64,000 nt of DNA, from NCBI RefSeq assembly GCF_011040385.1, contig NZ_JAAIKB010000008.1:62001-126000 (forward strand), read 5' to 3'. The position numbers and the translations under genes are program-made. Shown here in pieces: positions 1-64,000 of the stretch. The DNA is from Falsiroseomonas algicola (GTDB lineage Bacteria > Pseudomonadota > Alphaproteobacteria > Acetobacterales > Acetobacteraceae). The notes beneath the pieces are model-generated. The model was not told the DNA's origin and did no database searches. It was given only the letters and a program-made list of their open reading frames with translations. The number at the start of each line of letters is the position of its first letter. Position 1 is the stretch's first letter.

Positions 1-372
1 CGTGGCGAGCCCCGCGATCAGCCCCGGCGCCGCGACCGTCAGCAGAAGGAAGCCGGCTCCCTCCGCCACCCGCGCCGCCAGCAGCGCGACCGGCCCCGGC
101 GCCAGCGCGGCGCCCGTCGCGGCGACGGCGCCCAGCGCCAGGCCCGAGACCAGCGCCCGGTTCGGCCCGATCCGCGCCGCCGCCAGCCCGATCGCGAGCC
201 CGCCCAGCGCCGCCATCAACGCGAACAACGACACCAGCAGCGCCGCGCCCGCCAGGCCGAGCCCGAATTCGGCGCCGATGGTCGTCATCGCCGCCGGCAC
301 CTTGCCGATCTGCGCGGCGCCCAGGATGCCGCCGGCCAGGATCGCCAGGATGGGCGGCCAGCGCGTGGTCAT
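1..372 (-). CDS. MFS transporter, N-terminal part (runs off the left edge)
   Basis: The minus strand is open from an ATG at 372 to the window edge, giving the first 124 residues. They form at least three or four hydrophobic segments with short loops. After the second segment comes a charged turn with the sense AARIGPNRALVSG, which resembles the conserved loop 2-3 of the major facilitator superfamily. A predicted inner-membrane secondary transporter with unknown substrate. It lies 13 bp downstream of the VOC gene on the same strand and is probably co-transcribed with it, divergently from tetR. The rest of the gene lies outside the window, so the subfamily cannot be called. Confidence 0.7.
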   Translation of the reverse strand, partial: MTTRWPPILAILAGGILGAAQIGKVPAAMTTIGAEFGLGLAGAALLVSLFALMAALGGLAIGLAAARIGPNRALVSGLALGAVAATGAALAPGPVALLAARVAEGAGFLLLTVAAPGLIAGLAT

Positions 373-385
373 GGCGCGGCGGGCG

Positions 386-772
386 TCAGCCCTTGCGCTC
401 GATCAGCTCCACCTGCACGCCATCCGGCGCGCCGAAGAAGGCGATGCGGACGCCGGGCCGGGCCTCCCGCGGGCCATCCAGCAGGGGCACGCCCTTGGCG
501 GCCAGGGCCGCGACCGCCACGTCCATGTCCTGCACCGTCAGCCCGATATGCTCGATGCCGAGGAAGGGGGGCTTGGGCGGCGCATGGGTGTCCGCCGGCA
601 CCTGTTCGATGAAGACCGGCACGCCGTGCAGGTCCAGCACCACGCGCAGCTTGCCGCCGGGCGTCATGCGGGCCTTGATGGTCGCGTCGAAGGCCGAGAC
701 ATAGAAGGCGGCGGCCGCCTCCGGGTCCGGGCTGCGGAGATGGAGATGGTCGAAGCTGTAGGGGCTGCTCAT
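386..772 (-). CDS. VOC-family (glyoxalase/dioxygenase fold) protein
   Basis: 128 residues forming two beta-alpha-beta-beta-beta modules of the vicinal oxygen chelate fold. Candidate metal ligands are a histidine in FDHLHL near residue 9, a second in GIEHIGL near residue 75, and the glutamate in VQVELIE near the C-terminus. This is the ligand set of glyoxalase I-like enzymes, so it may be a metal-dependent lyase or isomerase; the substrate is not readable. It starts 87 bp from the divergent tetR gene, so the two share a control region that includes one TGACG-N12-CGTCA element. The MFS gene follows 13 bp downstream. Confidence 0.8.
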   Translation of the reverse strand: MSSPYSFDHLHLRSPDPEAAAAFYVSAFDATIKARMTPGGKLRVVLDLHGVPVFIEQVPADTHAPPKPPFLGIEHIGLTVQDMDVAVAALAAKGVPLLDGPREARPGVRIAFFGAPDGVQVELIERKG

Positions 773-833
773 GCCGGCAGTCTCGCGCGACCAGCGCGAC
801 CTGGAAAGACGGCAGCAGGAGGCTGGTAATTTT

Positions 834-863
834 ATGACTGACGATATACGTTATCCGTCATGA
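834..863 (+). CDS. Possible nine-codon leader peptide ahead of tetR
   Basis: An ATG at 834 opens a reading frame for MTDDIRYPS. Its TGA (861-863) overlaps the tetR ATG (860-862) as ATGA. It has a good Shine-Dalgarno sequence, AGGAGG at 817-822, 11 bp upstream, whereas tetR itself has no visible ribosome binding site. Translational coupling would explain tetR translation. The competing reading is that an extended -10 element (TGGTAATTT, 824-832) places the transcript start near 839. In that case the leader is not transcribed and tetR is almost leaderless. Low confidence. Confidence 0.3.
   Translation: MTDDIRYPS
839..860. promoter_or_regulatory. Candidate TetR operator at the tetR start
   Basis: A 22-bp element with perfect TGACG / CGTCA arms separated by 12 bp. 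Its right arm ends on the A of the tetR start codon. The same arms, spacing and the flanking 10-mer GACTGACGAT recur at 1498-1519 in front of the efflux genes. The position, just downstream of an extended -10-like TGGTAATTT, fits autorepression. Binding is inferred from symmetry and repetition. Confidence 0.65.
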
Positions 864-1486
864 ATACGACCGCCCAACCCCTGCGCCGCGGCGCCACGCC
901 AGAAGAGACCCGCCGCCGGATCGAGGACACCGCCGAGGCGCTGTTCCGCTCCATGGGCTACCAAAAGACCGCGGTGGCCGACATCGCCCGCGAACTCGGC
1001 ATGTCGCCGGCCAATATCTATCGCTTCTACGCCTCCAAATCCGCGATCAACGAGGCGATCGCGGCCCGCATGCTGACGGGGGTGGAGGGCGACATCTGGA
1101 CCATCGCCCGTGGCCGCGAACCCGCCAGCGAACGCCTGCGCCTGCTGCTCCGCACCCTGCACCAGCGCCACATGGCCCTGTTCTTCAGCGAAAGACGGCT
1201 GCACGACATGGTGACGGCCGCGATGAGCGAGCATTGGGGCGTGGTCGAGCGCTTCATCCACAGCATCCAGACCGCCATCCGCCATGTCCTGATGGATGGC
1301 CTGGCCAGCGGCGAGTTCGGTGGGATCGAGGCCGAGAGGACGGCGGAATCCATCAAGCAGGCGACCCTGCCCTTCACCCATCCCGGGCTGATCGCGGAAT
1401 GCATGGCCAACATCAAGTCGGACACCGAACTCGCCCAGGACCTGGAAGCGATGGTGGACCTGCTGCTGCGGGCGCTCCGCCCGTGA
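860..1486 (+). CDS. TetR/AcrR-family transcriptional regulator
   Basis: 208 residues, typical for the family. The N-terminal helix-turn-helix spans about residues 18-66 (ETRRRIEDTAEALF, then TAVADIARELGMSPANIYRFY), followed by an all-helical ligand-binding domain. TetR proteins usually repress a neighbouring pump and release DNA when a toxic ligand binds. The adaptor gene of an RND pump begins 76 bp downstream. The TGACG-N12-CGTCA element at this gene's start and at the pump promoter makes it the likely regulator of both, and possibly of the divergent VOC/MFS pair. The start codon is supported by homology of the first helix; there is no strong ribosome binding site of its own. Confidence 0.88.
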   Translation: MNTTAQPLRRGATPEETRRRIEDTAEALFRSMGYQKTAVADIARELGMSPANIYRFYASKSAINEAIAARMLTGVEGDIWTIARGREPASERLRLLLRTLHQRHMALFFSERRLHDMVTAAMSEHWGVVERFIHSIQTAIRHVLMDGLASGEFGGIEAERTAESIKQATLPFTHPGLIAECMANIKSDTELAQDLEAMVDLLLRALRP

Positions 1487-1497
1487 CGCATGCCGAC

Positions 1498-1519
1498 TGA
1501 CGATTATTGACTTTCGTCA
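1498..1519. promoter_or_regulatory. Candidate TetR operator in front of the RND pump
   Basis: Second copy of the 22-bp element with TGACG and CGTCA arms 12 bp apart, sharing the left flank GACTGACGAT with the copy at tetR. It overlaps the presumed -35 box of the pump promoter (TTGACT, 1507-1512), so bound repressor would exclude RNA polymerase. Confidence 0.7.
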
Positions 1520-1534
1520 CTTCGTAGCCATACT
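1507..1534 (+). promoter_or_regulatory. Candidate sigma-70 promoter of the RND efflux operon
   Basis: TTGACT (1507-1512) and CATACT (1529-1534) are separated by 16 bp, close to the housekeeping consensus. Transcription would start near 1541, about 20 bases ahead of the adaptor ATG. A perfect 12-bp palindrome (1542-1553) overlaps the ribosome binding site GGAG at 1551-1554. Confidence 0.55.
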
Positions 1535-1561
1535 GGACCTGTCCCGATCGGGAGAGGTCCC

Positions 1562-2659
1562 ATGCCCGCATTCCCCCGCCGCTCCGCCGCCCTGCTGCTC
1601 CTGCTGCCGCTTGCCGCCTGCAAGGGGGAGGCCTCCGCCACCGATTCGCCCGCGCCGCAGCCCCGCGCCGTCCAGGTCGCCGAAGTCCGGCTTTCGGGCG
1701 CGGAGGCCGTCACGGCCCATACCGGCGTCGTCCGCGCGCGGCGGGAGGTCGATGTGGGCTTCCGCACCGGCGGCCGGATCGCGACCCGCCTGGTGGAGGT
1801 CGGCCAGCTGGTCGAGGCCGGTCAGGTGCTGGCGACCCTCGACCCCGCCGACCTGGCGCTGAGCCTGCGCGCGGCGGAGGCCGACCTCGCCTCGGCGGCG
1901 GCACAGTCCCGCCAGGCCGCCAATGACGCGGCGCGCGGCCGCCAGCTGCTCGCCGCCGGCCATGTCTCCCAGGCCGTGGACGACCAGCGCCAGGCGGCGG
2001 CGCGGGCGGCGGCGGAGCGTGTGATCTCGGCCCGCGCGCAGCTGGACCTCGCGCGCAACCGCCTCTCCTACGCCACGCTCCGCGCCCCCGGCCCGGGCTT
2101 CGTGACCTCGCTGCTGGCGGAAGCCGGCCAGGTGGTGCCGGAAGGCCAGGCGGTGCTGCGCCTGGCGGACCCGGCGGAGCGTGAATTGCTGGTCCGCGTG
2201 CCCGAATCCGCCCTGCCCGGCCTGGCCGATGCCCGCGCGGAGGCCCGCTTCTGGGCCCGGCCCGACACGGCGCTGCCCGCCACGCTGCGGGAAGTGGCGC
2301 CCCAGGCCGATGCCACGCTGCGCACCTACGCCATCCGCTTCGCCCTGCCGGAGGCGCCGGACTGGGTCGCGCTCGGCATGACCGGCACGGTGCGACTCGC
2401 CGTCGCGCGGGATGCCGTCGCAACCCTGCCGCTGACCGCGCTGCATGATCGCGGCCAGGGCCCCATGGTCTGGCGCGTGCTGGACGGCGGGCGGATCGAG
2501 GCCGTGCCCGTCTCCATCCGCGCGCTGGCGGAAACCACCGCCGAGATCGCCGGCCCGCTGGCGCAGGGCGACAAGGTCGTCGCCATGGGCCCGCAGGTGC
2601 TGGACCCCGGAAGCCGCGTGCGGATCGTGCAGTCCCGCCTCGCCAGCACGCTGCGCTGA
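1562..2659 (+). CDS. RND efflux periplasmic adaptor (membrane fusion protein), lipoprotein
   Basis: 365 residues. An N-terminal signal with a lipobox ending LPLAAC puts the lipidated cysteine at residue 20, so the protein is probably anchored in the periplasmic face of the inner membrane. Next come a lipoyl/barrel-sandwich half (GRIATRLVEVGQLVEAGQVL, about residues 77-96), an alpha-helical hairpin rich in Ala, Gln and Arg, the second lipoyl half (LRAPGPGFVTSLLAEAGQVV) and a beta-barrel and membrane-proximal domain. It bridges the RND permease encoded 11 bp downstream to an outer-membrane channel, which is not in the window. Ribosome binding site GGAG lies 7 bases upstream. Confidence 0.93.
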   Translation: MPAFPRRSAALLLLLPLAACKGEASATDSPAPQPRAVQVAEVRLSGAEAVTAHTGVVRARREVDVGFRTGGRIATRLVEVGQLVEAGQVLATLDPADLALSLRAAEADLASAAAQSRQAANDAARGRQLLAAGHVSQAVDDQRQAAARAAAERVISARAQLDLARNRLSYATLRAPGPGFVTSLLAEAGQVVPEGQAVLRLADPAERELLVRVPESALPGLADARAEARFWARPDTALPATLREVAPQADATLRTYAIRFALPEAPDWVALGMTGTVRLAVARDAVATLPLTALHDRGQGPMVWRVLDGGRIEAVPVSIRALAETTAEIAGPLAQGDKVVAMGPQVLDPGSRVRIVQSRLASTLR

Positions 2660-2670
2660 GGGCAAGGGCG

Positions 2671-5600
2671 ATGGACCGCTTCAACCTCTCCGCCTGGGGC
2701 GTGCGCAACGGCGCGCTCACCCTCTTCGCCATCCTGCTGCTCGCCCTGGCCGGCGCCGGCGCCTACACGCGGCTTGGGCGCGCGGAGGATCCCTCCTTCA
2801 CCCTGAAGCTGATGATCGTCAGCGCCAGCTGGCCCGGCGCGACGGCGGAGGAGATGCAGGCCCAGGTCGCGGACCGGATCGAGAGCCGGCTGCAGGACCT
2901 GCCCTGGCTCGACCGCGTGGAGACCTTCACCCGCCCCGGCTCTTCCGTGACCACCGTGTTGCTGCGGGACACGACACCCCCGCGGGAGGTCGCGGGCCTC
3001 TGGTACCAGGTGCGCAAGAAGGTCGGCGACATCGCCGGCAGCCTGCCCGCCGGCGTGCGCGGCCCCTTCTTCAACGATGAATACTCCGACGTCTATTCGG
3101 CCGTCCTCGCCCTGACCGGCGCCGACAATGCGGAGATGGTGCGCCAGGCCGAGCAGATCCGCCTCCGCCTGCTCCGCATCCCCGGCGTCGAGAAGGTGGC
3201 GATCCAGGGCGAGATCGACCAGCGCATCCATGTGGAGGCGAGCCACGCCCGCATGGCGACGCTCGGCATCCAGCCCTCCGCCATCATCGATGCGCTGGCG
3301 CGGCAGAACCCCGTGGCGCCGGCCGGCGTCGTCGAAACCGGCGCGCTGCGCGTGCATCTGCGCGTCGGCGGCGGGCTGGATGGGCTGGAGGCGATCCGCG
3401 CCGTGCCCGTCCCGGCCGGGGACGGCCGCACGCTCCGCCTGGGCGACATCGCGACGGTGACGCGCGGCCTGGCGGACCCGCCTTCCTCCGCGGTGTTCCA
3501 TGATGGCGCGCCGGCCGTGCTGATCGCGGTCGCCAAGCAGCGCGGCTTCAACGTGCTGGCGCTGGGCGACAGCCTGCGCACGGAACTCGCCGCCATCCGC
3601 CGCGACCTCGCCGCCGGGCTCGACCTGCAGCTGATCTCCGACCAGCCGCATATCGTGCAGGAAAGCGTGGCGGAGTTCCTGACCAAGTTCGTCGTGGCTC
3701 TCGGCGTCGTGCTGCTCGTCTCCTTCCTCTCGCTGGGCTTCCGCGCGGGCATCATCGTGGCGCTCTCCGTGCCCCTCACCCTCGCCGCCGTCTTCATCCT
3801 GATGGCCTATTGGGGGACGGAGCTGGAGCGCATCTCGCTCGGCGCGCTGATCCTGGCGCTCGGCCTGCTGGTGGATGACGCGATCATCGCGATCGAGGCG
3901 ATGGTGGTGAAGCTGGAGGAAGGCTGGGACCGCGCCAAGGCCGCCGCCTTCGCCTGGGGCAGCACGGCGGGGCCGATGCTGTCCGGCACCCTCGTCACCA
4001 TGGCCGGCTTCATCCCGGTGGGCTTCGCGGCCTCCACCTCCGGCGAATATGCCGGCGGCATCTTCTGGGTGGTGGGTGCGGCGCTGCTGGCCAGCTGGCT
4101 GGTCGCGGTCTGGTTCACCCCCTGGCTCGGCGTGAAGCTGCTGCCGGTGCCGAAGCGCCACGTCTCCCACGACCACCAGTATGAGGGCCGCTTCTACAAG
4201 CTGCTCCGCCGCCTGGTCGGCTGGTGCGTGGACCGCCGCTACGTCGTGATGCTGGCGACCGTCGCCGTGCTGGGCGCGGGCTTCGTCGGCATGGGCATGA
4301 CGAAGAAGCAGTTCTTCCCCACCTCCGCGCGGCTCGAGCTGCTGGTGGACGTCAACCTCCGCCAGGGCGCGGGGTATGAGGCGACGCGCCAGGCCGTGAT
4401 GCGTATCGCGGCCCAGGTGGCGAATGACCAGGATGCGGTGATGCACACGGAATATGTCGGCGCCGGCGCGCCGCGCTTCTTCCTGGCGCTGAACCCCGAC
4501 CTGCCCAACGAGGCCTTCGGCAAGCTGGTGATCCAGGCGCGGGACGTGCCGGCCCGCGAAAGGCTCCGCGACAAGCTGATCGCCTATGTCGACAGCGGCG
4601 CGGTGCCGGAAGCGCGCGTGCGCGTCTCCCGCCTCGATTTCGGCCCGCCCGTCGGCTTCCCCGTGCAGTTCCGCGTCATGGGCGGCACGCCCGTGCAGCT
4701 GCGCGAACAGGCGGAACGCGTGATGGAGGCGCTGCGCCAGGTGCCGGGCACGCGCGACGTGCAGCTGGCCTGGGGCGAGCGCGCGCCGTCCCTCCGCCTG
4801 GTGCTGGACGAGGATCGCGTGGCGCAGCTCGGCCTCTCCCCCCAGGCCGTCGCACAATCCATGCAGTCCCTGCTGTCGGGCGTCACCGCCACGCAGCTCC
4901 GCGAAGGCGCGCGCCTCGTGGACGTGGTGCTGCGCGCGCCGGCGGAAGAGCGCCTCTCGCTCGACCATCTCGGCGACCTCACCCTCGTCACCGCGGCCGG
5001 GCCCGTGCCGCTGTCCCAGGTGGCGCGGCTGGAGCCGGTGATGGAGGAGCCGATCCTCTGGCGCCGCAACCGCGAAGGCTTCCTGACCGTGCGCGCCGAC
5101 ATCGCGCCCGGCCTGCAGGCGCCGGACGTGACGGCGGCCGCGCTGCCCGCCATGCAGGCGCTGTCCGCGACGCTCCCCGTCGGCATGCGGATCGAGGCCG
5201 GCGGCGCGGCGGAGGAATCCTCCAAGGCCAATGCCAGCCTCTTCGCCCTCTTCCCCTTCATGGTCGGCGCCATGCTGCTGATCCTGATGGTGCAGCTGCG
5301 CCATTTCGGCCGCGTGGCGCTGGTGGTGGCGACGGCCCCGCTCGGCATCCCCGGTGCCGCCGCGGCGCTGATCCTGATGGACCAGCCCTTCGGCTTCGTG
5401 GCGCTGCTCGGCGTCATCGCGCTGGCCGGGATGGTGATGCGCAACACGCTGATCCTGGTGGACCAGGTGCAGCAGGATGTCGCCGCGGGGATGGATCTGC
5501 GGGAAGCCATCATCGAAAGCAGCGTCCGCCGCGCACGGCCCGTGGTGCTGACGGCGCTGGCCGCCGTGCTGGCCTTCGTGCCGCTGACGCTCTCCGTCTT

Positions 5601-5766
5601 CTGGGGGCCGATGGCGGTCGCGATGATCGGCGGCCTCACGCTGGCGACGCTGGCGACGCTGCTGGTCGTGCCGGCGATGAACGGGCTCGCCCTGCCGCGT
5701 CGCCGGGGCGGGCGCAAGGTCACGAAGCCGCTGCCGGTGCCGCCCGCCCTGGTGCCGGCGGAGTAG
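2671..5766 (+). CDS. RND efflux permease (AcrB/MexF-like family)
   Basis: 1031 residues, the usual size of a hydrophobe/amphiphile efflux RND pump subunit. One N-terminal membrane segment is followed by a large periplasmic loop (about 40-330), a block of membrane segments (about 335-550), a second periplasmic loop and the final membrane block (about 860-1010). The proton-relay aspartates lie in LGLLVDDAIIAIEA near residue 400. It would export drugs or toxic metabolites using the proton gradient together with the adaptor upstream. No TolC-type gene follows, so it probably borrows an outer-membrane channel encoded elsewhere. Confidence 0.95.
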   Translation: MDRFNLSAWGVRNGALTLFAILLLALAGAGAYTRLGRAEDPSFTLKLMIVSASWPGATAEEMQAQVADRIESRLQDLPWLDRVETFTRPGSSVTTVLLRDTTPPREVAGLWYQVRKKVGDIAGSLPAGVRGPFFNDEYSDVYSAVLALTGADNAEMVRQAEQIRLRLLRIPGVEKVAIQGEIDQRIHVEASHARMATLGIQPSAIIDALARQNPVAPAGVVETGALRVHLRVGGGLDGLEAIRAVPVPAGDGRTLRLGDIATVTRGLADPPSSAVFHDGAPAVLIAVAKQRGFNVLALGDSLRTELAAIRRDLAAGLDLQLISDQPHIVQESVAEFLTKFVVALGVVLLVSFLSLGFRAGIIVALSVPLTLAAVFILMAYWGTELERISLGALILALGLLVDDAIIAIEAMVVKLEEGWDRAKAAAFAWGSTAGPMLSGTLVTMAGFIPVGFAASTSGEYAGGIFWVVGAALLASWLVAVWFTPWLGVKLLPVPKRHVSHDHQYEGRFYKLLRRLVGWCVDRRYVVMLATVAVLGAGFVGMGMTKKQFFPTSARLELLVDVNLRQGAGYEATRQAVMRIAAQVANDQDAVMHTEYVGAGAPRFFLALNPDLPNEAFGKLVIQARDVPARERLRDKLIAYVDSGAVPEARVRVSRLDFGPPVGFPVQFRVMGGTPVQLREQAERVMEALRQVPGTRDVQLAWGERAPSLRLVLDEDRVAQLGLSPQAVAQSMQSLLSGVTATQLREGARLVDVVLRAPAEERLSLDHLGDLTLVTAAGPVPLSQVARLEPVMEEPILWRRNREGFLTVRADIAPGLQAPDVTAAALPAMQALSATLPVGMRIEAGGAAEESSKANASLFALFPFMVGAMLLILMVQLRHFGRVALVVATAPLGIPGAAAALILMDQPFGFVALLGVIALAGMVMRNTLILVDQVQQDVAAGMDLREAIIESSVRRARPVVLTALAAVLAFVPLTLSVFWGPMAVAMIGGLTLATLATLLVVPAMNGLALPRRRGGRKVTKPLPVPPALVPAE

Positions 5767-5777
5767 CCGGCTGCTAT

Positions 5778-5808
5778 CATCGCGCCCCACCATGAAAGGG
5801 GCGCGATG
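5778..5808 (+). promoter_or_regulatory. 11-bp hairpin covering the ribosome binding site and start codon of the next gene
   Basis: CATCGCGCCCC (5778-5788) pairs perfectly with GGGGCGCGATG (5798-5808) around a nine-base loop. The right arm contains the purine-rich ribosome binding region and the whole ATG (5806-5808) of the flavoprotein gene. In RNA this would block initiation unless melted or unfolded by another factor. It could also act as a weak transcription end for the pump operon, but no T-run follows. Confidence 0.6.
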
Positions 5809-6894
5809 CAACGGCACCTGCTGCTGGTCGGCGGCGGCCATGCGCATGTCGAGGTGCTGCGGCAATTCGCCGCGAAACCGCTGCCGGGCTGGCGCCTCAC
5901 GCTGCTGACGCGGGAAGCGATGTCCCCCTATTCCGGCATGCTGCCCGGCGTCATCGCCGGGCTCTACCGGGAGGAGCAGGCGCTGATCGACGTGCGGGCC
6001 CTCGCCGCCCGCGCCGGTGCCGAGGCCGTGATCGACCGCGCCACCGGCATCGACCTTGTCGCCAAGCGGGTCCATCGCGCGGGCGGCGAATCGCGCCCCT
6101 TCGACCTTCTCTCACTGGACACCGGCGCGACGCCCGACACCGCCCGCGTACCCGGCGCCGCCCAGCATGCGCTGCCGCTGAAACCCATCGACGCGCTGCT
6201 GCCGCGGCTGCGCGCGACGCTGGACGCCGCGCCGGCGCGGATCGGCGTGGTCGGCGCCGGTGCCGCGGGCGTCGAGGTCGCGCTGGCGCTCCGCGCGCGC
6301 CTGCCCGCCTCCAGCGTGACGCTGGTGGCAGGAGTCGCCGGCGTGCTGGCCGGCTTTCCCGACAAGGCCCGCGCCCGCGTCGCCGCCGCCCTGGCCGCGC
6401 GCCACGTCGAGATCCACCAGGGCGAGGATGTCGCGGAGGTGGTGGCCGAGGGCCTCGTCTTCCCGCGCGGCGCGCCGCTGGCCCTCGATGCCGTGCTCTG
6501 GGCCACCGGCGCCGCGGCACCTGCCTGGCTGGCGGAAACGGGGCTGGAGCGCGACCGCGCGGGGTTCCTCCGCATCGACGAACGGCTTCGCTGCATCGGG
6601 CGCACCGACATCTTCGCCGCCGGCGATTGCACGAGCTTCGACCCGCAGCCCCTGCCCAAGGCTGGCGTCTATGCGGTGCGGCAGGGCCCCGTGCTGGCGG
6701 GCAATCTGCGCGCGGCGGCGGAGGGTCGCGCCCTTCGCCCCTATCGCCCGCAGGAGGATTGGCTGGTGCTACTCTCCCTCGGCGACCGCCGCGCCATCGG
6801 CACGCGCAATGGCATCGTCATGGGCGGCCGCGCCGCCTGGTGGCTGAAGGATTGGATCGACCGTCGCTTCATGGCGCGATACCAGGGGCCATGA
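5806..6894 (+). CDS. FAD-dependent pyridine nucleotide-disulfide-type oxidoreductase (SelD-associated NDH-like family)
   Basis: 362 residues. The FAD dinucleotide-binding motif VGGGHAHVE lies at residues 8-16, a signature SPYSGMLPGVIAG at about 46-58, a second NAD(P)-binding motif GVVGAGAAGVEVAL at about 146-159, and a closing FAD motif DIFAAGDC near 268. These motifs match the N-terminal half of the fused NADH dehydrogenase/selenide water dikinase proteins, but no SelD domain is present here. Probably an NAD(P)H:quinone-type oxidoreductase at the membrane; the electron acceptor is unknown. Its stop overlaps the start of the membrane protein gene as ATGA, so the two are translationally coupled. 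Confidence 0.85.
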   Translation: MQRHLLLVGGGHAHVEVLRQFAAKPLPGWRLTLLTREAMSPYSGMLPGVIAGLYREEQALIDVRALAARAGAEAVIDRATGIDLVAKRVHRAGGESRPFDLLSLDTGATPDTARVPGAAQHALPLKPIDALLPRLRATLDAAPARIGVVGAGAAGVEVALALRARLPASSVTLVAGVAGVLAGFPDKARARVAAALAARHVEIHQGEDVAEVVAEGLVFPRGAPLALDAVLWATGAAAPAWLAETGLERDRAGFLRIDERLRCIGRTDIFAAGDCTSFDPQPLPKAGVYAVRQGPVLAGNLRAAAEGRALRPYRPQEDWLVLLSLGDRRAIGTRNGIVMGGRAAWWLKDWIDRRFMARYQGP

Positions 6895-7586
6895 TGCGAT
6901 CGAGGAAGCTGTGGATCGGCCTGGCCGTGGTCGGGGCGCTGGTGGCGCTGCGCTTCACTGGCCTTGGCGAGTTGCTGTCATTGGACACCCTGGCCCGCCA
7001 CCGCGCGGCGCTGACCGGCTTCGTCGCCGCGAACTGGCTGCTGGCCGCCGGCGCCTTCGTGCTGACCTATGCCGCCGCCGTCGCGCTCTCCGTCCCCGGC
7101 GCGGTGATCCTGACGCTGTCAGGCGGATTCCTCTTCGGCGCGGTGGCCGGCACGGCGCTGACGGTGGTGGCGGCGACCATCGGCGCGACGCTGGTCTTCC
7201 TGCTGGCGCGACGCATCTTCGGCGCCGATGCGCTGGATCGCCTCGGCCCCGTCGCGCAGAGGCTGGCGGCCGGGCTGCGGCGCGATGCGGGCCCCTACCT
7301 GCTGGTGCTGCGGCTGGTGCCGCTCTTCCCCTTCTTCCTGGTCAATCTGGTGCCGGCTTTCGCGGGCGTGAGGCTGCCGGTCTTCGTGCTGACGACGCTC
7401 ATCGGCATCCTGCCTGCTACAGCGGTGTTCAGCCTGGCCGGGGCTGGGCTCGGTTCCGTCCTGGATGCCGGCGGCACGCTGGAGATCCGCAGCATCCTGA
7501 CGCCGCAGATCATCGGCGCGCTCTGCGGCCTGGCGGCGCTGTCGCTGGCCGCCATCCCGCTGAAGCGCCGCTTCGCGAAGGATTAG
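6891..7586 (+). CDS. TVP38/TMEM64 (VTT, DedA-like) family membrane protein
   Basis: 231 residues with five or six hydrophobic segments. The VTT core includes PGAVILTLSGGFLFG and, later, LRLVPLFPFFLVNLVPAFAG, the paired re-entrant-loop motifs of the family. VTT proteins are integral inner-membrane proteins, some linked to lipid flipping or membrane homeostasis. The ATG at 6891 overlaps the flavoprotein stop; a second ATG follows immediately at 6894. The pairing of a VTT protein with a membrane-associated flavoprotein is common, and a joint redox or membrane role is inference. Its stop codon overlaps the stop of the convergent racemase-family gene by four bases (TTAG, 7583-7586). Confidence 0.88.
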   Translation: MMRSRKLWIGLAVVGALVALRFTGLGELLSLDTLARHRAALTGFVAANWLLAAGAFVLTYAAAVALSVPGAVILTLSGGFLFGAVAGTALTVVAATIGATLVFLLARRIFGADALDRLGPVAQRLAAGLRRDAGPYLLVLRLVPLFPFFLVNLVPAFAGVRLPVFVLTTLIGILPATAVFSLAGAGLGSVLDAGGTLEIRSILTPQIIGALCGLAALSLAAIPLKRRFAKD

Positions 7587-8308
7587 CCGAGGCGCTTCGC
7601 CAGCGGCTCCGAGAGGCCGATGGTCTCGACCGGCGCGTGTACCGTGCCCACACCGATGGGCGTGTGGCCCAGCGCGGCGAAGGCGGCGCGGATGCCCGTC
7701 TCCACCGAGCACAGCACCGGCACGGGCACCAGCGGCGCGAGTCGCGCGGCCAGTCCCGCGAGGCCTGCGCCCCCCAGCACCACCGCCTCCGCCCCATCCA
7801 GCGTCACGCAGTCGCGGCAGGTTTGCGCGAGCGAGGCGATGGCGCTGTCCGGATCCCGCGCGATGTCGCCGCCCGTCGGCAGGATGCTGCGCACGCCCGA
7901 CAGCCGGTCGGCATAGCCGCGGCGCTGGTGAAATTCCTCCAGCATCGGCTTCCACGCCGCGCCGCCGCTGACGACGCCGAAGCGCCGCGCGATCCGGCAG
8001 GCGGCCTCCGCCGTGGCATCGGCCAACCCCAGCACCGGCACCGAGGCCAGTTCCCGCAGCGCATCCAGCGCCGGGTCGCCATAGCAGGCGATCAGCACCG
8101 CATCGGCATCCCTGCCATGCTCCGCGAAGGCGTCGATCGTCGCGTGTTCGGCGACCGCCGCCGTCGCGCGGCTCGCGATGTAGCGCGCGCCGAAGCGCCC
8201 CGTGGCGCCGGCCACGGTGACGCCCGGCGGTGCCAGGCCCTGCGCGATGGCAACCAGCCGGTCCGTGATGGCCTGGGTCGTGTTGGCGTTGATCAGCAGC
8301 AGCTTCAT
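7583..8308 (-). CDS. Asp/Glu/hydantoin racemase-family protein lacking the second catalytic cysteine
   Basis: 241 residues with the family start MKLLLINANT and two pseudo-symmetric halves. The first active-site cysteine is present (Cys75 in LIACYGDP). The position of the second, normally in a GCAG turn, reads LGGAGL, with Gly180 in its place. Racemases of this family (hydantoin, allantoin, aspartate) use two cysteines. One-cysteine members such as arylmalonate decarboxylase catalyse decarboxylation, although that enzyme keeps the other cysteine. The true activity is therefore open: racemase is unlikely, and lyase, decarboxylase or isomerase is possible. It is the last gene of the ureide operon, 34 bp after the CE4 hydrolase gene. 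Confidence 0.85.
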   Translation of the reverse strand: MKLLLINANTTQAITDRLVAIAQGLAPPGVTVAGATGRFGARYIASRATAAVAEHATIDAFAEHGRDADAVLIACYGDPALDALRELASVPVLGLADATAEAACRIARRFGVVSGGAAWKPMLEEFHQRRGYADRLSGVRSILPTGGDIARDPDSAIASLAQTCRDCVTLDGAEAVVLGGAGLAGLAARLAPLVPVPVLCSVETGIRAAFAALGHTPIGVGTVHAPVETIGLSEPLAKRLG

Positions 8309-8342
8309 GGGGGCATTCCATCCCCCATCGCGCCGCGAAAAG

Positions 8343-9212
8343 CTAGGTCGGGTCCCCGCTGGAGAGATACCACTCCATGATCTCCCGCCCCTGCATGAAG
8401 CAGACGCCCGGCATGGCCATCAGGTCGTCCAGCATCGCCTCCAGCGCGCCGATGCGGTGGGGCACGCCGGTGATGTAAGGGTGGATGGCGAAGGACATCA
8501 CCTTCGGCCCCGCCTCCGCCAGCAGCCGCGCCGCCGCCAGCCGCGCGCGCCTCGGCAGTTCCTGCTCGTCATGGTGCTGGATCATGGCGACGGGGATGTC
8601 GTTGAGCTCCACGCTGTAGGGCATGGTCAGCACCTCACCCGCCGTGGTGCGGAGCCGCGCCGGCAAATCGTCCACGACGAAATCGGCGATGTAGCGGATG
8701 CCGGCCTCCGCCAGCAGGTCCGGCGTCTCCAGGGTTTCGGTCAGCCCCGGGCCGAGCCAGCCGACCGGCGGCGCGCCGCTGAAGCGCGTGATGGCCTCGA
8801 CGGTCCGCGCGATCATCGCGCGCTGGTCGGGTTCGCGATGCGTCGGCACCTGCACGAAGCCATGGCCCATGAATTCCCAGCCGGCATCGTGGGCAGCCTG
8901 CGCCACGCGCGGATATTCGTGGCAGACATTGCCGTTGATCGAGAGCGTCGGCCGGATGCCCCGCTTCGCGAAGGCGTCGAGGAAGCGCCAGAAGCCGACT
9001 CGCATCCCGTATTCATGCCAGGCCCAGTTGGCGACATCCGGCAGCAGCGCCGCCCCCGTCGGCGGGCTCAGAACCTGGCGCGGCATGGGGTTGTCGATCA
9101 GCCAATGCTCGACATTCACCACCGGCCAGATCGCGAGTTCCGCGCCGCCCGGCAGCGCGGCCGGCGGCCGGTCCTGGGGGGCGGCGTAGCGGAGGCGTTG
9201 TTCGGGTCGCAT
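8343..9212 (-). CDS. Polysaccharide deacetylase-family (CE4) hydrolase, PuuE/allantoinase-like
   Basis: 289 residues matching the PuuE-type branch of the NodB/CE4 fold. Markers are PVVNVEHW near residue 30, HEYGMRVGFWRFLD near 66-79, a PTLSINGNVC strand near 90, WEFMGHGFVQ near 112-121 and a late YITGVPHR. PuuE-type proteins include cofactor-free allantoinases that hydrolyse a cyclic ureide amide bond, rather than sugar deacetylases. There is no signal peptide, so the protein is cytoplasmic, which also argues against polysaccharide substrates. It starts 2 bp after the cyanuric acid hydrolase stop, placing it in the same ureide catabolic operon, where it may handle an open-chain or cyclic ureide intermediate. 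Confidence 0.85.
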   Translation of the reverse strand: MRPEQRLRYAAPQDRPPAALPGGAELAIWPVVNVEHWLIDNPMPRQVLSPPTGAALLPDVANWAWHEYGMRVGFWRFLDAFAKRGIRPTLSINGNVCHEYPRVAQAAHDAGWEFMGHGFVQVPTHREPDQRAMIARTVEAITRFSGAPPVGWLGPGLTETLETPDLLAEAGIRYIADFVVDDLPARLRTTAGEVLTMPYSVELNDIPVAMIQHHDEQELPRRARLAAARLLAEAGPKVMSFAIHPYITGVPHRIGALEAMLDDLMAMPGVCFMQGREIMEWYLSSGDPT

Positions 9213-9214
9213 GC

Positions 9215-10315
9215 TCAGGATTCCACGATCACGGCCACGGGCCCGCCGCCATCGGGGCCCTGATGCTCCGCCCCGCCGCTGATGAAGAGGTCGGTGCGGC
9301 CCGTCGCCGCCGCGGCGACGCCGCCGACCAGCGCGCGGGCGTGGCGCGTGGCGTTGATGTCGCTGTCATCGTTCATGATGTGCCGATTGCCGCGGATGCG
9401 CCCGCTGGCGGAGGGCTCGGCCTTTGCCAGCAGCGCTGCGAGCCGCACCCTCTGCGCGTCGTTCAGCTGCCCAGGCGCGGCCAGCCCCGCCGCCGCCAGC
9501 GCCCGCTGGATCGCCGAAAAATCGATCCCGTCCTGCATCACGTCATGCGCGATGCGCAGGCTTCCCGCCCAGGCCTCGCTGTTGCCCAGCACGACGATCT
9601 CGTTCCGCGTCAGCTCCACGCCCGCCGAGGCACTCGCCACGCCGGACCATAGGGACAAATCCTCCCCGATCACCGCGTCCGAAAGCTGGTGGGCCGCGAC
9701 CTCGCCCAGCGCCAGCGCGACGCCGAGCGCGGAGGCCCCGCGCGACAGGCCCATGGAGCGGTAGGTGTCATGCGTCGCGACCGTGGCACCGCGCGCCTCC
9801 GCCTCCGCGATGCGCTCGCTGGTCAGCAGCGGGCATTTCACCTGCACGTAGTGGACATCGGCAACCTCCGTGATGCCCGCATCCGCCATGGCGGCGCGGA
9901 CGGCGGCGGCGGTCGCTTCCACCTGCGCCATGCGGCCAAGCTCCTCCGGCCGGAATTCCGGCGTGAAGGCGGTGCCGATGGCCAGCGCACCCGTCGGCGC
10001 GGCATCCGTCTCCGTCACGGCAAACAGAATGAAATGCGGCGCGAGCCCACCCTCCGTTCCCCCCGACATCACCATCGCCACGCGCTCTGCCACCACCGCA
10101 GGCGTGGTGCCGAGGTGCCCGGCCAGCATCGTGGCCAGCGCGCTCACGGCGTAGGCTCTGGTGAAATCGTTGACGCAGCCATTGCCCTCGGTCTTGCCGA
10201 GGATCGCGACGATGCTGGCGGGGTCGAGCGTCCCGGCGCTGAACAGCGCCTCGATCCCCGCCATGTCGGCGGGGTGGCGCATCGGGACCCGATGCACCGA
10301 TGCCAGTCTGGTCAT
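9215..10315 (-). CDS. atzD: Cyanuric acid amidohydrolase (AtzD/TrzD, ring-opening amidohydrolase family)
   Basis: 366 residues, the usual length for the family, built of three homologous repeats. All three Lys/Ser pairs expected for cyanuric acid hydrolase and barbiturase are visible: Lys41 (GKTEGNG) and Ser84 (MSGGTEGG); Lys in VQVKCPLLTS and Ser in ASASAGVE; Lys in AKAEPS and Ser in ISGGAEHQGP. The middle repeat (VQVKCPLLT, then DTYRSMGLSRGASALG) agrees closely with AtzD of the s-triazine pathway as I recall it. The reaction would be cyanuric acid plus water to 1-carboxybiuret, which loses CO2 to biuret. The ATG at 10315 has AAGAAGG upstream and overlaps the ATPase stop as ATGA. Barbiturase activity cannot be excluded. 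Confidence 0.85.
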   Translation of the reverse strand: MTRLASVHRVPMRHPADMAGIEALFSAGTLDPASIVAILGKTEGNGCVNDFTRAYAVSALATMLAGHLGTTPAVVAERVAMVMSGGTEGGLAPHFILFAVTETDAAPTGALAIGTAFTPEFRPEELGRMAQVEATAAAVRAAMADAGITEVADVHYVQVKCPLLTSERIAEAEARGATVATHDTYRSMGLSRGASALGVALALGEVAAHQLSDAVIGEDLSLWSGVASASAGVELTRNEIVVLGNSEAWAGSLRIAHDVMQDGIDFSAIQRALAAAGLAAPGQLNDAQRVRLAALLAKAEPSASGRIRGNRHIMNDDSDINATRHARALVGGVAAAATGRTDLFISGGAEHQGPDGGGPVAVIVES

Positions 10316-11085
10316 GCGGCCTTCTTCGCGTGGTGGCTGTGCAGCCGCGCGCCGAGTTCGCGGCGCACCTCGTTGAACTCCGGCGAGGAGACGTCGCGCG
10401 GCCGCGGCAGCTCGATCCGGTGCTCGCTCGCGATCCGCCCCGGCCCCGGCTCCATCACCACGACGCGGTCGGCCAGGAAGATCGCCTCCTCGATGGAATG
10501 CGTCACGAACAGCACGGTCAGACCCGTGCGCTGCCACAGCTCCAGCAGCTCGTCCTGCAGCCGCTCCCGCGTCATCGCATCCAGCGCGCCGAAGGGCTCG
10601 TCCATCAGCACCACCTCCGCGTCATTCGCCAGCACGCGGGCGATCGCCACGCGCTGCTTCATGCCGCCGGAGAGCTGGTGGGGATGCGCATCAGCAAATC
10701 GGGTCAACCCGATCAGGTTGACGAAACGCTCGACCGTCTCGGCCACCTCGCTCTTCGGGCGCCCGCGTGACTTCGGCCCGAAGCCGATATTCTCCCGCAC
10801 CGTCAGCCAGGGGAACAGGCCGTAATCCTGGAACACCATGCCCCGATCCGGCGCCGGCCCGGCGATGGGCTTGTCCCACATCAGCGCGTCGCCATTCGTC
10901 GGCTGCTCGAATCCCGCCACGATGCGCAGCAGCGTCGATTTCCCGCAGCCGGAGGCACCGATCAGGCAGACGAACTCGCCCTTCTTCACGGTCAGGTTCG
11001 CATCGCGCAGCGCCTCGATCCGCGCATCGCCCAGCGTATAGGTCTTGCCGACATGCCTGATGTCGAGGATGGGGATCTCAGCCAC
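10312..11085 (-). CDS. ABC transporter ATPase (NitT/TauT type)
   Basis: 257 residues from a GTG at 11085; another in-frame GTG lies at 11112. Walker A GASGCGKSTLL is near residues 38-48, the Q-loop is in MVFQDYGLFPW, the ABC signature is LSGGMKQR, Walker B is VVLMDEPFGALD and the switch histidine is in FVTHSIEEA. The tandem arrangement matches SsuB/TauB-type importers of nitrate, sulfonates, taurine and pyrimidine-like compounds. The start was chosen because GGAG lies about 10 bases upstream and the overlap with the permease gene is only 8 bp. It energises uptake with the permease and binding protein encoded just upstream in the operon. Confidence 0.92.
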   Translation of the reverse strand: MAEIPILDIRHVGKTYTLGDARIEALRDANLTVKKGEFVCLIGASGCGKSTLLRIVAGFEQPTNGDALMWDKPIAGPAPDRGMVFQDYGLFPWLTVRENIGFGPKSRGRPKSEVAETVERFVNLIGLTRFADAHPHQLSGGMKQRVAIARVLANDAEVVLMDEPFGALDAMTRERLQDELLELWQRTGLTVLFVTHSIEEAIFLADRVVVMEPGPGRIASEHRIELPRPRDVSSPEFNEVRRELGARLHSHHAKKAA

Positions 11086-11926
11086 GGTGCATGGGGCTCC
11101 AGCGCAGGGCACGGTTCATCAGCATGACGACGACGCGGTCGCTGACGAAGCCGGCAATGCCGATGACGATCATGCCGCAGATCACGAGTTCCGTGCGGCT
11201 CAGCGTGCGGCCATCCATGATGACGGCGCCGAGGCCCTGCGGCACGCCCGTCATCTCGCCGACCACGATCACGAACCAGGCGAGGCCGAGGCCGAGCCGC
11301 AACCCCGTGAAGATGGAGGGCAGCGCGGCGGGCAGCACCACGCGGAAGAACTGCGCATTGCCGCGGCAGCCCAGCATGGAGGCGGCCTCGAACAGCCGCG
11401 GCTCGACATTCTTCACGCCGAAGATGGTGTTGAGCAGGATCGGGTAGAAGGCGCCGAGGAAGACCAGGAAGAAGGCCGATTTCGGCCCGAGCCCGAACAG
11501 GATCATCGACAGCGGCAGCCAGGCCGTGACCGGGATCGGCCGCATCAGCTGCAGGAAGGGATCCAGCAGCTGCCGCACCAGCTCGATGCGCCCGATCAGC
11601 AGGCCGAGCGGCACCGCCACCACGGCCGCCAGCAGGAAGCCGCCATAGACGCGCGATGCGCTGGCCAACAGGTGCAGGTGGAGCGTGGCGGAGAAGGCAT
11701 CGTCCCAGATGCCGCCGACCGCGAAATCCACCATGTATTCCGCGACCTCGGCGGGGGACGGGATCAGCCGCGTCATCCCCGCCTTCACCGCGAGGTGCCA
11801 GCCCAGCAGCAGCAGCAGCGGCACCACCAGCGACAGCGCGATGGGGCCGAGGCGTTTCGCCAGGCGCTGGCCCGCGCTGCGCGTGGGCGCGGCGGCGGGC
11901 GCCGTCGCGATCATTGCCTCGGCCAT
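11078..11926 (-). CDS. ABC transporter permease (NitT/TauT type)
   Basis: 282 residues with a cytoplasmic N-terminus and about six membrane segments. The EAA-type coupling loop for the ATPase is seen at EAASMLGCRGNAQFFRVVLP, near residues 180-199. It belongs to the SsuC/TauC/ThiX-like BPD_transp_1 permeases. It sits 12 bp after the binding-protein gene and overlaps the ATPase gene, forming a complete binding-protein, permease, ATPase importer inside the ureide operon. The likely cargo is a cyclic ureide or triazine such as cyanuric acid, inferred from the neighbouring hydrolases. Confidence 0.92.
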   Translation of the reverse strand: MAEAMIATAPAAAPTRSAGQRLAKRLGPIALSLVVPLLLLLGWHLAVKAGMTRLIPSPAEVAEYMVDFAVGGIWDDAFSATLHLHLLASASRVYGGFLLAAVVAVPLGLLIGRIELVRQLLDPFLQLMRPIPVTAWLPLSMILFGLGPKSAFFLVFLGAFYPILLNTIFGVKNVEPRLFEAASMLGCRGNAQFFRVVLPAALPSIFTGLRLGLGLAWFVIVVGEMTGVPQGLGAVIMDGRTLSRTELVICGMIVIGIAGFVSDRVVVMLMNRALRWSPMHRG

Positions 11927-11938
11927 CGCACGCTTCCC

Positions 11939-12889
11939 TTACGAGGTCGCGACTTCGTTGGAGAAGCGCGGGTTGAGGAAGGTGTTGAAGTTCGGCAGCT
12001 GGCGGATCTGCCGCATCTCCAGCATCTGCTGCGCATAGGCACGCGCCTGGCCGAGCACCGTGTCGTCCAGCTTCCAGATGTATTCGACGTTGTTGGCGCC
12101 GAGCGCCTGCTCCACCGCCGCGCGCGGCGCGCCGAGGATGCGCACCGTCGCATCCGCGACCTCCCGCGGGTTCGCCATCATGAACTCGCTGGCGCGGCGA
12201 TGGATGCCGAGCATGGTGCGCACCAGCGCCGGGTCCTGCGCGATCTGCTGTTCGCTGGTCGCGAAGATCATGTTCAGCCCGCCCATGGCGGTGCCGTAGG
12301 GGTATTCCACCAGCTGCCCGACACCCGACGAGATCGAAAGCCCCGGCCCCGGCTCCGCGCCGACATAGGCGTCGATGTCGCCGCGCGACAGCATGGCGTG
12401 CATCTCGCCGAAGGGCACGCGGACGCTGGTGATGTCGCGCACCGTCATGCCGGTCTGGCGCAGGCGCTCCAGGATGAAGACCTCCTGCGTCGATCCCGGC
12501 CAGATGCCGACGCGCTTGCCGCGGAGATCGGCGATGCTGCGGATCGGGCTGCCGGCCTTGGCGATGACGCCCATGCCCTTGTTGCAGAAGGCACCGACGA
12601 CGACGACAGGCTCACCGGCCGCGCCGCCCAGCAGCGCGGCCGCGATGCCAAAGCCGCCGAAGTTCACGGAATTCGTCACCACCGCGTTCTTGCCATCGGT
12701 CGGGCTGTCGAAGGTGGTGATCTCGATCTTCAGGTTCGCCGGCGCGAAGCGCTCATAGAAATGCGGCGTCATGGAATGGATGAGGCGGAGCGACCCCATC
12801 TTCACGGTGCGCTGCGCCTGCGCATTCGCGACATGCGGCGCGGCGATCAGCGCGCTGGCCCCGGCGAGGATATGGCGACGACGGATCAT
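11939..12889 (-). CDS. ABC transporter substrate-binding protein (SsuA/TauA/NMT1-like), Tat-type signal
   Basis: 316 residues from the ATG at 12889, which has AGGGAG about 9 bases upstream. An alternative ATG at 12910 overlaps the upstream stop as ATGA. The signal begins MIRRRHILAGASAL and ends ANAQA, resembling a twin-arginine leader, so export in folded form is possible. The mature part has the NMT1/SsuA two-lobed fold, with GKRVGIWPGSTQEV as the hinge-side helix of lobe 2. It binds the solute in the periplasm for the permease encoded next. Context suggests a small ureide or triazine. Confidence 0.9.
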   Translation of the reverse strand: MIRRRHILAGASALIAAPHVANAQAQRTVKMGSLRLIHSMTPHFYERFAPANLKIEITTFDSPTDGKNAVVTNSVNFGGFGIAAALLGGAAGEPVVVVGAFCNKGMGVIAKAGSPIRSIADLRGKRVGIWPGSTQEVFILERLRQTGMTVRDITSVRVPFGEMHAMLSRGDIDAYVGAEPGPGLSISSGVGQLVEYPYGTAMGGLNMIFATSEQQIAQDPALVRTMLGIHRRASEFMMANPREVADATVRILGAPRAAVEQALGANNVEYIWKLDDTVLGQARAYAQQMLEMRQIRQLPNFNTFLNPRFSNEVATS

Positions 12890-12906
12890 GCTTCTGCTCT
12901 CCCTGT

Positions 12907-13296
12907 TCATGTGGTGGCGAGGCTGGCGATGAAGGCGCGCCATCCCCCGAATTCGGAAATCTCGGTGGCGCCGGTCAGGCCCTCGGGCTCCACCAGGAAG
13001 CCCTTGGGCGTGGTCCCATCCGCCAGGCGCAGCGTGCCGATGCAGAGCGGCGCGGGGACGCCCGCGACGAAGCGGCCGAAGCCGGCATCCGGCAGCGCCC
13101 AGACCTCGGTCTGGATGGCGTGGCCCTCCGCCACGCGCAGCAGGCCGGGCCGCTTCGGCGGGCCGCCCGCCAGGGCGAACAGCCGGTACCAGGGCCCGGT
13201 TGGCACGGCGCGGCGCAGCTCCGCGCCCTCCCGCAGCAGCTCATGGTTCAGCACCATGCCGGAGAGATGCGCGCCGACGACGGCGATCTCGATCAT
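12907..13296 (-). CDS. atzF (C-terminal part): Stand-alone allophanate hydrolase C-terminal domain (gamma-glutamylcyclotransferase-like fold)
   Basis: 129 residues starting MIEIAVVGAHLSGMVLNHEL. This resembles the C-terminal domain of AtzF/DUR1,2-type allophanate hydrolase, including YRLFALAGGPPKRPGL, APLCIGTL and the closing FGGWRAFIAS. In fused enzymes this domain is reported to assist decarboxylation of the product released by the amidase domain. Here it is a separate gene whose start overlaps the amidase stop by four bases (13293-13296), so the two are translationally coupled and probably form a complex. There is no sign of a recent frameshift: both genes have proper ends and a regular ATGA junction. 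Confidence 0.85.
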   Translation of the reverse strand: MIEIAVVGAHLSGMVLNHELLREGAELRRAVPTGPWYRLFALAGGPPKRPGLLRVAEGHAIQTEVWALPDAGFGRFVAGVPAPLCIGTLRLADGTTPKGFLVEPEGLTGATEISEFGGWRAFIASLATT

Positions 13297-14621
13297 GCCG
13301 CGTATCCCTTCATCAGCGCGGCACCGGTCGCCGCCAGGCCGGCATCGCTGGCGCGTGGCCCGATCAGCGTGACGCCGAAGGGCAGCCCATCGGGGCGGGG
13401 CGGCGCCGGCACGGCGATGGCCGCCAGATCCAGCAGGTTCACGAAGTTCGTGTAGGTGCCAAGCCGGGCATTGGGCCCGATCGGGTCGGCTTCGAGCTCC
13501 GCCAAGGTCGGGAAGTTGGGCGCGGTCGGCACCAGCAGCGCCTCGATCCCCTCCCAGGCCGGACGGGTCGCGAGGCGCAGTTCGGCCAGCCGATGCAGGC
13601 CGCGGAAGGCGTCGGTCGCGCTGAAGCGCGCCGCGCCGGCCACGATCCGGCGCGTCACGGGGTGCATCGCCTCGGGGGCCACCAGCGCGCCGAAGGCCGC
13701 GTCGCGCTCGGCCACGAAGGCGCCCTCATAGAGCAGCCGCGCGGTCTCGAGGAACGGCGTGAGGTCTCGCTGCACCAGCGTCACGCCCGCGGGCAGCCGC
13801 GCCAGCGCCGCCTCCCAGGCCGCGCGCTGCTCCGCGCCATCGAGGTGCAGGTCCTCCACGCGGGGAATGCCGAGCCGCGTGAAGGCTGGCCCCGGCGCGC
13901 CCAACTCGATCGGCCGCGACCAGGGATCGCGGTCATCGCCCCCCGCCATCACCCCGTAGCAGGCCCAGGCATCCGCCACGTCATTCGCGAAGACTGAAAT
14001 GCAGTCGAGGCTCGGGCAGGCCGGCACCACGCCGCGGGACGGAACGGCGCCGACGCTCGGCTTCAGCCCGACCAGCCCGTTCAGCGCCGCCGGCACGCGG
14101 CCCGACCCGGCGGTGTCGGTGCCCAGCGACAGCAACGCCAACCCCTGCGCCACCGCGACGGCGGAACCGCTGGAAGAGCCCCCCGGCACGCGATCCGGCG
14201 CGCGGGCATTGCGCGGAATGGGGTGCGGCGTGCGGACGCCGACCAGTCCCGTCGCGAACTGGTCGAGGTTGGTCTTGCCGGTGATGATCGCGCCGGCCGC
14301 GACCAGACGCGCCACCGCCGGCGCCGATTCGGCCGGCACATAGGCATGGGCCGGGCAGGCCGCCGTGGTCGGCATGCCAGCCACGTCGATATTGTCCTTC
14401 ACCGCCACCGGCACCCCCCAGAGGGGAAAGCGCGCGGGATCGAAGGGCGGCAGCGCCGCGATCGAAGCCGCGACCTCGGCTTCCGAGGGCTGGGCCAGGT
14501 AGATGCCGGGATCGTCCAGCACCCGCTGCCGTGCCGCCAGCCCCGCCATGACGGCAGAAGGCGTCAGGCCGCCGGCATAGGCCGCATGCAGCGCGGCAAT
14601 GCTCCGGGGCAGCGCGGTCAT
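13293..14621 (-). CDS. atzF (N-terminal part): Allophanate hydrolase, amidase (catalytic) domain only
   Basis: 442 residues of the amidase-signature family. The Ser-cisSer-Lys triad is visible: Lys75 in VAVKDNIDVAGMPTTAACPA, Ser149 in GGSSSGSA and nucleophile Ser173 in TDTAGSGR. The 74- and 24-residue spacings equal those of characterised AtzF. The flanking text (GKTNLDQFATGLVGVR, SLDCISVFA) is specific for allophanate hydrolase over other amidases. It converts allophanate to ammonia and CO2, the last step of cyanuric acid and biuret degradation. It is the first gene of the operon, behind a candidate sigma-54 promoter. The C-terminal domain of the usual fused enzyme is encoded by the next gene. 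Confidence 0.9.
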   Translation of the reverse strand: MTALPRSIAALHAAYAGGLTPSAVMAGLAARQRVLDDPGIYLAQPSEAEVAASIAALPPFDPARFPLWGVPVAVKDNIDVAGMPTTAACPAHAYVPAESAPAVARLVAAGAIITGKTNLDQFATGLVGVRTPHPIPRNARAPDRVPGGSSSGSAVAVAQGLALLSLGTDTAGSGRVPAALNGLVGLKPSVGAVPSRGVVPACPSLDCISVFANDVADAWACYGVMAGGDDRDPWSRPIELGAPGPAFTRLGIPRVEDLHLDGAEQRAAWEAALARLPAGVTLVQRDLTPFLETARLLYEGAFVAERDAAFGALVAPEAMHPVTRRIVAGAARFSATDAFRGLHRLAELRLATRPAWEGIEALLVPTAPNFPTLAELEADPIGPNARLGTYTNFVNLLDLAAIAVPAPPRPDGLPFGVTLIGPRASDAGLAATGAALMKGYAA

Positions 14622-14659
14622 CGGGGGGATCGGGCCGGGATCATCATCATCCCCTTCTC

Positions 14660-14675
14660 AGCAAACGGCGTGCCG
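14660..14675 (-). promoter_or_regulatory. Candidate sigma-54 (RpoN) promoter of the ureide operon
   Basis: Read on the minus strand the element is CGGCACGCCGTTTGCT, matching the -24/-12 consensus TGGCACG-N4-TTGC at all but the first base. The invariant GG and GC are exactly 10 bp apart. Transcription would begin about 30 bases before the allophanate hydrolase ATG. Nitrogen-scavenging operons are classic sigma-54 targets. The enhancer-binding protein is not identified. Confidence 0.6.
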
Positions 14676-14759
14676 GGCTCGATGCGTCAGCGACATCAAC
14701 GGGTTGGCGTTTGCGGACCGTGCCGTCGTGTATGCAGAACGCCGGAAAATCACCTCATC

Positions 14760-14776
14760 TGCCCGAAATACGGGCA
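14760..14776. promoter_or_regulatory. Inverted repeat upstream of the ureide operon, possible operator or activator site
   Basis: TGCCCG and CGGGCA flank a five-base AAATA centre. It lies about 90 bp upstream of the candidate sigma-54 promoter and about 50 bp downstream of the GntR gene. The position suits either the neighbouring GntR regulator or an enhancer-binding protein. The rest of the 14622-14822 gap shows nothing else clear. Confidence 0.4.
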
Positions 14777-14822
14777 GTCACCGGGCTGGCCATGGATGCA
14801 CCATAGCGATGCAGCCGGGCGA

Positions 14823-15515
14823 TCAGGCGGCGTCCGGCCGCGTCCTCGCCTCCGCCATGGCGACCCAGGTCCGTTCCGTCACGTCGATATGCGCCCGCAA
14901 CGCCGCCGCCGCCGCCGCCGCCTCCCCGCGCTGGATCGCCGTCACGATCGCCACGTGTTCCTCATGCGACTTCCGCATCCGGTCCGGTGCTTCCAGCTGC
15001 GCCGCCCGGAACGGCGCCAGGCGCCGCCGCGTCGCCGTCGCGATCTCCGCGAGGTAGCGGTTATGCGAACCGGCATAGAGCAGATGGTGGAAGGCGACAT
15101 TGGCGGCGCGATAGCCCGCGACGTCGCCATCCCGCACCATCGCCGCCATGCAGGCGATCTGCCGTTCCAGTCCGCGGCGTTCCTGCGGCGTCATCGCCAT
15201 GGCGCAATGCGCCGCGGCCATCGCCTCCAGCTCCGCCATCACCACGAACATCTCGGCCAGCTGGTTGGCATCCGGCACGGCGACGACGCAGCCGCGCCGA
15301 GGCACGGATTGCACCAGCCCGGTCGGCGCCAGCTGGCGCAGCGCCTCCCGCACCGGGGTGCGGCTGACGGCGAAATGCGCGGCCAGCGAGGTTTCGTCCA
15401 GCGCCGCGCCCGGCCTCAGGCGCCCCGCCACGATGTCATCCGCCAGCTGCGCCGCGATGGCTTCCGCCCGCGTGGGACGCGGCTTGGACGGTTCCTGGGG
15501 CGAGGCGGCGGGCAT
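14823..15515 (-). CDS. GntR-family regulator, FCD type
   Basis: 230 residues. The winged helix spans about residues 18-80, with LADDIVAGRLRPGAALDET and the recognition helix FAVSRTPVREALRQL, followed by the all-helical FCD effector domain (about 95-220) with the usual Asp/His-rich metal-ligand positions. FCD regulators bind organic acids or similar metabolites and usually control neighbouring catabolic genes. It is encoded directly upstream of the ureide operon in the same orientation with a 201-bp gap, making it the prime candidate regulator of that operon. Confidence 0.9.
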   Translation of the reverse strand: MPAASPQEPSKPRPTRAEAIAAQLADDIVAGRLRPGAALDETSLAAHFAVSRTPVREALRQLAPTGLVQSVPRRGCVVAVPDANQLAEMFVVMAELEAMAAAHCAMAMTPQERRGLERQIACMAAMVRDGDVAGYRAANVAFHHLLYAGSHNRYLAEIATATRRRLAPFRAAQLEAPDRMRKSHEEHVAIVTAIQRGEAAAAAAALRAHIDVTERTWVAMAEARTRPDAA

Positions 15516-15558
15516 GGCGCTTTCTGGCGCAGCCGCCCGCGCCGCGTCCAGCGTTCCG

Positions 15559-16605
15559 TCAGCGGAAGGGGAAGGGATACATCAGCCCGCCCCGCAGCCA
15601 GAGGTCGGACAGGCCGCGATCGAGGCCGATCGGCGACCCTTCGCCCAGATTGCGGTCGAAGATCTCGGCGTAATTGCCAACCTGGCGCACCGCCTCCATC
15701 GCCCAGGTATCGGGCAGGCTCAGCGACTGGCCGACCCCGGGATCGAGGCCGAGCAGGAAGCGCGTCTCCGAATCGCCGGATTGCAGGGCGGTGTCGAGGT
15801 TGCCGCTGTTGATCTCCAGCTCCTCCGCCGCCACCAGCGCATGCAGCGTCCAGGCCACCACCTGGCGCCAGCGATTGTCATGGCCGGGGACGAAGGGCGT
15901 CAGCGGCTCCCGGCTCAGCCGTTCCGGCAGCACCACGGCGCTGGCGGGGTCGGGCAGGTCCGTGGCCTTCAGCGTCGCCAGCGCGGCGGCATCGGCGGAG
16001 ACGCCGTCGCATTCGCCCGCGCGGAAGGCCGTGATCAGCGCCGGGCCGCCCTGGGCCACCGGCACCAGGGTCAGGCCCACCCCCATGCGACGCGCGGCGC
16101 TATGCAGGATGGCAAGGCTGCCATCGACGGCGGGGGCGGCGACGCAGATGCGCTTGCCCTCCAACTGCGCGAAGGCGGCGATATCGGCATCGGCGCGCAC
16201 CATCACGCCCTGGCCGTCGTAGAACAGCACCCCGGCCGGCACCAGGTTGCGCCCGGCATCGCGCAGCGCCGTCGCGGTCAGGTTGCTCGACAGGATGTCG
16301 ACCTCCGCCCGCTCCACGGATTCCAGGCTGGCGGCCAGGCTCGGCGCGGTGACGAAGCGGACCTTCGTTGCATCGCCCAGCACCGCCGCGGCGACGGCGC
16401 GGCAGAAATCGGCATCGAGCCCGCGCATCACCCCCTGCGCATCGGGGGCGGAGAAGCCGGGCAGCAGGCCGAAGACGCCGCAGCGCACCTCGCCCCGCTG
16501 CCGCACGCCATCCAGCACCGGCGTCGCCGCCTGCGGCTGGGCCTGGCCGGGAGAGGCGACAGCCAGGCCGGCCATCGCGAGGAAACCGAGAAGGGCGCGG
16601 CGCAT
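15559..16605 (-). CDS. Amino-acid-type ABC substrate-binding protein (AapJ/BztA-like), orphan
   Basis: 348 residues from the ATG at 16605, which has GGAG about 9 bases upstream; a further in-frame ATG lies at 16635. A hydrophobic signal peptide ends ASPGQAQ. The SBP_bac_3 fold follows: VRCGVFGLLPGFSAPD, GLDADFCRAVAAAVLG and the conserved VGNYAEIFDRNLG near the end, typical of the general amino-acid receptors of alphaproteobacteria. No permease or ATPase gene is adjacent, so it either feeds a transporter encoded elsewhere or acts as a sensor. The DUF4189 gene lies 33 bp upstream on the same strand. Confidence 0.87.
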   Translation of the reverse strand: MRRALLGFLAMAGLAVASPGQAQPQAATPVLDGVRQRGEVRCGVFGLLPGFSAPDAQGVMRGLDADFCRAVAAAVLGDATKVRFVTAPSLAASLESVERAEVDILSSNLTATALRDAGRNLVPAGVLFYDGQGVMVRADADIAAFAQLEGKRICVAAPAVDGSLAILHSAARRMGVGLTLVPVAQGGPALITAFRAGECDGVSADAAALATLKATDLPDPASAVVLPERLSREPLTPFVPGHDNRWRQVVAWTLHALVAAEELEINSGNLDTALQSGDSETRFLLGLDPGVGQSLSLPDTWAMEAVRQVGNYAEIFDRNLGEGSPIGLDRGLSDLWLRGGLMYPFPFR

Positions 16606-16638
16606 GGCGGGGCTCCGGGAGATGAGGGGGCGCATGGG

Positions 16639-17514
16639 TCAGCAGCCCGAGATGGCGATGCGGCAGGTGATGCTGGCGCTGGCGGCCTCGGCCAGGCGGC
16701 AGGTGTTCAGCGCCTGCGCTTCCGCCTGTTCGCGCGTCTGGCCGACGCCGCTGGCGAGCCGCCGCACCTGCACGGGCGGCGTCGTCAGCGCCTGCACCAG
16801 CGCGCCGCAGGCATTGGGGAAATCGAGTGCCACGCGGCACTGGTTGCGCCCGGCCACGGCCTCGCAGGCGCGGATCGCGTCCATGTTCGCCGCCAGCCGG
16901 TCCGTCTTGCCGGAGGAGAAGCCGAAGGCGGTGGAGGGCGGCTCCGCCGTATAGATGAAGCCGAATCGTCCCCGCACCGCGGCGGCCGTCGCCGTCGCCG
17001 CCGGGGCCGCGGCCTGGATGGTGCTGCCGCTGGCGCAGCGGGCGAGGCAGGCGTTCTGCAGGCTCTGCGGCTGGCTGCCACAGGCCGTGCGGCAGGAGGC
17101 GGAGGGCGCCGCCGCCGCGGCGGCCGCCAGCCCTGGCGCGGAGGTGGAGACGCTGCGGAAGCACGGCCCCGCGCCCGGACCGGTGCCCTGGCCGCAGGCG
17201 TTCAGCGTCGGCGTCGCCCAGCGTTCGGCGGGGATGCTGATGCGCCAGGGCCCGCCATCCCGGCAGGACAGGTCCCAATAGGCGGTGCGTCGCGGGTCGA
17301 GCCCCGCCTGGAACAGCACCGTCACCTCCGCGCAGGCGTAGCGGTTCTGCGTCAGCAGGCTGCGGAAGGCCTCCTTCCGCCCGGCCTCGTTGCGGGCCAG
17401 CAGGGCGTCGTTGGTCGGGTTGCCGGTCTGCGCCCAGGCGCCGCCCACCCCCAGCGCCACCATGGCGCCCAGCGCCATCGCCGCTGTCCGCATGAGCCCC
17501 CCGATGCGCCGCAT
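16639..17514 (-). CDS. Exported cysteine-rich protein with DUF4189 domain
   Basis: 291 residues. A signal peptide (MRTAAMALGAMVALG ... AWAQ) is followed by a Cys-containing N-terminal half and an Ala-rich linker (about 130-180) with a short cysteine cluster ASCRTACGSQ. The C-terminal DUF4189-like domain spans about 190-290 (FGFIYTAEPPSTAFGFSSG, then CRVALDFPNACGALVQA), ending in a terminal cysteine. DUF4189 domains occur in secreted proteins, often disulfide-bonded, with no assigned catalytic role. Function unknown. A start at 17514 is preferred for its purine-rich GGGGGA; 17493 is also possible. Confidence 0.75.
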   Translation of the reverse strand: MRRIGGLMRTAAMALGAMVALGVGGAWAQTGNPTNDALLARNEAGRKEAFRSLLTQNRYACAEVTVLFQAGLDPRRTAYWDLSCRDGGPWRISIPAERWATPTLNACGQGTGPGAGPCFRSVSTSAPGLAAAAAAAPSASCRTACGSQPQSLQNACLARCASGSTIQAAAPAATATAAAVRGRFGFIYTAEPPSTAFGFSSGKTDRLAANMDAIRACEAVAGRNQCRVALDFPNACGALVQALTTPPVQVRRLASGVGQTREQAEAQALNTCRLAEAASASITCRIAISGC

Positions 17515-17634
17515 AACTCCGTCCCCCGACCGTTCCGGCTGCATCCTAGTGGGCGGGGGCGACCCGGCAAGATGCTGGACGCCGCGCCCCCCGCGCTCTA
17601 GGCCATGCGCCTCGGATTGACGGAGCGGCACGGA

Positions 17635-18747
<1,113 letters not shown>

Positions 18748-18754
18748 GGCACCC

Positions 18755-20398
18755 ATGCTCCGCCTGACCGAACTGAAGCTGCCGCTGAACCACCCGGAAG
18801 GGGCGATCGAGGCAGCCCTGCGCGAGAAGCTCGGCCTGAAGGGGGGGGCGCTGCGCGCCTTCTCCGTCGCGCGCCGGGCCTGGGATGCGCGCAAGCGGTC
18901 GGCGATCGAGCTCGTCTATTCCATCGACTTCGAGGTGGCGGACGAGGCCGCGCTGCTGCGCCGCTTCGCGAGCCACCCGGTGCTCGGCCGCACCCTCGGC
19001 CCGACGCCCGACACCAGCTACCGTCCCGTCGCCCGGGCGCCGGCGCAGGTCCCGAAGCGTCCCGTCGTCATCGGCACCGGCCCCTGCGGGCTCTTCGCCG
19101 CGCTGATCCTGGCGGAGATGGGCTTCCGGCCGATCATCCTCGACCGCGGCAAGGTGGTGCGCGAACGCACCAAGGATACCTGGGCCTTGTGGCGCCGCGG
19201 CGTGCTGACGCCCGAGAGCAACGTGCAATTCGGGGAGGGCGGCGCCGGCACCTTCTCCGACGGCAAGCTCTGGTCCGGCATCAAAGACCCGCAGCATCTC
19301 GGCCGCAAGGTCCTGACCGAATTCGTCGCCGCCGGCGCGCCGGAAGAGATCCTCTTCGTCGCCAAGCCCCATATCGGCACCTTCCGCCTGGTGACGATGG
19401 TCGAGAGCATGCGTGCGAAGATCGAGGCGCTGGGCGGCGAATACCGCTTCGGCACCAAGGTCGTGGACTTCATCGTGGAGACCGGCCGCGACGGCCAGCG
19501 CCGCATGCGCGGCGTGGTGACGGAAGCCGGCGAGACGATCGAGACCGACCACGTCGTCCTCGCCATCGGCCACTCCGCCCGCGACACTTTCTCCAGTCTC
19601 CACGCCGGGGGCGTGTTCATCGAGCCGAAGCCGTTCTCGATCGGCGTGCGGATCGAGCATCCGCAATCCATCATCGACCGCGCGCGCTTCGGCGATTTCG
19701 CGGGCAACCCGATCCTGGGCGCGGCCGACTACAAGCTGGTCCACCACTGCAATAACGGCCGAAGCGTCTATTCCTTCTGCATGTGCCCCGGCGGCACCGT
19801 CGTCGCCGCCACCAGCGAACCAGGACGCGTCGTGACCAACGGCATGAGCCAGTATTCCCGCGCCGAGCGGAACGCCAATGCCGGCATCGTCGTCGGCATC
19901 ACGCCGGAAGTGGACTATCCCGGCCATCCCCTGGCCGGCATCGACTTCCAGCGCCACTGGGAGGAACGCGCCTTCGTCGCCGGCGGCGGCACCTATGCCG
20001 CGCCGGGCCAGCGCGTCGGCGATTTCCTCGCGGGCCGGCCCTCCACCTCGCTCGGCGCTGTCATCCCCAGCTACAAGCCCGGCGTCACGCCGACCGACCT
20101 CTCCCTCTGCCTGCCCGATTTCGTCGTGGCCGCCATCCGGGAAGCCCTGCCCGCCTTCGGCCGCACCATCCGCGGCTTCGACATGGAAGATGCGGTGATG
20201 ACGGGCGTGGAGACGCGCACCTCCTCCCCCATCCGCATCCGCCGCGATGCCACGATGCGCAGCATCAACACCCTCGGCCTCTATCCCGCTGGTGAGGGCG
20301 CGGGCTATGCCGGCGGCATCTTCTCCGCCGGCGTGGACGGCATCCGCGTGGCGGAGGCGGTGGGTCGCGACATGGCAGGAATGGCGGCGGCAGCGTGA
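18755..20398 (+). CDS. FAD-dependent dehydrogenase of the COG2509 family
   Basis: 547 residues. An N-terminal substrate- or RNA-like lid of about 95 residues precedes the dinucleotide-binding motif VIGTGPCGLFAALILAEMG. Then come LTPESNVQFGEGGAGTFSDG, a hallmark of this uncharacterised family, and a C-terminal FAD motif LYPAGEGAGYAGGIFSAG. The family is widespread, cytoplasmic and of unknown substrate. The gene is only 7 bp after frmA and overlaps the next flavoprotein gene as GTGA, implying an operon of three redox enzymes. Identity as a flavoprotein is firm; the reaction is not. Confidence 0.9.
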   Translation: MLRLTELKLPLNHPEGAIEAALREKLGLKGGALRAFSVARRAWDARKRSAIELVYSIDFEVADEAALLRRFASHPVLGRTLGPTPDTSYRPVARAPAQVPKRPVVIGTGPCGLFAALILAEMGFRPIILDRGKVVRERTKDTWALWRRGVLTPESNVQFGEGGAGTFSDGKLWSGIKDPQHLGRKVLTEFVAAGAPEEILFVAKPHIGTFRLVTMVESMRAKIEALGGEYRFGTKVVDFIVETGRDGQRRMRGVVTEAGETIETDHVVLAIGHSARDTFSSLHAGGVFIEPKPFSIGVRIEHPQSIIDRARFGDFAGNPILGAADYKLVHHCNNGRSVYSFCMCPGGTVVAATSEPGRVVTNGMSQYSRAERNANAGIVVGITPEVDYPGHPLAGIDFQRHWEERAFVAGGGTYAAPGQRVGDFLAGRPSTSLGAVIPSYKPGVTPTDLSLCLPDFVVAAIREALPAFGRTIRGFDMEDAVMTGVETRTSSPIRIRRDATMRSINTLGLYPAGEGAGYAGGIFSAGVDGIRVAEAVGRDMAGMAAAA

Positions 20399-21570
20399 AC
20401 CACTTCGATGTCGTCGTGCTCGGCGCCGGCGCCGCGGGCCTCTTCGCCGCCATGCGCGCCGGCCAGCGCGAGCGACGCGTGGCTCTGCTGGATCACGCGG
20501 AGGAGCCGGGCAAGAAGATCCTGATCTCCGGCGGCGGGCGCTGCAACTTCACCAATACCGGCTGCGTGCCGGACCGTTTCCTGTCGCAGAACCGGCACTT
20601 CGCGCGCTCCGCCCTGGCCCGCTACACCCAGCACGATTTCATCGCCCTCGTGCAGAAGCATCGCATCGCCTTCCACGAGAAGACGCTCGGGCAGCTCTTC
20701 TGCGACGGCTCCGCGCGGCAGATCGTCGCCATGCTGGTGCAGGAATGCGAGGCCGCCGGCGTCGATCTCCGCTGCCACACCCGCATCACCTCGGTCACGA
20801 AGGACACCGCCTTCCGCATCGAGACCAGCGCCGGCGCCTTCACCGCCGACAGCCTGGTGGTCGCCACCGGCAGCCTCTCCATCCCCAAGATGGGCGCGAC
20901 CGGCTTCGCGCATGATTTGGCGATGCAGTTCGGCCTGCCGCTGACGGAAATCCGCCCCGCCCTCGTCCCGCTCACCTTCGGCGACACGATGCTGGAGCTG
21001 ATGCGCCCCCTCTCCGGCCTGGCGCTCGACAGCGTCGCCAAGGCGGGCAAGGCCGCGTTCCGGGAGGCGATGCTCTTCACCCATCGCGGCCTCTCCGGCC
21101 CCGCCATCCTCCAGGCCTCCTCCTATTGGCGCGAAGGCCAGCCCCTCACGCTGGACCTCACGCCCGACCGCGACGCCACCGCCGCGCTGCTCGCCGGCAA
21201 GCGCGCGCGGCCGAAGGCGGAGGCCAAGACCGTCCTCGGTGATCTCCTCCCCGCCCGCCTCGCCGCCGCGCTCGCCGCGCTCCACCTGCCGCCCCGCACC
21301 ATCGGCGAGATCGGCGATGGCGACCTCCGCAAGCTCGGCGCGATGCTGAAGGCCTGGACCCTCAAGCCCAGCGGGACGGAGGGCTATGCCAAGGCCGAGG
21401 TCACCCTTGGCGGCGTGGACACCGAAGCGCTGTCCTCCCAGACCATGATGGCGAAATCCGTCCCCGGCCTGTTCTTCGTGGGCGAAGCGGTGGACGTGAC
21501 GGGCTGGCTCGGCGGCTACAATTTCCAATGGGCCTGGTCCTCCGGCTGGGCCGCCGGCGAGGCCGCCTGA
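20395..21570 (+). CDS. HI0933/BaiN-family FAD-dependent oxidoreductase
   Basis: 391 residues from a GTG start that overlaps the upstream stop (GTGA). The FAD motif VLGAGAAGLFAAMRAG lies near residue 8, followed by KKILISGGGRCNFTNT, the clear signature of the HI0933/YhiN family. The terminal FAD motif is VPGLFFVGEAVDVTGWLGGY. Some relatives (BaiN) reduce bile-acid enoates, but most are uncharacterised. The tight coupling to the COG2509 flavoprotein suggests a shared pathway. Substrate unknown. Confidence 0.92.
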   Translation: MNHFDVVVLGAGAAGLFAAMRAGQRERRVALLDHAEEPGKKILISGGGRCNFTNTGCVPDRFLSQNRHFARSALARYTQHDFIALVQKHRIAFHEKTLGQLFCDGSARQIVAMLVQECEAAGVDLRCHTRITSVTKDTAFRIETSAGAFTADSLVVATGSLSIPKMGATGFAHDLAMQFGLPLTEIRPALVPLTFGDTMLELMRPLSGLALDSVAKAGKAAFREAMLFTHRGLSGPAILQASSYWREGQPLTLDLTPDRDATAALLAGKRARPKAEAKTVLGDLLPARLAAALAALHLPPRTIGEIGDGDLRKLGAMLKAWTLKPSGTEGYAKAEVTLGGVDTEALSSQTMMAKSVPGLFFVGEAVDVTGWLGGYNFQWAWSSGWAAGEAA

Positions 21571-21632
21571 CCCGCTTGGCATAAGCGCCGAAGCAGCCGA
21601 AGCTTCCCCCAACACATTCGGGGAACGGCACC

Positions 21633-22835
21633 ATGGCCAAGCGCGGCATGCAGTTCGGGATCTTCCTGGCCCCCTTCCATCGCCTGGGCGACAACCCGAC
21701 CCTCGCCATCGCCCGCGACATCGAGATGATCGAATGGCTCGACCGCCTCGGCTTCGACGAGGCCTGGATCGGCGAACACCATTCCGCGGGGTGGGAGATC
21801 ATCGCCTCCCCGGAGCTTATCATCGCCGCCGCGGCGGAGCGCACGAAGCACATCCGGCTCGGCTCCGGCGTCACCTCGCTCCCCTACCACCACCCCTTCC
21901 TGGTCGCGCAGCGCTTCGTGCAGCTGGACCACATGACGAGGGGCCGCGCCATGCTCGGCTGCGGGCCCGGCGCGCTGGTGTCGGACGCCTACATGCTCGG
22001 CATCGATGCGACGACGCAGCGCCGCCGGATGGATGAGGCGCTGGAAGCCATCATGGCGCTGCTGGCCTGCGACGGCCCCGTGACGCGTAAGACCGACTGG
22101 TTCGAGATGCGGGAGGCGCGCCTCCACCTCCGCCCCTACAGCGACCCGCATTTCCCGATCGCGGTCGCCAGCACCCTGACCCCCGCCGGCCCCGCCACCG
22201 CGGGCAAGCATGGCGTCGGCATCCTCTCGCTCGGCGCCGGCATGCCCGGCGGCCCCGCCGCCCTGCCCGGCCAGTGGAAGATCGCGGAGGAAGCCGCCGC
22301 CGCCGCCGGCAAGACCATCAGCCGGCGCGACTGGCGCCTGGTGATGAATGTCCATGTCGCGGAGACCGACGAACAGGCCATGGCCGATGTGAAGATCGGC
22401 GAGCGCCTGGAAACCGCCACCTATTTCGAGGATGCCCTGGGCCGCCCGCCGGGCCGTTCCCAGGACCCGCTGACCGATGGCGTGAAGGCCGGCACCACTC
22501 TCGTCGGCTCCCCCGAAACCGTCGCGCGCGGCATCGAGAAGCTGGTCGAAGCCAGCGATGGCGGCTTTGGCGGCTTCCTCTTCCGCGCCAATGACTGGGC
22601 GAACCGGGAACAGACCTGGCGCAGCTACGAACTCTTCGCGCGCTGGGTGATGCCGCGCTTCCAGCAATCGCTGGAGACGGTGCGCGGCTCCTACGAATGG
22701 GCCGTCGCCAACCGCAAGACCATCTTCAGCCCGAATGTGGAGGCGCTGCGCAAGGCTTTCACCGACCATGGCAGCGCCGTGCCGGAAGCCTTCGATGCGC
22801 GCGCCTCCGGCGCACGGGACCTGAAGGTGCCGTAG
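21633..22835 (+). CDS. LLM-class flavin-dependent oxidoreductase (bacterial luciferase-like)
   Basis: 400 residues with a TIM-barrel luciferase-like monooxygenase pattern: MQFGIFLAPFHRLGDNPTL, AWIGEHHSAGWE near residue 47, LGSGVTSLPYHHPFLVAQR and GRAMLGCGPGALVSDAYMLG. Such enzymes use reduced FMN delivered by a reductase to oxygenate small organics. The stop TAG (22833-22835) is formed by the TA target of the adjoining MITE-like element plus its first base, so the present C-terminus may have been set by that insertion. A 62-bp gap separates it from the HI0933-family gene. Confidence 0.9.
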   Translation: MAKRGMQFGIFLAPFHRLGDNPTLAIARDIEMIEWLDRLGFDEAWIGEHHSAGWEIIASPELIIAAAAERTKHIRLGSGVTSLPYHHPFLVAQRFVQLDHMTRGRAMLGCGPGALVSDAYMLGIDATTQRRRMDEALEAIMALLACDGPVTRKTDWFEMREARLHLRPYSDPHFPIAVASTLTPAGPATAGKHGVGILSLGAGMPGGPAALPGQWKIAEEAAAAAGKTISRRDWRLVMNVHVAETDEQAMADVKIGERLETATYFEDALGRPPGRSQDPLTDGVKAGTTLVGSPETVARGIEKLVEASDGGFGGFLFRANDWANREQTWRSYELFARWVMPRFQQSLETVRGSYEWAVANRKTIFSPNVEALRKAFTDHGSAVPEAFDARASGARDLKVP

Positions 22836-22996
22836 GGCCTGTGGATACTTGGCCCGGGATGCAATCGGCGAGTGGCTTTTCGTGCCTGGAAGGCGGGGTC
22901 AGGGCGGCGATGGGGTTCCATCGTCGTCCTGACTCCAACGCTCCAGGCGCGGAAAGACGCCGCCGAGTGCGCCCGCAGCCAAGTATCCACAGGCCC
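22835..22996. mobile_element. MITE-like palindromic element, 162 bp, TA target duplication
   Basis: The ends are perfect 19-bp inverted repeats (GGGCCTGTGGATACTTGGC at 22835-22853 and its complement at 22978-22996), each bordered outside by TA (22833-22834 and 22997-22998). The inside is itself nearly palindromic: with the flanks, two 82-nt halves surround a 4-base GGTT turn at 22914-22917, with mismatches concentrated in the middle of each arm. It encodes no protein. TA duplication and size fit a miniature element mobilised by an IS630/Tc1-mariner or IS427-group IS5 transposase. Transcribed, it would form one very long hairpin after the LLM gene. Confidence 0.8.
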
Positions 22997-23063
22997 TACC
23001 CCCTTCCCCCGAGCGGAAATGGCATCCTAGGATACCAGCACCCAAGCCGGAGACCGCGCCCGC

Positions 23064-24026
23064 ATGCCACGCCGCCTCCTCCCCCTGCTGGCCCTGCTGC
23101 TGCTGTTGCCCCTCGCCGCCCGGGCGCAGTCCTGGCCCGAAAGGCCGATCCGGCTGATCATCCCCTTCGGCGCCGGCGGCATCAGCGACAGCGTCGGGCG
23201 GATCGGGGCGGAATGGCTGTCGAAGCAGCTCGGCGTGCCCGTGGTCGCGGATAACCGCCCCGGCGGCAATGGCGCGATCGGGATGGAGGCGGTGCTGCGC
23301 AGCCCGGCCGATGGCTACACGCTGCTCGGCGCCAGCGCCTCCCACCTGGTCGTGCTGCCGCTGATGCAGCGCCTGACCTTCGATCCGCAGCGCGACTTCA
23401 CGCCCATCTCGATGACGGCCGGCAATCCTCTGGTGCTGGCCGTCGCCACCGGCATGGGCCCCGCCACCCTGCCCGCCTTCCGCGACTTCGTCGCCGCCAG
23501 GCCCGGCCAGCTGCAATACGCCTCCGGCGGTACCGGCGGGCTCAGCCATCTGGGGATGGAGGTGCTGCTGCAGCGCCTCGGCCTGCAGATGGAGCACGTG
23601 CCCTATCGCAGCGGGCCGCTGGCGATGCAGGACATGATGGGCGGGCGCATCCAGGTGCATCTCGGCAATGCGCTGGACATGACGGCCGCGCGCGATGCCG
23701 GGATGATCCGCCTCCTCGCCGTCACCGGCACCAGCCGCAGCGCCATCCTGCCGGATGTCCCGACCGTGGCCGAACAGGGCTGGCCGGGCTTCGAGGTCAC
23801 GACCTGGAACGGCCTGGCCGGCCCCGCCGGCCTGCCCCCCGCGATCCGGGACCGCATCGCGGGCGCCATGCGCCAGGCCTGCGGGGATGACGGCGTGCGC
23901 CGCTCCCTCCTGCGCATCGGCGCCGATCCGCTCTGCAGCACGCCGGCGGAGATGGCCGCCTCCATGCAGCGCCTGACCCCCATCATGCGGGAGGCGATCG
24001 CCCTCTCCGGCGCTACCGTGAACTGA
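23064..24026 (+). CDS. Bug/TctC-family tripartite tricarboxylate transporter substrate-binding protein
   Basis: 320 residues. A signal peptide (LPLLALLLLLPLAARAQ) is followed by the Bug fold: WPERPIRLIIPFGAGGISDS near residues 28-47, VVADNRPGGNGAIGMEAVLR, the conserved VPYRSGPLAMQDMMGG and PTVAEQGWPGFEVTTWNGL. It captures carboxylates or related small molecules in the periplasm. No TctA or TctB gene adjoins, which is usual for the expanded Bug families, so the transporter partner is unknown. It is followed by a thiamine-diphosphate enzyme gene after 144 bp containing four hairpins. Confidence 0.92.
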   Translation: MPRRLLPLLALLLLLPLAARAQSWPERPIRLIIPFGAGGISDSVGRIGAEWLSKQLGVPVVADNRPGGNGAIGMEAVLRSPADGYTLLGASASHLVVLPLMQRLTFDPQRDFTPISMTAGNPLVLAVATGMGPATLPAFRDFVAARPGQLQYASGGTGGLSHLGMEVLLQRLGLQMEHVPYRSGPLAMQDMMGGRIQVHLGNALDMTAARDAGMIRLLAVTGTSRSAILPDVPTVAEQGWPGFEVTTWNGLAGPAGLPPAIRDRIAGAMRQACGDDGVRRSLLRIGADPLCSTPAEMAASMQRLTPIMREAIALSGATVN

Positions 24027-24052
24027 TTGCATCAAGCCCTCAATCGCCGGGC

Positions 24053-24125
24053 GCCGGCTCGGCCGGCTTGGCTCGCCGCATAGGCGGCGGGCCGCATTCG
24101 CGGCCTCGGCCGACTGCGTCGGCCG
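24053..24125. repeat. Four consecutive short stem-loops
   Basis: Four back-to-back hairpins fill this gap. GCCGGC-TCG-GCCGGC lies at 24053-24067, CGCCGC-ATAG-GCGGCG at 24074-24089, GGCCGC-ATTC-GCGGCC at 24090-24105 and CGGCCG-ACTGCGT-CGGCCG at 24107-24125. All stems are perfect 6-mers. They may act as a combined terminator or RNA-stabilising element after the Bug gene, or be a cluster of intergenic palindromes. No T-run follows. Confidence 0.6.
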
Positions 24126-24170
24126 CACGGCGACCTCTGAAGCGTCGTATGAACCAAGGTGAACTGAATC

Positions 24171-25850
24171 ATGGAAAGCGCGGCCGAGATCTTCCTCCGC
24201 CAGCTCGGCGCCTCCGGCGTCGACTACCTCTTCGCCAATGGCGGCACCGACTTCCCGCCGATCGTGGAGGCCTATGCCCGCCACGACGGCACCAACCATC
24301 GCCTGCCGCGGCCGATGACCGTGCCGCATGAGAATGCCGCCGTCGCCATGGCCCATGGCGCCTACATGATGACCGGCCGCCCGCAGGCGGTGATGGTTCA
24401 TGTGAATGTCGGCACCGCGAATACGGTGAACGGCATCCTCAACGCCAATCGCGACCACACGCCCGTCTTCGTGCTCGCCGGCCGCACGCCCTATTCGGAA
24501 CATGGCCGCCACGGCGCCCGCACCCGCAACATCCATTGGGCGCAGGAGATGTTCGACCAGGCCGGCATGGTGCGGGAGGCCGTGAAATGGGATGGCGAGC
24601 TGCGCCAGCCCGACCAGGCGGCGGACCTCGTGCGCCGTGCGCTGGGCATCGCCATGGCCTCCCCCCGTGGCCCCGTCTACGCGACCCTGCCGCGGGACAC
24701 GCTGGCGGCCCCCGCCGGCAAGGCGCGCGTGGCCGAACCCCCGCCCCCCGCCGCGCCGCCTTTGCCCGACCCCGCGGCGCTGGCGGAGGCCGCGCGGATG
24801 CTGGCCGCCGCGCAGCGCCCCCTGATCATCACCTCCGCCGCCGGGCGCACCAGGGCGGGCTTCGACGCGCTGGTCGATCTCGCCACGCGCTTCGCCCTGC
24901 CCGTCATCAGCTTCACGCCCCGCTTCGTGAACTTCCCCGCCGACCACCCGATGCACCAGGGCTACGAACCCAGCCCGTTGCTCGATGACGCCGATTGCGT
25001 GCTGGTGATCGACACCGACGTGCCCTGGATTCCCCACCTCCAGGGCCCGCCGGAGGGCAGCCGCGTCATCCATCTCGGCGAGGATCCGCTTTTCGCCCGC
25101 TACCCCATGCGCAGCTTCCCGACGGACCTGGCCATCACCGGCGATGTCGCGACGGCGCTGCGCGGCCTCGCGGCGGCGCTCGATCCGCTACTGCCGGAAG
25201 CCGCCGTGGCGCCCCGCGCCGCCGCCCTGGCCGAGCGCAGCGCCCGCCAGCGCGCCGCCTGGGCGCAGGCGGTGGCCACCCCGCCCGAGGGCCCCATCAC
25301 GCCGGAATGGATCAGCCACTGCCTGGCGGAGGCCCTGCCGGCCGAGGCGGTGGTGGTGAACGAATACCCGCTGCGCCAGACGCATTGCCCCCGCACCCGG
25401 CACGGCACCTTCTACGGCCAGAGCACGGCGGGCGGCCTCGGCTGGGGCTTCGGCGCGGCGCTCGGCGCCAAGCTGGCGGCGCCGGAGAAGCTCATCGTCG
25501 CGACGCTCGGCGATGGTGCCTATGTCTTCAACAACCCGACCGCCTGCCACTGGGTGGCGGAGGCGCATCAGTTGCCCGTGCTCGTCATCGTCTTCAACAA
25601 CGCGATGTATGGCGCGGTCCGGAATTCGACGCTGGCCATGTACCGGGACGGCGCCGCGGCGAAGACGGGGGGCGAACTGCTGGCGGACCTCTCCCCCTCC
25701 CCGGCCTTCGAGAAGCTGGCCGAGGCCAGCGGCGGGCATGGGGAGCGGGTGACGGACCCGGCGGCGCTGCCTGCGGCGCTGCGACGCGCCATCGCCGTGG
25801 TGACGCAGGAGAAGCGCCAGGCGCTGGTCAACGTGGTCTGCCGCTACTGA
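24171..25850 (+). CDS. Thiamine diphosphate-dependent enzyme (acetolactate synthase-like)
   Basis: 559 residues with the three-domain order of the POX/ALS family. The N-terminal Pyr domain has the catalytic Glu54 in VPHENAAVAMAHG. A central domain covers about 195-330. The C-terminal PP domain has the Mg/TPP motif TLGDGAYVFNNP, then VIVFNNAMYGAVR. Its substrate-binding differences from biosynthetic acetolactate synthase and the absence of a regulatory subunit argue for a catabolic lyase or decarboxylase. The neighbouring Bug receptor suggests an imported 2-oxoacid or related substrate. Exact reaction unknown. Confidence 0.88.
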   Translation: MESAAEIFLRQLGASGVDYLFANGGTDFPPIVEAYARHDGTNHRLPRPMTVPHENAAVAMAHGAYMMTGRPQAVMVHVNVGTANTVNGILNANRDHTPVFVLAGRTPYSEHGRHGARTRNIHWAQEMFDQAGMVREAVKWDGELRQPDQAADLVRRALGIAMASPRGPVYATLPRDTLAAPAGKARVAEPPPPAAPPLPDPAALAEAARMLAAAQRPLIITSAAGRTRAGFDALVDLATRFALPVISFTPRFVNFPADHPMHQGYEPSPLLDDADCVLVIDTDVPWIPHLQGPPEGSRVIHLGEDPLFARYPMRSFPTDLAITGDVATALRGLAAALDPLLPEAAVAPRAAALAERSARQRAAWAQAVATPPEGPITPEWISHCLAEALPAEAVVVNEYPLRQTHCPRTRHGTFYGQSTAGGLGWGFGAALGAKLAAPEKLIVATLGDGAYVFNNPTACHWVAEAHQLPVLVIVFNNAMYGAVRNSTLAMYRDGAAAKTGGELLADLSPSPAFEKLAEASGGHGERVTDPAALPAALRRAIAVVTQEKRQALVNVVCRY

Positions 25851-26015
25851 GCGGCGGCAGGAAACACTGGCATCGGGCGGATGTTTCTGTTACGTTCCCG
25901 CCATCAAGCGCCCTTACTGCGTCTTGTGCCCCGCCGGGGCCGGCACGGAGAGGGGCGCGAAAATCGGTGCTAAATGCACCTAATCGGCATAATCGGCTAA
26001 AACCATAGTAGTGGC
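25851..26015. other. Intergenic stretch between convergent genes
   Basis: 165 bp between the TPP enzyme gene and the VOC gene at the end of the urease operon. The part from about 25960 is noticeably AT-richer than its surroundings. It has a small hairpin, GGTGC-TAAAT-GCACC (25966-25980), and two ATCGGC direct repeats just after it. It may end transcription from both sides, but no canonical terminator is seen. Confidence 0.35.
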
Positions 26016-26441
26016 CTAAGCGGGCCGCATCCCGAGCGATTGCTGGAAGCGCAGCAGGTAGCCATCGGGGTCCTGCACGATGAACTGGCGCACGCCTGCC
26101 TCCCGGTCCCCGGCGCGGTACCACTTCTCCTCCGGCGCCAGGTAGAGCGGCCAGGACGCCGCCTCCAGCGCCGCCAGCACGGGCGCGATGGCGGGCAGTT
26201 CGATCTGCAGGTTGATGCCCCGGCCGAAGGGGCGTTCCAGCGGCCCGGTGATCCAGCGGCGGCCAGGCCGGAAGGCTTCCTCCAGCATCACCTGCACGCC
26301 GTCCCGGTGGAGGTAGGCGAAGCCATCCTCAGGCCGGTCATAGGCGGTCTCGAAGCCGCAAAGCCCGCCCCAGAAGCGGAGGCTGGCCTCGAGATCGGAG
26401 ACCAGCAGTTCCGGGACGAGCTTAGCGTAGGTGAAGGTCAC
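26016..26441 (-). CDS. VOC-family protein, bleomycin-resistance (BLMA)-like
   Basis: 141 residues. The N-terminus TYAKLVPELLVSDLEASLRFW and later FAYLHRDGVQVMLEEA, then RQFIVQDPDGYLLRF near the end, are typical of BLMA-type VOC proteins, which bind and sequester glycopeptides or carry out related chemistry. The metal-site histidine pattern of glyoxalases is not evident, which favours a binding rather than catalytic role. The start overlaps the hupE/ureJ stop by four bases, making it the last gene of the urease operon, an unusual passenger there. Confidence 0.83.
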   Translation of the reverse strand: MTFTYAKLVPELLVSDLEASLRFWGGLCGFETAYDRPEDGFAYLHRDGVQVMLEEAFRPGRRWITGPLERPFGRGINLQIELPAIAPVLAALEAASWPLYLAPEEKWYRAGDREAGVRQFIVQDPDGYLLRFQQSLGMRPA

Positions 26442-26998
26442 ACCAGGATGGCCAGCACCATCGCCGCCGCCATCGCGCCACCCGCGATGCGGACCGGCAG
26501 GGCGGAAAGCCGCAGCGCGCCCAGCGCGCCCAGGCCATGCAGCGCGGCCGTCGCCACCAGGAAGCCCACCGCATAGCCCAGGGCGCCGCTGCCCTCGGCC
26601 AGTTCCAGCCCATGCGCATTGCCATGCAGCAGCCCGAAGGCGGCGACGACCGGCAGGGCCAGGCCGAGCGACAGGCGCGCGGAGGCGGCGACCAGCGCGC
26701 CCAGGATGATGACGGAGGCGAGGATCCCGCCCTCCACCATCGGCAGCCCCGTGCCGGCCATGCCGAGCGCGCCGCCGATCGCCATGCCGCCCAGGAAGGC
26801 CGCCGGCAGCGCCAGCAGCGCGCGGCCCCCCATCAGCCCGGCCCAGAGGCCGACCGCCACCATGGCCAGCACATGGTCCAGCCCGCCGATCGGGTGCATC
26901 AGCCCCGCCACGACGCCATGGACATGATCGCCGGCGCCATGGGCGAAGGCCGGGCCCGGCGCCAGCAGCGCCGCGAGCATCAGGAAGCGGCGCATCAC
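26438..26998 (-). CDS. ureJ: HupE/UreJ-family membrane protein (nickel or cobalt permease)
   Basis: 186 residues. A signal-like start ([20 protein letters not shown]) is followed by [36 protein letters not shown], shown here only as the family's His-rich first helix, and about six membrane segments. A second signature is [14 protein letters not shown] near residue 145. HupE/UreJ proteins import nickel, matching the nickel enzyme urease encoded in the same operon. It overlaps ureG and the VOC gene by four bases on either side. Confidence 0.9.
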
Positions 26999-27621
26999 GC
27001 GGCCTCCCCGCGCCGGGTCAGGCCGCCAGCGGCCAGGATGAAGGCTGCGATCTCTGCCACGCCCTTGTTCTCCTTGAGGTTGGTGAACATGAAAGGCCGC
27101 GCGCCGCGCATCTTCTTCGCGTCGCGGTCCATCACGCCGAGGTCGGCGCCGACCAGCGGCGCCAGGTCGATCTTGTTGATCACCAGCAGGTCGCTGCGGG
27201 TGATGCCGGGCCCGCCCTTGCGGGGGATCTTGTCGCCGGCGGAGACATCGATGACGTAAATCGTCAAATCCGCCAGTTCCGGGCTGAAGGTCGCGGCCAG
27301 ATTGTCACCGCCGCTTTCGATGAAGAGCACTTCCAGCGTCGGATGCCGCGCCGACATCTCCGCCACCGCGGCCAGGTTGATGGAGGCATCCTCCCGGATC
27401 GCAGTGTGGGGGCAGCCGCCGGTCTCGACGCCCATGATGCGGTCGGGGTCGAGCGCACCGCTCCGCGTCAGGAACTCGCTATCCTCCTTGGTGTAGATGT
27501 CGTTGGTGATGGCGGCGATGTCGTTGTGGTCGCGCATGTATTTGCACAGGCGATCGACCAGCGCCGTCTTGCCGGAACCGACGGGGCCGCCGATGCCGAC
27601 GCGGAAGGGTCCGTTGCTCAT
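26995..27621 (-). CDS. ureG: Urease accessory GTPase UreG
   Basis: 208 residues. P-loop [17 protein letters not shown] near residues 8-24, the Cys-Pro-His metal motif in [15 protein letters not shown] near 66-80, [17 protein letters not shown] and the guanine-specificity motif [13 protein letters not shown]. UreG delivers nickel to the urease active site by GTP hydrolysis together with UreE, UreF and UreD. Four-base overlaps with ureF upstream and hupE downstream show tight translational coupling. Confidence 0.97.
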
Positions 27622-28334
27622 GAGCGGAATAGCCTCGTGTACTGAGTTTCGTGTCGGAACGAGAAGAGGTCGATCGCGATGGCCGCGGCGCCGAGGTCAT
27701 CAGGATCGGTGACGGAAAGCGCGGCCTCCGTCGCGCGCAGCACGATCGGCAGCAGCGCCGCCGTCGCCACCTGCCCATCCGTCTGGCCGAGCGGCACGAC
27801 GCGCACGCCGGCCGAGACGATGTTGGTGGAGAACCCCGTGAGCCAGCCGAAGACGGCATCGCGCAGCGTGATGCCGTGGAAGGCGGCCGCCGCGCCGAAG
27901 GCCACGGCATGGGTCAGGCGCCCCGGATTGCGCGCGGCATAGGCCGCGAAGCGCGGCTCCGGCCAGGCGGCATTGGTGGCCAGCGCGAAGGCCTGGCCGG
28001 GCTGCGTCGCCTCCAGCGCCAGCTCCGCCGTCCCGCGCCAGCAGGCGGCAAGCTCGGTCAGCTCGTCCAGCGCCGCGTCGTCACCGGCCTCGGCGGCCCG
28101 CCAGGCCAACGCGAGCAGCCCGCCATCCACGGCGCCCGCGCCGTGCAGCAGCGCGGCCTCGACATAGGCGACGAGGTGATCGCGCTTCGTCACCGCGCCA
28201 TCCTCCACCGCCATCTCCAGCCCATGGCTGTAGGAGAAGGCGCCGATCGGATAGGCCGGCGACAGCCAGGCGAGGAGCCGCGCGAGGGCGGCGGGATCAG
28301 TGCCCGTGGTGATGGCAGTCGGGCCCGTGTTCAT
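27618..28334 (-). CDS. ureF: Urease accessory protein UreF
   Basis: About 238 residues, with the family core [24 protein letters not shown] (split here) near residues 18-40 and the C-terminal region ending RLFRS. UreF acts with UreD and UreG in nickel insertion as the GTPase regulator of the complex. The start is uncertain: the ATG at 28334 lies 38 bp inside ureE, within the part that encodes the His-rich tail. A start further downstream would need a non-standard codon. The frame upstream of this ATG is a shadow of the UreE tail. Confidence 0.9.
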
Positions 28335-28854
28335 GGTCGTGGTGATGATCATGGTCGTGGTCATGCGCGTGACTATGCCCATGCGGATGCGCCGGCAGGC
28401 GGTTGTGCTCGCCATAGGCGCCGCCCTCCGGATTGAAGGGTGCGCGCACCTTGCGCAGCGTGGCGCCCAGGCCCTCCAGCATGCGGATGATGACGTGGTC
28501 GTGCCGGATCAGGATGGTGTCGCCCGCCAGCTGCGTCGGCAGATGCCGGTTGCCGAGATGCCAGGCCAGGCGCAGCAGAAGCGCCGGATTCGGCGCCGTC
28601 ACCTCGACGAGGTCCTCCGCCGCCGCCTTCACGCGGATGAAGCCGCCATGCTCCAGCTCGAGCCCGTCGCCATCGCGCATGACGGTGGCCTCGGCCAGGT
28701 CGAGCAGGAAGGAGCCGCCGCCTTCCGTCAGGTACATCTTGCGGCGGCGATAGCGGTCGTCGAAGTCGACATGCACGGCATCGCGCTGCTCGGCTTCCGG
28801 CCAGGTGCCGGCGGCATGGACGGCCAGCGCGCGGGGTGGCGTGGTATTGGGCAT
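28297..28854 (-). CDS. ureE: Urease nickel metallochaperone UreE with His-rich tail
   Basis: 185 residues. The N-terminal domain contains DFDDRYRRRKMYLTEGGGSF and the C-terminal metal-binding domain LAWHLGNRHLPTQL, then RHDHVIIRMLEGLGA with the conserved nickel-site histidine. The last 25-30 residues are nearly all His and Asp ([16 protein letters not shown]), a nickel-storage tail. It hands nickel to UreG. ureE lies 9 bp after ureC, and the coding sequence of the tail overlaps the presumed ureF start. Confidence 0.96.
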   Translation of the reverse strand: MPNTTPPRALAVHAAGTWPEAEQRDAVHVDFDDRYRRRKMYLTEGGGSFLLDLAEATVMRDGDGLELEHGGFIRVKAAAEDLVEVTAPNPALLLRLAWHLGNRHLPTQLAGDTILIRHDHVIIRMLEGLGATLRKVRAPFNPEGGAYGEHNRLPAHPHGHSHAHDHDHDHHHDHEHGPDCHHHGH

Positions 28855-28863
28855 CAGTCTCTC

Positions 28864-30575
<1,712 letters not shown>

Positions 30576-30576
<1 letters not shown>

Positions 30577-30881
30577 CAGAGCTTCCCCTCCGTCTCGCCG
30601 CGGAAGCCGTGCACGATCCGGGCGCCGTCATAGGGCACCAGCGTCACGCGGCGCGACTGCCCCGGCTCGAACCGCACCGCCGTGCCGGCGGGAATGTCGA
30701 GCCGCTGGCCGCGCGCGGCCGCACGGTCGAAGCGCAAGGCGGGGTTGGTTTCCGCGAAATGGTAGTGGCTTCCGACCTGGATCGGCCGGTCGCCGGTATT
30801 GGCGACCTCGATCTCCGTGGTGGGCCGGCCGACATTCAGCTCGATCTCGCCCTCGGCGGGGAAGAGTTCTCCGGGGATCAT
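30576..30881 (-). CDS. ureB: Urease beta subunit
   Basis: 101 residues. Starts [16 protein letters not shown], with the conserved block [18 protein letters not shown] and the ending VHGFRG. It is a structural subunit of the (UreABC)3 urease, supporting the active site of UreC. The gene overlaps ureA by four bases and ureC by one, so the three subunits are translated as a coupled set. Confidence 0.97.
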
Positions 30882-31180
30882 CGGATGGGCTCATGAACGG
30901 TGACGAGTTTCGTCCCGTCCGGGAAGGTCGCCTCCACCTGGATCTCGTGGATCATCTCGGCAATGCCCTCCATCACCTGGTCGCGCGTGATCACCGTGGC
31001 GCCGTCGCGCATGAGGTCCGCCACGCTGCGACCGTCCCGCGCGCCTTCGACGACGTAGTCGGTGATCAGCGCCACCGCCTCCGGGTGGTTGAGCTTCACG
31101 CCGCGCTCCAGGCGCCGCCGTGCCACCTGGGCCGCCATGGCCACCAGCAGCTTGTCCTTCTCACGCGGCGTCAGGTTCAT
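30878..31180 (-). CDS. ureA: Urease gamma subunit
   Basis: 100 residues. [18 protein letters not shown] and [18 protein letters not shown] are the family signatures, and VTVHEPIR is the standard C-terminus. It is the small structural subunit of urease. It lies 40 bp after ureD and overlaps ureB by four bases. Confidence 0.97.
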
Positions 31181-31220
31181 GCGTCACCTCTCATCAGGCC
31201 CAAGCATGGCGCATGCCGGT

Positions 31221-32048
31221 TCATGTGCGCCAGAGTCTTGGCAGGCGGGGGGGCAGGCCCAGCGCGGCCTCGCGCAGCGCCACCAGCGCCCGCGCCACGC
31301 CGGCGCGGACGGCGCCCGCCTCGCCCATCCAGCGAGCCAGCAGCAGGCCGGGGGCGACGATTCCGGCGCGGCCATCGGTCAGCTCGCGCAGCCTCTCGCG
31401 GTGCGCCGCGGCGTCAGGCGCGGCCAGCAGCAGCGTGGCGACGGCGCCCGCGCCATCCAGCACGAAGCGGGAGGCGGCGGCACCCGGATCGGCCAGGCGG
31501 AAGGCATCGGCCCAAAGCAGCCGCCCGCCCCGCCGGATTCGCCAGCGGTCATGCAGCGCGCCATGGGTGAAGCGCTCCCCCCGCGCGGCGCGACCCAGCA
31601 CCAGCATCTCGGCCGCCAGCAGCGTGGCGTCGGGGGCCATGTCAACCGCCATGCGCCGCGTGAGGCGCGCGCCGTCGAAGAGGATCGTCTCCTGCGGCAG
31701 CCATTCGCAGACGCTGTTGGCACCAAGACGCAGGCTGGAAGCAATCTCCGTCTCCGGGCCGAGCGTCCGGTAGATCTTCTCCGCCGCCGGCGTGGTCGCC
31801 GTGAAGCGCGCCCGCGCGCCGAGGTCGATCGTGACCTCCAGCGAATCGCCGCCGGCGAGCCCGCCCGCGACATTGACCAGCGCCGCCTGCTTCGGCTCCG
31901 CCGGGTCGCTGTCCGGGAACAGGATCCGCAACGGCGAGGACTGGAAGAGATGCGCGATGCGCGCGCCGCCCGGCGCGGCGACCAGGCCGAGTTCGGCGCG
32001 CCCGCGGGAGCGCTGGTGGGAAGGCGCCGGCGGCGCGTCTCTGGGCAT
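31221..32048 (-). CDS. ureD: Urease accessory protein UreD (UreH)
   Basis: 275 residues from the ATG at 32048; a TTG nine bases further upstream is also in frame. Family markers are AALVNVAGGLAGGDSLEVTI, the RFTATTPAAEKIYR segment and EWLPQETILFDGARLTRRM. It is a scaffold for urease apoprotein and UreF/UreG during nickel insertion. First gene of the urease operon, divergent from the urea transporter across a 307-bp control region. I saw no GG-N10-GC element facing this gene. Confidence 0.93.
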   Translation of the reverse strand: MPRDAPPAPSHQRSRGRAELGLVAAPGGARIAHLFQSSPLRILFPDSDPAEPKQAALVNVAGGLAGGDSLEVTIDLGARARFTATTPAAEKIYRTLGPETEIASSLRLGANSVCEWLPQETILFDGARLTRRMAVDMAPDATLLAAEMLVLGRAARGERFTHGALHDRWRIRRGGRLLWADAFRLADPGAAASRFVLDGAGAVATLLLAAPDAAAHRERLRELTDGRAGIVAPGLLLARWMGEAGAVRAGVARALVALREAALGLPPRLPRLWRT

Positions 32049-32355
32049 CGCGGGCAACGTGGCATGCGGCGGCAGGGCTGAAAACCGCCCCTAGACGCGC
32101 CGAGGGGTCGGAACGTGACCGAACTGACAGCTTGCACAGATCGACAGCGCGCAAACCGGCCGCGGGGCAATGATCGCCCGTTTCTTGGGCGGGAGGAGGG
32201 CCGCCGAAAACGGGAAAACGAGGATTGCCGCCGCCCGATCGTATGCAGGCGCCGTGGCACGCATCTCGCAACTGCGCAGGCCGGGCGGAAGCGGATGGCC
32301 AAGGGACGGTCATCAGGGTCCGCCGCGACCCAAAAGCCCAGGAGGCTCCACCACA
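32049..32355. promoter_or_regulatory. Divergent control region between urease and urea transporter operons
   Basis: 307 bp without a gene. Apart from the sigma-54 candidate (32255-32270), it holds an inverted repeat CGCCC-GTTTCTT-GGGCG (32175-32191), about 65 bp upstream of that promoter. That position could suit an enhancer-binding protein, though it does not match the NtrC consensus. The AGGAGG ribosome binding site of urtA is at 32340-32345. No clear promoter facing ureD is visible. Confidence 0.5.
32255..32270 (+). promoter_or_regulatory. Candidate sigma-54 promoter of the urea transporter operon
   Basis: TGGCACGCATCTCGCA matches TGGCACG-N4-TTGCA with one mismatch (TCGC for TTGC), and the invariant GG and GC are exactly 10 bp apart. 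Transcription would begin near 32280, about 75 bases ahead of urtA. Urea import is commonly under nitrogen control through NtrC and sigma-54, so the position is biologically sensible. Confidence 0.7.
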
Positions 32356-33600
32356 ATGAACCATCGCATGCCGATCACCCGGCGCGCCGCGCTCGCCACC
32401 TTCGGCGTCGCCCTGGCCGCGCCCGCCATCCGCCCGTCCTTCGCGCAGGGTGCACCGATCAAGGTGGGCGTGCTGCACTCCCTGTCCGGCACCATGGCGA
32501 TCAGCGAGACCGCGCTGCGCGACACCGTGCTGATGATGGTGGAGGCGCAGAACGCCAAGGGCGGCATCCTCGGCCGGCGGCTCGAGGCGGTGGTGGTGGA
32601 CCCCGCCTCCAACTGGCCGCTCTTCGCGGAGAAGGCGCGCGAACTGCTCGCCGTCTCTCGCGTCGACGTCACCTTCGGCTGCTGGACCTCGGTGTCCCGC
32701 AAGTCGGTGCTGCCGGTCTTCGAGGAACTGAATGGCCTGCTCTTCTACCCCGTGCAGTATGAGGGCGAGGAAGAGAGCAGGAACATCTTCTACACCGGCG
32801 CCGCGCCGAACCAGCAGGCGATCCCGGCCGTCGAATACCTGATGTCCGCCGATGGCGGCTCCGCCAAGCGAATCGCGCTGCTCGGCACGGACTACGTCTA
32901 TCCGCGCACGACCAACCGCATCCTGCGCGCCTTCCTGATCTCGAAGGGCATTCCCGAGAGCGACATCATGGAGGAATACACGCCCTTCGGGCACAGCGAC
33001 TGGCAGGGCATCGTCAGCCGCGTGAAGCGCTTCGCCGGCGAGGGCAAGAAGACTGCCATCGTCTCCACCATCAATGGCGACGCGAACGTCCCCTTCTACC
33101 GCGAGCTCGGCAACCAGGGCATCAAGGCGGAAGACATTCCCTCCGTCGCCTTCAGCGTCGGTGAGGAGGAACTGGCCGGCATCGACACGCGCCCGCTGGT
33201 CGGCCACCTGGCGGCGTGGAACTACTTCATGTCCGTGGACAGCCCGGCCAACACGGCGTTCAAGACGATGTGGCAGGCCTACATCAAGAACCCGCGCCGC
33301 GTGACCAACGACCCGATGGAGGCCACGCTGGTCGGCTTCCAGATGTGGGCGCAGGCCGTGGCGCAGGCGGGCACGACGAATGTCGATGCCGTCCGCACCG
33401 CGATGTACGGCCAGAAGGTGGATGCCCCCTGCGGCTACACGCTGGAGATGCACCGCAACCACCACCTCTCCAAGCCCGTCATGATCGGCGAGGTGCAGGC
33501 GGACGGCCAGTTCAACATCGTCTGGAAGACGCCCGGCCCGATCGTGGCCGAGAACTGGAGCCCCTTCATCCCCGAGAACGCGAACCGCCGCCGCGGCTGA
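32356..33600 (+). CDS. urtA: Urea ABC transporter substrate-binding protein UrtA
   Basis: 414 residues from the ATG at 32356 with AGGAGG 10 bases upstream. A twin-arginine-like signal (MPITRRAALATFGVALAAPA) is followed by KVGVLHSLSGTMAISETALRD and FGCWTSVSRKSVLPVFEELNG, diagnostic of urea/short-chain amide receptors in the Leu/Ile/Val-binding fold, and FYPVQYEGEEESRNIFYTGA. It delivers urea to UrtBC in the periplasm. First gene of urtABCDE, divergent from urease, so uptake and hydrolysis are encoded back to back. Confidence 0.96.
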   Translation: MNHRMPITRRAALATFGVALAAPAIRPSFAQGAPIKVGVLHSLSGTMAISETALRDTVLMMVEAQNAKGGILGRRLEAVVVDPASNWPLFAEKARELLAVSRVDVTFGCWTSVSRKSVLPVFEELNGLLFYPVQYEGEEESRNIFYTGAAPNQQAIPAVEYLMSADGGSAKRIALLGTDYVYPRTTNRILRAFLISKGIPESDIMEEYTPFGHSDWQGIVSRVKRFAGEGKKTAIVSTINGDANVPFYRELGNQGIKAEDIPSVAFSVGEEELAGIDTRPLVGHLAAWNYFMSVDSPANTAFKTMWQAYIKNPRRVTNDPMEATLVGFQMWAQAVAQAGTTNVDAVRTAMYGQKVDAPCGYTLEMHRNHHLSKPVMIGEVQADGQFNIVWKTPGPIVAENWSPFIPENANRRRG

Positions 33601-33609
33601 GCAGGAACA

Positions 33610-33633
33610 GGGGGTGGCCTTCGGGCCGCCCCC
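33610..33633 (+). terminator. Strong TTCG-tetraloop hairpin between urtA and urtB
   Basis: GGGGGTGGCC and GGCCGCCCCC form a 10-bp stem with one T-G wobble, closed by a TTCG tetraloop. It starts 9 bases after the urtA stop and ends 11 bases before urtB. No T-run follows. Such hairpins after a binding-protein gene often act as a processing, stabilising or partial termination site so that the receptor outnumbers the membrane components. Confidence 0.6.
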
Positions 33634-33644
33634 ACTCCATTGAC

Positions 33645-35213
33645 ATGAAGAACACGCTCCTCGCCTTCCTGCTGCTGCTCGCCGCCGCGCTGCCGGCACG
33701 GGCGCAGGATGCCTTCGTGGCGGCCCTGCCTGGGCTCGCCGGCAATTTCAATGCGCAGGCGGAGGCGGTGGAGCGCCTGGGTGCGCTGGCCGATCCCCGC
33801 GCCATCCCCGTGCTGCGCGCGCTGACCGATGGGCGGCTGCTGAAGCGCCCCGACAATACCCTCGTGATCCGGGAGGGCACCACGACCACCGATGTCCTGA
33901 CCGGCGCCGCGACCGATGCGGCGGGCACCGAGGCGCTGCGCATCAACAACCGCGTGCGCGTGGCGCTGCGTGGTGCGCTCGGCCGCCTGCAACTGGTCTC
34001 GCCTGATCCCGCCGAGCGCCTGGCCGCGGCCGAGGCTGTGTTCCGCACCCGCAGCGCCGACAACGTGCCGCTGCTGGACGCGGCGCTGGCGCGGGAAACG
34101 GTGCCCCGCATCCGCGACCGCATGGCGATCGCCCTCGCCGCCTCGCGCCTGATGGCCAGCGACCCGGCGGCCAAGCTGCTGGGCGTGGAGGCGCTGGGCG
34201 CCTCCGCCTCACCGGAGGCACGCGCCGTGCTGCTGGAAGCGCGTGCCGCAAACCCCGACATCCTGCCGCAGATCGAGGCGGCCGTCGCCGCGATCGATCG
34301 TCGCCTGGCCGTGCGACGCGCGGCGGAGACCTTCTTCCAGGGCCTCTCCCTCGGCTCCGTGCTGCTGCTGGCGGCCCTCGGTCTTGCCGTGACCTTCGGC
34401 GTCATGGGCGTGATCAACATGGCGCATGGCGAATTCGTCATGCTCGGCGCCTACACGACCTTCATCGTGCAGGAGGCCTGCCGCGGCATTCCCTGGCTGC
34501 TGCCCTGGTCGCTGCCGCTCTCCGTCCCCGCCGCCTTCCTGGTCGCGGCGCTATGCGGCGCGGCGATGGAGCGCGGCCTGATCCGGCACCTCTATGGGCG
34601 TCCGCTGGAGACGCTGCTGATGACCTTCGGCGTCGGCATGATGATCCAGCAATCCGTGCGGCTCGTCTTCGGCGCCCAGAACCGGGAGGTGCTGAGCCCG
34701 CCCTGGATGCAGGGCACGCTGCTGCTGCCCTTCGACATCCCGGTCACGCAGAACCGCCTCTGGATCCTCGCCTTCTCGCTGGTGGTGCTGGGCCTGACCG
34801 TCGCCGCCATCCGCTTCACCCGCTTCGGGCTGGAGATGCGGGCCGTGACGCAGAAGCGCGCCATCGCTTCCTCCATGGGTATCCGCACAGGCCGCGTGGA
34901 TGCGCTGACCTTCGCCTTCGGCTCCGGGATCGCCGGCATCGCCGGCGTGGCGCTCAGCCAGATCGACAACGTCTCTCCCAACCTCGGTACGGGCTACATC
35001 ATCGACAGCTTCCTGGTCGTGGTCTTCGGTGGCGTGGGGTCGCTGGCGGGCACGCTGGTCGGCGCCTTCGGTCTCGGCCTGGTCAACAAGATCCTGGAAC
35101 CCTGGGCTGGCGCGGTTCTGGCGAAGGTCTTCGTGCTGATCGCCGCCATGATCTTCATCCAGCGGCGGCCGCGCGGTCTGTTCGCGCAGAAGGGACGGGC
35201 CGCGGAAGCATGA
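33645..35213 (+). CDS. urtB: Urea ABC transporter permease UrtB
   Basis: 522 residues. A signal-like N-terminus (LLAFLLLLAAALPARAQ) leads a long periplasmic extension (about 20-220) with HEAT-like helical repeats, as is usual in UrtB. The LivH-type permease domain then has SLGSVLLLAALGLAVTFGVM, NMAHGEFVMLGAYT and SQIDNVSPNLGTGYIIDS. It forms the urea channel with UrtC. Its stop overlaps the urtC ATG (ATGA). Confidence 0.95.
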   Translation: MKNTLLAFLLLLAAALPARAQDAFVAALPGLAGNFNAQAEAVERLGALADPRAIPVLRALTDGRLLKRPDNTLVIREGTTTTDVLTGAATDAAGTEALRINNRVRVALRGALGRLQLVSPDPAERLAAAEAVFRTRSADNVPLLDAALARETVPRIRDRMAIALAASRLMASDPAAKLLGVEALGASASPEARAVLLEARAANPDILPQIEAAVAAIDRRLAVRRAAETFFQGLSLGSVLLLAALGLAVTFGVMGVINMAHGEFVMLGAYTTFIVQEACRGIPWLLPWSLPLSVPAAFLVAALCGAAMERGLIRHLYGRPLETLLMTFGVGMMIQQSVRLVFGAQNREVLSPPWMQGTLLLPFDIPVTQNRLWILAFSLVVLGLTVAAIRFTRFGLEMRAVTQKRAIASSMGIRTGRVDALTFAFGSGIAGIAGVALSQIDNVSPNLGTGYIIDSFLVVVFGGVGSLAGTLVGAFGLGLVNKILEPWAGAVLAKVFVLIAAMIFIQRRPRGLFAQKGRAAEA

Positions 35214-36301
35214 GCGCGACGGTCTCTCCCCTCCCCGCCAGCCGCGCGCGGCTTGGCCTGCGCACCGGGCTGCTGGTCGCGCTGCTGCTGCTGGCCGCCA
35301 TGCCGGTGCTGAACCAGCTGCCGACGACGCATCCGCTGCATGTCTCGGACTTCCTCGTCAGCGTCACCGGCAAGTGGATCTGCTACGCCATCCTCGCGCT
35401 GTCGCTCGACCTGGCCTGGGGCTATGCGGGCATCCTCTCGCTCGGCCATGGCGCCTTCTTCGCGCTCGGCGGCTATGCGATGGGCATGCACCTGATGCGC
35501 CTGATCGGGCCGCGCGGCGTCTATGGGCATCCGGTGCTGCCGGACTTCATGGTGTTCCTCGGCTATCGCGAACTGCCCTGGTACTGGCTCGGCTTCGACC
35601 ATTTCGCCTTCGCCATGCTGATGGTGGTGCTGGTGCCAGGCGTCCTGGCGCTGGTGCTGGGCTGGCTCGCCTTCCGCAGCCGCATCACGGGCGTCTACCT
35701 CTCCATCATCACCCAGGCCATGACCTACGCGCTGATGCTGGCCTTCTTCCGCAATGACATGGGCTTCGGCGGCAATAACGGCTTCACCGACTTCAAGGAA
35801 CTGCTGGGCCAGCCGCTCAACACCAGCGCGGCACGGTCGGGGCTGTTCTACGCCTCCCTCATCGCGCTGGCCGGCGCCTTCCTGCTCTGCTCCCGCATCA
35901 CGGCCAGCAAGTATGGCCGCGTGCTGACGGCGATCAGGGATGGCGAGAACCGGGTGCGCTTCCTCGGCTACAACACCACGCACCACAAGCTCTTCGCCTT
36001 CGTGCTGTCCGCCATGCTGGCCGGCGTCGCGGGCGCGCTCTACGTGCCGCAGGTCGGCATCATCAATCCGGGCGAGTTCAGCCCGGCCAATTCGATCGAG
36101 GCCGTGATCTGGGTCGCGGTCGGCGGGCGCGGCACGCTGGTCGGCGCCATCCTCGGCGCCTTCACGGTGAACGGCCTGAAGACCTGGCTGACCAGCGCGG
36201 CGCCGGACCTCTGGCTGTTCGTGCTGGGCGGGCTCTTCGTGCTGGTGACGCTCTTCCTGCCCAAGGGGCTGATCGGCCTGCTGAAGGGACGCGGCGCATG
36301 A
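35210..36301 (+). CDS. urtC: Urea ABC transporter permease UrtC
   Basis: 363 residues of the LivM type: ALSLDLAWGYAGILSLGHGA, LGGYAMGMHLMRL, GFGGNNGFTDFKELLG and the terminal LFLPKGLIGLLKG. About nine or ten membrane segments. It partners UrtB in the inner membrane. It overlaps urtB and urtD by four bases each. Confidence 0.95.
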   Translation: MSATVSPLPASRARLGLRTGLLVALLLLAAMPVLNQLPTTHPLHVSDFLVSVTGKWICYAILALSLDLAWGYAGILSLGHGAFFALGGYAMGMHLMRLIGPRGVYGHPVLPDFMVFLGYRELPWYWLGFDHFAFAMLMVVLVPGVLALVLGWLAFRSRITGVYLSIITQAMTYALMLAFFRNDMGFGGNNGFTDFKELLGQPLNTSAARSGLFYASLIALAGAFLLCSRITASKYGRVLTAIRDGENRVRFLGYNTTHHKLFAFVLSAMLAGVAGALYVPQVGIINPGEFSPANSIEAVIWVAVGGRGTLVGAILGAFTVNGLKTWLTSAAPDLWLFVLGGLFVLVTLFLPKGLIGLLKGRGA

Positions 36302-37038
36302 GCAGCGGACGCAGGCTCTACCTCGATGGCGTCTCCGTCGTCTTCGACGGCTTCCGGGCGCTGAACAACCTGTCCCTGATCGTCGAGCCCGGCGAGCTAC
36401 GCTCCGTCATCGGCCCCAATGGCGCGGGCAAGACGACGATGATGGATGTCATCACCGGCAAGACGCGACCCACCGCCGGCACCGTCAATTTCGGCGACAT
36501 CGACCTGACGAGGATGGACGAGGCCGCCATCGCCAATCTCGGCATCGGCCGCAAGTTCCAGAAGCCCACCGTCTTCGATGCGCTGACGGTGTTCGAGAAC
36601 ATGGAACTCGCGCTGAAGGCCCCACGCGGCCCGCTGGCCTGCCTGCGCTGGGCTTTGACCGGTGAGGCGAAATCGCGGATCGAGCAGGCGCTGGAGGAGA
36701 CGGGGCTGCAGGAGCGGGCGGAGGACCTCGCCGGCATCCTGAGCCATGGACAGCGGCAATGGCTGGAGATCGGGATGCTGCTCATGCAGGACCCGGAACT
36801 GCTTCTGGTGGACGAACCCGTGGCCGGCATGACGGATGCGGAGACGGAGCACACCGCCGCGCTGCTGGTCCGCATCGCCGGCAAGCGGAGCGTGGTGGTC
36901 GTGGAGCATGACCTGGAATTCGTCCGCGCCCTCGGCCGCCGCGTGACGGTGCTGCATGAGGGCAGCGTGCTGTCGGAAGGCTCCATCGACCATGTGCAGA
37001 ACGACCAGCGCGTCATCGAAGTCTATCTGGGGCGCTGA
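36298..37038 (+). CDS. urtD: Urea ABC transporter ATPase UrtD
   Basis: 246 residues, LivG type. Walker A GPNGAGKTTMMDVITG near residue 38, signature LSHGQRQWLEIGMLL, Walker B LLLVDEPVAGMTD and switch His in VVVEHDLEFV. The SHGQ signature in place of SGGQ is characteristic of UrtD. It energises urea import with UrtE. ATGA overlap with urtC; urtE starts 3 bp after its stop. Confidence 0.96.
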   Translation: MSSGRRLYLDGVSVVFDGFRALNNLSLIVEPGELRSVIGPNGAGKTTMMDVITGKTRPTAGTVNFGDIDLTRMDEAAIANLGIGRKFQKPTVFDALTVFENMELALKAPRGPLACLRWALTGEAKSRIEQALEETGLQERAEDLAGILSHGQRQWLEIGMLLMQDPELLLVDEPVAGMTDAETEHTAALLVRIAGKRSVVVVEHDLEFVRALGRRVTVLHEGSVLSEGSIDHVQNDQRVIEVYLGR

Positions 37039-37041
37039 GGG

Positions 37042-37734
37042 ATGCTGAACGTCGCCTCCATCGACCTGTCCTACGGCGCCAGCCTCTGCCTGCGCGGCGT
37101 CTCGCTCGTCGCCGAACCGGGCAAGGTGACGGCGGTGCTGGGCCGCAACGGCGTCGGCAAATCCTCCCTGCTTCGCGCCATCATGGGGCTGGAGAAGGTG
37201 CGCGCCGGCACCATCACCTGGGAGGGGCGCGACGTCACGCGCCTCGGCCCCGCGGAGCGTGCGCGCGCCGGCATCGGCTACGTGCCCCAGGGGCGGGAGA
37301 TCTTCCCCTTCCTGACGGTGCAGGAGAATCTGGAGACGGCGCTGGCCGCGGCGCCCCGCGGATCGGGCGTGAGTTCGGAGATCTTCGACCTCTTTCCGAT
37401 CCTGCGGCAGTTCCTCCGCCGGCGCGGCGGCGACCTTTCCGGTGGGCAGCAGCAGCAATTGGCGATCGGCCGCGCGCTCTGCGCGCGCCCGCGCCTGCTG
37501 ATCCTCGATGAGCCGACGGAGGGCATCCAGCCCTCCGTCATCAAGGACATCGCGCGCGTCATCCACCACCTCGCGCGGGATCGCGGCATGGCCGTGATCC
37601 TCGTGGAGCAGTACTACGACTTCGCGCGCGAACTCGCTGACAACATCGCCGTCATGGTCCGCGGCGAGGTGGCGCTGTCCGGCCCCGCCGGCACGCTGGA
37701 CGAGGCCGCGGTGCGGAAACTGCTGACCGTCTAG
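37042..37734 (+). CDS. urtE: Urea ABC transporter ATPase UrtE
   Basis: 230 residues, LivF type. Walker A GRNGVGKSSLLRAIMG, signature LSGGQQQQLAIGRAL, Walker B LLILDEPTEGIQPSVIKDI and LVEQYYDFARELAD. It is the last gene of the urt operon. Its TAG overlaps the TAG of the convergent binding-protein gene within four bases (37731-37734), leaving no room for a conventional terminator. Confidence 0.96.
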   Translation: MLNVASIDLSYGASLCLRGVSLVAEPGKVTAVLGRNGVGKSSLLRAIMGLEKVRAGTITWEGRDVTRLGPAERARAGIGYVPQGREIFPFLTVQENLETALAAAPRGSGVSSEIFDLFPILRQFLRRRGGDLSGGQQQQLAIGRALCARPRLLILDEPTEGIQPSVIKDIARVIHHLARDRGMAVILVEQYYDFARELADNIAVMVRGEVALSGPAGTLDEAAVRKLLTV

Positions 37735-39110
37735 GCGATACCCAGCACGCCCTTGCCATCCAGCGTGATGCCGGTGAGGCCGGGGCGATGGGCGAAGACC
37801 TCGATGGGGTGGAAGAGGTAGAGCCAGGGAGGGTTCGCCTGGAGGCGCGTGAGGCAGCGTCCATAGGCCATCTCTCGAGCCTCATCGGCCACGGCATGGT
37901 TGGCCTCCGTGATCATCGCCTCCAGCGCCGCGTCGTCATGGCCCTGCCACCAGATGCCCTTCACGACCGAGGAAACCTTGTCGTTCAGCACGCGGTAGGT
38001 GCTGTGGGGCGTCGAATCGAAGATGGCCATGTCGCCCATCTCCTTCCGCCCGACCTCCCGCGCGAATTCCGGGCGGTCCTTCTGCACCTCGATCCGCGTT
38101 CCCAGACCGATGGCGGTGAGGTCCGCGGCCACGCGCTCGCTGATCTCCCGCGCGCGCTCCGGCATGTGCTCCGGCGTGCGGATCAGCAGTGGCGCCTCGG
38201 GGGCGGCGCCATCCAGCAGGCGGCGCGCGCCGTCTGGATCGAACGGGATCGGCGACAGCGCCGCGGCCTGCATGCCACGGTGCAGCGGGCTCACGATGGT
38301 AGCGGAGCGCTGGCCGAGGCCGTGGAACAACCCATCGATGATCGCCTGCGAATCGACCGCCATGTTGACGGCGCGCCGCGCGGCTTCGCTGGTGAAGAAG
38401 CCCTGCGCACAGTTCAGGTAGTACATGACGGAGAGCGTGTTGAGCGCGCGGCCCCAGGCCAGGTCCTGCCCGAAATCGGGCGCCACGTGCATCCGCTCCA
38501 GGTTCATCGCCGCATCGGCGTGGCCCTCGCGCAGCGCGCGAAGCCGGTCATCGGCATCCGCGATGGCGGTGAAGGCGATGCGATCGCGCGGATCGGCGAC
38601 GCGTTCCAGGACCGCATCCCGTTCCGGCGTGTGGTCCAGCACGCGCCAGGGCCCGGTGCCGAGCAGCGGGCGGCCATCCGGCGTCAGCCGGCAGATGTAG
38701 AACTCCGTGAAGACGTCGAGGATGTCGGCGAAGGGGGTCGGGTTCTCCACCGCCACCACGTCGCTCGCCTCCGCCGTGATGCGGGCATGGGCGAGGTAGC
38801 GGGAATACGCCCATTTCATGCCGAACATGTCGAGCGAGTTGCAGATCTGCTCGATGAAATGGACCATATCCTCCGCGACGCAGGGCTTGCCGTCATGGAA
38901 GCGGGCGCCGGGCCGGATGGTGAAGCGCCAGCGGCGTGCGGTGCCGTCATGCGACCAGGCGCCGAACAGCGCCGGGCGCAGCGCGCCATCATCCCAGCGG
39001 ATCAGCGGCTCCAGCACCAGGTTCTTCAGCGTGAGAACGCTCGTGTCATCCGTCACCTGCCGCGGCGGCGTGAAGCGGCACTTCTCCGCCGCGATGCGGA
39101 GCAGCGTCAT
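37731..39110 (-). CDS. Extracellular-solute-binding family 5 protein without a signal peptide
   Basis: 459 residues of the oligopeptide/nickel-binding SBP_bac_5 fold: VLEPLIRWDDGALRPALFG, WRFTIRPGARFHDGKPCVAED, AMNLERMHVAPDFG and RRAVNMAVDSQAIIDGLFHG. The start MTLLRIAAEKCRFTPPRQ has no hydrophobic leader, and the preceding codons overlap the Bug gene (ATGA), so an upstream signal is unlikely. Such a protein would stay in the cytoplasm unless exported in another way. No DppBCDF-type genes are adjacent. It may bind a cytoplasmic ligand or have been relocated to a new role with the Bug receptor. Confidence 0.82.
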   Translation of the reverse strand: MTLLRIAAEKCRFTPPRQVTDDTSVLTLKNLVLEPLIRWDDGALRPALFGAWSHDGTARRWRFTIRPGARFHDGKPCVAEDMVHFIEQICNSLDMFGMKWAYSRYLAHARITAEASDVVAVENPTPFADILDVFTEFYICRLTPDGRPLLGTGPWRVLDHTPERDAVLERVADPRDRIAFTAIADADDRLRALREGHADAAMNLERMHVAPDFGQDLAWGRALNTLSVMYYLNCAQGFFTSEAARRAVNMAVDSQAIIDGLFHGLGQRSATIVSPLHRGMQAAALSPIPFDPDGARRLLDGAAPEAPLLIRTPEHMPERAREISERVAADLTAIGLGTRIEVQKDRPEFAREVGRKEMGDMAIFDSTPHSTYRVLNDKVSSVVKGIWWQGHDDAALEAMITEANHAVADEAREMAYGRCLTRLQANPPWLYLFHPIEVFAHRPGLTGITLDGKGVLGIA

Positions 39111-40066
39111 TGCGGTTCGATGGTGCGCAGGATCGGCGCCCAGGTCGCTTCCTGCGCGCGCATGAAGGCGAGGTGGTCGGCGGCCGAGGACGGCGTGACA
39201 TCGACGCCGAGCCGTTCGAAGCTGGCGCGATTCGACGCATCGGCGAAGACGGCGTCGAAGGCCTGGCGCAGCCGCGCGACGACGGGATCCGGCACGCCCT
39301 TCGGCGCGAAAAGGCCCATCCAGCTCAGCACCAGATAGTCCGGCAATCCCGCTTCCGCGATGGTCGGCAGTTCCGGCAGCGCGGCGGCGCGCGTGCTGCC
39401 CGTGGTGGCGATGCCGCGCCAATGGCCGGCGCGGATCGGCTCGATGGAGGTCGCGATGGTGTTGAACATCACCTGCACCGCGCCATTCGTGAGGTCCGCC
39501 CGCGCCAGCGCATCGCCGCGATAGGGGACGTGCACCATCTCGGTCCCCGTCATCTTCATGAACATCTCACCGGAGAGGTGGATGGAGCCGCCCGCGCCGG
39601 CGGAGGCGAAGTTCAGCCGCCCCGGATTGGCGCGCGCATGGGCGATGAATTCCGGCACCGTGCGAACGGGCAGCGAAGGGTGGACCACCAGCACATTGAC
39701 GCTGGAGAACATCATGCCGAGCGGTTCCAGATCCCGCTCCCACTGATAGGGCGTGTCGCGGATTAGGTAGCGCGTATTGATGATGTTCGGGCCGCCCGTC
39801 AGCAGCGTGTAGCCATCCGCCGGCGCCTTGGCGACGACATCGGTGCCGAGATTGCCGCCCGCGCCGGGGCGGTTGTCCACGATCACGCGCTGGCCCAGCT
39901 GCGTGGCCAGCGCCTCCGCGAAGGCACGGCTCTGGCTATCCGTCCCGCCGCCCGGCGGGAAGGGCACGACGATGCGGACGGGCCGGTTCGGATAGGGCTG
40001 CGCCATCGCCGCCACGGGCAGCAGCAGCGCGGCGGCCAGCAGGCCACTGACGAAGGCACGACGCAT
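39107..40066 (-). CDS. Bug/TctC-family substrate-binding protein
   Basis: 319 residues. A signal peptide (AFVSGLLAAALLLPVAAMAQ) precedes YPNRPVRIVVPFPPGGGTDS, VIVDNRPGAGGNLGTDVVAK and VPYRGDALARADLTNGAVQ, the Bug pocket motifs. It captures a carboxylate or related compound. The gene lies between dctM (32 bp upstream) and the leaderless family 5 binding protein (overlapping by four bases). The operon therefore pairs three different kinds of receptor with one TRAP permease. Confidence 0.92.
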   Translation of the reverse strand: MRRAFVSGLLAAALLLPVAAMAQPYPNRPVRIVVPFPPGGGTDSQSRAFAEALATQLGQRVIVDNRPGAGGNLGTDVVAKAPADGYTLLTGGPNIINTRYLIRDTPYQWERDLEPLGMMFSSVNVLVVHPSLPVRTVPEFIAHARANPGRLNFASAGAGGSIHLSGEMFMKMTGTEMVHVPYRGDALARADLTNGAVQVMFNTIATSIEPIRAGHWRGIATTGSTRAAALPELPTIAEAGLPDYLVLSWMGLFAPKGVPDPVVARLRQAFDAVFADASNRASFERLGVDVTPSSAADHLAFMRAQEATWAPILRTIEPQ

Positions 40067-40098
40067 CGACGATTTCCTTCCGGATTATTCGTGAAAGG

Positions 40099-41415
40099 CT
40101 ACCACAGCCCGGGCAGCCAGAGCGACAGGGCCGGCAGCAGCGCCAGGATGGCGATGCGGATGCCGTCCGAGATCACGAAGCCCATGACGCCGCGATAGGT
40201 CTCCCCCATCGGCACGTCCTTCGCCATGGCGTTGATGACAAAGAGGTTGAGGCCGAAGGGCGGGGAGATCATGCCGACCTCGACGCTCATCAGCACCAGG
40301 ATGCCGAACCAGACCAGCGTCTGCGTCCTGTCCAGCCCGAAATCCAGGCCGAGCATCAGCGGCACGAAGATCGGCAGCGTCAGCAGCACCATGGCCATGC
40401 TTTCCATGAAGCAGCCGAGGATGAAGTAGACGATCAGGATGGCGAGGAGGATGACGGTCGGCGGCACGGGCAGGCCCGCGACGAAGGCGGAGAGTTGCGA
40501 TGGCAGGTGGGAGAGTGCGAGCGCCGCGCTGAAGAGTTCCGCGCCCAGCAGCACGATGAAGATGAGGCCCGTCGTCTCCGCGGTGGAGAGCAGGCTTTCC
40601 TTCAGCCCCTGCCAGCGCATCCCACCGAGCGCGACGGCCAGGATGCCGGTGGCGGCCGCGCCGATCGCGGCTCCCTCCGTCGCGCTGAACCAGCCGCCAT
40701 AGATGCCCGTGACGACGATGACGAAGACGGTCATCACCGGCCAGACATCGGCGGTGGCGCGCAGCCTTTCGCGATACGGCAGGCGTGGCGCCGGCGGTGC
40801 CGCTTCCGGGTGGCGGCGCGTGTACAGGTTGACGACCAGCATGTAGCCCGCCGTCGCGATCAGGCCCGGGATGACCGCGGCCACGAAGAGAAGCCCGATG
40901 CTCATCTCCGTGTAGATCGCATAGATCACGAGAATGACACTCGGCGGGATCAGGATGCCGAGCGTGCCGCCCGCGGCCAGCGTGCCGGTGGCCAGCGCCG
41001 GCGAATAGCCGTGCCGGCGCATCTCCGGCAGCGCCACCTGGGACATGGTCGCGGCGGTGGCGAGCGACGATCCGCAGATGGCGCCGAAGGCCGCGCAGCC
41101 GCCGATGCTGGCCACCGCCAACCCGCCGCGCCAATGCCCCATCCAGGCGCGCGCGCAACGGAACAGCGCCCGGTTCATGCCGCCCTTGGTCGCGAAATCG
41201 CCCATCAGCAGGAAGAGCGGAATGACCGACAGGGTGTATGAGGAGAAGCGGCTGAAGGTCATGGTGTTCAGCGTCGCGAAGAGCCGGTCCCAGCCGGAGA
41301 TCTCGGCATAGCCGAGGCCGCCGACCAGCAGCATCGCGACGCCGACGGGCATGCGGAGCCCGATCAGGACAAGGGCACCGCCGAACATCAGCAGCCCAAT
41401 GGTGACATTGCTCAT
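40099..41415 (-). CDS. dctM: TRAP transporter large permease (DctM)
   Basis: 438 residues with about 12 membrane segments. Family motifs are VLIGLRMPVGVAMLLVGGLG, SYTLSVIPLFLLMGDFATKG, FGAICGSSLATAATMSQVALP, GGTLGILIPPSVILVIYA and EVGMISPPFGLNLFVINAM. It couples solute uptake to a sodium or proton gradient together with DctQ and DctP. The ATG at 41415 overlaps the dctQ stop as ATGA. Confidence 0.95.
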   Translation of the reverse strand: MSNVTIGLLMFGGALVLIGLRMPVGVAMLLVGGLGYAEISGWDRLFATLNTMTFSRFSSYTLSVIPLFLLMGDFATKGGMNRALFRCARAWMGHWRGGLAVASIGGCAAFGAICGSSLATAATMSQVALPEMRRHGYSPALATGTLAAGGTLGILIPPSVILVIYAIYTEMSIGLLFVAAVIPGLIATAGYMLVVNLYTRRHPEAAPPAPRLPYRERLRATADVWPVMTVFVIVVTGIYGGWFSATEGAAIGAAATGILAVALGGMRWQGLKESLLSTAETTGLIFIVLLGAELFSAALALSHLPSQLSAFVAGLPVPPTVILLAILIVYFILGCFMESMAMVLLTLPIFVPLMLGLDFGLDRTQTLVWFGILVLMSVEVGMISPPFGLNLFVINAMAKDVPMGETYRGVMGFVISDGIRIAILALLPALSLWLPGLW

Positions 41416-41909
41416 GCGGGCCGGCGCATCCTGGCGAAGCTCTCCAGGGCAATGAAGGCCGCGCAGAGGCTCCACACCGCCATGCCGATGGCGGCCGCGG
41501 CATAGCCCCACCAGAAGGGAAGCTGGAGGAACATGGATTCGCGTTCGCGGTCCCACTGGTTGTAGCCGCCGATGGCCAGCCGCCAGGCCAGCACGGCCAC
41601 GACGAGCGCGGCCACGGCGCGCATCATGGCATCGAGCCCCGCAATGCCCCGCTTCGGCAGCTTCTGCGTGAAGAAGTCCACCAGCACATGGGCGCCCTTC
41701 ATCTCGCAGATCGGCATGCAGAAGACGACGGCGACGCCGAGCGCCAGCTCCACGATCTCGCTGTCACCCAGGATCGGGCGGCCGAGCACGGCGCCGCGCA
41801 GGACGGAAGCGGTGGTGACGCCGACGGCCAGCATGAGCAGCGCACCGGCTACGAGGGCGAAGAAGGTCGAGAGGCGCGTCAGCGCCCCCCGCATGGCCGC
41901 CAGGCTCAC
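41412..41909 (-). CDS. dctQ: TRAP transporter small permease (DctQ)
   Basis: 165 residues with four hydrophobic segments and the family region VELALGVAVVFCMPICEMKGAHVLVDFF, given here only as the start of its second half, about residues 53-80. It stabilises the DctM transporter core. It overlaps both dctP and dctM by four bases. Confidence 0.92.
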   Translation of the reverse strand: MSLAAMRGALTRLSTFFALVAGALLMLAVGVTTASVLRGAVLGRPILGDSEIVELALGVAVVFCMPICEMKGAHVLVDFFTQKLPKRGIAGLDAMMRAVAALVVAVLAWRLAIGGYNQWDRERESMFLQLPFWWGYAAAAIGMAVWSLCAAFIALESFARMRRPA

Positions 41910-42946
41910 GCGCGGCCGTGGCGGGCGGTGATGGCCAGGATGTCGTCGAACATGGCGCGCCCGTTGCGGCCGCGCCGGTTCATCTCCGCGATCCAGGCGT
42001 CATAGGCCGGTGCGACCGCGGCCTGCCAGCGCGCCTTCTCCTGCGGCCCGATGGCGATGATCTCGTTCCCCGCGGCGATGGTGGCATCGACGGCGGGCTT
42101 GGTCTGGCTGTCCCAGATCGCGCCGCGATTGGCGGCCAGCGCCGGCCCGGAATTCGCGTCGATCACGGCCTTCAGGTCTGCCGGCAGGCGGTTGTAGCTG
42201 CGACCGTTCATCAGCGTCAGGATCATGCCCTGGAACAGGCCGACACCCGGCGGTTCGCTGTGGAACTTCGCCACTTCATACAAGCGGAAGGGGTGCGTGA
42301 TCGCCCAGTTGATCAGGAAGCCATCCACCTGGTTGCGCGCCGTCGCCTCATAGACGCCGCCGAGCGGGATGCCGACGGGCGTGGCGCCGAGCGCCGTCAC
42401 GGCTTCCCCGATGAAGCGGCCGGCGACGCGCAGCTTCAGGCCGCGGAAATCCTCGAGCGTCCGGATCGGCTTGCGGGAGGTGTGGATCAGGGCGCGATCC
42501 GTGGAGTGCACGGCAATGATCTTGATGCCGCGGTATTCCGTGTCCGCGAGATGCTTGGCGATGAACTCCATCGCCGCGGGGCTTTCGGTGGCACTGAGGC
42601 CCGTGTTGAGGAAGGGCAGCTCCAGCCCTTCCGTCCCCATGAAGCGGCCCGGCGTGAAGCCCGGCACCGTCCAGATGATGTCCACCACGCCGTCTTCCAG
42701 CTGCTGCACCAGATCGCGCGGCTGGCCGCCCAGCTGCATGGCGGGGAAGACGTCGATCTTGATGCGGCCATTGGATTCGCGCGCCACCTTCTCGGCCCAG
42801 GGGTCGAGATGCATGGTGTGGTCCAGCGCCGTCGGCGAGGAGAAGGAGTGCAGGCGGAAGGTGAATTGCGCGGCCTGCGCCCGCAGGGTCGCCGGTGCGG
42901 CCAAGCCGAGCGCGAGACCCGCCCCCATCAGATCACGACGCTTCAT
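41906..42946 (-). CDS. dctP: TRAP transporter substrate-binding protein (DctP)
   Basis: 346 residues from the ATG at 42946 with GGGGAG about 8 bases upstream. The signal (MKRRDLMGAGLALGLAAPAT) contains paired arginines. The mature DctP fold shows FTFRLHSFSSPTALDHTMHL, PWAEKVARESNGRIKIDVFP and DFRGLKLRVAGRFIGEAVTA, which includes the family carboxylate-binding arginine. First gene of the dctPQM-Bug operon, divergent from an FAD oxidoreductase gene. Substrate unknown, probably an organic acid. Confidence 0.93.
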   Translation of the reverse strand: MKRRDLMGAGLALGLAAPATLRAQAAQFTFRLHSFSSPTALDHTMHLDPWAEKVARESNGRIKIDVFPAMQLGGQPRDLVQQLEDGVVDIIWTVPGFTPGRFMGTEGLELPFLNTGLSATESPAAMEFIAKHLADTEYRGIKIIAVHSTDRALIHTSRKPIRTLEDFRGLKLRVAGRFIGEAVTALGATPVGIPLGGVYEATARNQVDGFLINWAITHPFRLYEVAKFHSEPPGVGLFQGMILTLMNGRSYNRLPADLKAVIDANSGPALAANRGAIWDSQTKPAVDATIAAGNEIIAIGPQEKARWQAAVAPAYDAWIAEMNRRGRNGRAMFDDILAITARHGRA

Positions 42947-43071
42947 CTGCCAGCTCCCCGCCATGCTTCCAGGCGCGAGCGTGGCAAGAACGTCGGGCGT
43001 CTGGCAAGCGCGGAAGAGGGCGCCACGCAGCCCATCGGTCGAGGTTTGCAAGCGAGCGCGGCAGGCGCTGC

Positions 43072-43111
43072 GCGTATACGCCGCACTCGCGATCCGGCGC
43101 GGGCATATACG
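43072..43111. promoter_or_regulatory. Paired GTATAC-type palindromes in the divergent dctP/oxidoreductase region
   Basis: GCGTATACGC (43072-43081) is a perfect 10-bp palindrome. A related half-match, CATATACG (43104-43111), follows at a centre-to-centre distance of about 31 bp, or three helical turns. GT-AC-centred palindromes are typical of GntR-family operators. Nothing else is recognisable in the 252-bp gap 42947-43198, apart from weak runs of GGC. Confidence 0.4.
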
Positions 43112-43198
43112 ATTTCCCCCGTGACCTGATGGCTGGCGCGGACTGGCATCGGCGTGGAATCCTCCCACCTCATCACGACGTCCGACGGAGACACCGCC

Positions 43199-44632
43199 TT
43201 GCCCGCACCCCGCACGCTGGCCGAGCTTGAAGCCGATGTGCAGCGCGACCTGGACCTGATCGCGCATCCCCGCATGCCGTGGCTGCAGCCGAAGACCTGC
43301 AGTGGCGCCCCGGTGCTGGACGTGCTGATCGTGGGTGGCGGGCAGTGCGGCGTGGTGACGGCCTTCGCCCTGATGCGCGACAAGGTGCGCAACCTGCTGG
43401 TCATCGATCGCGCGGAGGAAGGGCGCGAGGGCCCGTGGCTGACCTATGCGCGTATGCACAATCTGCGGTCCTGGAAGGATCAGAGCGGCCCCGATCTCGG
43501 CGTGCCCTCCCTCACCTACCAGGCCTGGCACGAGGCGCGCTACGGCCGCGCCTCCTGGGACACGCTTCGCTACATCCCCAAGGAATACTGGAACGACTAC
43601 CTGCTCTGGCTGCGCCGCGTTACCGGCGTGCCGGTCCGCAACGGCGTGGAGGCCAGGCGCATCACGCCGGCGCGGACGGATGACGGCCTGCCCTGCCTGC
43701 GCATCGAGACCAGCGCCGGGCCGATGCTGGCACGCAAGGTCGTGCTGGCGACGGGGCAGGAGGATGCGGGCTTCTGGTGGATGCCGGATTTCGTCGCGGC
43801 GCTGCCGCCGCATCTGCGCGCGCATGCCGCGGACCCGATCGATTTCGACGCGCTGCGCGGCAAGACCGTCGCGGTGCTCGGCGCCGGTGCCTCTGCCTTC
43901 GACAATGCGGCGATGGCGCTGGAGGCCGGCGCCTCCGCCGTGCATCTCTTCTGCCGGCGCGCGGAGCCGATGGTGGTGCAGCCCTATCGCTGGCTGACCT
44001 TCGCGGGCTTCATGCGCCATCTGCACGAGATGCCCGACGAATGGCGCTGGCGCTTCATGAGCCATGTGCTCGGGCTGCGAGAAGGCTTCCCGCCCGATAC
44101 CTATGCCCGCGTCACACGCTTCCCACATTTCACCATGCATGTCGGCCGCCCCTGGACGGATGCGCGGGTCGGCGAGGATGGGCGTGCCGTGGTCGCGACA
44201 ACGCGCGGCGAGATGGCCGCGGATTTCCTCATCTGCGGCACGGGCGTGAAGATGGATCCGGCCCGCGTGCCCACCCTCGCCGGCTTCGCCGATGCCATCG
44301 CGCGCTGGCAGGACCGGTACACGCCGCCGGCGGAGGAGGCGAATGCGCGGCTTAGCGAGTTCCCCTACCTCGCGCCCGACTACAGCTTCGTGGAACGCGT
44401 GCCCGGCCAGGCGCCCTGGATCCGGGACATCCACCTCTTCGGCATCAGCACGACCATGTCCTTCGGCCCCGCCGGCGCCTCCATCAACGCCATGGGGATG
44501 GCGGTGCCGCGGCTGGCCGCCGGCGTCACGCGCGGGCTGTTCGAGACCGACCTGCCCGCCTTCTACGCCGCGCTCCGCGCCTATGACGTGAAGCAGGTGG
44601 AGATCGACCCCGCGCGGCTGGCGGCGGAATAG
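43199..44632 (+). CDS. FAD/NAD(P)-binding oxidoreductase (flavin-containing monooxygenase-like)
   Basis: 477 residues from a TTG at 43199 with CGGAG about 8 bases upstream; a GTG at 43154 would add 15 residues. FAD motif LDVLIVGGGQCGVVTAFALM near residues 40-60, a WLTYARMHNLRSWKDQSGPD loop, NAD(P)-type motif VAVLGAGASAFDNAAMALEA and FLICGTGVKMDP. The arrangement matches single-component flavin monooxygenases and L-lysine/ornithine N-monooxygenase relatives. It is probably regulated together with the divergent TRAP operon and may oxidise the imported compound. Convergent with the PrpD gene with 2 bp between stops. Confidence 0.85.
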   Translation: MPAPRTLAELEADVQRDLDLIAHPRMPWLQPKTCSGAPVLDVLIVGGGQCGVVTAFALMRDKVRNLLVIDRAEEGREGPWLTYARMHNLRSWKDQSGPDLGVPSLTYQAWHEARYGRASWDTLRYIPKEYWNDYLLWLRRVTGVPVRNGVEARRITPARTDDGLPCLRIETSAGPMLARKVVLATGQEDAGFWWMPDFVAALPPHLRAHAADPIDFDALRGKTVAVLGAGASAFDNAAMALEAGASAVHLFCRRAEPMVVQPYRWLTFAGFMRHLHEMPDEWRWRFMSHVLGLREGFPPDTYARVTRFPHFTMHVGRPWTDARVGEDGRAVVATTRGEMAADFLICGTGVKMDPARVPTLAGFADAIARWQDRYTPPAEEANARLSEFPYLAPDYSFVERVPGQAPWIRDIHLFGISTTMSFGPAGASINAMGMAVPRLAAGVTRGLFETDLPAFYAALRAYDVKQVEIDPARLAAE

Positions 44633-44634
44633 CG

Positions 44635-45993
44635 CTACGGGATCAGCGCATCCACCAGCGATGCGGCGTCACCGCCGGTGGCGAGGCCGTTGATCGCCGC
44701 CAGCGCCCGCGCCACGCCGGCGGCATCCATCACCCGGCCGGCGCAGTCGCGGAACTTCGCGTCGTGGTCAGCCTCGCTCATCGGGTTGCCGCGCGATCCC
44801 AGTCGGTCGGTGCGTGTCTCCGTCAGGACCGTGCCGTCATCGAGCCGCACGGCCACGCGCGTCGGCGGCGACGGCGCATCCTCGCGCTCCGGCACGCCGC
44901 GCATGGTGATGCGGGGCATCAGCGCGCGGATCGTGTCGCGATGGATCGCATCACCCTCGAAATCGGCGAGCGTCAGCCTCCCCTGCGCGGCAGCGGCGGC
45001 CAGGCAGTATTCCATGCTGAACCGCGCCTCCATCCCCGTGGTCGGGCGCGGATGCATGAGGTTGCGGGAAAGCACCAATGGCAGATCGGTCTCGATCGCT
45101 GTGATGCGGCTCGGGTCGATGCCTTCCCGATCCCGCAGCGCGAGCAGCGCATCCAGCGAGAGATGCGTGGCAGCGCAGGTGGGATAGGCCTTGTAGCTGA
45201 TGCCGATGCTCTCGATCGCCAGCGCCTCGTTCTCGCTTGGCGGCAGCATCGCACCCTCCGGCGCCGGACGGCCGGCATAGAGCTCGGCGAAGCGCCAGCG
45301 TCCATCCAGCGCTTCCACCGCGCCACCGGCACCGGCCTCCGCCAGCGTGGCGGCGAGGATGCCGGCCTTGGCCGCGAAGCCGGCATGCATCGACTTCGCC
45401 TCCGCACCCAGTTGCATCCGCGTGCCGGCGGCCATGCTGACGCCGAGGCTGAGTGAATCGCGCGCTTCGCTGGCACTCAGCTTCAGCAGCCGCGCACAGG
45501 CACCCGCTGCGCCGATGGCGCCGATGGTGGAGGTGGCGTGCCAGCCCAGCGCATAGTGCTTCGGGTTCACGCCGCGGCCGACGCAGGCCATCACCTCCAG
45601 CCCCACCACCAGCGCGTCCAGCAGGTCCGGTCCGGTGCTGGCGCGCTCCTCGCCCAGGGCCAGGATGGCCGGCACCAGCACGGCCGTCGCATGGCCGTTC
45701 AGCGGCGCGAAGGTGTCGTCGTAGTCCAGCACATGCGCCGCCGCGCCGTTCACCAGCGCCGCCCAGGGGGCAGGCAATCCCTGCCCATGGCCGATGACGC
45801 GGGCGGGGCCGCTGCCCCAGCGCGTGACAGCGGCGAGGACCTTGCGCGGTACGGGCTCCGCGGCTCCGGCCAGGATCACGCCGATGGCATCGCGGATGCC
45901 CTCGATCGCCAGCGGCGCGGCGCGGGCGATGCGGGGGCGCGGCACGGTCGCGATCCACTCGGCGATGCGCTGCGTGGTGCCGGTCTCGTCCAT
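44635..45993 (-). CDS. MmgE/PrpD-family protein
   Basis: 452 residues from the ATG at 45993 with GGAGG 7 bases upstream. Marker stretches are GHGQGLPAPWAALVNGAAAH, VLDYDDTFAPLNGHATAVLV, ALGWHATSTIGAIGAAGACA and YKAYPTCAATHLSLDALLAL. The family includes 2-methylcitrate dehydratase, cis-aconitate decarboxylase and iminodisuccinate epimerase. The catabolic surroundings suggest a dehydratase, decarboxylase or epimerase acting on a di- or tricarboxylate. Substrate not determined. Divergent from the M20 peptidase gene across about 120 bp. Confidence 0.9.
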   Translation of the reverse strand: MDETGTTQRIAEWIATVPRPRIARAAPLAIEGIRDAIGVILAGAAEPVPRKVLAAVTRWGSGPARVIGHGQGLPAPWAALVNGAAAHVLDYDDTFAPLNGHATAVLVPAILALGEERASTGPDLLDALVVGLEVMACVGRGVNPKHYALGWHATSTIGAIGAAGACARLLKLSASEARDSLSLGVSMAAGTRMQLGAEAKSMHAGFAAKAGILAATLAEAGAGGAVEALDGRWRFAELYAGRPAPEGAMLPPSENEALAIESIGISYKAYPTCAATHLSLDALLALRDREGIDPSRITAIETDLPLVLSRNLMHPRPTTGMEARFSMEYCLAAAAAQGRLTLADFEGDAIHRDTIRALMPRITMRGVPEREDAPSPPTRVAVRLDDGTVLTETRTDRLGSRGNPMSEADHDAKFRDCAGRVMDAAGVARALAAINGLATGGDAASLVDALIP

Positions 45994-46018
45994 GGGAAGC
46001 CTCCGCGATGCGCCAGGG

Positions 46019-46034
46019 TGGCGCCTGCTTTGCG
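46019..46034 (+). promoter_or_regulatory. Weak candidate sigma-54 promoter ahead of the M20/M28 operon
   Basis: TGGCGCCTGCTTTGCG keeps the GG-N10-GC spacing and a perfect TTGC -12 box, but the -24 box is TGGCGC instead of TGGCAC. It lies about 80 bases before the M20 gene. At this GC content such a match can arise by chance. Confidence 0.3.
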
Positions 46035-46114
46035 AAGACGGCAAGGGGGTCGTGGCTTCCCGTCACGGGGCGATGCGTGCCAGCATCCCCACGGCAAGGA
46101 AGGGGAATGTCTCC

Positions 46115-47521
46115 ATGGCAGGGACGCGGGCGGGTGCGATCGCGCGGGCGGAACGCTGCTTTGACGAGGGGACATATCTGGAGCGCCTGCGCGCGCTCGT
46201 CGCCGTGCCGACCGAGAGCCAGCTGCCGGACAGCGAGCCGGCGCTGCGCCGCTACTGCGAGGAGACCATGCCCGCGCTGATGCGCGACATGGCCTTCGAG
46301 CAAACGGTCCTGGACAATCCCAAGAAGGGCCGTGGCCCCGTCTTCGTCGCCACGCGGATCGAGGATCCGTCGCTGCCGACCGTGCTGGTCTATGGCCATG
46401 GCGACGTCGTGCGCGGTTTGAAGGGCAAGTGGTCCGACGGCATGGACCCCTGGGACGTCACGGTGCGCGGCGACAAGTGGTATGGCCGCGGCACGGTCGA
46501 CAACAAGGGCCAGCACCTGATCGCGATCGAGGCGCTGCGCGCCGTGATGGCGGAGCGCGGCGGTCGTCTCGGCTTCAACGCCAAGGTGCTGGTCGAGACC
46601 GGCGAGGAACAGGGATCGCCCGGCCTGCGCGGGTTGTTGCAGGCGGAGCGCGACAGGCTGGCGGCGGATGTCTTCATCGGCCTCGACGGGCCCCGGCAGA
46701 CGACCTTCATGCCGGAGATGAAGCTCGGCGCCCGCGGCGGCGTGGCGTTCGACCTGGTGGTGCGGCTGCGTGACCATGCGCATCATTCCGGCCATTGGGG
46801 CGGCGTGCTGACCGACCCCGGCTTCGTGCTGGCGCATGCGCTGGCCAGCATCACGGACCGGCACGGCCGCATCCTGGTGGAGGGTTGGACCCCCGCCGCC
46901 ATCCCGCCCGCGGTGAAGCGCGCCATCGGCGAATTGGTGTTCGAGGACATCCCTGGCCTGCCCGAGGGCGACCCGAACTGGGGCGAGCCCGGGCTGACCA
47001 AGGCCGAGAAGATCTTCGGCTGGACCAGCGTCATCGTGCTGGCGCAGATCACGGGCCATCCCGATGCGCCGACCAATGCCGTGCAGGGGGAGGCCCGCGC
47101 GCGGCTTCAGGTGCGGCATTGCGCCGATGTGCCGGGCGACAGCATCGTGCCCGCGCTGCGCCGGCATCTCGACGCCAAGGGCTTTCCGGAGGTCGAGATC
47201 ATCCAGGTGATGGAGCGCGACATGTTCGGCGCCTCCCGCACCGATCCGGATGATCCCTGGGTCGGCATGGTCGCGGGATCGATGGCGCGGACGACGAACC
47301 GCGCGCCCAACATCGTGCCCAATTCCTCGGGCTCCAACCCCTCCGACATGTTCCTGGAGGAGCTGGGCACGCCGGTGATCTGGATCCCGAACAGCTATGC
47401 CGGCTGCAACCAGCACGGGCCGGATGAACACGCGCTGGCGCCGCTGCTGCGGGAGGGGCTCGGGCTGATGGCCGGCATCTGGTGGGATATCGGCGAGGGC
47501 CGCGTGCCCGCGCGTCGCTGA
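46115..47521 (+). CDS. M20-family metallopeptidase
   Basis: 468 residues. Metal and catalytic motifs follow the M20 order: LVYGHGDVV (His, Asp) near residue 91, WYGRGTVDNKGQHLIAIEAL, VETGEEQGSPGL with the Glu-Glu pair, and a late histidine in NQHGPDEHAL. A lid/dimerisation domain is inserted between. It probably hydrolyses a dipeptide or N-acyl/N-carbamoyl amino acid in the cytoplasm. It heads an operon with an M28-like protein, an SDR and an M20D amidohydrolase, and is divergent from MmgE/PrpD. Confidence 0.92.
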   Translation: MAGTRAGAIARAERCFDEGTYLERLRALVAVPTESQLPDSEPALRRYCEETMPALMRDMAFEQTVLDNPKKGRGPVFVATRIEDPSLPTVLVYGHGDVVRGLKGKWSDGMDPWDVTVRGDKWYGRGTVDNKGQHLIAIEALRAVMAERGGRLGFNAKVLVETGEEQGSPGLRGLLQAERDRLAADVFIGLDGPRQTTFMPEMKLGARGGVAFDLVVRLRDHAHHSGHWGGVLTDPGFVLAHALASITDRHGRILVEGWTPAAIPPAVKRAIGELVFEDIPGLPEGDPNWGEPGLTKAEKIFGWTSVIVLAQITGHPDAPTNAVQGEARARLQVRHCADVPGDSIVPALRRHLDAKGFPEVEIIQVMERDMFGASRTDPDDPWVGMVAGSMARTTNRAPNIVPNSSGSNPSDMFLEELGTPVIWIPNSYAGCNQHGPDEHALAPLLREGLGLMAGIWWDIGEGRVPARR

Positions 47522-47535
47522 AGGAGGAGGCAGCC

Positions 47536-49230
47536 ATGCCGGACGGAACAACGACCAGCTTCACCGATGCCGTCAGCGGCCCGGAGATGATGGCCAATCT
47601 GCGCCAGATCGCGCGCTGGGTGAAAAGCTCCGGCGCCGCGGAGGAGCGGGAGGCGCTGGCCTTCATCGACCAGCGGATGCGGGACTATGGCTTCCGGACG
47701 GAAGTCATCCTGCATGACGCCTTCATCAGCCTGCCGGGCAAGGCCTCCGTGCTGGTGGACGGCAAGGCGGTGAAGGCGATCACGCAGAGCTTCTCGCAAT
47801 CCTCGCCGCCCGGCGGCGTCTCCGGTGTGCCGGTCTATATCGGGCATGGGACGGAGGAGGATTTCGCGGGCCGCGACCTCGCGGGGAAGATCCTGCTGAT
47901 GGAGGGCATGGCGACGCCGGCGACGGCGAAGCGCGCGACGGAGGCCGGCGCCATCGCGCATCTCCACATCAGCCATCACGAGCACATCCACGAGATGTGC
48001 ATCTCCCCGGTCTGGGGCAGCCCGGGCAACAGCACGAAGGACGGCATGCCGCGCACCGTCGTCTGCAGCGTGGACAATGCCGATGGCGGCGCCATCCGCG
48101 ATGCGCTGGCGGCCGGTGGGTCCCCCGTCGTGACGCTGCATGCCGAAGTTGATACGGGCTGGCGCAAGACGCCGATCCTGGTGGCGGAGATCGACGGCGC
48201 GGCGGGCGGTGGGGATGAGCCCTTCGTGCTGCTCTCCGGCCACCACGACACCTGGTACTACGGCGTGATGGACAACGGCTCCGCCAATGCGGGGATGATG
48301 GAAGTCGCCCGGCTCTGCGCGGAACGGCGTGACCGGATGCAGCGCGGCCTGCGCGTCTGCTTCTGGTCCGGCCATTCGCATGGACGCTATTCCGGCAGCG
48401 CCTGGTACGCGGATGCCTACTGGGATGAGTTGGATCGCCGCTGCGTCGCCCATGTGAATGTGGACAGCCTGGGCGGCGCCGGCGCGACAGTGCTGGCGAA
48501 CACGGCGGCGATGGCGGAGCTGTGGCAGCTCGCCGCTTCCGCCGTGCAGGCCCACACCAACCAGACCTACAAGGGCAAGCGGAAGAACCGCAGCAGCGAC
48601 GACAGCTTCGTGCAGATCGGCATCCCCTCCATGTTCGGCAGCATCAGCGAACAGCCGGCGAAGCACGCGCAGGCGCGCAACGCGCTGGGCTGGTGGTGGC
48701 ACACGCCGCACGACACGATCGACAAGGTGGATGAGGCGAACCTCGTGCGCGACACCCGCGTGCTGGGGCAGGTCGTGTGGAACCTGCTGGCGAGCGAGGT
48801 CGTGCCGCTGGACCACGCCGCGACGGCGGCGTCGCTGCTCGCGGAACTGGCACCGCTGGAGACGAAGCTCGCGGGGCGCTTCCCGATCGAACCCCTGGTC
48901 GCAAGCGCGACGGCGCTGCGCGATGCGGCTGCCGCCCTGGCCGGCCGCCCCGCGAAGGATGCGGCGGCGGCGAATGCGGCGCTGATGCGCGCATCCCGCG
49001 CCCTGGTGCCGGCGGACTACACGGCGGGCGACCGGTTCCTGCACCCGCATGCGCTGCCGGTGCCGAATTGGCCGACCCTGCAGCCGATCCGCGACCTGGC
49101 CGCCACCACGCCCGGCACGGATGAGGAGCGCTACGCCGCCGTCGATGCGTTGCGCGCCCGCAACCGGGTCGCCTTCGCGCTGCGGGAGGCGCGGGCGGCC
49201 ATCGCGGATGCCGCGGCGGCGCTGGGCTGA
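47536..49230 (+). CDS. M28-family peptidase-like protein with PA domain, noncanonical active site
   Basis: 564 residues with AAGGAGG ahead of the ATG. A protease-associated (PA) domain covers about 90-195 (PVYIGHGTEEDFAGRDLAGK). The M28 fold follows: first metal ligands in LLSGHHDTWYYGVMDNGSAN, NVDSLGGAGA, and the late histidine in WWWHTPHDTIDKVD. Where canonical M28 enzymes have the Glu-Glu pair (GEExG), this protein has WSGHSHGRYSGSAWYAD, so the general-base glutamate is absent. There is no signal peptide. It may be a divergent hydrolase using another base, or a binding protein. It starts 14 bp after the M20 gene. Confidence 0.87.
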   Translation: MPDGTTTSFTDAVSGPEMMANLRQIARWVKSSGAAEEREALAFIDQRMRDYGFRTEVILHDAFISLPGKASVLVDGKAVKAITQSFSQSSPPGGVSGVPVYIGHGTEEDFAGRDLAGKILLMEGMATPATAKRATEAGAIAHLHISHHEHIHEMCISPVWGSPGNSTKDGMPRTVVCSVDNADGGAIRDALAAGGSPVVTLHAEVDTGWRKTPILVAEIDGAAGGGDEPFVLLSGHHDTWYYGVMDNGSANAGMMEVARLCAERRDRMQRGLRVCFWSGHSHGRYSGSAWYADAYWDELDRRCVAHVNVDSLGGAGATVLANTAAMAELWQLAASAVQAHTNQTYKGKRKNRSSDDSFVQIGIPSMFGSISEQPAKHAQARNALGWWWHTPHDTIDKVDEANLVRDTRVLGQVVWNLLASEVVPLDHAATAASLLAELAPLETKLAGRFPIEPLVASATALRDAAAALAGRPAKDAAAANAALMRASRALVPADYTAGDRFLHPHALPVPNWPTLQPIRDLAATTPGTDEERYAAVDALRARNRVAFALREARAAIADAAAALG

Positions 49231-49988
49231 TGCAGATCCGGTTCGATGGCCAGGTCGTGGCCGTCAGCGGCGGGGCCATGGGCTTCGGCCGCGCCATCTG
49301 CCGCCGCTTCGCCGATCTCGGCGCGCGCGTCTTCACCTGCGACGTGGATCAAGCGGGCCTGGCGGAGACGGCGGCGGGGCGGGACATCTCGACCGCCGTG
49401 GTGGACCTGTCCGACCGCGCCGCCGCCGCGGCCTGGATCAAGGGCGTGGAGGACGCCGCGGGCGGGCCGATCCGCGTGCTGGTCCACAATGCCGGCGGCG
49501 TCGTCGGCGCGCGCTTCCACCCGGTGGAGGAGGCGCCCGATGCCGACTGGGACAGGGTCTTCGCCGTCAACATCCATGCCGGCTTCGCCCTGGCCCGTGC
49601 CGCCGGGGCGGGGATGAAGGCGGCGGGGCGGGGGCGCATCGTCACCATCTCCTCTACCGCGGGCCTCCAGGCGTCGCGCACCGGGATCCAGGCCTATACG
49701 GCCGCGAAGCACGCGCTGGTCGGTCTCACGAAGCAGCTCGCGGTCGAATTCGGCCCCTACGGCATCACGGTGAACAGCGTGGCGCCGGGGCTGCAATATA
49801 CGGGGCCGGAGGGCATAGCGGCCTGGGAAGCGCGGCCGGAAGCGGAGCGCCAGGCAATTCTCCGCACCATCGCGCTCGGCCGGCTGGGCGAGCCTGATGA
49901 CATCGCCGATGGCGTGCTGTTCTTCGCCTCGGAGCATGCGAAACTCATCACGGGCCATGTCCTGCCGGTGAATGGCGGGCGGATCTAG
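49230..49988 (+). CDS. Short-chain dehydrogenase/reductase
   Basis: 252 residues. The Rossmann glycine motif VSGGAMGFGRAICRRFADLG lies near residue 10, an Asp after beta-2 (FTCDVD) suggests NAD over NADP, VHNAGG, and the catalytic Ser-Tyr-Lys are in ISSTAGLQASRTGIQAYTAAK. The ending VLPVNGGRI is typical of classical SDRs. It would oxidise or reduce an alcohol/ketone in the catabolic operon. The ATG overlaps the upstream stop (TGATG), and the next gene starts 12 bp downstream. Confidence 0.93.
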   Translation: MQIRFDGQVVAVSGGAMGFGRAICRRFADLGARVFTCDVDQAGLAETAAGRDISTAVVDLSDRAAAAAWIKGVEDAAGGPIRVLVHNAGGVVGARFHPVEEAPDADWDRVFAVNIHAGFALARAAGAGMKAAGRGRIVTISSTAGLQASRTGIQAYTAAKHALVGLTKQLAVEFGPYGITVNSVAPGLQYTGPEGIAAWEARPEAERQAILRTIALGRLGEPDDIADGVLFFASEHAKLITGHVLPVNGGRI

Positions 49989-50000
49989 GGAATACGGTCG

Positions 50001-51425
50001 ATGCGCAACGATGAAGAGATCTGGCGCCACGTCGAGGAACGCCGCAGCGAGTATGCCGCGCTCAGCGACCGCGTCTGGGGCATGCCGGAGCTCTGCTACA
50101 ACGAGCATCGCAGCGTCGCCGAGCATATCGCGATGCTGGAGGCCGAGGGCTTCGCCATCACGAAGGACGTCGCCGGCATCCCGACGGCCGTGATGGGCGA
50201 GGCCGGCGAAGGCGGCCCCGTCATCGCCATCCTCGGCGAGTATGACGCGCTGCCCGGCCTGTCCCAGGAAGCGGGCGTGGCCGAGCACCGGCCCATCCCC
50301 GGCGACGGCAACGGCCATGGCTGCGGCCACAATCTGCTGGGCTCGGCGAGCCTGCTCGCGGCCGCAGCCGTGAAGGACTACCTCAAGGCCAACAACCTGC
50401 CGGGGCGCGTCCGCTACTACGGCTGCCCCGCGGAGGAAGGCGGCGCGGCCAAGGGCTTCATGGTGCGCGCCGGCGCCTTCGATGACGTGGACATGGCCAT
50501 CTCCTGGCACCCCGCCGCCTTCTCCGGCGTCAACGAGCCGATCAGCCTGGCCAATACCCGCATCGACTTCTCCTTCGTGGGCCGGGCGGCCCATGCCGCG
50601 TCCTCGCCCCATCTCGGCCGTTCGGCGCTGGATGCGATCGAATTGATGAATGTCGGCGTGAACTACATGCGGGAGCACATGCCGAGCGATGCCCGCATCC
50701 ACTACGCCTATCTCGATGCCGGCGGCATCGCGCCCAACGTCGTGCAGAGCCGCACCAAGGTCCGCTACCTCATCCGCGCGCGGAACCTCGAAGAACTGAA
50801 CGGCCTGGTGAAGCGCGTCCGCAAGATCGCGGATGGCGCGGCGCTGATGACGGAGACGACGGTCTCCACCCAGGTCATCTCCGCCGTCTCCAACCTGCTC
50901 GGCAACTCCCCGCTCGAACAGCTGATGCACGACAATTTCGAGCGCCTGGGCCCGCCCCCCTTCACGGAGGCCGACAAGGCGTTCGCGGCCGAGATCCAGA
51001 AGACTCTGCGGGACGAGGACATCCTCTCCGCCTATCGCCGCCAGGGCGTGACGCCGGAGACAGGCAAGGCGCTGTGTGACGCCATCGTGCCGCTCGGTGC
51101 CAAGGGCGCGGGGATGAACGGCTCCACCGATGTCGGCGACGTCTCCTGGAAGGTGCCAACGGTGCAGGCGCGGGGCGCGACCTACGCCATCGGCACGCCC
51201 GGCCATTCCTGGCAGGTCGTGGCGCAGGGCAAGACCGATGCGGCGCATACCGGCATGGTCCATGTGGCCAAGGTGATGGCCGGCACGGCGGTGGATGCCA
51301 TCCGCAACCCCGACATCATCGCCAAGGCCAAGGCCGACCACCGCGCCCGCACCGGCGGCAAGCCCTATCAGAGCCCCCTGCCGCCGGACGCCAAGCCGGC
51401 ACTCGGCATGTCGCTGGCCGAATAG
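50001..51425 (+). CDS. M20D amidohydrolase (AbgB-like)
   Basis: 474 residues. WGMPELCYNEHRSVAEHIAM, AILGEYDALPGLSQEAG and GHGCGHNLLGSASLLAAA give the M20D metal-site pattern (Cys/His ligands), with PAEEGGAAKGFMVRAGAF carrying the Glu-Glu pair and VGRAAHAASSPHLGRSALDA from the lid domain. Closest in type to AbgB, the p-aminobenzoyl-glutamate hydrolase subunit, and to N-acyl amino-acid amidohydrolases. Cytoplasmic. No AbgA is adjacent, so it may act alone. The last enzyme gene before the SLC13-type permease. Confidence 0.92.
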   Translation: MRNDEEIWRHVEERRSEYAALSDRVWGMPELCYNEHRSVAEHIAMLEAEGFAITKDVAGIPTAVMGEAGEGGPVIAILGEYDALPGLSQEAGVAEHRPIPGDGNGHGCGHNLLGSASLLAAAAVKDYLKANNLPGRVRYYGCPAEEGGAAKGFMVRAGAFDDVDMAISWHPAAFSGVNEPISLANTRIDFSFVGRAAHAASSPHLGRSALDAIELMNVGVNYMREHMPSDARIHYAYLDAGGIAPNVVQSRTKVRYLIRARNLEELNGLVKRVRKIADGAALMTETTVSTQVISAVSNLLGNSPLEQLMHDNFERLGPPPFTEADKAFAAEIQKTLRDEDILSAYRRQGVTPETGKALCDAIVPLGAKGAGMNGSTDVGDVSWKVPTVQARGATYAIGTPGHSWQVVAQGKTDAAHTGMVHVAKVMAGTAVDAIRNPDIIAKAKADHRARTGGKPYQSPLPPDAKPALGMSLAE

Positions 51426-51496
51426 GCCACACGGAACCGGCGGGGCCGGCCCGCCGTTCGCATCCCCGCGTCGATCTCCGGCGCGGGGATTTCCGT

Positions 51497-53269
51497 GTGA
51501 CGATCGACCAGGCCATCGCCTTCGCCATCCTCGGCTGCACCATCGCGGCCTTCATCCATGGCCGCCTGCCCTACGACCTGGTGGCGCTCCTCTCCCTTTT
51601 CGCCGCCGTCGTCAGTGGCGTGGTCCCGGCGGAAAAGGCCTTCTCCGGCTTCTCCGACGACGTCGTCATCATCGTGGCCGGCGCGCTGCTGGTCAGCGGC
51701 GCCGTCGCGCGCTCCGGCGCCGTGGAGGCCGCGATGCGGCCGCTGCTGCCCCATCTCAAGGGCGGGCCGGCGGTGCAGGTGCCGATCCTGGCCGCCGTCG
51801 TCATGGTGCTCTCGGCCGTCACCAAGAATGTCGGCGCGCTCGCCATCCTGATGCCCGTCGCCTTCCAGCTGGCGCGGCGGACGGGCACCTCCCCCTCCGC
51901 CCTGCTGATGCCCATGGCCTTCGCGGCGCTGCTGGGCGGGCTGGTCACGCTGGTCGGCACCTCCCCCAACATCATCGTCTCCCGCCTGCGGGAGGAGATG
52001 CAGGGCCAGCCCTTCGGCCTGCTGGACTTCGCCCCGGTCGGCGGCTGCATCGCGCTGGCGGGGCTGGTGGTGCTGGCGCTGGGCTGGCGGCTGCTGCCGG
52101 GCGGGCAACGCGCCTCCGGCGGCAAGGCGGCGGCCTTCACCCTCTCCCACTACAGCACGGAAGCGCGGCTGCCCGCGGAAGGCGGCATGGTCGGCAGCAC
52201 CGTGGCCGAACTGGCCGCCCTCGGAGAGGGCGAGGTCCGCGTCACCGCCCTCATCCGCGACGGCGCCCGCCAGGTGCCGGGGGATGCGGAAGTGCTGCGC
52301 CCCGCCGACCGCGTGATGCTGGCCGGAGAGGCCGACGACCTTGATGCCTTCATCGCCCGCAGCGGGCTGACGCTGGTGGGCGAACGCCAGGAACTGCCGG
52401 CCGATGCGGCGGAGGTGGTGGAGGGCGTCGTCACCGGCGAAAGCCCGCTGGTCGGCGCCACGCCCTCGGGCTTCGACCTGCATGGAAGGACCGGATTGAA
52501 CCTGATCGCCGTCAGCCGCCGCGGCCAGACCATCGACGAGAAACTGAGCGAGCTGCGCTTCCGCGCCGGCGACGTTGTCATTCTGAAGGGGGAGGCCGAG
52601 GCGGTGCCCCATGCCATGGGGGGCCTGCGCATCCTGCCGCTGTCGGAGCGCAACGTGCCGCTGGGGCGCAATCGCCGCGGCTGGGTGCCGCCGCTGGTGC
52701 TGGCCATCGCCATGGGCCTGGTGGCCGCCCACGTCGTGCCCGTCTCCATCGCCTTCTTCGGCGCGGCGGTCGTGCTGCTGGCGCTGCGGGCCATGTCGAT
52801 GCGGGAAGCCTATGAGACGGTGGAATGGCCCGTCATCGTGCTGCTCGCCGCCCTGATCCCGGTCAGCGAGGCGATCCGCACCACGGGGGGGACGGAGCTG
52901 GTGGCGGGATGGCTGGCCGTGGCCGCCGCCGCCGTGCCGCCGATCGCCGCCATGGCGCTGATGATGGTGGTCGCCATGGCCGTGACTCCCTTCCTCAACA
53001 ACGCCGCGACGGTGCTGGTGATGGGGCCGGTGGGGGCGAGCCTGGCGCAGCAGCTGGGCCTCAGCCCCGATCCCTTCCTGATGGCGGTCGCGATCGGCGC
53101 GGCGAGCGACTTCCTGACCCCGATCGGCCACCAGTGCAACACGCTGGTGATGGGGCCCGGGGGCTATCGCTTCCAGGATTACTGGCGGCTCGGGCTGCCA
53201 CTATCGGCCACGGTCCTCATCGTGGGCGTGCCGGCGGTGGCCTTCTTCTGGCCGCTCGCCCCGGCCTGA
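51497..53269 (+). CDS. SLC13-family (DASS/ArsB-like) permease with TrkA-C domains
   Basis: 590 residues from a GTG at 51497. About 12 membrane segments in two blocks (roughly 1-200 and 395-590). Motifs FSDDVVIIVAGALLVSGAV, LVTLVGTSPNIIVSRL (the SNT sodium-binding type loop) and NNAATVLVMGPVGASLA, then SDFLTPIGHQCNTLVMGPGG, mirror the two-fold symmetry. Two RCK_C/TrkA-C-like soluble domains occupy about 205-375. Likely imports a di- or tricarboxylate or an anion such as sulfate. It follows the peptidase operon by 71 bp, so it may supply or clear a product of these enzymes. Confidence 0.9.
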   Translation: MTIDQAIAFAILGCTIAAFIHGRLPYDLVALLSLFAAVVSGVVPAEKAFSGFSDDVVIIVAGALLVSGAVARSGAVEAAMRPLLPHLKGGPAVQVPILAAVVMVLSAVTKNVGALAILMPVAFQLARRTGTSPSALLMPMAFAALLGGLVTLVGTSPNIIVSRLREEMQGQPFGLLDFAPVGGCIALAGLVVLALGWRLLPGGQRASGGKAAAFTLSHYSTEARLPAEGGMVGSTVAELAALGEGEVRVTALIRDGARQVPGDAEVLRPADRVMLAGEADDLDAFIARSGLTLVGERQELPADAAEVVEGVVTGESPLVGATPSGFDLHGRTGLNLIAVSRRGQTIDEKLSELRFRAGDVVILKGEAEAVPHAMGGLRILPLSERNVPLGRNRRGWVPPLVLAIAMGLVAAHVVPVSIAFFGAAVVLLALRAMSMREAYETVEWPVIVLLAALIPVSEAIRTTGGTELVAGWLAVAAAAVPPIAAMALMMVVAMAVTPFLNNAATVLVMGPVGASLAQQLGLSPDPFLMAVAIGAASDFLTPIGHQCNTLVMGPGGYRFQDYWRLGLPLSATVLIVGVPAVAFFWPLAPA

Positions 53270-53318
53270 ACGACCGGCCTGCTTTGCCCCCTGCCCGCCG
53301 CGGTTGTAGAAGGGGCTG

Positions 53319-53840
53319 ATGACCCGTCGCGCCGCCAAGGACCCGGATCGCGCCCTGGCGCTGCCGCTGGAAGAGAGCCTCGGCTTCCAGGTCCGGGACC
53401 TCAACCGCGCCATGCAGCGCGCGCTGCAGATCCGCATCCAGCCCAGCGGCGCGACGCTTGGCGCCTGGTATTTCCTCCGCGTGCTGTGGGAGGAAGACAG
53501 CCTGACGCAGCGCGAACTCGCCGCCCGCATCGGCATGCAGGAACCGACCGCCGTCATCGCCCTGCGGGGCATGGAGGAGGCAGGCTGGATCACGCGAGAC
53601 CGGAGCATGGAGGACCGGCGCAAGGTCCATATCCGGCTGACGGAGGCCGGCCGGGCGCTGCGGGAGCAGTTGCTTCCCCGGGCGCGGGAGGTGATCGGCC
53701 TGGCGACCCAGGGCATGAGCGAGGCGGAGATCGGGACGCTGCTCGGCCTGCTGAAGCGCGCGCGCGCGAACCTGGAACCGTCCTCTCTCATCCAGGCCCC
53801 ACGCCGAGTCGCCGCGCCGCGGCGGCCACGCAGCGGCTGA
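53319..53840 (+). CDS. MarR-family transcriptional regulator
   Basis: 173 residues with a winged helix-turn-helix: LTQRELAARIGMQEPTAVIA at about 67-86 and the wing DRSMEDRRKVHIRLTEAG, the classical MarR signature. The ending is rich in Arg and Pro. MarR proteins usually repress nearby catabolic or efflux genes and respond to aromatic or heterocyclic ligands. The last 53 bp overlap the 3' end of the convergent deoxyribosyltransferase-like gene. It is a candidate regulator for the Mo hydroxylase/ABC operon that starts 650 bp downstream. Confidence 0.9.
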   Translation: MTRRAAKDPDRALALPLEESLGFQVRDLNRAMQRALQIRIQPSGATLGAWYFLRVLWEEDSLTQRELAARIGMQEPTAVIALRGMEEAGWITRDRSMEDRRKVHIRLTEAGRALREQLLPRAREVIGLATQGMSEAEIGTLLGLLKRARANLEPSSLIQAPRRVAAPRRPRSG

Positions 53841-54351
53841 ATACGTCCAGCGAATCGAAGGGCAGGTCCGTCCCTTCCTCCGGCAGCAGGATGGGCAGGC
53901 CGCCGGTCTCCACCGCGCCGGGGATCATCAGGTTGTCCGGCAGGCCGAAGCCGCCGACCGTGAGCCCCGGCATCGGGTCCGGCACCGCCGCCACCTGCGC
54001 CTGGCTGCGGGCGGCAAACAGGGTGGCGGTGTTGGAGTAGGCGAAAATCGGGCGGCCGCGGCCAAGGAACCAGCCGAGCTCCACCAGCGTGCCGGCATCG
54101 GCGGAGGCGCCCCGGAAGGGTGTCAGGTTGGCGATGACGATGTCGGCGCGCTCCATCATCGCGATGTCCTTGGCGAAGATCACGCGCCAGGCCTCGGCTT
54201 CCGGCATGGCGGCCAGGCTTGCCACATCCTCGTTCAGCGGCGGCAGGGCGGTAATGCCATGGGCGGCGCAGATCGCGGATTTGCGGGCGGCATGGGCCGG
54301 CGCATCGGGCAGGAAGACGTCGGGGCCGGCGAGATAGGCGGTGATGGGCAT
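53788..54351 (-). CDS. Nucleoside 2-deoxyribosyltransferase-like protein
   Basis: 187 residues. MPITAYLAGPDVFLPDAP near the start, the ADIVIANLTPFRGASADAGT loop and ELGWFLGRGRPIFAYSNT with the catalytic-type Asp and Glu match the nucleoside 2-deoxyribosyltransferase fold, which cleaves or exchanges bases on 2'-deoxyribonucleosides. Divergent from the Mo hydroxylase genes, which fits nucleobase metabolism: it could release a base for oxidation. Its 3' end overlaps MarR by 53 bp on the opposite strand. Relatives include other nucleotide-modifying enzymes, so the reaction is tentative. Confidence 0.85.
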   Translation of the reverse strand: MPITAYLAGPDVFLPDAPAHAARKSAICAAHGITALPPLNEDVASLAAMPEAEAWRVIFAKDIAMMERADIVIANLTPFRGASADAGTLVELGWFLGRGRPIFAYSNTATLFAARSQAQVAAVPDPMPGLTVGGFGLPDNLMIPGAVETGGLPILLPEEGTDLPFDSLDVFSRCVAAAARRLGVGPG

Positions 54352-54437
54352 GCCCCACCTGACCATGCCGCGCGCAGCCTGGGCAAGAAGGCGGCAGCCG
54401 CCCGGCCGTCGGGCACCGCCTGTCCGGAAAACGCCTC

Positions 54438-54453
54438 TGGCACGGGCGGGGCG
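54438..54453 (+). promoter_or_regulatory. Weak candidate sigma-54 promoter of the Mo hydroxylase operon
   Basis: A perfect -24 box (TGGCACG) is followed by GC at exactly the required 10-bp spacing from GG, but the -12 box is GGGC rather than TTGC. It sits 36 bases before the first start codon. Listed because it agrees with the other nitrogen-type promoters in the window; it is the weakest on sequence alone. Confidence 0.25.
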
Positions 54454-54488
54454 GCTTCTGGCAGTTTCGGAATCATGAGGATCATCGA

Positions 54489-55358
54489 TTGAAGCCGGCG
54501 CCCTTCGACTGGCAGGCGCCGGAGACGGTGGAGGCGGCGCTGGCGCTGAAATCCGTCCATGGGGATGGCGCACGCTTCATCGCGGGGGGGCAATCCCTGG
54601 TGCCGGCGATGAATTTCCGGGTCGCCCAGCCCGGCGTGCTGATCGACCTGAGCCGGGTCGCGGGCCTCGATTCGCTGGCCTGGTCGCCGGACGGGTCGCT
54701 GCGGATCGGGGCGATGGTGCGGTACCGGGCCATCGAGCGAGATGCAGAAGTGGCCAGGCACCTGCCCCTGATCCTGGAAGCGCTGGCGGAAGTGGCGCAT
54801 CCGCAAATCCGCACCCGGGGGACACTCGGCGGCAATCTCTGCCACGCCGACCCGGCCAGCGAGATGCCGGCCGTGATGCTGGCGCTCCAGGCGCGGATGG
54901 AGGTTCGGGGCCCGGGCGGCACGCGCATCCTGCCGGCGGCCGATTTCTTCCTGGGCCCGCTGACCACCGCGCTGGCGGAGGATGAGATGCTGGCCGCGAT
55001 CATGGTGCCTCCCCTGCCCGCCGGCGCCGGCACGGCCTTTCTCGAACTGGCGCGGCGGCGGGGCGACTATGCCATGATGGGCGTCGCCGCGGTGCTGCGG
55101 CGGGACGGCGCCGGGCGCTGCGCGGAAGCGCGGCTGGCCTTCTGCAGCGCAGGGCCGACGCCCATGGCGGCGCCGGGCGCGGCGGCGCTGCTGGTCGGCA
55201 CGGCGCTGGCGGCGGCCGACATCGCGGCGGCGGCGGAGGCCGCGAAGGCGGAGATCGAGCCGATGGGCAGCGTGCAGGCCTCCCCGGCCTATCAGCGCCA
55301 TCTGGCGGGCGTGCTGGCCGCCCGCGCGCTGACCCTGGCGGCGGAGCGCGCGGCATGA
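54489..55358 (+). CDS. Molybdenum hydroxylase, FAD-binding medium subunit (CoxM/XdhB-like)
   Basis: 289 residues from a TTG start with GAGGA 8 bases upstream. FAD-binding loops FIAGGQSLVPAMNFRVAQPG near residues 32-51 and TRGTLGGNLCHADPASEMPA near 107-126 are the family hallmarks. The C-terminal CO_deh_flav_C domain follows. It carries electrons from the iron-sulfur subunit to the acceptor. Encoded in the order M-S-L, with four-base overlaps. Confidence 0.93.
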   Translation: MKPAPFDWQAPETVEAALALKSVHGDGARFIAGGQSLVPAMNFRVAQPGVLIDLSRVAGLDSLAWSPDGSLRIGAMVRYRAIERDAEVARHLPLILEALAEVAHPQIRTRGTLGGNLCHADPASEMPAVMLALQARMEVRGPGGTRILPAADFFLGPLTTALAEDEMLAAIMVPPLPAGAGTAFLELARRRGDYAMMGVAAVLRRDGAGRCAEARLAFCSAGPTPMAAPGAAALLVGTALAAADIAAAAEAAKAEIEPMGSVQASPAYQRHLAGVLAARALTLAAERAA

Positions 55359-55819
55359 AGGTGCGCGTGACGGTGAATGGCGTGGCCCATGAGCGGGAGG
55401 TCGAGCCGCGCCTGCTGCTCAGCGACTTCCTGCGCCACGAGATCGGGTTGACGGGCACCCATGTCGGCTGCGAGCACGGCGTCTGCGGCGCCTGCACCAT
55501 CCTCTGGGATGGCGAGCCCGCGCGTGCGTGCCTCGCTTTCGCCGTGCAGGCGGAGGGGCATGACATCCGCACGGTGGAAAGCCTGGCGCCCGCGCCCGGC
55601 CAGCTCAACGCCCTGCAGCAGGCCTTCCAGGACAGCCACGCGCTGCAATGCGGCTACTGCACCCCCGGCATCCTGATGACGATGACGGCCTTCCTGGCGG
55701 AGAACCCGAAGCCCAGCGAGGAGGAAGTGCGCCACGCGCTGTCCGGCAACCTCTGCCGCTGCACGGGCTACCAGCACATCGTGGACGCGGTCCTTCTGGC
55801 GGCGGAGCGCGGCGCATGA
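55355..55819 (+). CDS. Molybdenum hydroxylase, 2Fe-2S small subunit (CoxS/XdhC-like)
   Basis: 154 residues with both cluster motifs: the plant-ferredoxin type GCEHGVCGACTIL with a following Cys in ARACLAF, and the second CGYCTPGILMT ... GNLCRCTGYQ. It shuttles electrons between the molybdenum site and FAD. Overlaps its neighbours by four bases on both sides. Confidence 0.96.
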   Translation: MKVRVTVNGVAHEREVEPRLLLSDFLRHEIGLTGTHVGCEHGVCGACTILWDGEPARACLAFAVQAEGHDIRTVESLAPAPGQLNALQQAFQDSHALQCGYCTPGILMTMTAFLAENPKPSEEEVRHALSGNLCRCTGYQHIVDAVLLAAERGA

Positions 55820-58152
55820 CGCATTCCTTCGGCAAGCCGCTGACGCGGAACGAGGACCCGCGGCTGCTGCGGGGCGAGGCGCTGTTCGTCGACGATGTCG
55901 AACTGCCCGGCCTGCTGCATGTGGCCTTCCTGCGTAGTCCGCATGCCCATGCGCGGCTGCTCTCCGTCGATCTGACGGCGGCGCGCGCGCGGTCCGGCGT
56001 GATCGCCGCCTATGCGGCGGAGGATCTGGGCGACTACTGGAAGCCCGGCCCCCTGCTGGTGCCGCCGCCACCCGTCCCCGGCATGGTCTTTCATCAGTGC
56101 TGCCAAGTGCCGCTGGTGAAGGACAAGGCGCGGCATGTCGGCGAGCCCGTCGCGATGGTGGTGGCCGAGAGCCGCTACATCGCGGAGGACGCGCTGGCCG
56201 ACATCGTCGTGGAGTGGGAGGTGCTGGACGCGGTCGGCGACCTGGAGGCCGCGCTGCAGCCGGGCTCGCCGCTGGTGCATGACCATCTCGGCGTGAACGT
56301 CGCGGCGCGCGTGCACCAGCATCGCGGCGACTATACCGCGGCGGCGAAGGCGGCCGCCCTGGTCGTGAAGCGGCGCTTCACCTATGACCGCGGCGCCTCC
56401 ATCCCCATGGAGACGCGTGGCGTCGTCGCACAATGGGACCCGCGGGCGGACCGGCTGACGGTCTGGGACACGACCCAGGCGCCCGTCGTCATCCGCAACG
56501 GGCTGGCCGCCATGCTCGGCCTCAGCGAACGGCAGGTGCGCGTGGTCGCGCCCAATATCGGCGGCGGCTTCGGGCCGAAGATGATGATGTTCTACCCCGA
56601 GGAAGTGCTGGTCCCCTGGGCCGCCATGCGCCTCGGAAGGCCTGTGAAGTGGATCGAGGATCGGCTGGAGCATTTCTTTGCCACGACGCATGAGCGCAGC
56701 CAGATCCATGACGCGGAGATCGCGCTGGATGCCTCCGGGCGCATCCTCGGCGTGAAGGATGTCTTCCTGCACGACAACGGCGCCTATGACCCCTATGGCC
56801 TGACGCTGCCGCTGAACAGCCAGTGCACGCTGCTGGGCTGCTACCTCGTGCCGGCCTATGACAGCGTCTTCACCGCCGTCTTCACCAACCGCACGCTGGT
56901 CACGCCCTATCGCGGTGCCGGACGGCAGCACGGCGTCTTCGTGATGGAGCGGCTGCTCGACATCGCGGCGCGCGAACTCGGGCTGGACCGCAACGAGATC
57001 AGGCGGCGCAACTTCATCCCCGCGGACGCCTTCCCCTACGACCAGGGCGTGATCTACCAGGATTTCTCCCGCCTCTCCTACGACAGCGGCAACTACGCAC
57101 CGATCCTGGAGAAGGCGCTGGACGCCATCGGCTATGACCGCTTCGTGCAGGAGACGCAGCCGAAGGCGCGCGCGGAGGGCCGGGCGCTGGGCATCGGCGT
57201 GGTCTGCTATGTCGAGGGCACGGGCATCGGCCCCTATGAGGGTGCGAAGATCCAGGTGCAGGGCAGCGGCAAGGTGAGCCTCGCCACCGGCATCGGGTCT
57301 CAGGGCCAGGGCCATGCCACGGCCTTCGCGCAGGTCGTCGCCGAGCAGCTCGGCGTCGATATCCGCGATGTGGAGGTCACGACCGGCGACACCGACCAGT
57401 TCTATTGGGGCGTCGGCACCTTCGCGAGCCGCGGCGCCGTCGTCGCCGGCAGCGCCACGCATGAAGCCGCCAAGGTGGTGCGCCAGAAGATCCTGAAGAC
57501 CGCCGCGCGCCACTTCGAATGCGCGGAGGAAGATCTGGTCCTGGCCGATGGCAAGGTGCATGTCGTCGGCGTGCCGGATCATTCGATCACGCTCGGCGCC
57601 CTGGCGGGCCTGGCGAACCCCATGCGCGGCGCCGTCACGCCGGGCACGGAGCCGGGGCTGGAGGCGACGTCCTATTTCGGCCCGGCCGGCGGCGCCACCG
57701 CCAGCGGCGCGCATGCGATGATCGTGGAGGTCGATCCGCTGACCCTGCGGCCGACCATCCTCGACTACGTCGTCGTCCATGACTGCGGCACGGTGATCAA
57801 CCCGCTGATCCTGGCCGGGCAGATCCAGGGTGGCGTCGCGCAGGGCATCGGCAATGCCTTCTTCGAACAGCTGCATTGGGACGAGCAGGGCCAGTTGATG
57901 AATGCCAGCCTGGCGGACTACCTGCTGCCGACCGCGCTCGACGTGCCGCGCATGCGCCTCGACCACACCGTGACGCCGTCGCCGCTCAATCCGCTCGGCG
58001 TGAAGGGCGCGGGGGAGGCCGGCGCCATCCCCGTCGGCGCGCTCTTCGCGCAGGCGCTGGAGGATGCGCTGGACCTGCCTGCCAAGGGGATCGAGATTCT
58101 CGAAATGCCGCTCAGCCCCTCGCGACTCTGGGAGATCACCAACGGTGGCTGA
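55816..58152 (+). CDS. Molybdenum hydroxylase, large molybdopterin-binding subunit (CoxL/XdhA-like)
   Basis: 778 residues. An N-terminal hammerhead-type domain begins GKPLTRNEDPRLLRGEALFV. The Mo-cofactor domain shows IGGGFGPKMMMFYPEEVLVP, PYRGAGRQHGVFVMERLLD, GIGSQGQGHATAFAQVVAEQ and the catalytic glutamate in GVKGAGEAGAIPV. The CO dehydrogenase selenyl-cysteine loop (AYRCSFR) is absent, so it hydroxylates an aldehyde or N-heterocycle rather than CO. Surrounding nucleobase and ureide genes favour a purine or pyrimidine substrate; uracil to barbiturate would fit the downstream hydrolase. That is inference. Confidence 0.94.
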   Translation: MTHSFGKPLTRNEDPRLLRGEALFVDDVELPGLLHVAFLRSPHAHARLLSVDLTAARARSGVIAAYAAEDLGDYWKPGPLLVPPPPVPGMVFHQCCQVPLVKDKARHVGEPVAMVVAESRYIAEDALADIVVEWEVLDAVGDLEAALQPGSPLVHDHLGVNVAARVHQHRGDYTAAAKAAALVVKRRFTYDRGASIPMETRGVVAQWDPRADRLTVWDTTQAPVVIRNGLAAMLGLSERQVRVVAPNIGGGFGPKMMMFYPEEVLVPWAAMRLGRPVKWIEDRLEHFFATTHERSQIHDAEIALDASGRILGVKDVFLHDNGAYDPYGLTLPLNSQCTLLGCYLVPAYDSVFTAVFTNRTLVTPYRGAGRQHGVFVMERLLDIAARELGLDRNEIRRRNFIPADAFPYDQGVIYQDFSRLSYDSGNYAPILEKALDAIGYDRFVQETQPKARAEGRALGIGVVCYVEGTGIGPYEGAKIQVQGSGKVSLATGIGSQGQGHATAFAQVVAEQLGVDIRDVEVTTGDTDQFYWGVGTFASRGAVVAGSATHEAAKVVRQKILKTAARHFECAEEDLVLADGKVHVVGVPDHSITLGALAGLANPMRGAVTPGTEPGLEATSYFGPAGGATASGAHAMIVEVDPLTLRPTILDYVVVHDCGTVINPLILAGQIQGGVAQGIGNAFFEQLHWDEQGQLMNASLADYLLPTALDVPRMRLDHTVTPSPLNPLGVKGAGEAGAIPVGALFAQALEDALDLPAKGIEILEMPLSPSRLWEITNGG

Positions 58153-58927
58153 GCCGGCGATCGCCGCGCGGAACCTGTCCCTGGTGTTCCGCACCAATGA
58201 CGGGCCGGTCCATGCGCTGTCCGACGTGAACATCGACATCGCGCCTGGCGAGTTCATCTCCCTCATCGGCCCCTCAGGCTGCGGGAAGACGACGCTGCTG
58301 CGCGTGATCGCGGATCTGGAGAAGCCGACCGGCGGCGAGATCCGCGTGAACGGCGTGACGCCGGAGGCCGCGCGGCTGGCGCGCGACTATGGCTACGTCT
58401 TCCAGGCGCCGGCGCTGTTTCCCTGGCGCACCATCGAGGGCAACGTGATGCTGCCCTTGCAGATCATGGGGCTCTCCAAGGCCGAGCGGCAGGAACGCGC
58501 GCGGCAGCAGCTGGCGCTGGTGAACCTGGCGGGCTTCGAGCGGAAGTTTCCCTGGCAGCTCTCCGGCGGCATGCAGCAGCGCGCCTCCATCGCCCGCGCG
58601 CTGGCCTTCGAGCCGAAGCTGCTGCTGATGGACGAGCCCTTCGGCGCGCTGGACGAGATCGTCCGCGACCACCTCAACGAACAGCTGCTGAAGCTCTGGG
58701 CCACGACGCGCAAGACCGTGGTCTTCGTGACGCATTCCATCCCGGAGGCGGTCTTCCTCTCCACCCGCATCGTCGTCATGTCGCCGCGGCCCGGACGCAT
58801 TACGGATATCGTGGATTGCGACCTCGGCCCCGATCGCCCGCTGGAGATCCGGGAGACGCCGGAATTCCTGCGCATCGCGCAGCGCGTGCGGGAGGGGCTG
58901 CGCGCGGGCCATTCCTATGAGGGCTAG
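58145..58927 (+). CDS. ABC transporter ATPase (NitT/TauT type)
   Basis: 260 residues from a GTG overlapping the large-subunit gene by 8 bp. Walker A GPSGCGKTTLLRVIA, Q-loop YVFQAPALFPW, signature LSGGMQQRASIARAL, Walker B LLLMDEPFGALDE and switch His FVTHSIPEA. It drives the import system made with the two permeases and binding protein downstream. Confidence 0.93.
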   Translation: MAEPAIAARNLSLVFRTNDGPVHALSDVNIDIAPGEFISLIGPSGCGKTTLLRVIADLEKPTGGEIRVNGVTPEAARLARDYGYVFQAPALFPWRTIEGNVMLPLQIMGLSKAERQERARQQLALVNLAGFERKFPWQLSGGMQQRASIARALAFEPKLLLMDEPFGALDEIVRDHLNEQLLKLWATTRKTVVFVTHSIPEAVFLSTRIVVMSPRPGRITDIVDCDLGPDRPLEIRETPEFLRIAQRVREGLRAGHSYEG

Positions 58928-59783
58928 CATCCTGCCGGTGCTGACGGTCTCCGCCGGCATCGTGGTGCTGTGGTACCTCGGCGCCGTCTGGCTGAACTGG
59001 CAGGTGGTGTGGGACATGCAGGCGCGGGCCGGCCATGCGCCCGACTTCGCCACCATGGTGTCGCTGACGCTGTCCCATGCGCGACCGCTGCTGCCGGCGC
59101 CGCACCAGGTGGTGGTGGAAACCTGGAACAGCCTGACGGGACCGCCCATCACATCCCCCCGCAGCCTGGTGAACCATGCGATGGTCACGCTCTCCGCCGC
59201 GCTGGCGGGGTTCGGGCTCGGGTCGCTGGCGGGAGTGCTGCTGGCGGTTGCGATCATCCATGTGCGGGCGCTGGAACGCAGCCTGATGCCCTGGATCATC
59301 GCCTCCCAGGCCGTGCCGGTGCTGGCGCTGGCGCCGATCGTCATCGTCGCGCTGGGCGCGCTCGGCATGACGGGGCTGATGCCGAAGGCGATCATCAGCG
59401 CCTATCTCTGCTTCTTCCCCGTCGCCATCGGCATGGTGAAGGGGCTGGCGGCGCCGGATGCCCTGTCGCGCGACCTGCTCCGCACCTATTCCGCGACGCC
59501 GGCGCAGGTATTCTGGACGCTGCGCGTGCCGACCTCCCTGCCCTACCTTTTCGCCGGGCTGAAGGTCGCGGTCGCCGCCGCCGTGGTCGGCGCCATCGTG
59601 GCGGAGTTGCCGACCGGCGCGCAGGCGGGGCTGGGCGCGCGGCTGCTGGCGGGGTCCTATTTTGGCCAGACCCTGCAGATCTGGTCGGCGCTGACCGTCG
59701 CGGCCGTGGTCTCCGCCACGCTGGTCGGGGTGGTCGGCCTGGCGGAGCGGCTGCTGGCGCGGCGCATGGGGGCGCGGGCATGA
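58917..59783 (+). CDS. ABC transporter permease 1 (NitT/TauT type)
   Basis: 288 residues with about six membrane segments. The region PWIIASQAVPVLALAPIVIV and the coupling loop DLLRTYSATPAQVFWTLRVP near residues 185-204 are typical of SsuC/ThiX-like permeases. An 11-bp overlap with the ATPase gene and a four-base overlap with permease 2 show that the two permeases are made together and probably form a heterodimer, unlike the single-permease importer of the ureide operon. Confidence 0.92.
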   Translation: MRASILPVLTVSAGIVVLWYLGAVWLNWQVVWDMQARAGHAPDFATMVSLTLSHARPLLPAPHQVVVETWNSLTGPPITSPRSLVNHAMVTLSAALAGFGLGSLAGVLLAVAIIHVRALERSLMPWIIASQAVPVLALAPIVIVALGALGMTGLMPKAIISAYLCFFPVAIGMVKGLAAPDALSRDLLRTYSATPAQVFWTLRVPTSLPYLFAGLKVAVAAAVVGAIVAELPTGAQAGLGARLLAGSYFGQTLQIWSALTVAAVVSATLVGVVGLAERLLARRMGARA

Positions 59784-60703
59784 GGACGGGGCTGCTCGCG
59801 GCCGTCGTCGTGCTGGGCTTCGTCCTGGCGATCGCGGGCGTGCATGCGCCGGGCGAGCCGGGCTCGCTGGCCTGGGCCGGCATCGCCCTCACCGCGGGGC
59901 TCGCGGCCTGGCTGGTGAAGCGGCTCGGCGACCTGCCGGGCCAGGGCTGGCAGGCGCTGGCCGCGCCGCTGGCCTTCGGGGCCACCATCCTCGCGCTGTG
60001 GGAAGTGCTGGTGGTGGGGTTCGAGGTGCCGATGGCCCTGATGCCCGCGCCCTCCGCCATCGCCGCCCGGATGGCCAGCGGCGCGCATCTGCTCTGGCAG
60101 GATTTCGTGCAGACCTTCCTCAAGGCCGTGCTGGCGGGCTACGCCATCGGCTGCGGCTCGGGGTTCCTCATGGCGCTGCTGGCGGACCGCGTGCCCTTCC
60201 TGCGCCGTGGCCTGCTGCCCATCGGCAATCTGGTGGCGGCGCTGCCCGTCGTCGGCATCGCGCCGATCATGGTCATGTGGTTCGGCTTCGACTGGCCCTC
60301 CAAGGCCGCCGTCGTCGTCGCCATGACCTTCTTCCCGATGCTGGTGAACACGGTGGCGGGCCTGGCCGCTGCCGGCGCGCTGGAGCGCGACCTGATGCGC
60401 AGCTACGCCGCCGGCCACGGCCAGACGCTGCTGCTGCTGCGCCTGCCCGCCGCCCTGCCCTTCATCTTCACGGCGCTGAAGGTGAACGCGCCGCTGGCGC
60501 TGATCGGCGCCATCGTGGCGGAGTTCTTCGGATCCCCCACCACCGGCATGGGCTTCCGGATCACGACGGAGGCCGCGCGCCTCGCCCTCGACATGGTCTG
60601 GGCGGAAATCGTTGTGGCGGCGGTGGTGGGTTCGGCATTCTACGGCGCCATGGCGCTGATCGAGCGGCGGGTGACCTTCTGGCATCCGTCCGTTCGCGGC
60701 TGA
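59780..60703 (+). CDS. ABC transporter permease 2 (NitT/TauT type)
   Basis: 307 residues. Two extra N-terminal hydrophobic segments precede the BPD_transp_1 core with VAALPVVGIAPIMVMWFGFD, DLMRSYAAGHGQTLLLLRLP (coupling loop) and IVAEFFGSPTTGMGFRITTE. Related to permease 1 and to RutG-unrelated pyrimidine/hydroxymethylpyrimidine ABC permeases. It is followed after 19 bp by the binding-protein gene. Confidence 0.92.
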   Translation: MRTGLLAAVVVLGFVLAIAGVHAPGEPGSLAWAGIALTAGLAAWLVKRLGDLPGQGWQALAAPLAFGATILALWEVLVVGFEVPMALMPAPSAIAARMASGAHLLWQDFVQTFLKAVLAGYAIGCGSGFLMALLADRVPFLRRGLLPIGNLVAALPVVGIAPIMVMWFGFDWPSKAAVVVAMTFFPMLVNTVAGLAAAGALERDLMRSYAAGHGQTLLLLRLPAALPFIFTALKVNAPLALIGAIVAEFFGSPTTGMGFRITTEAARLALDMVWAEIVVAAVVGSAFYGAMALIERRVTFWHPSVRG

Positions 60704-60722
60704 CAAGCAAGGAGAGACAGGG

Positions 60723-61733
60723 ATGGTGATGGAATCGATGCGGCGCGCCGTGCTGGGCGGGCTGGTGGGGCTCGGGATGCTCGCGGGCGGTGCCGCGGCG
60801 CAGGCGCAGGAGCGCGTGAATCTCCAGTTGAAGTGGGTCACCCAGGCCCAGTTCGCGGGCTACTACGTCGCGCAGGCCCGCGGCTTCTACCGGGCCGCCA
60901 ACCTCGATGTCCGCATCGCGCCAGGCGGCCCGGACATCGCGCCGCCGCAAGTCATCGCGGGCAACCGCGCCGACGTCATCGTGGAATGGATGCCCGCCGC
61001 GCTGGCCAGCCGCGAGCGTGGCGTGCCGCTGGTCAACATCGCGCAGCCCTTCAAGCGGTCCGGCATGATGCTGACCTGCCGGGCGGAGACGGGCATTCGC
61101 ACCCCCGCCGACCTCCGCGGCAAGACGCTCGGCGTCTGGTTCTCCGGCAACGAATATCCCTTCCTCGCCTGGATGTCGCGCCTCGGCTATCCCACCAACG
61201 GCACGCCGCAGGGCGTGCGCGTGCTGCGCCAGGGCTTCAACGTGGACCCGCTGCTGCAGCGCCAGGCCGACTGCGTCTCCACCATGACCTACAACGAATA
61301 CTGGCAGGTCATCGATGGCGGCTTCCGCCCGGAACAGCTCCAGGTCTTCCGGTATGAGGAGCAGGGCGTCGCCACGCTGGAGGACGGGCTTTATGTGCTG
61401 GAGAACCGCCTGACCGACGCGGCCTTCGTCGCGCGCATGGCGCGCTTCGTCCGTGCCTCCATGCAGGGCTGGGACTGGGCGCGGCAGAACCCGGATGCGG
61501 CGGCGCAGATCGTGCTGGATAACGATGCTTCCGGCGCGCAGACCATCGCGCATCAGCGCCGCATGATGGGCGAGATCGCCCGCCTGCTGGATACCGAAGG
61601 CGGCGGACGCCTGGTGCAAGCCGACTATGACCGCACGGTGCAGACGCTGCTGTCCTCCGGTGGCGACTCGCCGGTGATCAGCCGGGCGCCGACCAATGCC
61701 TGGACGCATGCGGTGGTGGACGCGATCCGCTGA
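60723..61733 (+). CDS. ABC substrate-binding protein, NMT1/THI5-type
   Basis: 336 residues. Signal peptide (GLVGLGMLAGGAAAQAQ), then VNLQLKWVTQAQFAGYYVAQ, the near-universal start of NMT1/THI5 pyrimidine-precursor binders (ThiY type), ADVIVEWMPAALASRERGVP, LRGKTLGVWFSGNEYPFLAW and MTYNEYWQVIDGG. ThiY-like proteins bind formylaminopyrimidine and related heterocycles, so a pyrimidine-like cargo is plausible. Together with the ATPase and two permeases it completes an importer co-transcribed with the Mo hydroxylase. Confidence 0.92.
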   Translation: MVMESMRRAVLGGLVGLGMLAGGAAAQAQERVNLQLKWVTQAQFAGYYVAQARGFYRAANLDVRIAPGGPDIAPPQVIAGNRADVIVEWMPAALASRERGVPLVNIAQPFKRSGMMLTCRAETGIRTPADLRGKTLGVWFSGNEYPFLAWMSRLGYPTNGTPQGVRVLRQGFNVDPLLQRQADCVSTMTYNEYWQVIDGGFRPEQLQVFRYEEQGVATLEDGLYVLENRLTDAAFVARMARFVRASMQGWDWARQNPDAAAQIVLDNDASGAQTIAHQRRMMGEIARLLDTEGGGRLVQADYDRTVQTLLSSGGDSPVISRAPTNAWTHAVVDAIR

Positions 61734-61740
61734 GGCCGAG

Positions 61741-61764
61741 GGGGGCCGCTGACCGGCGGCCCCC
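61741..61764. terminator. Bidirectional hairpin between convergent genes
   Basis: GGGGGCCGC (61741-61749) and GCGGCCCCC (61756-61764) form a perfect 9-bp GC stem with a six-base loop. It lies 8 bases after the binding-protein stop and abuts the TAG of the convergent hydrolase gene. No T-run on either side beyond CTATTC, so termination efficiency is uncertain. Confidence 0.55.
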
Positions 61765-62828
61765 TATTCGCGGGCGAAGACGCAGACTAGCCCGCCGCCG
61801 GGCGGCCCCTGGTGTTCCGCCCCGCCACTCACGAAGACCTGGCCATCCCCCGTCACGGCGGCGACGACCGCGCCGAGCGCGCCGCGCAGGTGCCGCTGCG
61901 CATCGATATCCGTATCACCCAGCATGGTGTGCCGCGCGCCGCGGATATGCCCGGCCTTGTCAGGCTCCCCCTTCGCGATCACGCCGAGCACGCGGCTGCG
62001 GTCCTGCACGGCAGGCGAGGCTTCAAGCCCCGCGGCGCGGCAGGCGTGGATGACGCCATCGAGGTCCAGCAGGTCCCGCATCGGCGCGACACCAGCCCTG
62101 ATGCCCGGCGTCCATCCCGCGGCGCGGCCGATCACCACCACCTCGTTGCAGGTGACCTCGATGCCCGAGGAGATGCTGACGCGGTTGGAGTAGTGCTGCA
62201 CATCGCGCAGCAGCGCCGCTTCCGTGCCTGCTTCCGGCGCGATGTCGCCGATCGCGATGCCCGCGCCGAAGGCGGCCGCGGCGCGAGACAGCGCCATCAG
62301 CACCCGCGGGTCGGTGCTTCGCGCATCGGGCCCGGGTGCCAGCGCGCAGGGCGCCTTCACCTGCACCAGGGCCACATCCTCGGCCCGCGTGATGCCGGCA
62401 TCCGCCATGGCGGCGCGGACGGCGGCGGTCACGGCCTCGATCTGCGCGACGCGGCCGATCTCGCCGGCCGGCGTCGGCGGGCTGAAGGCGCTGCCGAGGG
62501 CGAGGCCCGATGCGCCACCACGGTCGCGCGCCACGGCGAAGACCATGTAGTGCGGGGACAGGGCGCCCTCCGTGCCCCCCGACAGCACGCAGGGGATGCG
62601 CGCGGCCAGCGCCTCCGGTGCCTCGCCCGTATGCCGCGCCAGCAGCAGCATCAGCGATTGCGTGAAGAAGCCCCTGGTGAAGTCGTTGAGGCCGCCATTG
62701 CCCTCCGTCTTGCCGATCACGGCGCGGACATCGCCCGCGCGGATCGTGCCGGCGGCGATCAGCCCTGCCAGCGCGGAAAGGTCGCCCGGATGGGCCATGG
62801 GGAGACGGTGGATCGACAGGCTCGGCAT
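61764..62828 (-). CDS. Ring-opening amidohydrolase, barbiturase/cyanuric acid hydrolase-like (second paralogue)
   Basis: 354 residues from the ATG at 62828. All three Lys/Ser pairs are present: GKTEGNGG and LSGGTEGA; VQVKAP and ISSGIEV; AKGEPD and VSGGAEHQGP. The middle repeat differs strongly from AtzD: VQVKAPCALAPG replaces VQVKCPLLT, and the DTYRSMG-SRG stretch is replaced by TDPRVLMALSRAAAAFG. Family members open cyanuric acid or barbiturate. Its neighbours (Mo hydroxylase, pyrimidine-type importer, deoxyribosyltransferase) make barbiturate or another oxidised pyrimidine the better guess. Convergent with the importer operon and divergent from an FAD monooxygenase gene. Confidence 0.85.
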   Translation of the reverse strand: MPSLSIHRLPMAHPGDLSALAGLIAAGTIRAGDVRAVIGKTEGNGGLNDFTRGFFTQSLMLLLARHTGEAPEALAARIPCVLSGGTEGALSPHYMVFAVARDRGGASGLALGSAFSPPTPAGEIGRVAQIEAVTAAVRAAMADAGITRAEDVALVQVKAPCALAPGPDARSTDPRVLMALSRAAAAFGAGIAIGDIAPEAGTEAALLRDVQHYSNRVSISSGIEVTCNEVVVIGRAAGWTPGIRAGVAPMRDLLDLDGVIHACRAAGLEASPAVQDRSRVLGVIAKGEPDKAGHIRGARHTMLGDTDIDAQRHLRGALGAVVAAVTGDGQVFVSGGAEHQGPPGGGLVCVFARE

Positions 62829-62893
62829 CGCTAAAGCATAGGTCAGGTGGCGCGGGCTTTGCACGGCCCGCGCGGAACTGGCGGGTATTTTCC

Positions 62894-64000
62894 ATGCGCA
62901 TCGGCATCATCGGGACGGGAGTCGCGGGCAGCCTGCTGGCGGAGGCGCTTCTCGACTCCCCGGGCATCGACGTGGCGGCCTTCGAACGCGTGGCGCCTGG
63001 CGAACATGCGGAGGCCGGCACGGGCCTCAACATCGGCCCGAATGCCCTGAAGGCGCTGCGCCTGCACATGCCCGCACGCCACGCCGCGCTGAGGGAGGCT
63101 TCGCTGCCCTGGCATCGCTGGTTCGTGGACCTGACCGATGGCTCGCGGCTCTTCGACCTCGACATGCTCTCGGTCGCGGAGGAGCCGGGCGTGCGCATCC
63201 GCTGGTCGGAACTCTACCGGCTGCTGCGCGCCCCCGCGGCAGGCTGCACCCGGAATGCGCATGTTCTGGAAGCGCTGGAGGAGGATGCGGCGGGTCGCCT
63301 CGTACCGGTGTTCCGCACGCCGGATGGGCTGGCACGCCACGGCGCCTTCGACCTGCTGGTCGGCGGCGATGGCCGCTACAGCCGGCTGCGCGCGCTGACG
63401 GCGGGCGAGCCCGGCAGCACGCTGCTCGGCGTCTGCATCTGGCGACTGCTGGTGACGGAGGCCGCCGACTGCCCCTATGACGATTACGGCCAGTGGTTCA
63501 ACGGCAACGCCAGGCTGCTCTCCTTCCGCGTGCCGGGCGGCGCCGTCTATATCGCCGGCACCTTCCCACTGAACGGCGCCGAGACGATCCCCGAGGCGAT
63601 GAAGACGGCCAAGGCGCAGCGGGCACTCTTCACGCCAGCGAATGGCGCCCCCTGCCCCGCCGTCACCTGGATGCTGGACAAGATCGAGCAGCATCTCGGG
63701 GATATCCACTGGGCGCGCAGCGCGACCTCCCCCGTGCAGCGCCATGCCGCCGGCGGCCGCGCACTGTTCCTGGGCGATGCGGCACAGGCCATGGTGCCGA
63801 CGCTCGGCCAGGGCGCGACCCAGGCGGTGGAATGCGGCGTCGTCGCCGGCGTCGTGCTGAAGCGCGGCGGCACGGTGGCGGAGATCGCGGCGCTGCGCGA
63901 TCCCCGCGTGAAGTTCGTCAGCGACTTCTCCTGGGAAGCCAGCGACACGCTGGTGCCGCCCTGCGACGTCGTAGCGGGCACCCGCGCCAAGATGGAGGCG
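62894..64000 (+). CDS. FAD-dependent monooxygenase (PHBH/HpxO type), truncated by the window edge
   Basis: 369 codons are open from the ATG at 62894 to the edge. The FAD motif IGIIGTGVAGSLLAEALLD lies at residues 3-21, the DG motif in LLVGGDGRYSRLRAL near 155, and the GD motif in ALFLGDAAQAMVPTLGQGAT near 293. These are the three fingerprints of single-component aromatic hydroxylases, which include salicylate, 6-hydroxynicotinate and urate (HpxO) hydroxylases. Next to a Mo hydroxylase and a cyclic amidohydrolase, it probably hydroxylates an N-heterocycle. Only a short C-terminal part should be missing. Confidence 0.87.
   Translation, partial: MRIGIIGTGVAGSLLAEALLDSPGIDVAAFERVAPGEHAEAGTGLNIGPNALKALRLHMPARHAALREASLPWHRWFVDLTDGSRLFDLDMLSVAEEPGVRIRWSELYRLLRAPAAGCTRNAHVLEALEEDAAGRLVPVFRTPDGLARHGAFDLLVGGDGRYSRLRALTAGEPGSTLLGVCIWRLLVTEAADCPYDDYGQWFNGNARLLSFRVPGGAVYIAGTFPLNGAETIPEAMKTAKAQRALFTPANGAPCPAVTWMLDKIEQHLGDIHWARSATSPVQRHAAGGRALFLGDAAQAMVPTLGQGATQAVECGVVAGVVLKRGGTVAEIAALRDPRVKFVSDFSWEASDTLVPPCDVVAGTRAKMEA

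Follow-up and report, generated by a model that had tools for sequence, protein, structure and literature searches.

In Falsiroseomonas algicola, an eight-gene run encodes an ABC importer, a hydrolase of the CE4/NodB fold (CE4) and an allophanate hydrolase (AH), which recur together in related bacteria. Judged by its sequence, this gene set probably takes up a small compound resembling urea, such as biuret, and degrades it for nitrogen. We propose an import-hydrolysis unit in which CE4 acts, most likely on biuret, to yield allophanate, and in which the ring-opening enzyme AtzD is an optional member. Taken as a whole, this reading is tentative, and we hold it at somewhat less than even confidence.

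The operon and its products

The DNA studied, called the window below, is a stretch of 64,000 nucleotides from Falsiroseomonas algicola (assembly GCF_011040385.1, contig NZ_JAAIKB010000008.1, positions 62,001–126,000, forward strand). Eight uninterrupted minus-strand open reading frames occupy window positions 7583–14621. Their order, 5′ to 3′, is AH amidase, AH C-terminal domain (AH_C), binding protein, permease, ATPase, AtzD, CE4 and racemase-like protein, and the successive junctions measure −4, −4, +12, −35, −4, +2 and +34 bp. An eight-gene run on this strand had been described in the initial annotation, and all of its reading frames were found in the order given there. The end of the run at 7583 stands, while the start moves from 14675 to 14621, where the first gene begins. 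The gene identities assigned at that time, including the split AH and an AtzD of the cyanuric acid hydrolase (CAH) type, are borne out by the profile scores (Table 1). Since the same gene order is seen in other species, the run reflects more than chance.

Table 1. Genes of the unit and the probable regulator, in window coordinates
Feature	Position	Strand	Profile evidence
GntR/FCD transcriptional regulator; probably controls the unit	14823–15515	−	PF00392 72.0 bits, PF07729 91.0 bits
AH amidase part, 442 aa	13293–14621	−	TIGR02713 530.7 bits, cut-off 511.05
AH C-terminal domain, separate gene, 129 aa	12907–13296	−	AH_C PF21986 148.7 bits, cut-off 27
ABC importer periplasmic binding protein, NMT1/SsuA kind	11939–12910	−	PF09084 85.9 bits, scan from codon 3
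ABC importer permease	11078–11926	−	PF00528 77.8 bits
ABC importer ATPase, GTG start	10312–11112	−	PF00005 114.4 bits
Cyanuric acid hydrolase (CAH), AtzD family; optional unit member	9215–10315 (ATG at 10315)	−	NF052395 562.4 bits, cut-off 360
CE4/NodB-fold hydrolase, PuuE-like; proposed allophanate maker	8343–9212	−	PF01522 29.7 bits, cut-off 23.1
Asp/Glu/hydantoin racemase-family protein; clade-specific accessory	7583–8308	−	PF01177 162.5 bits, cut-off 31

Both parts of AH are present, encoded by two adjacent genes that overlap by 4 bp. The amidase part contains AVKD (73), GGSSSGSA (147) and TDTAGS (168), the motifs that carry Lys and Ser in amidases. A genome search found the run's AH_C to be the sole AH_C match in the window's genome.

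By profile and nearest structures, the run's AtzD is of the CAH type. It is closer to the solved CAH structures (354.5–402.6 bits) than to the barbiturase 5HWE (286.9 bits), and its best solved relative is the cyanuric acid amidohydrolase 4NQ3 (402.6 bits). A second AtzD-like gene in the window also passes the NF052395 cut-off, at 376.9 bits, so the CAH model alone leaves the substrate unsettled.

CE4 has a fold like that of the PuuE allantoinase. In CE4 polysaccharide deacetylases, the metal is bound by a pair of Asp residues in motif 1 and by two His residues in motif 2 (PMC10967932). Compared by sequence only, CE4 departs from both motifs: its motif 1 region reads NVEHW and has no Asp pair, and its motif 2 retains H117 and has Q121 four residues later in place of two His residues. 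CE4 was also considered as a BiuH and rejected, since its fold differs from that of the isochorismatase-like cysteine hydrolase.

Conservation of the unit

When 84,980 species genomes were scanned with CE4, 506 relatives were obtained, the best 80 of which were analyzed. Of these 80 loci, 53 were assessable, with flanks of at least 6 kb upstream and at least 4 kb downstream. A full ABC importer (binding protein, permease and ATPase) lies by CE4 in all 53 assessable loci, and AH is found in 49 of them. The four assessable loci that lack AH all have an alpha/beta hydrolase gene (PF20434/PF07859) after CE4, and AH and the alpha/beta hydrolase occur together in 12 loci. In most loci of Acetobacteraceae and Hyphomicrobiales the AH genes precede the importer, and in Methylobacterium, Roseococcus and their kin they follow CE4. 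Because AH is found on either side of the importer and CE4 in different groups, the AH–CE4 pairing has outlived rearrangement. The GntR/FCD gene lies on the same strand as the run, 201 bp upstream of its first gene, and a GntR gene of at least 45% identity is present in 35 of the 53 assessable loci. The conservation of CE4 with AH and the importer supports the earlier idea that CE4 is a candidate for the step before AH.

AtzD behaves differently, and the operon is not organized around it: the stable core is the ABC importer, CE4 and AH, while AtzD occurs in only 10 of the 80 loci (best 80 of 506 relatives), 9 of them assessable. Where it is part of the CE4 unit, AtzD always lies between the ATPase gene and CE4 (all 10 such loci). 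When three uninformative rows are set aside, the presence of AtzD on a tree of 81 CE4 sequences requires at least four changes, which the tree cannot assign to gain or to loss. The best reading of these sequences is that AtzD has been gained or lost repeatedly in the import-hydrolysis module.

The extent of the association can be seen from two further comparisons. No CE4 ortholog was found near AtzD in the 25 regions examined in 21 other alphaproteobacteria, which cover 26 of 27 AtzD-family genes; any CE4 match at all was present in 3 of these regions, at 32–34% identity. Around CE4 relatives at 41–56% identity, none of the 19 regions (L183–L201) had a nearby AH_C. As AH_C is not found beside these CE4 proteins below 60% identity, linkage to AH is a property of a single clade, and in the regions compared it is confined to CE4 proteins above about 63% identity. 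Together, the two comparisons indicate that the AtzD–CE4–AH arrangement is a local one.

In a background sample of 385 alphaproteobacteria, 22 genomes have the AtzD family, compared with 29 of 50 genomes that carry the CE4 unit; 65 have AH_C and 11 have CE4 at 49% identity or more. AH_C is present in 8 of the 11 genomes with CE4 versus 57 of the 374 without (P = 5e-5), and AtzD in 7 of the 11 versus 15 of the 374 (P = 2e-7); these statistics ignore kinship, and the 7 genomes represent three families.

Proposed function and alternatives

In the proposed route, the ABC importer would take up a small linear ureide (biuret being the likeliest), CE4 would convert the ureide to allophanate and ammonia, and the two-gene AH would convert allophanate to ammonia and CO2, with the GntR regulator controlling the unit. 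In some Roseomonadaceae lineages the CAH gene stands just before CE4; its carboxybiuret product would decarboxylate to biuret, so that the same import–CE4–AH unit could also handle cyanuric acid. Gene content, order and conservation are observed, as are protein family and fold; we infer that CE4 feeds AH, that biuret is the substrate of CE4 and what cargo the importer carries. Biuret is the most economical substrate for CE4, and the fold of the PuuE allantoinase, an enzyme of a small ureide, lends support to this assignment by analogy. CE4 as a biuret hydrolase is a testable guess, and it would be a kind of enzyme not known for the biuret step.

It had been noted that the middle step of the pathway is missing. 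This is true of the run, which has no atzG, atzE, atzH or BiuH gene, but not of the genome, where a genome-wide search for AtzE, AtzG and BiuH found homologues that, as far as sequence can tell, refute a missing step. A BiuH ortholog of 213 aa (C90:175210) scores 410.6 bits against NF050097, cut-off 370 (386.7 as fragment), and 406 bits over 211 residues against the Rhizobium BiuH structure 6AZO. The genome has 11 isochorismatase-family genes, ten of which were scored against NCBIfam, the weakest (L018) being left out. The isochorismatase at C44:22385 matches 6XIX with 275 bits, higher than its match to the BiuH structures; 6XIX is deposited as a cysteine hydrolase and is, we assume, TrtA, which would make this protein TrtA-like. 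The AtzE model has 25 matches in the genome, two of them above the cut-off of 425.75 (684.8 bits on C11 and 609.8 bits at C88:48622), and an AtzG-like gene lies upstream of each of these two. The C88 AtzE matches the solved AtzE 6C62 with 479.6 bits, and its set also has an AtzH-like gene (named HpxZ in NCBIfam). This set (C88:48.2–50.3 kb) is about 19 kb past the downstream end of the operon (C88:69.6–76.6 kb).

The BiuH ortholog and the two AtzGE sets favor an alternative in which BiuH or AtzEG(H) performs the triazine/biuret step in trans, CE4 acts on another imported imide or ureide, possibly cyclic, in a route ending at allophanate, and AtzD only shares the importer and AH. We regard this as a serious possibility, though a doubtful one. 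Fifty of the best 80 genomes were searched; they were picked for long loci and include MAGs. Above the cut-offs, AtzE is found in 41 of the 50 and BiuH in 7, with the AtzD family in 29 and AH_C in all 50. AtzE is present in 26 of the 27 genomes with a CAH-type AtzD versus 15 of the 23 others (P = 0.007), and in all 10 that have AtzD inside the CE4 operon; given this near-constant presence, AtzEG may perform the triazine step. Of 17 AtzD regions outside the CE4 operon, taken from genomes that carry the unit, 6 contain AtzE, including the 3 where BiuH adjoins AtzD, and the named member of the PuuE fold group, to which CE4 belongs, acts on a cyclic ureide. Against the in-trans alternative, we know of no cyclic substrate whose breakdown yields the substrate of AH, and 9 of the 50 genomes have neither BiuH nor AtzE above the cut-offs, although absence in this sample is weak evidence. 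Seven of these nine also lack the AtzD family, and in six of the seven AH adjoins CE4 (G392/L052, G399/L062, G404/L069, G409/L075, G414/L086 and G432/L116), the exception being G430/L112, where AH is not beside CE4. Methylobacterium WSM2598 (G427) has AtzD, CE4 and an unlinked AH, with AtzE and BiuH not above the cut-offs, and carries a TrtA-like isochorismatase (265.5 bits).

Other alternatives concern the partners of CE4. It is quite improbable that AH serves urea carboxylase and that its position by CE4 says little of CE4. Such an arrangement is seen in Enterovirga (L204), where no AH adjoins CE4 and AH is beside urea carboxylase (1915 bits); however, AH lies within the CE4 unit in nearly all assessable loci, and no urea carboxylase was recognized in the window's operon. 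The racemase-like protein had been suggested, like CE4, as a supplier of the missing step, and is a weak candidate, being clade-specific and without one of two cysteines. Its gene is restricted to Falsiroseomonas-type genomes and occurs in 7 of the 80 CE4 loci (best 80 of 506), all 7 of them assessable. Compared with the hydantoin racemase 3QVJ, the protein and seven orthologs keep the first Cys and have Gly at the second (8 of 8), both positions being, we presume, the active-site cysteines of the two-cysteine hydantoin racemase. A two-cysteine racemase mechanism is unlikely for this protein. The structure 5LFD, named an allantoin racemase, has Gly at the first Cys position, natural or mutant, so one cysteine may suffice for some activity, or 5LFD is a mutant. 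Decarboxylases of the racemase fold keep one cysteine and have Gly in place of the other. This likeness would suit the protein as the carboxybiuret decarboxylase of its clade, a stand-in for TrtB that converts the AtzD product to biuret, and all 7 searched genomes with the gene (G385–G391), as well as the window's, carry the AtzD family. We consider that role improbable: AtzD is absent from the operon at 4 of the 7 loci, G389 and G390 carry no AtzD beyond the lower-scoring type, and the kept Cys may be the opposite one from that of known decarboxylases. A role in purine breakdown, with CE4 as allantoinase and the racemase-like protein as allantoin racemase, is very improbable. The two proteins are distant members of these families, and one locus (L137) has PuuE-like CE4 (33%) and racemase-family (30% identity) genes near AtzD. 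Yet CE4 scores 95.4 bits against the PuuE allantoinase model TIGR03212, far under the cut-off of 424.6, and CE4 reads GWLGPGLTET where PuuE has its key GWYTGR stretch. The racemase-like gene is found in only 7 of the 80 loci, its product lacks one of the two cysteines, and no allantoate or ureidoglycolate genes were seen in the operon.

A broader version of the biuret reading is somewhat unlikely. It would make the CE4/PuuE-fold protein a third type of enzyme for the biuret step, unrelated to BiuH and to AtzEG and widespread, within a unit leading from import to ammonia, among Roseomonadaceae, Methylobacterium and other Hyphomicrobiales, and would add a single-cysteine carboxybiuret decarboxylase of the racemase fold in one clade.

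Relation to known pathways

The run resembles the atzDGEHF operon of Pseudomonas sp. ADP, in which CAH and AH are joined in one operon for complete mineralization. It differs in that it lacks atzG, atzE and atzH and has an ABC importer and CE4, its AH is formed by two genes, and the unit of most relatives lacks AtzD. The proposed core, from biuret through allophanate to ammonia, is shared with the BiuH pathway of Rhizobium leguminosarum 3841 (AtzD, BiuH and AtzF). There, however, BiuH is a cysteine hydrolase with a fold unlike that of CE4, whereas here BiuH lies on another contig and 43 of the 50 relatives are below the BiuH cut-off. The triuret pathway of Herbaspirillum (TrtA, TrtB, BiuH and AtzF) meets the proposed route at carboxybiuret and biuret; the run itself has neither TrtA nor BiuH, and the TrtA-like isochorismatase is encoded elsewhere.

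Biuret is a fertilizer impurity and the central intermediate in the breakdown of triuret and cyanuric acid. Should CE4 prove to be a biuret hydrolase, the present markers, BiuH and AtzE, would overlook many biuret-using bacteria. The unit would also, if this is true, be a clear case of pathway growth, in which a ring-opening enzyme docked onto a pre-existing unit.

Further AtzD-family genes of the genome

The second AtzD-family gene in the window scores 376.9 bits, barely above the cut-off of 360 for the cyanuric acid hydrolase model (NF052395). Genes nearby encode a molybdenum hydroxylase of the xanthine dehydrogenase type (PF00941, PF01799, PF02738/PF20256) and an NMT1-type ABC importer. Together, these genes possibly form a cluster for heterocycle hydroxylation and ring opening.

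The third gene, on contig C90, falls under the same cut-off. Biuret hydrolase (BiuH) is encoded in the same run, as are an NMT1 ABC importer, an amidase and a flavin monooxygenase of the luciferase-like kind; the whole set recurs in two relatives (loci L180 and L181). The fourth, on contig C3, is adjoined by a phosphoribosyltransferase gene and an M20 peptidase-family (carbamoylase-like) gene; close by, the region also encodes a Rieske oxygenase, a member of the ornithine-cyclodeaminase family and a dihydroorotate-dehydrogenase electron-transfer-like protein. The locus resembles a cluster for breaking down pyrimidines or orotate.

Locations of the further AtzD-family genes
Feature	Location	Evidence
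Second AtzD-family gene, molybdenum hydroxylase and importer cluster	window 61764-62810 (-), 54489-58152 (+), 58064-61733 (+)	profile matches
Third AtzD-like gene, within L005	G000:C90:158500-178000	280.8 bits
Fourth AtzD-like gene, within L006	G000:C3:142800-162300	232.7 bits

CE4 loci and BiuH clusters in relatives

Among the best 80 of 506 CE4 relatives, 26 loci carry an alpha/beta hydrolase (BD-FAE/Abhydrolase_3) after CE4 (L062, L068-L070, L075, L081, L092, L106, L112, L116, L121 and others), which in some takes the place of allophanate hydrolase (AH).

In L169, L170 and L173 (Beijerinckiaceae, Rhabdaerophilum), a TrtA-like gene is clustered with BiuH and AtzD, and AtzE is near. These genomes also contain the CE4-AH unit at another locus, apparently as a second, parallel route.
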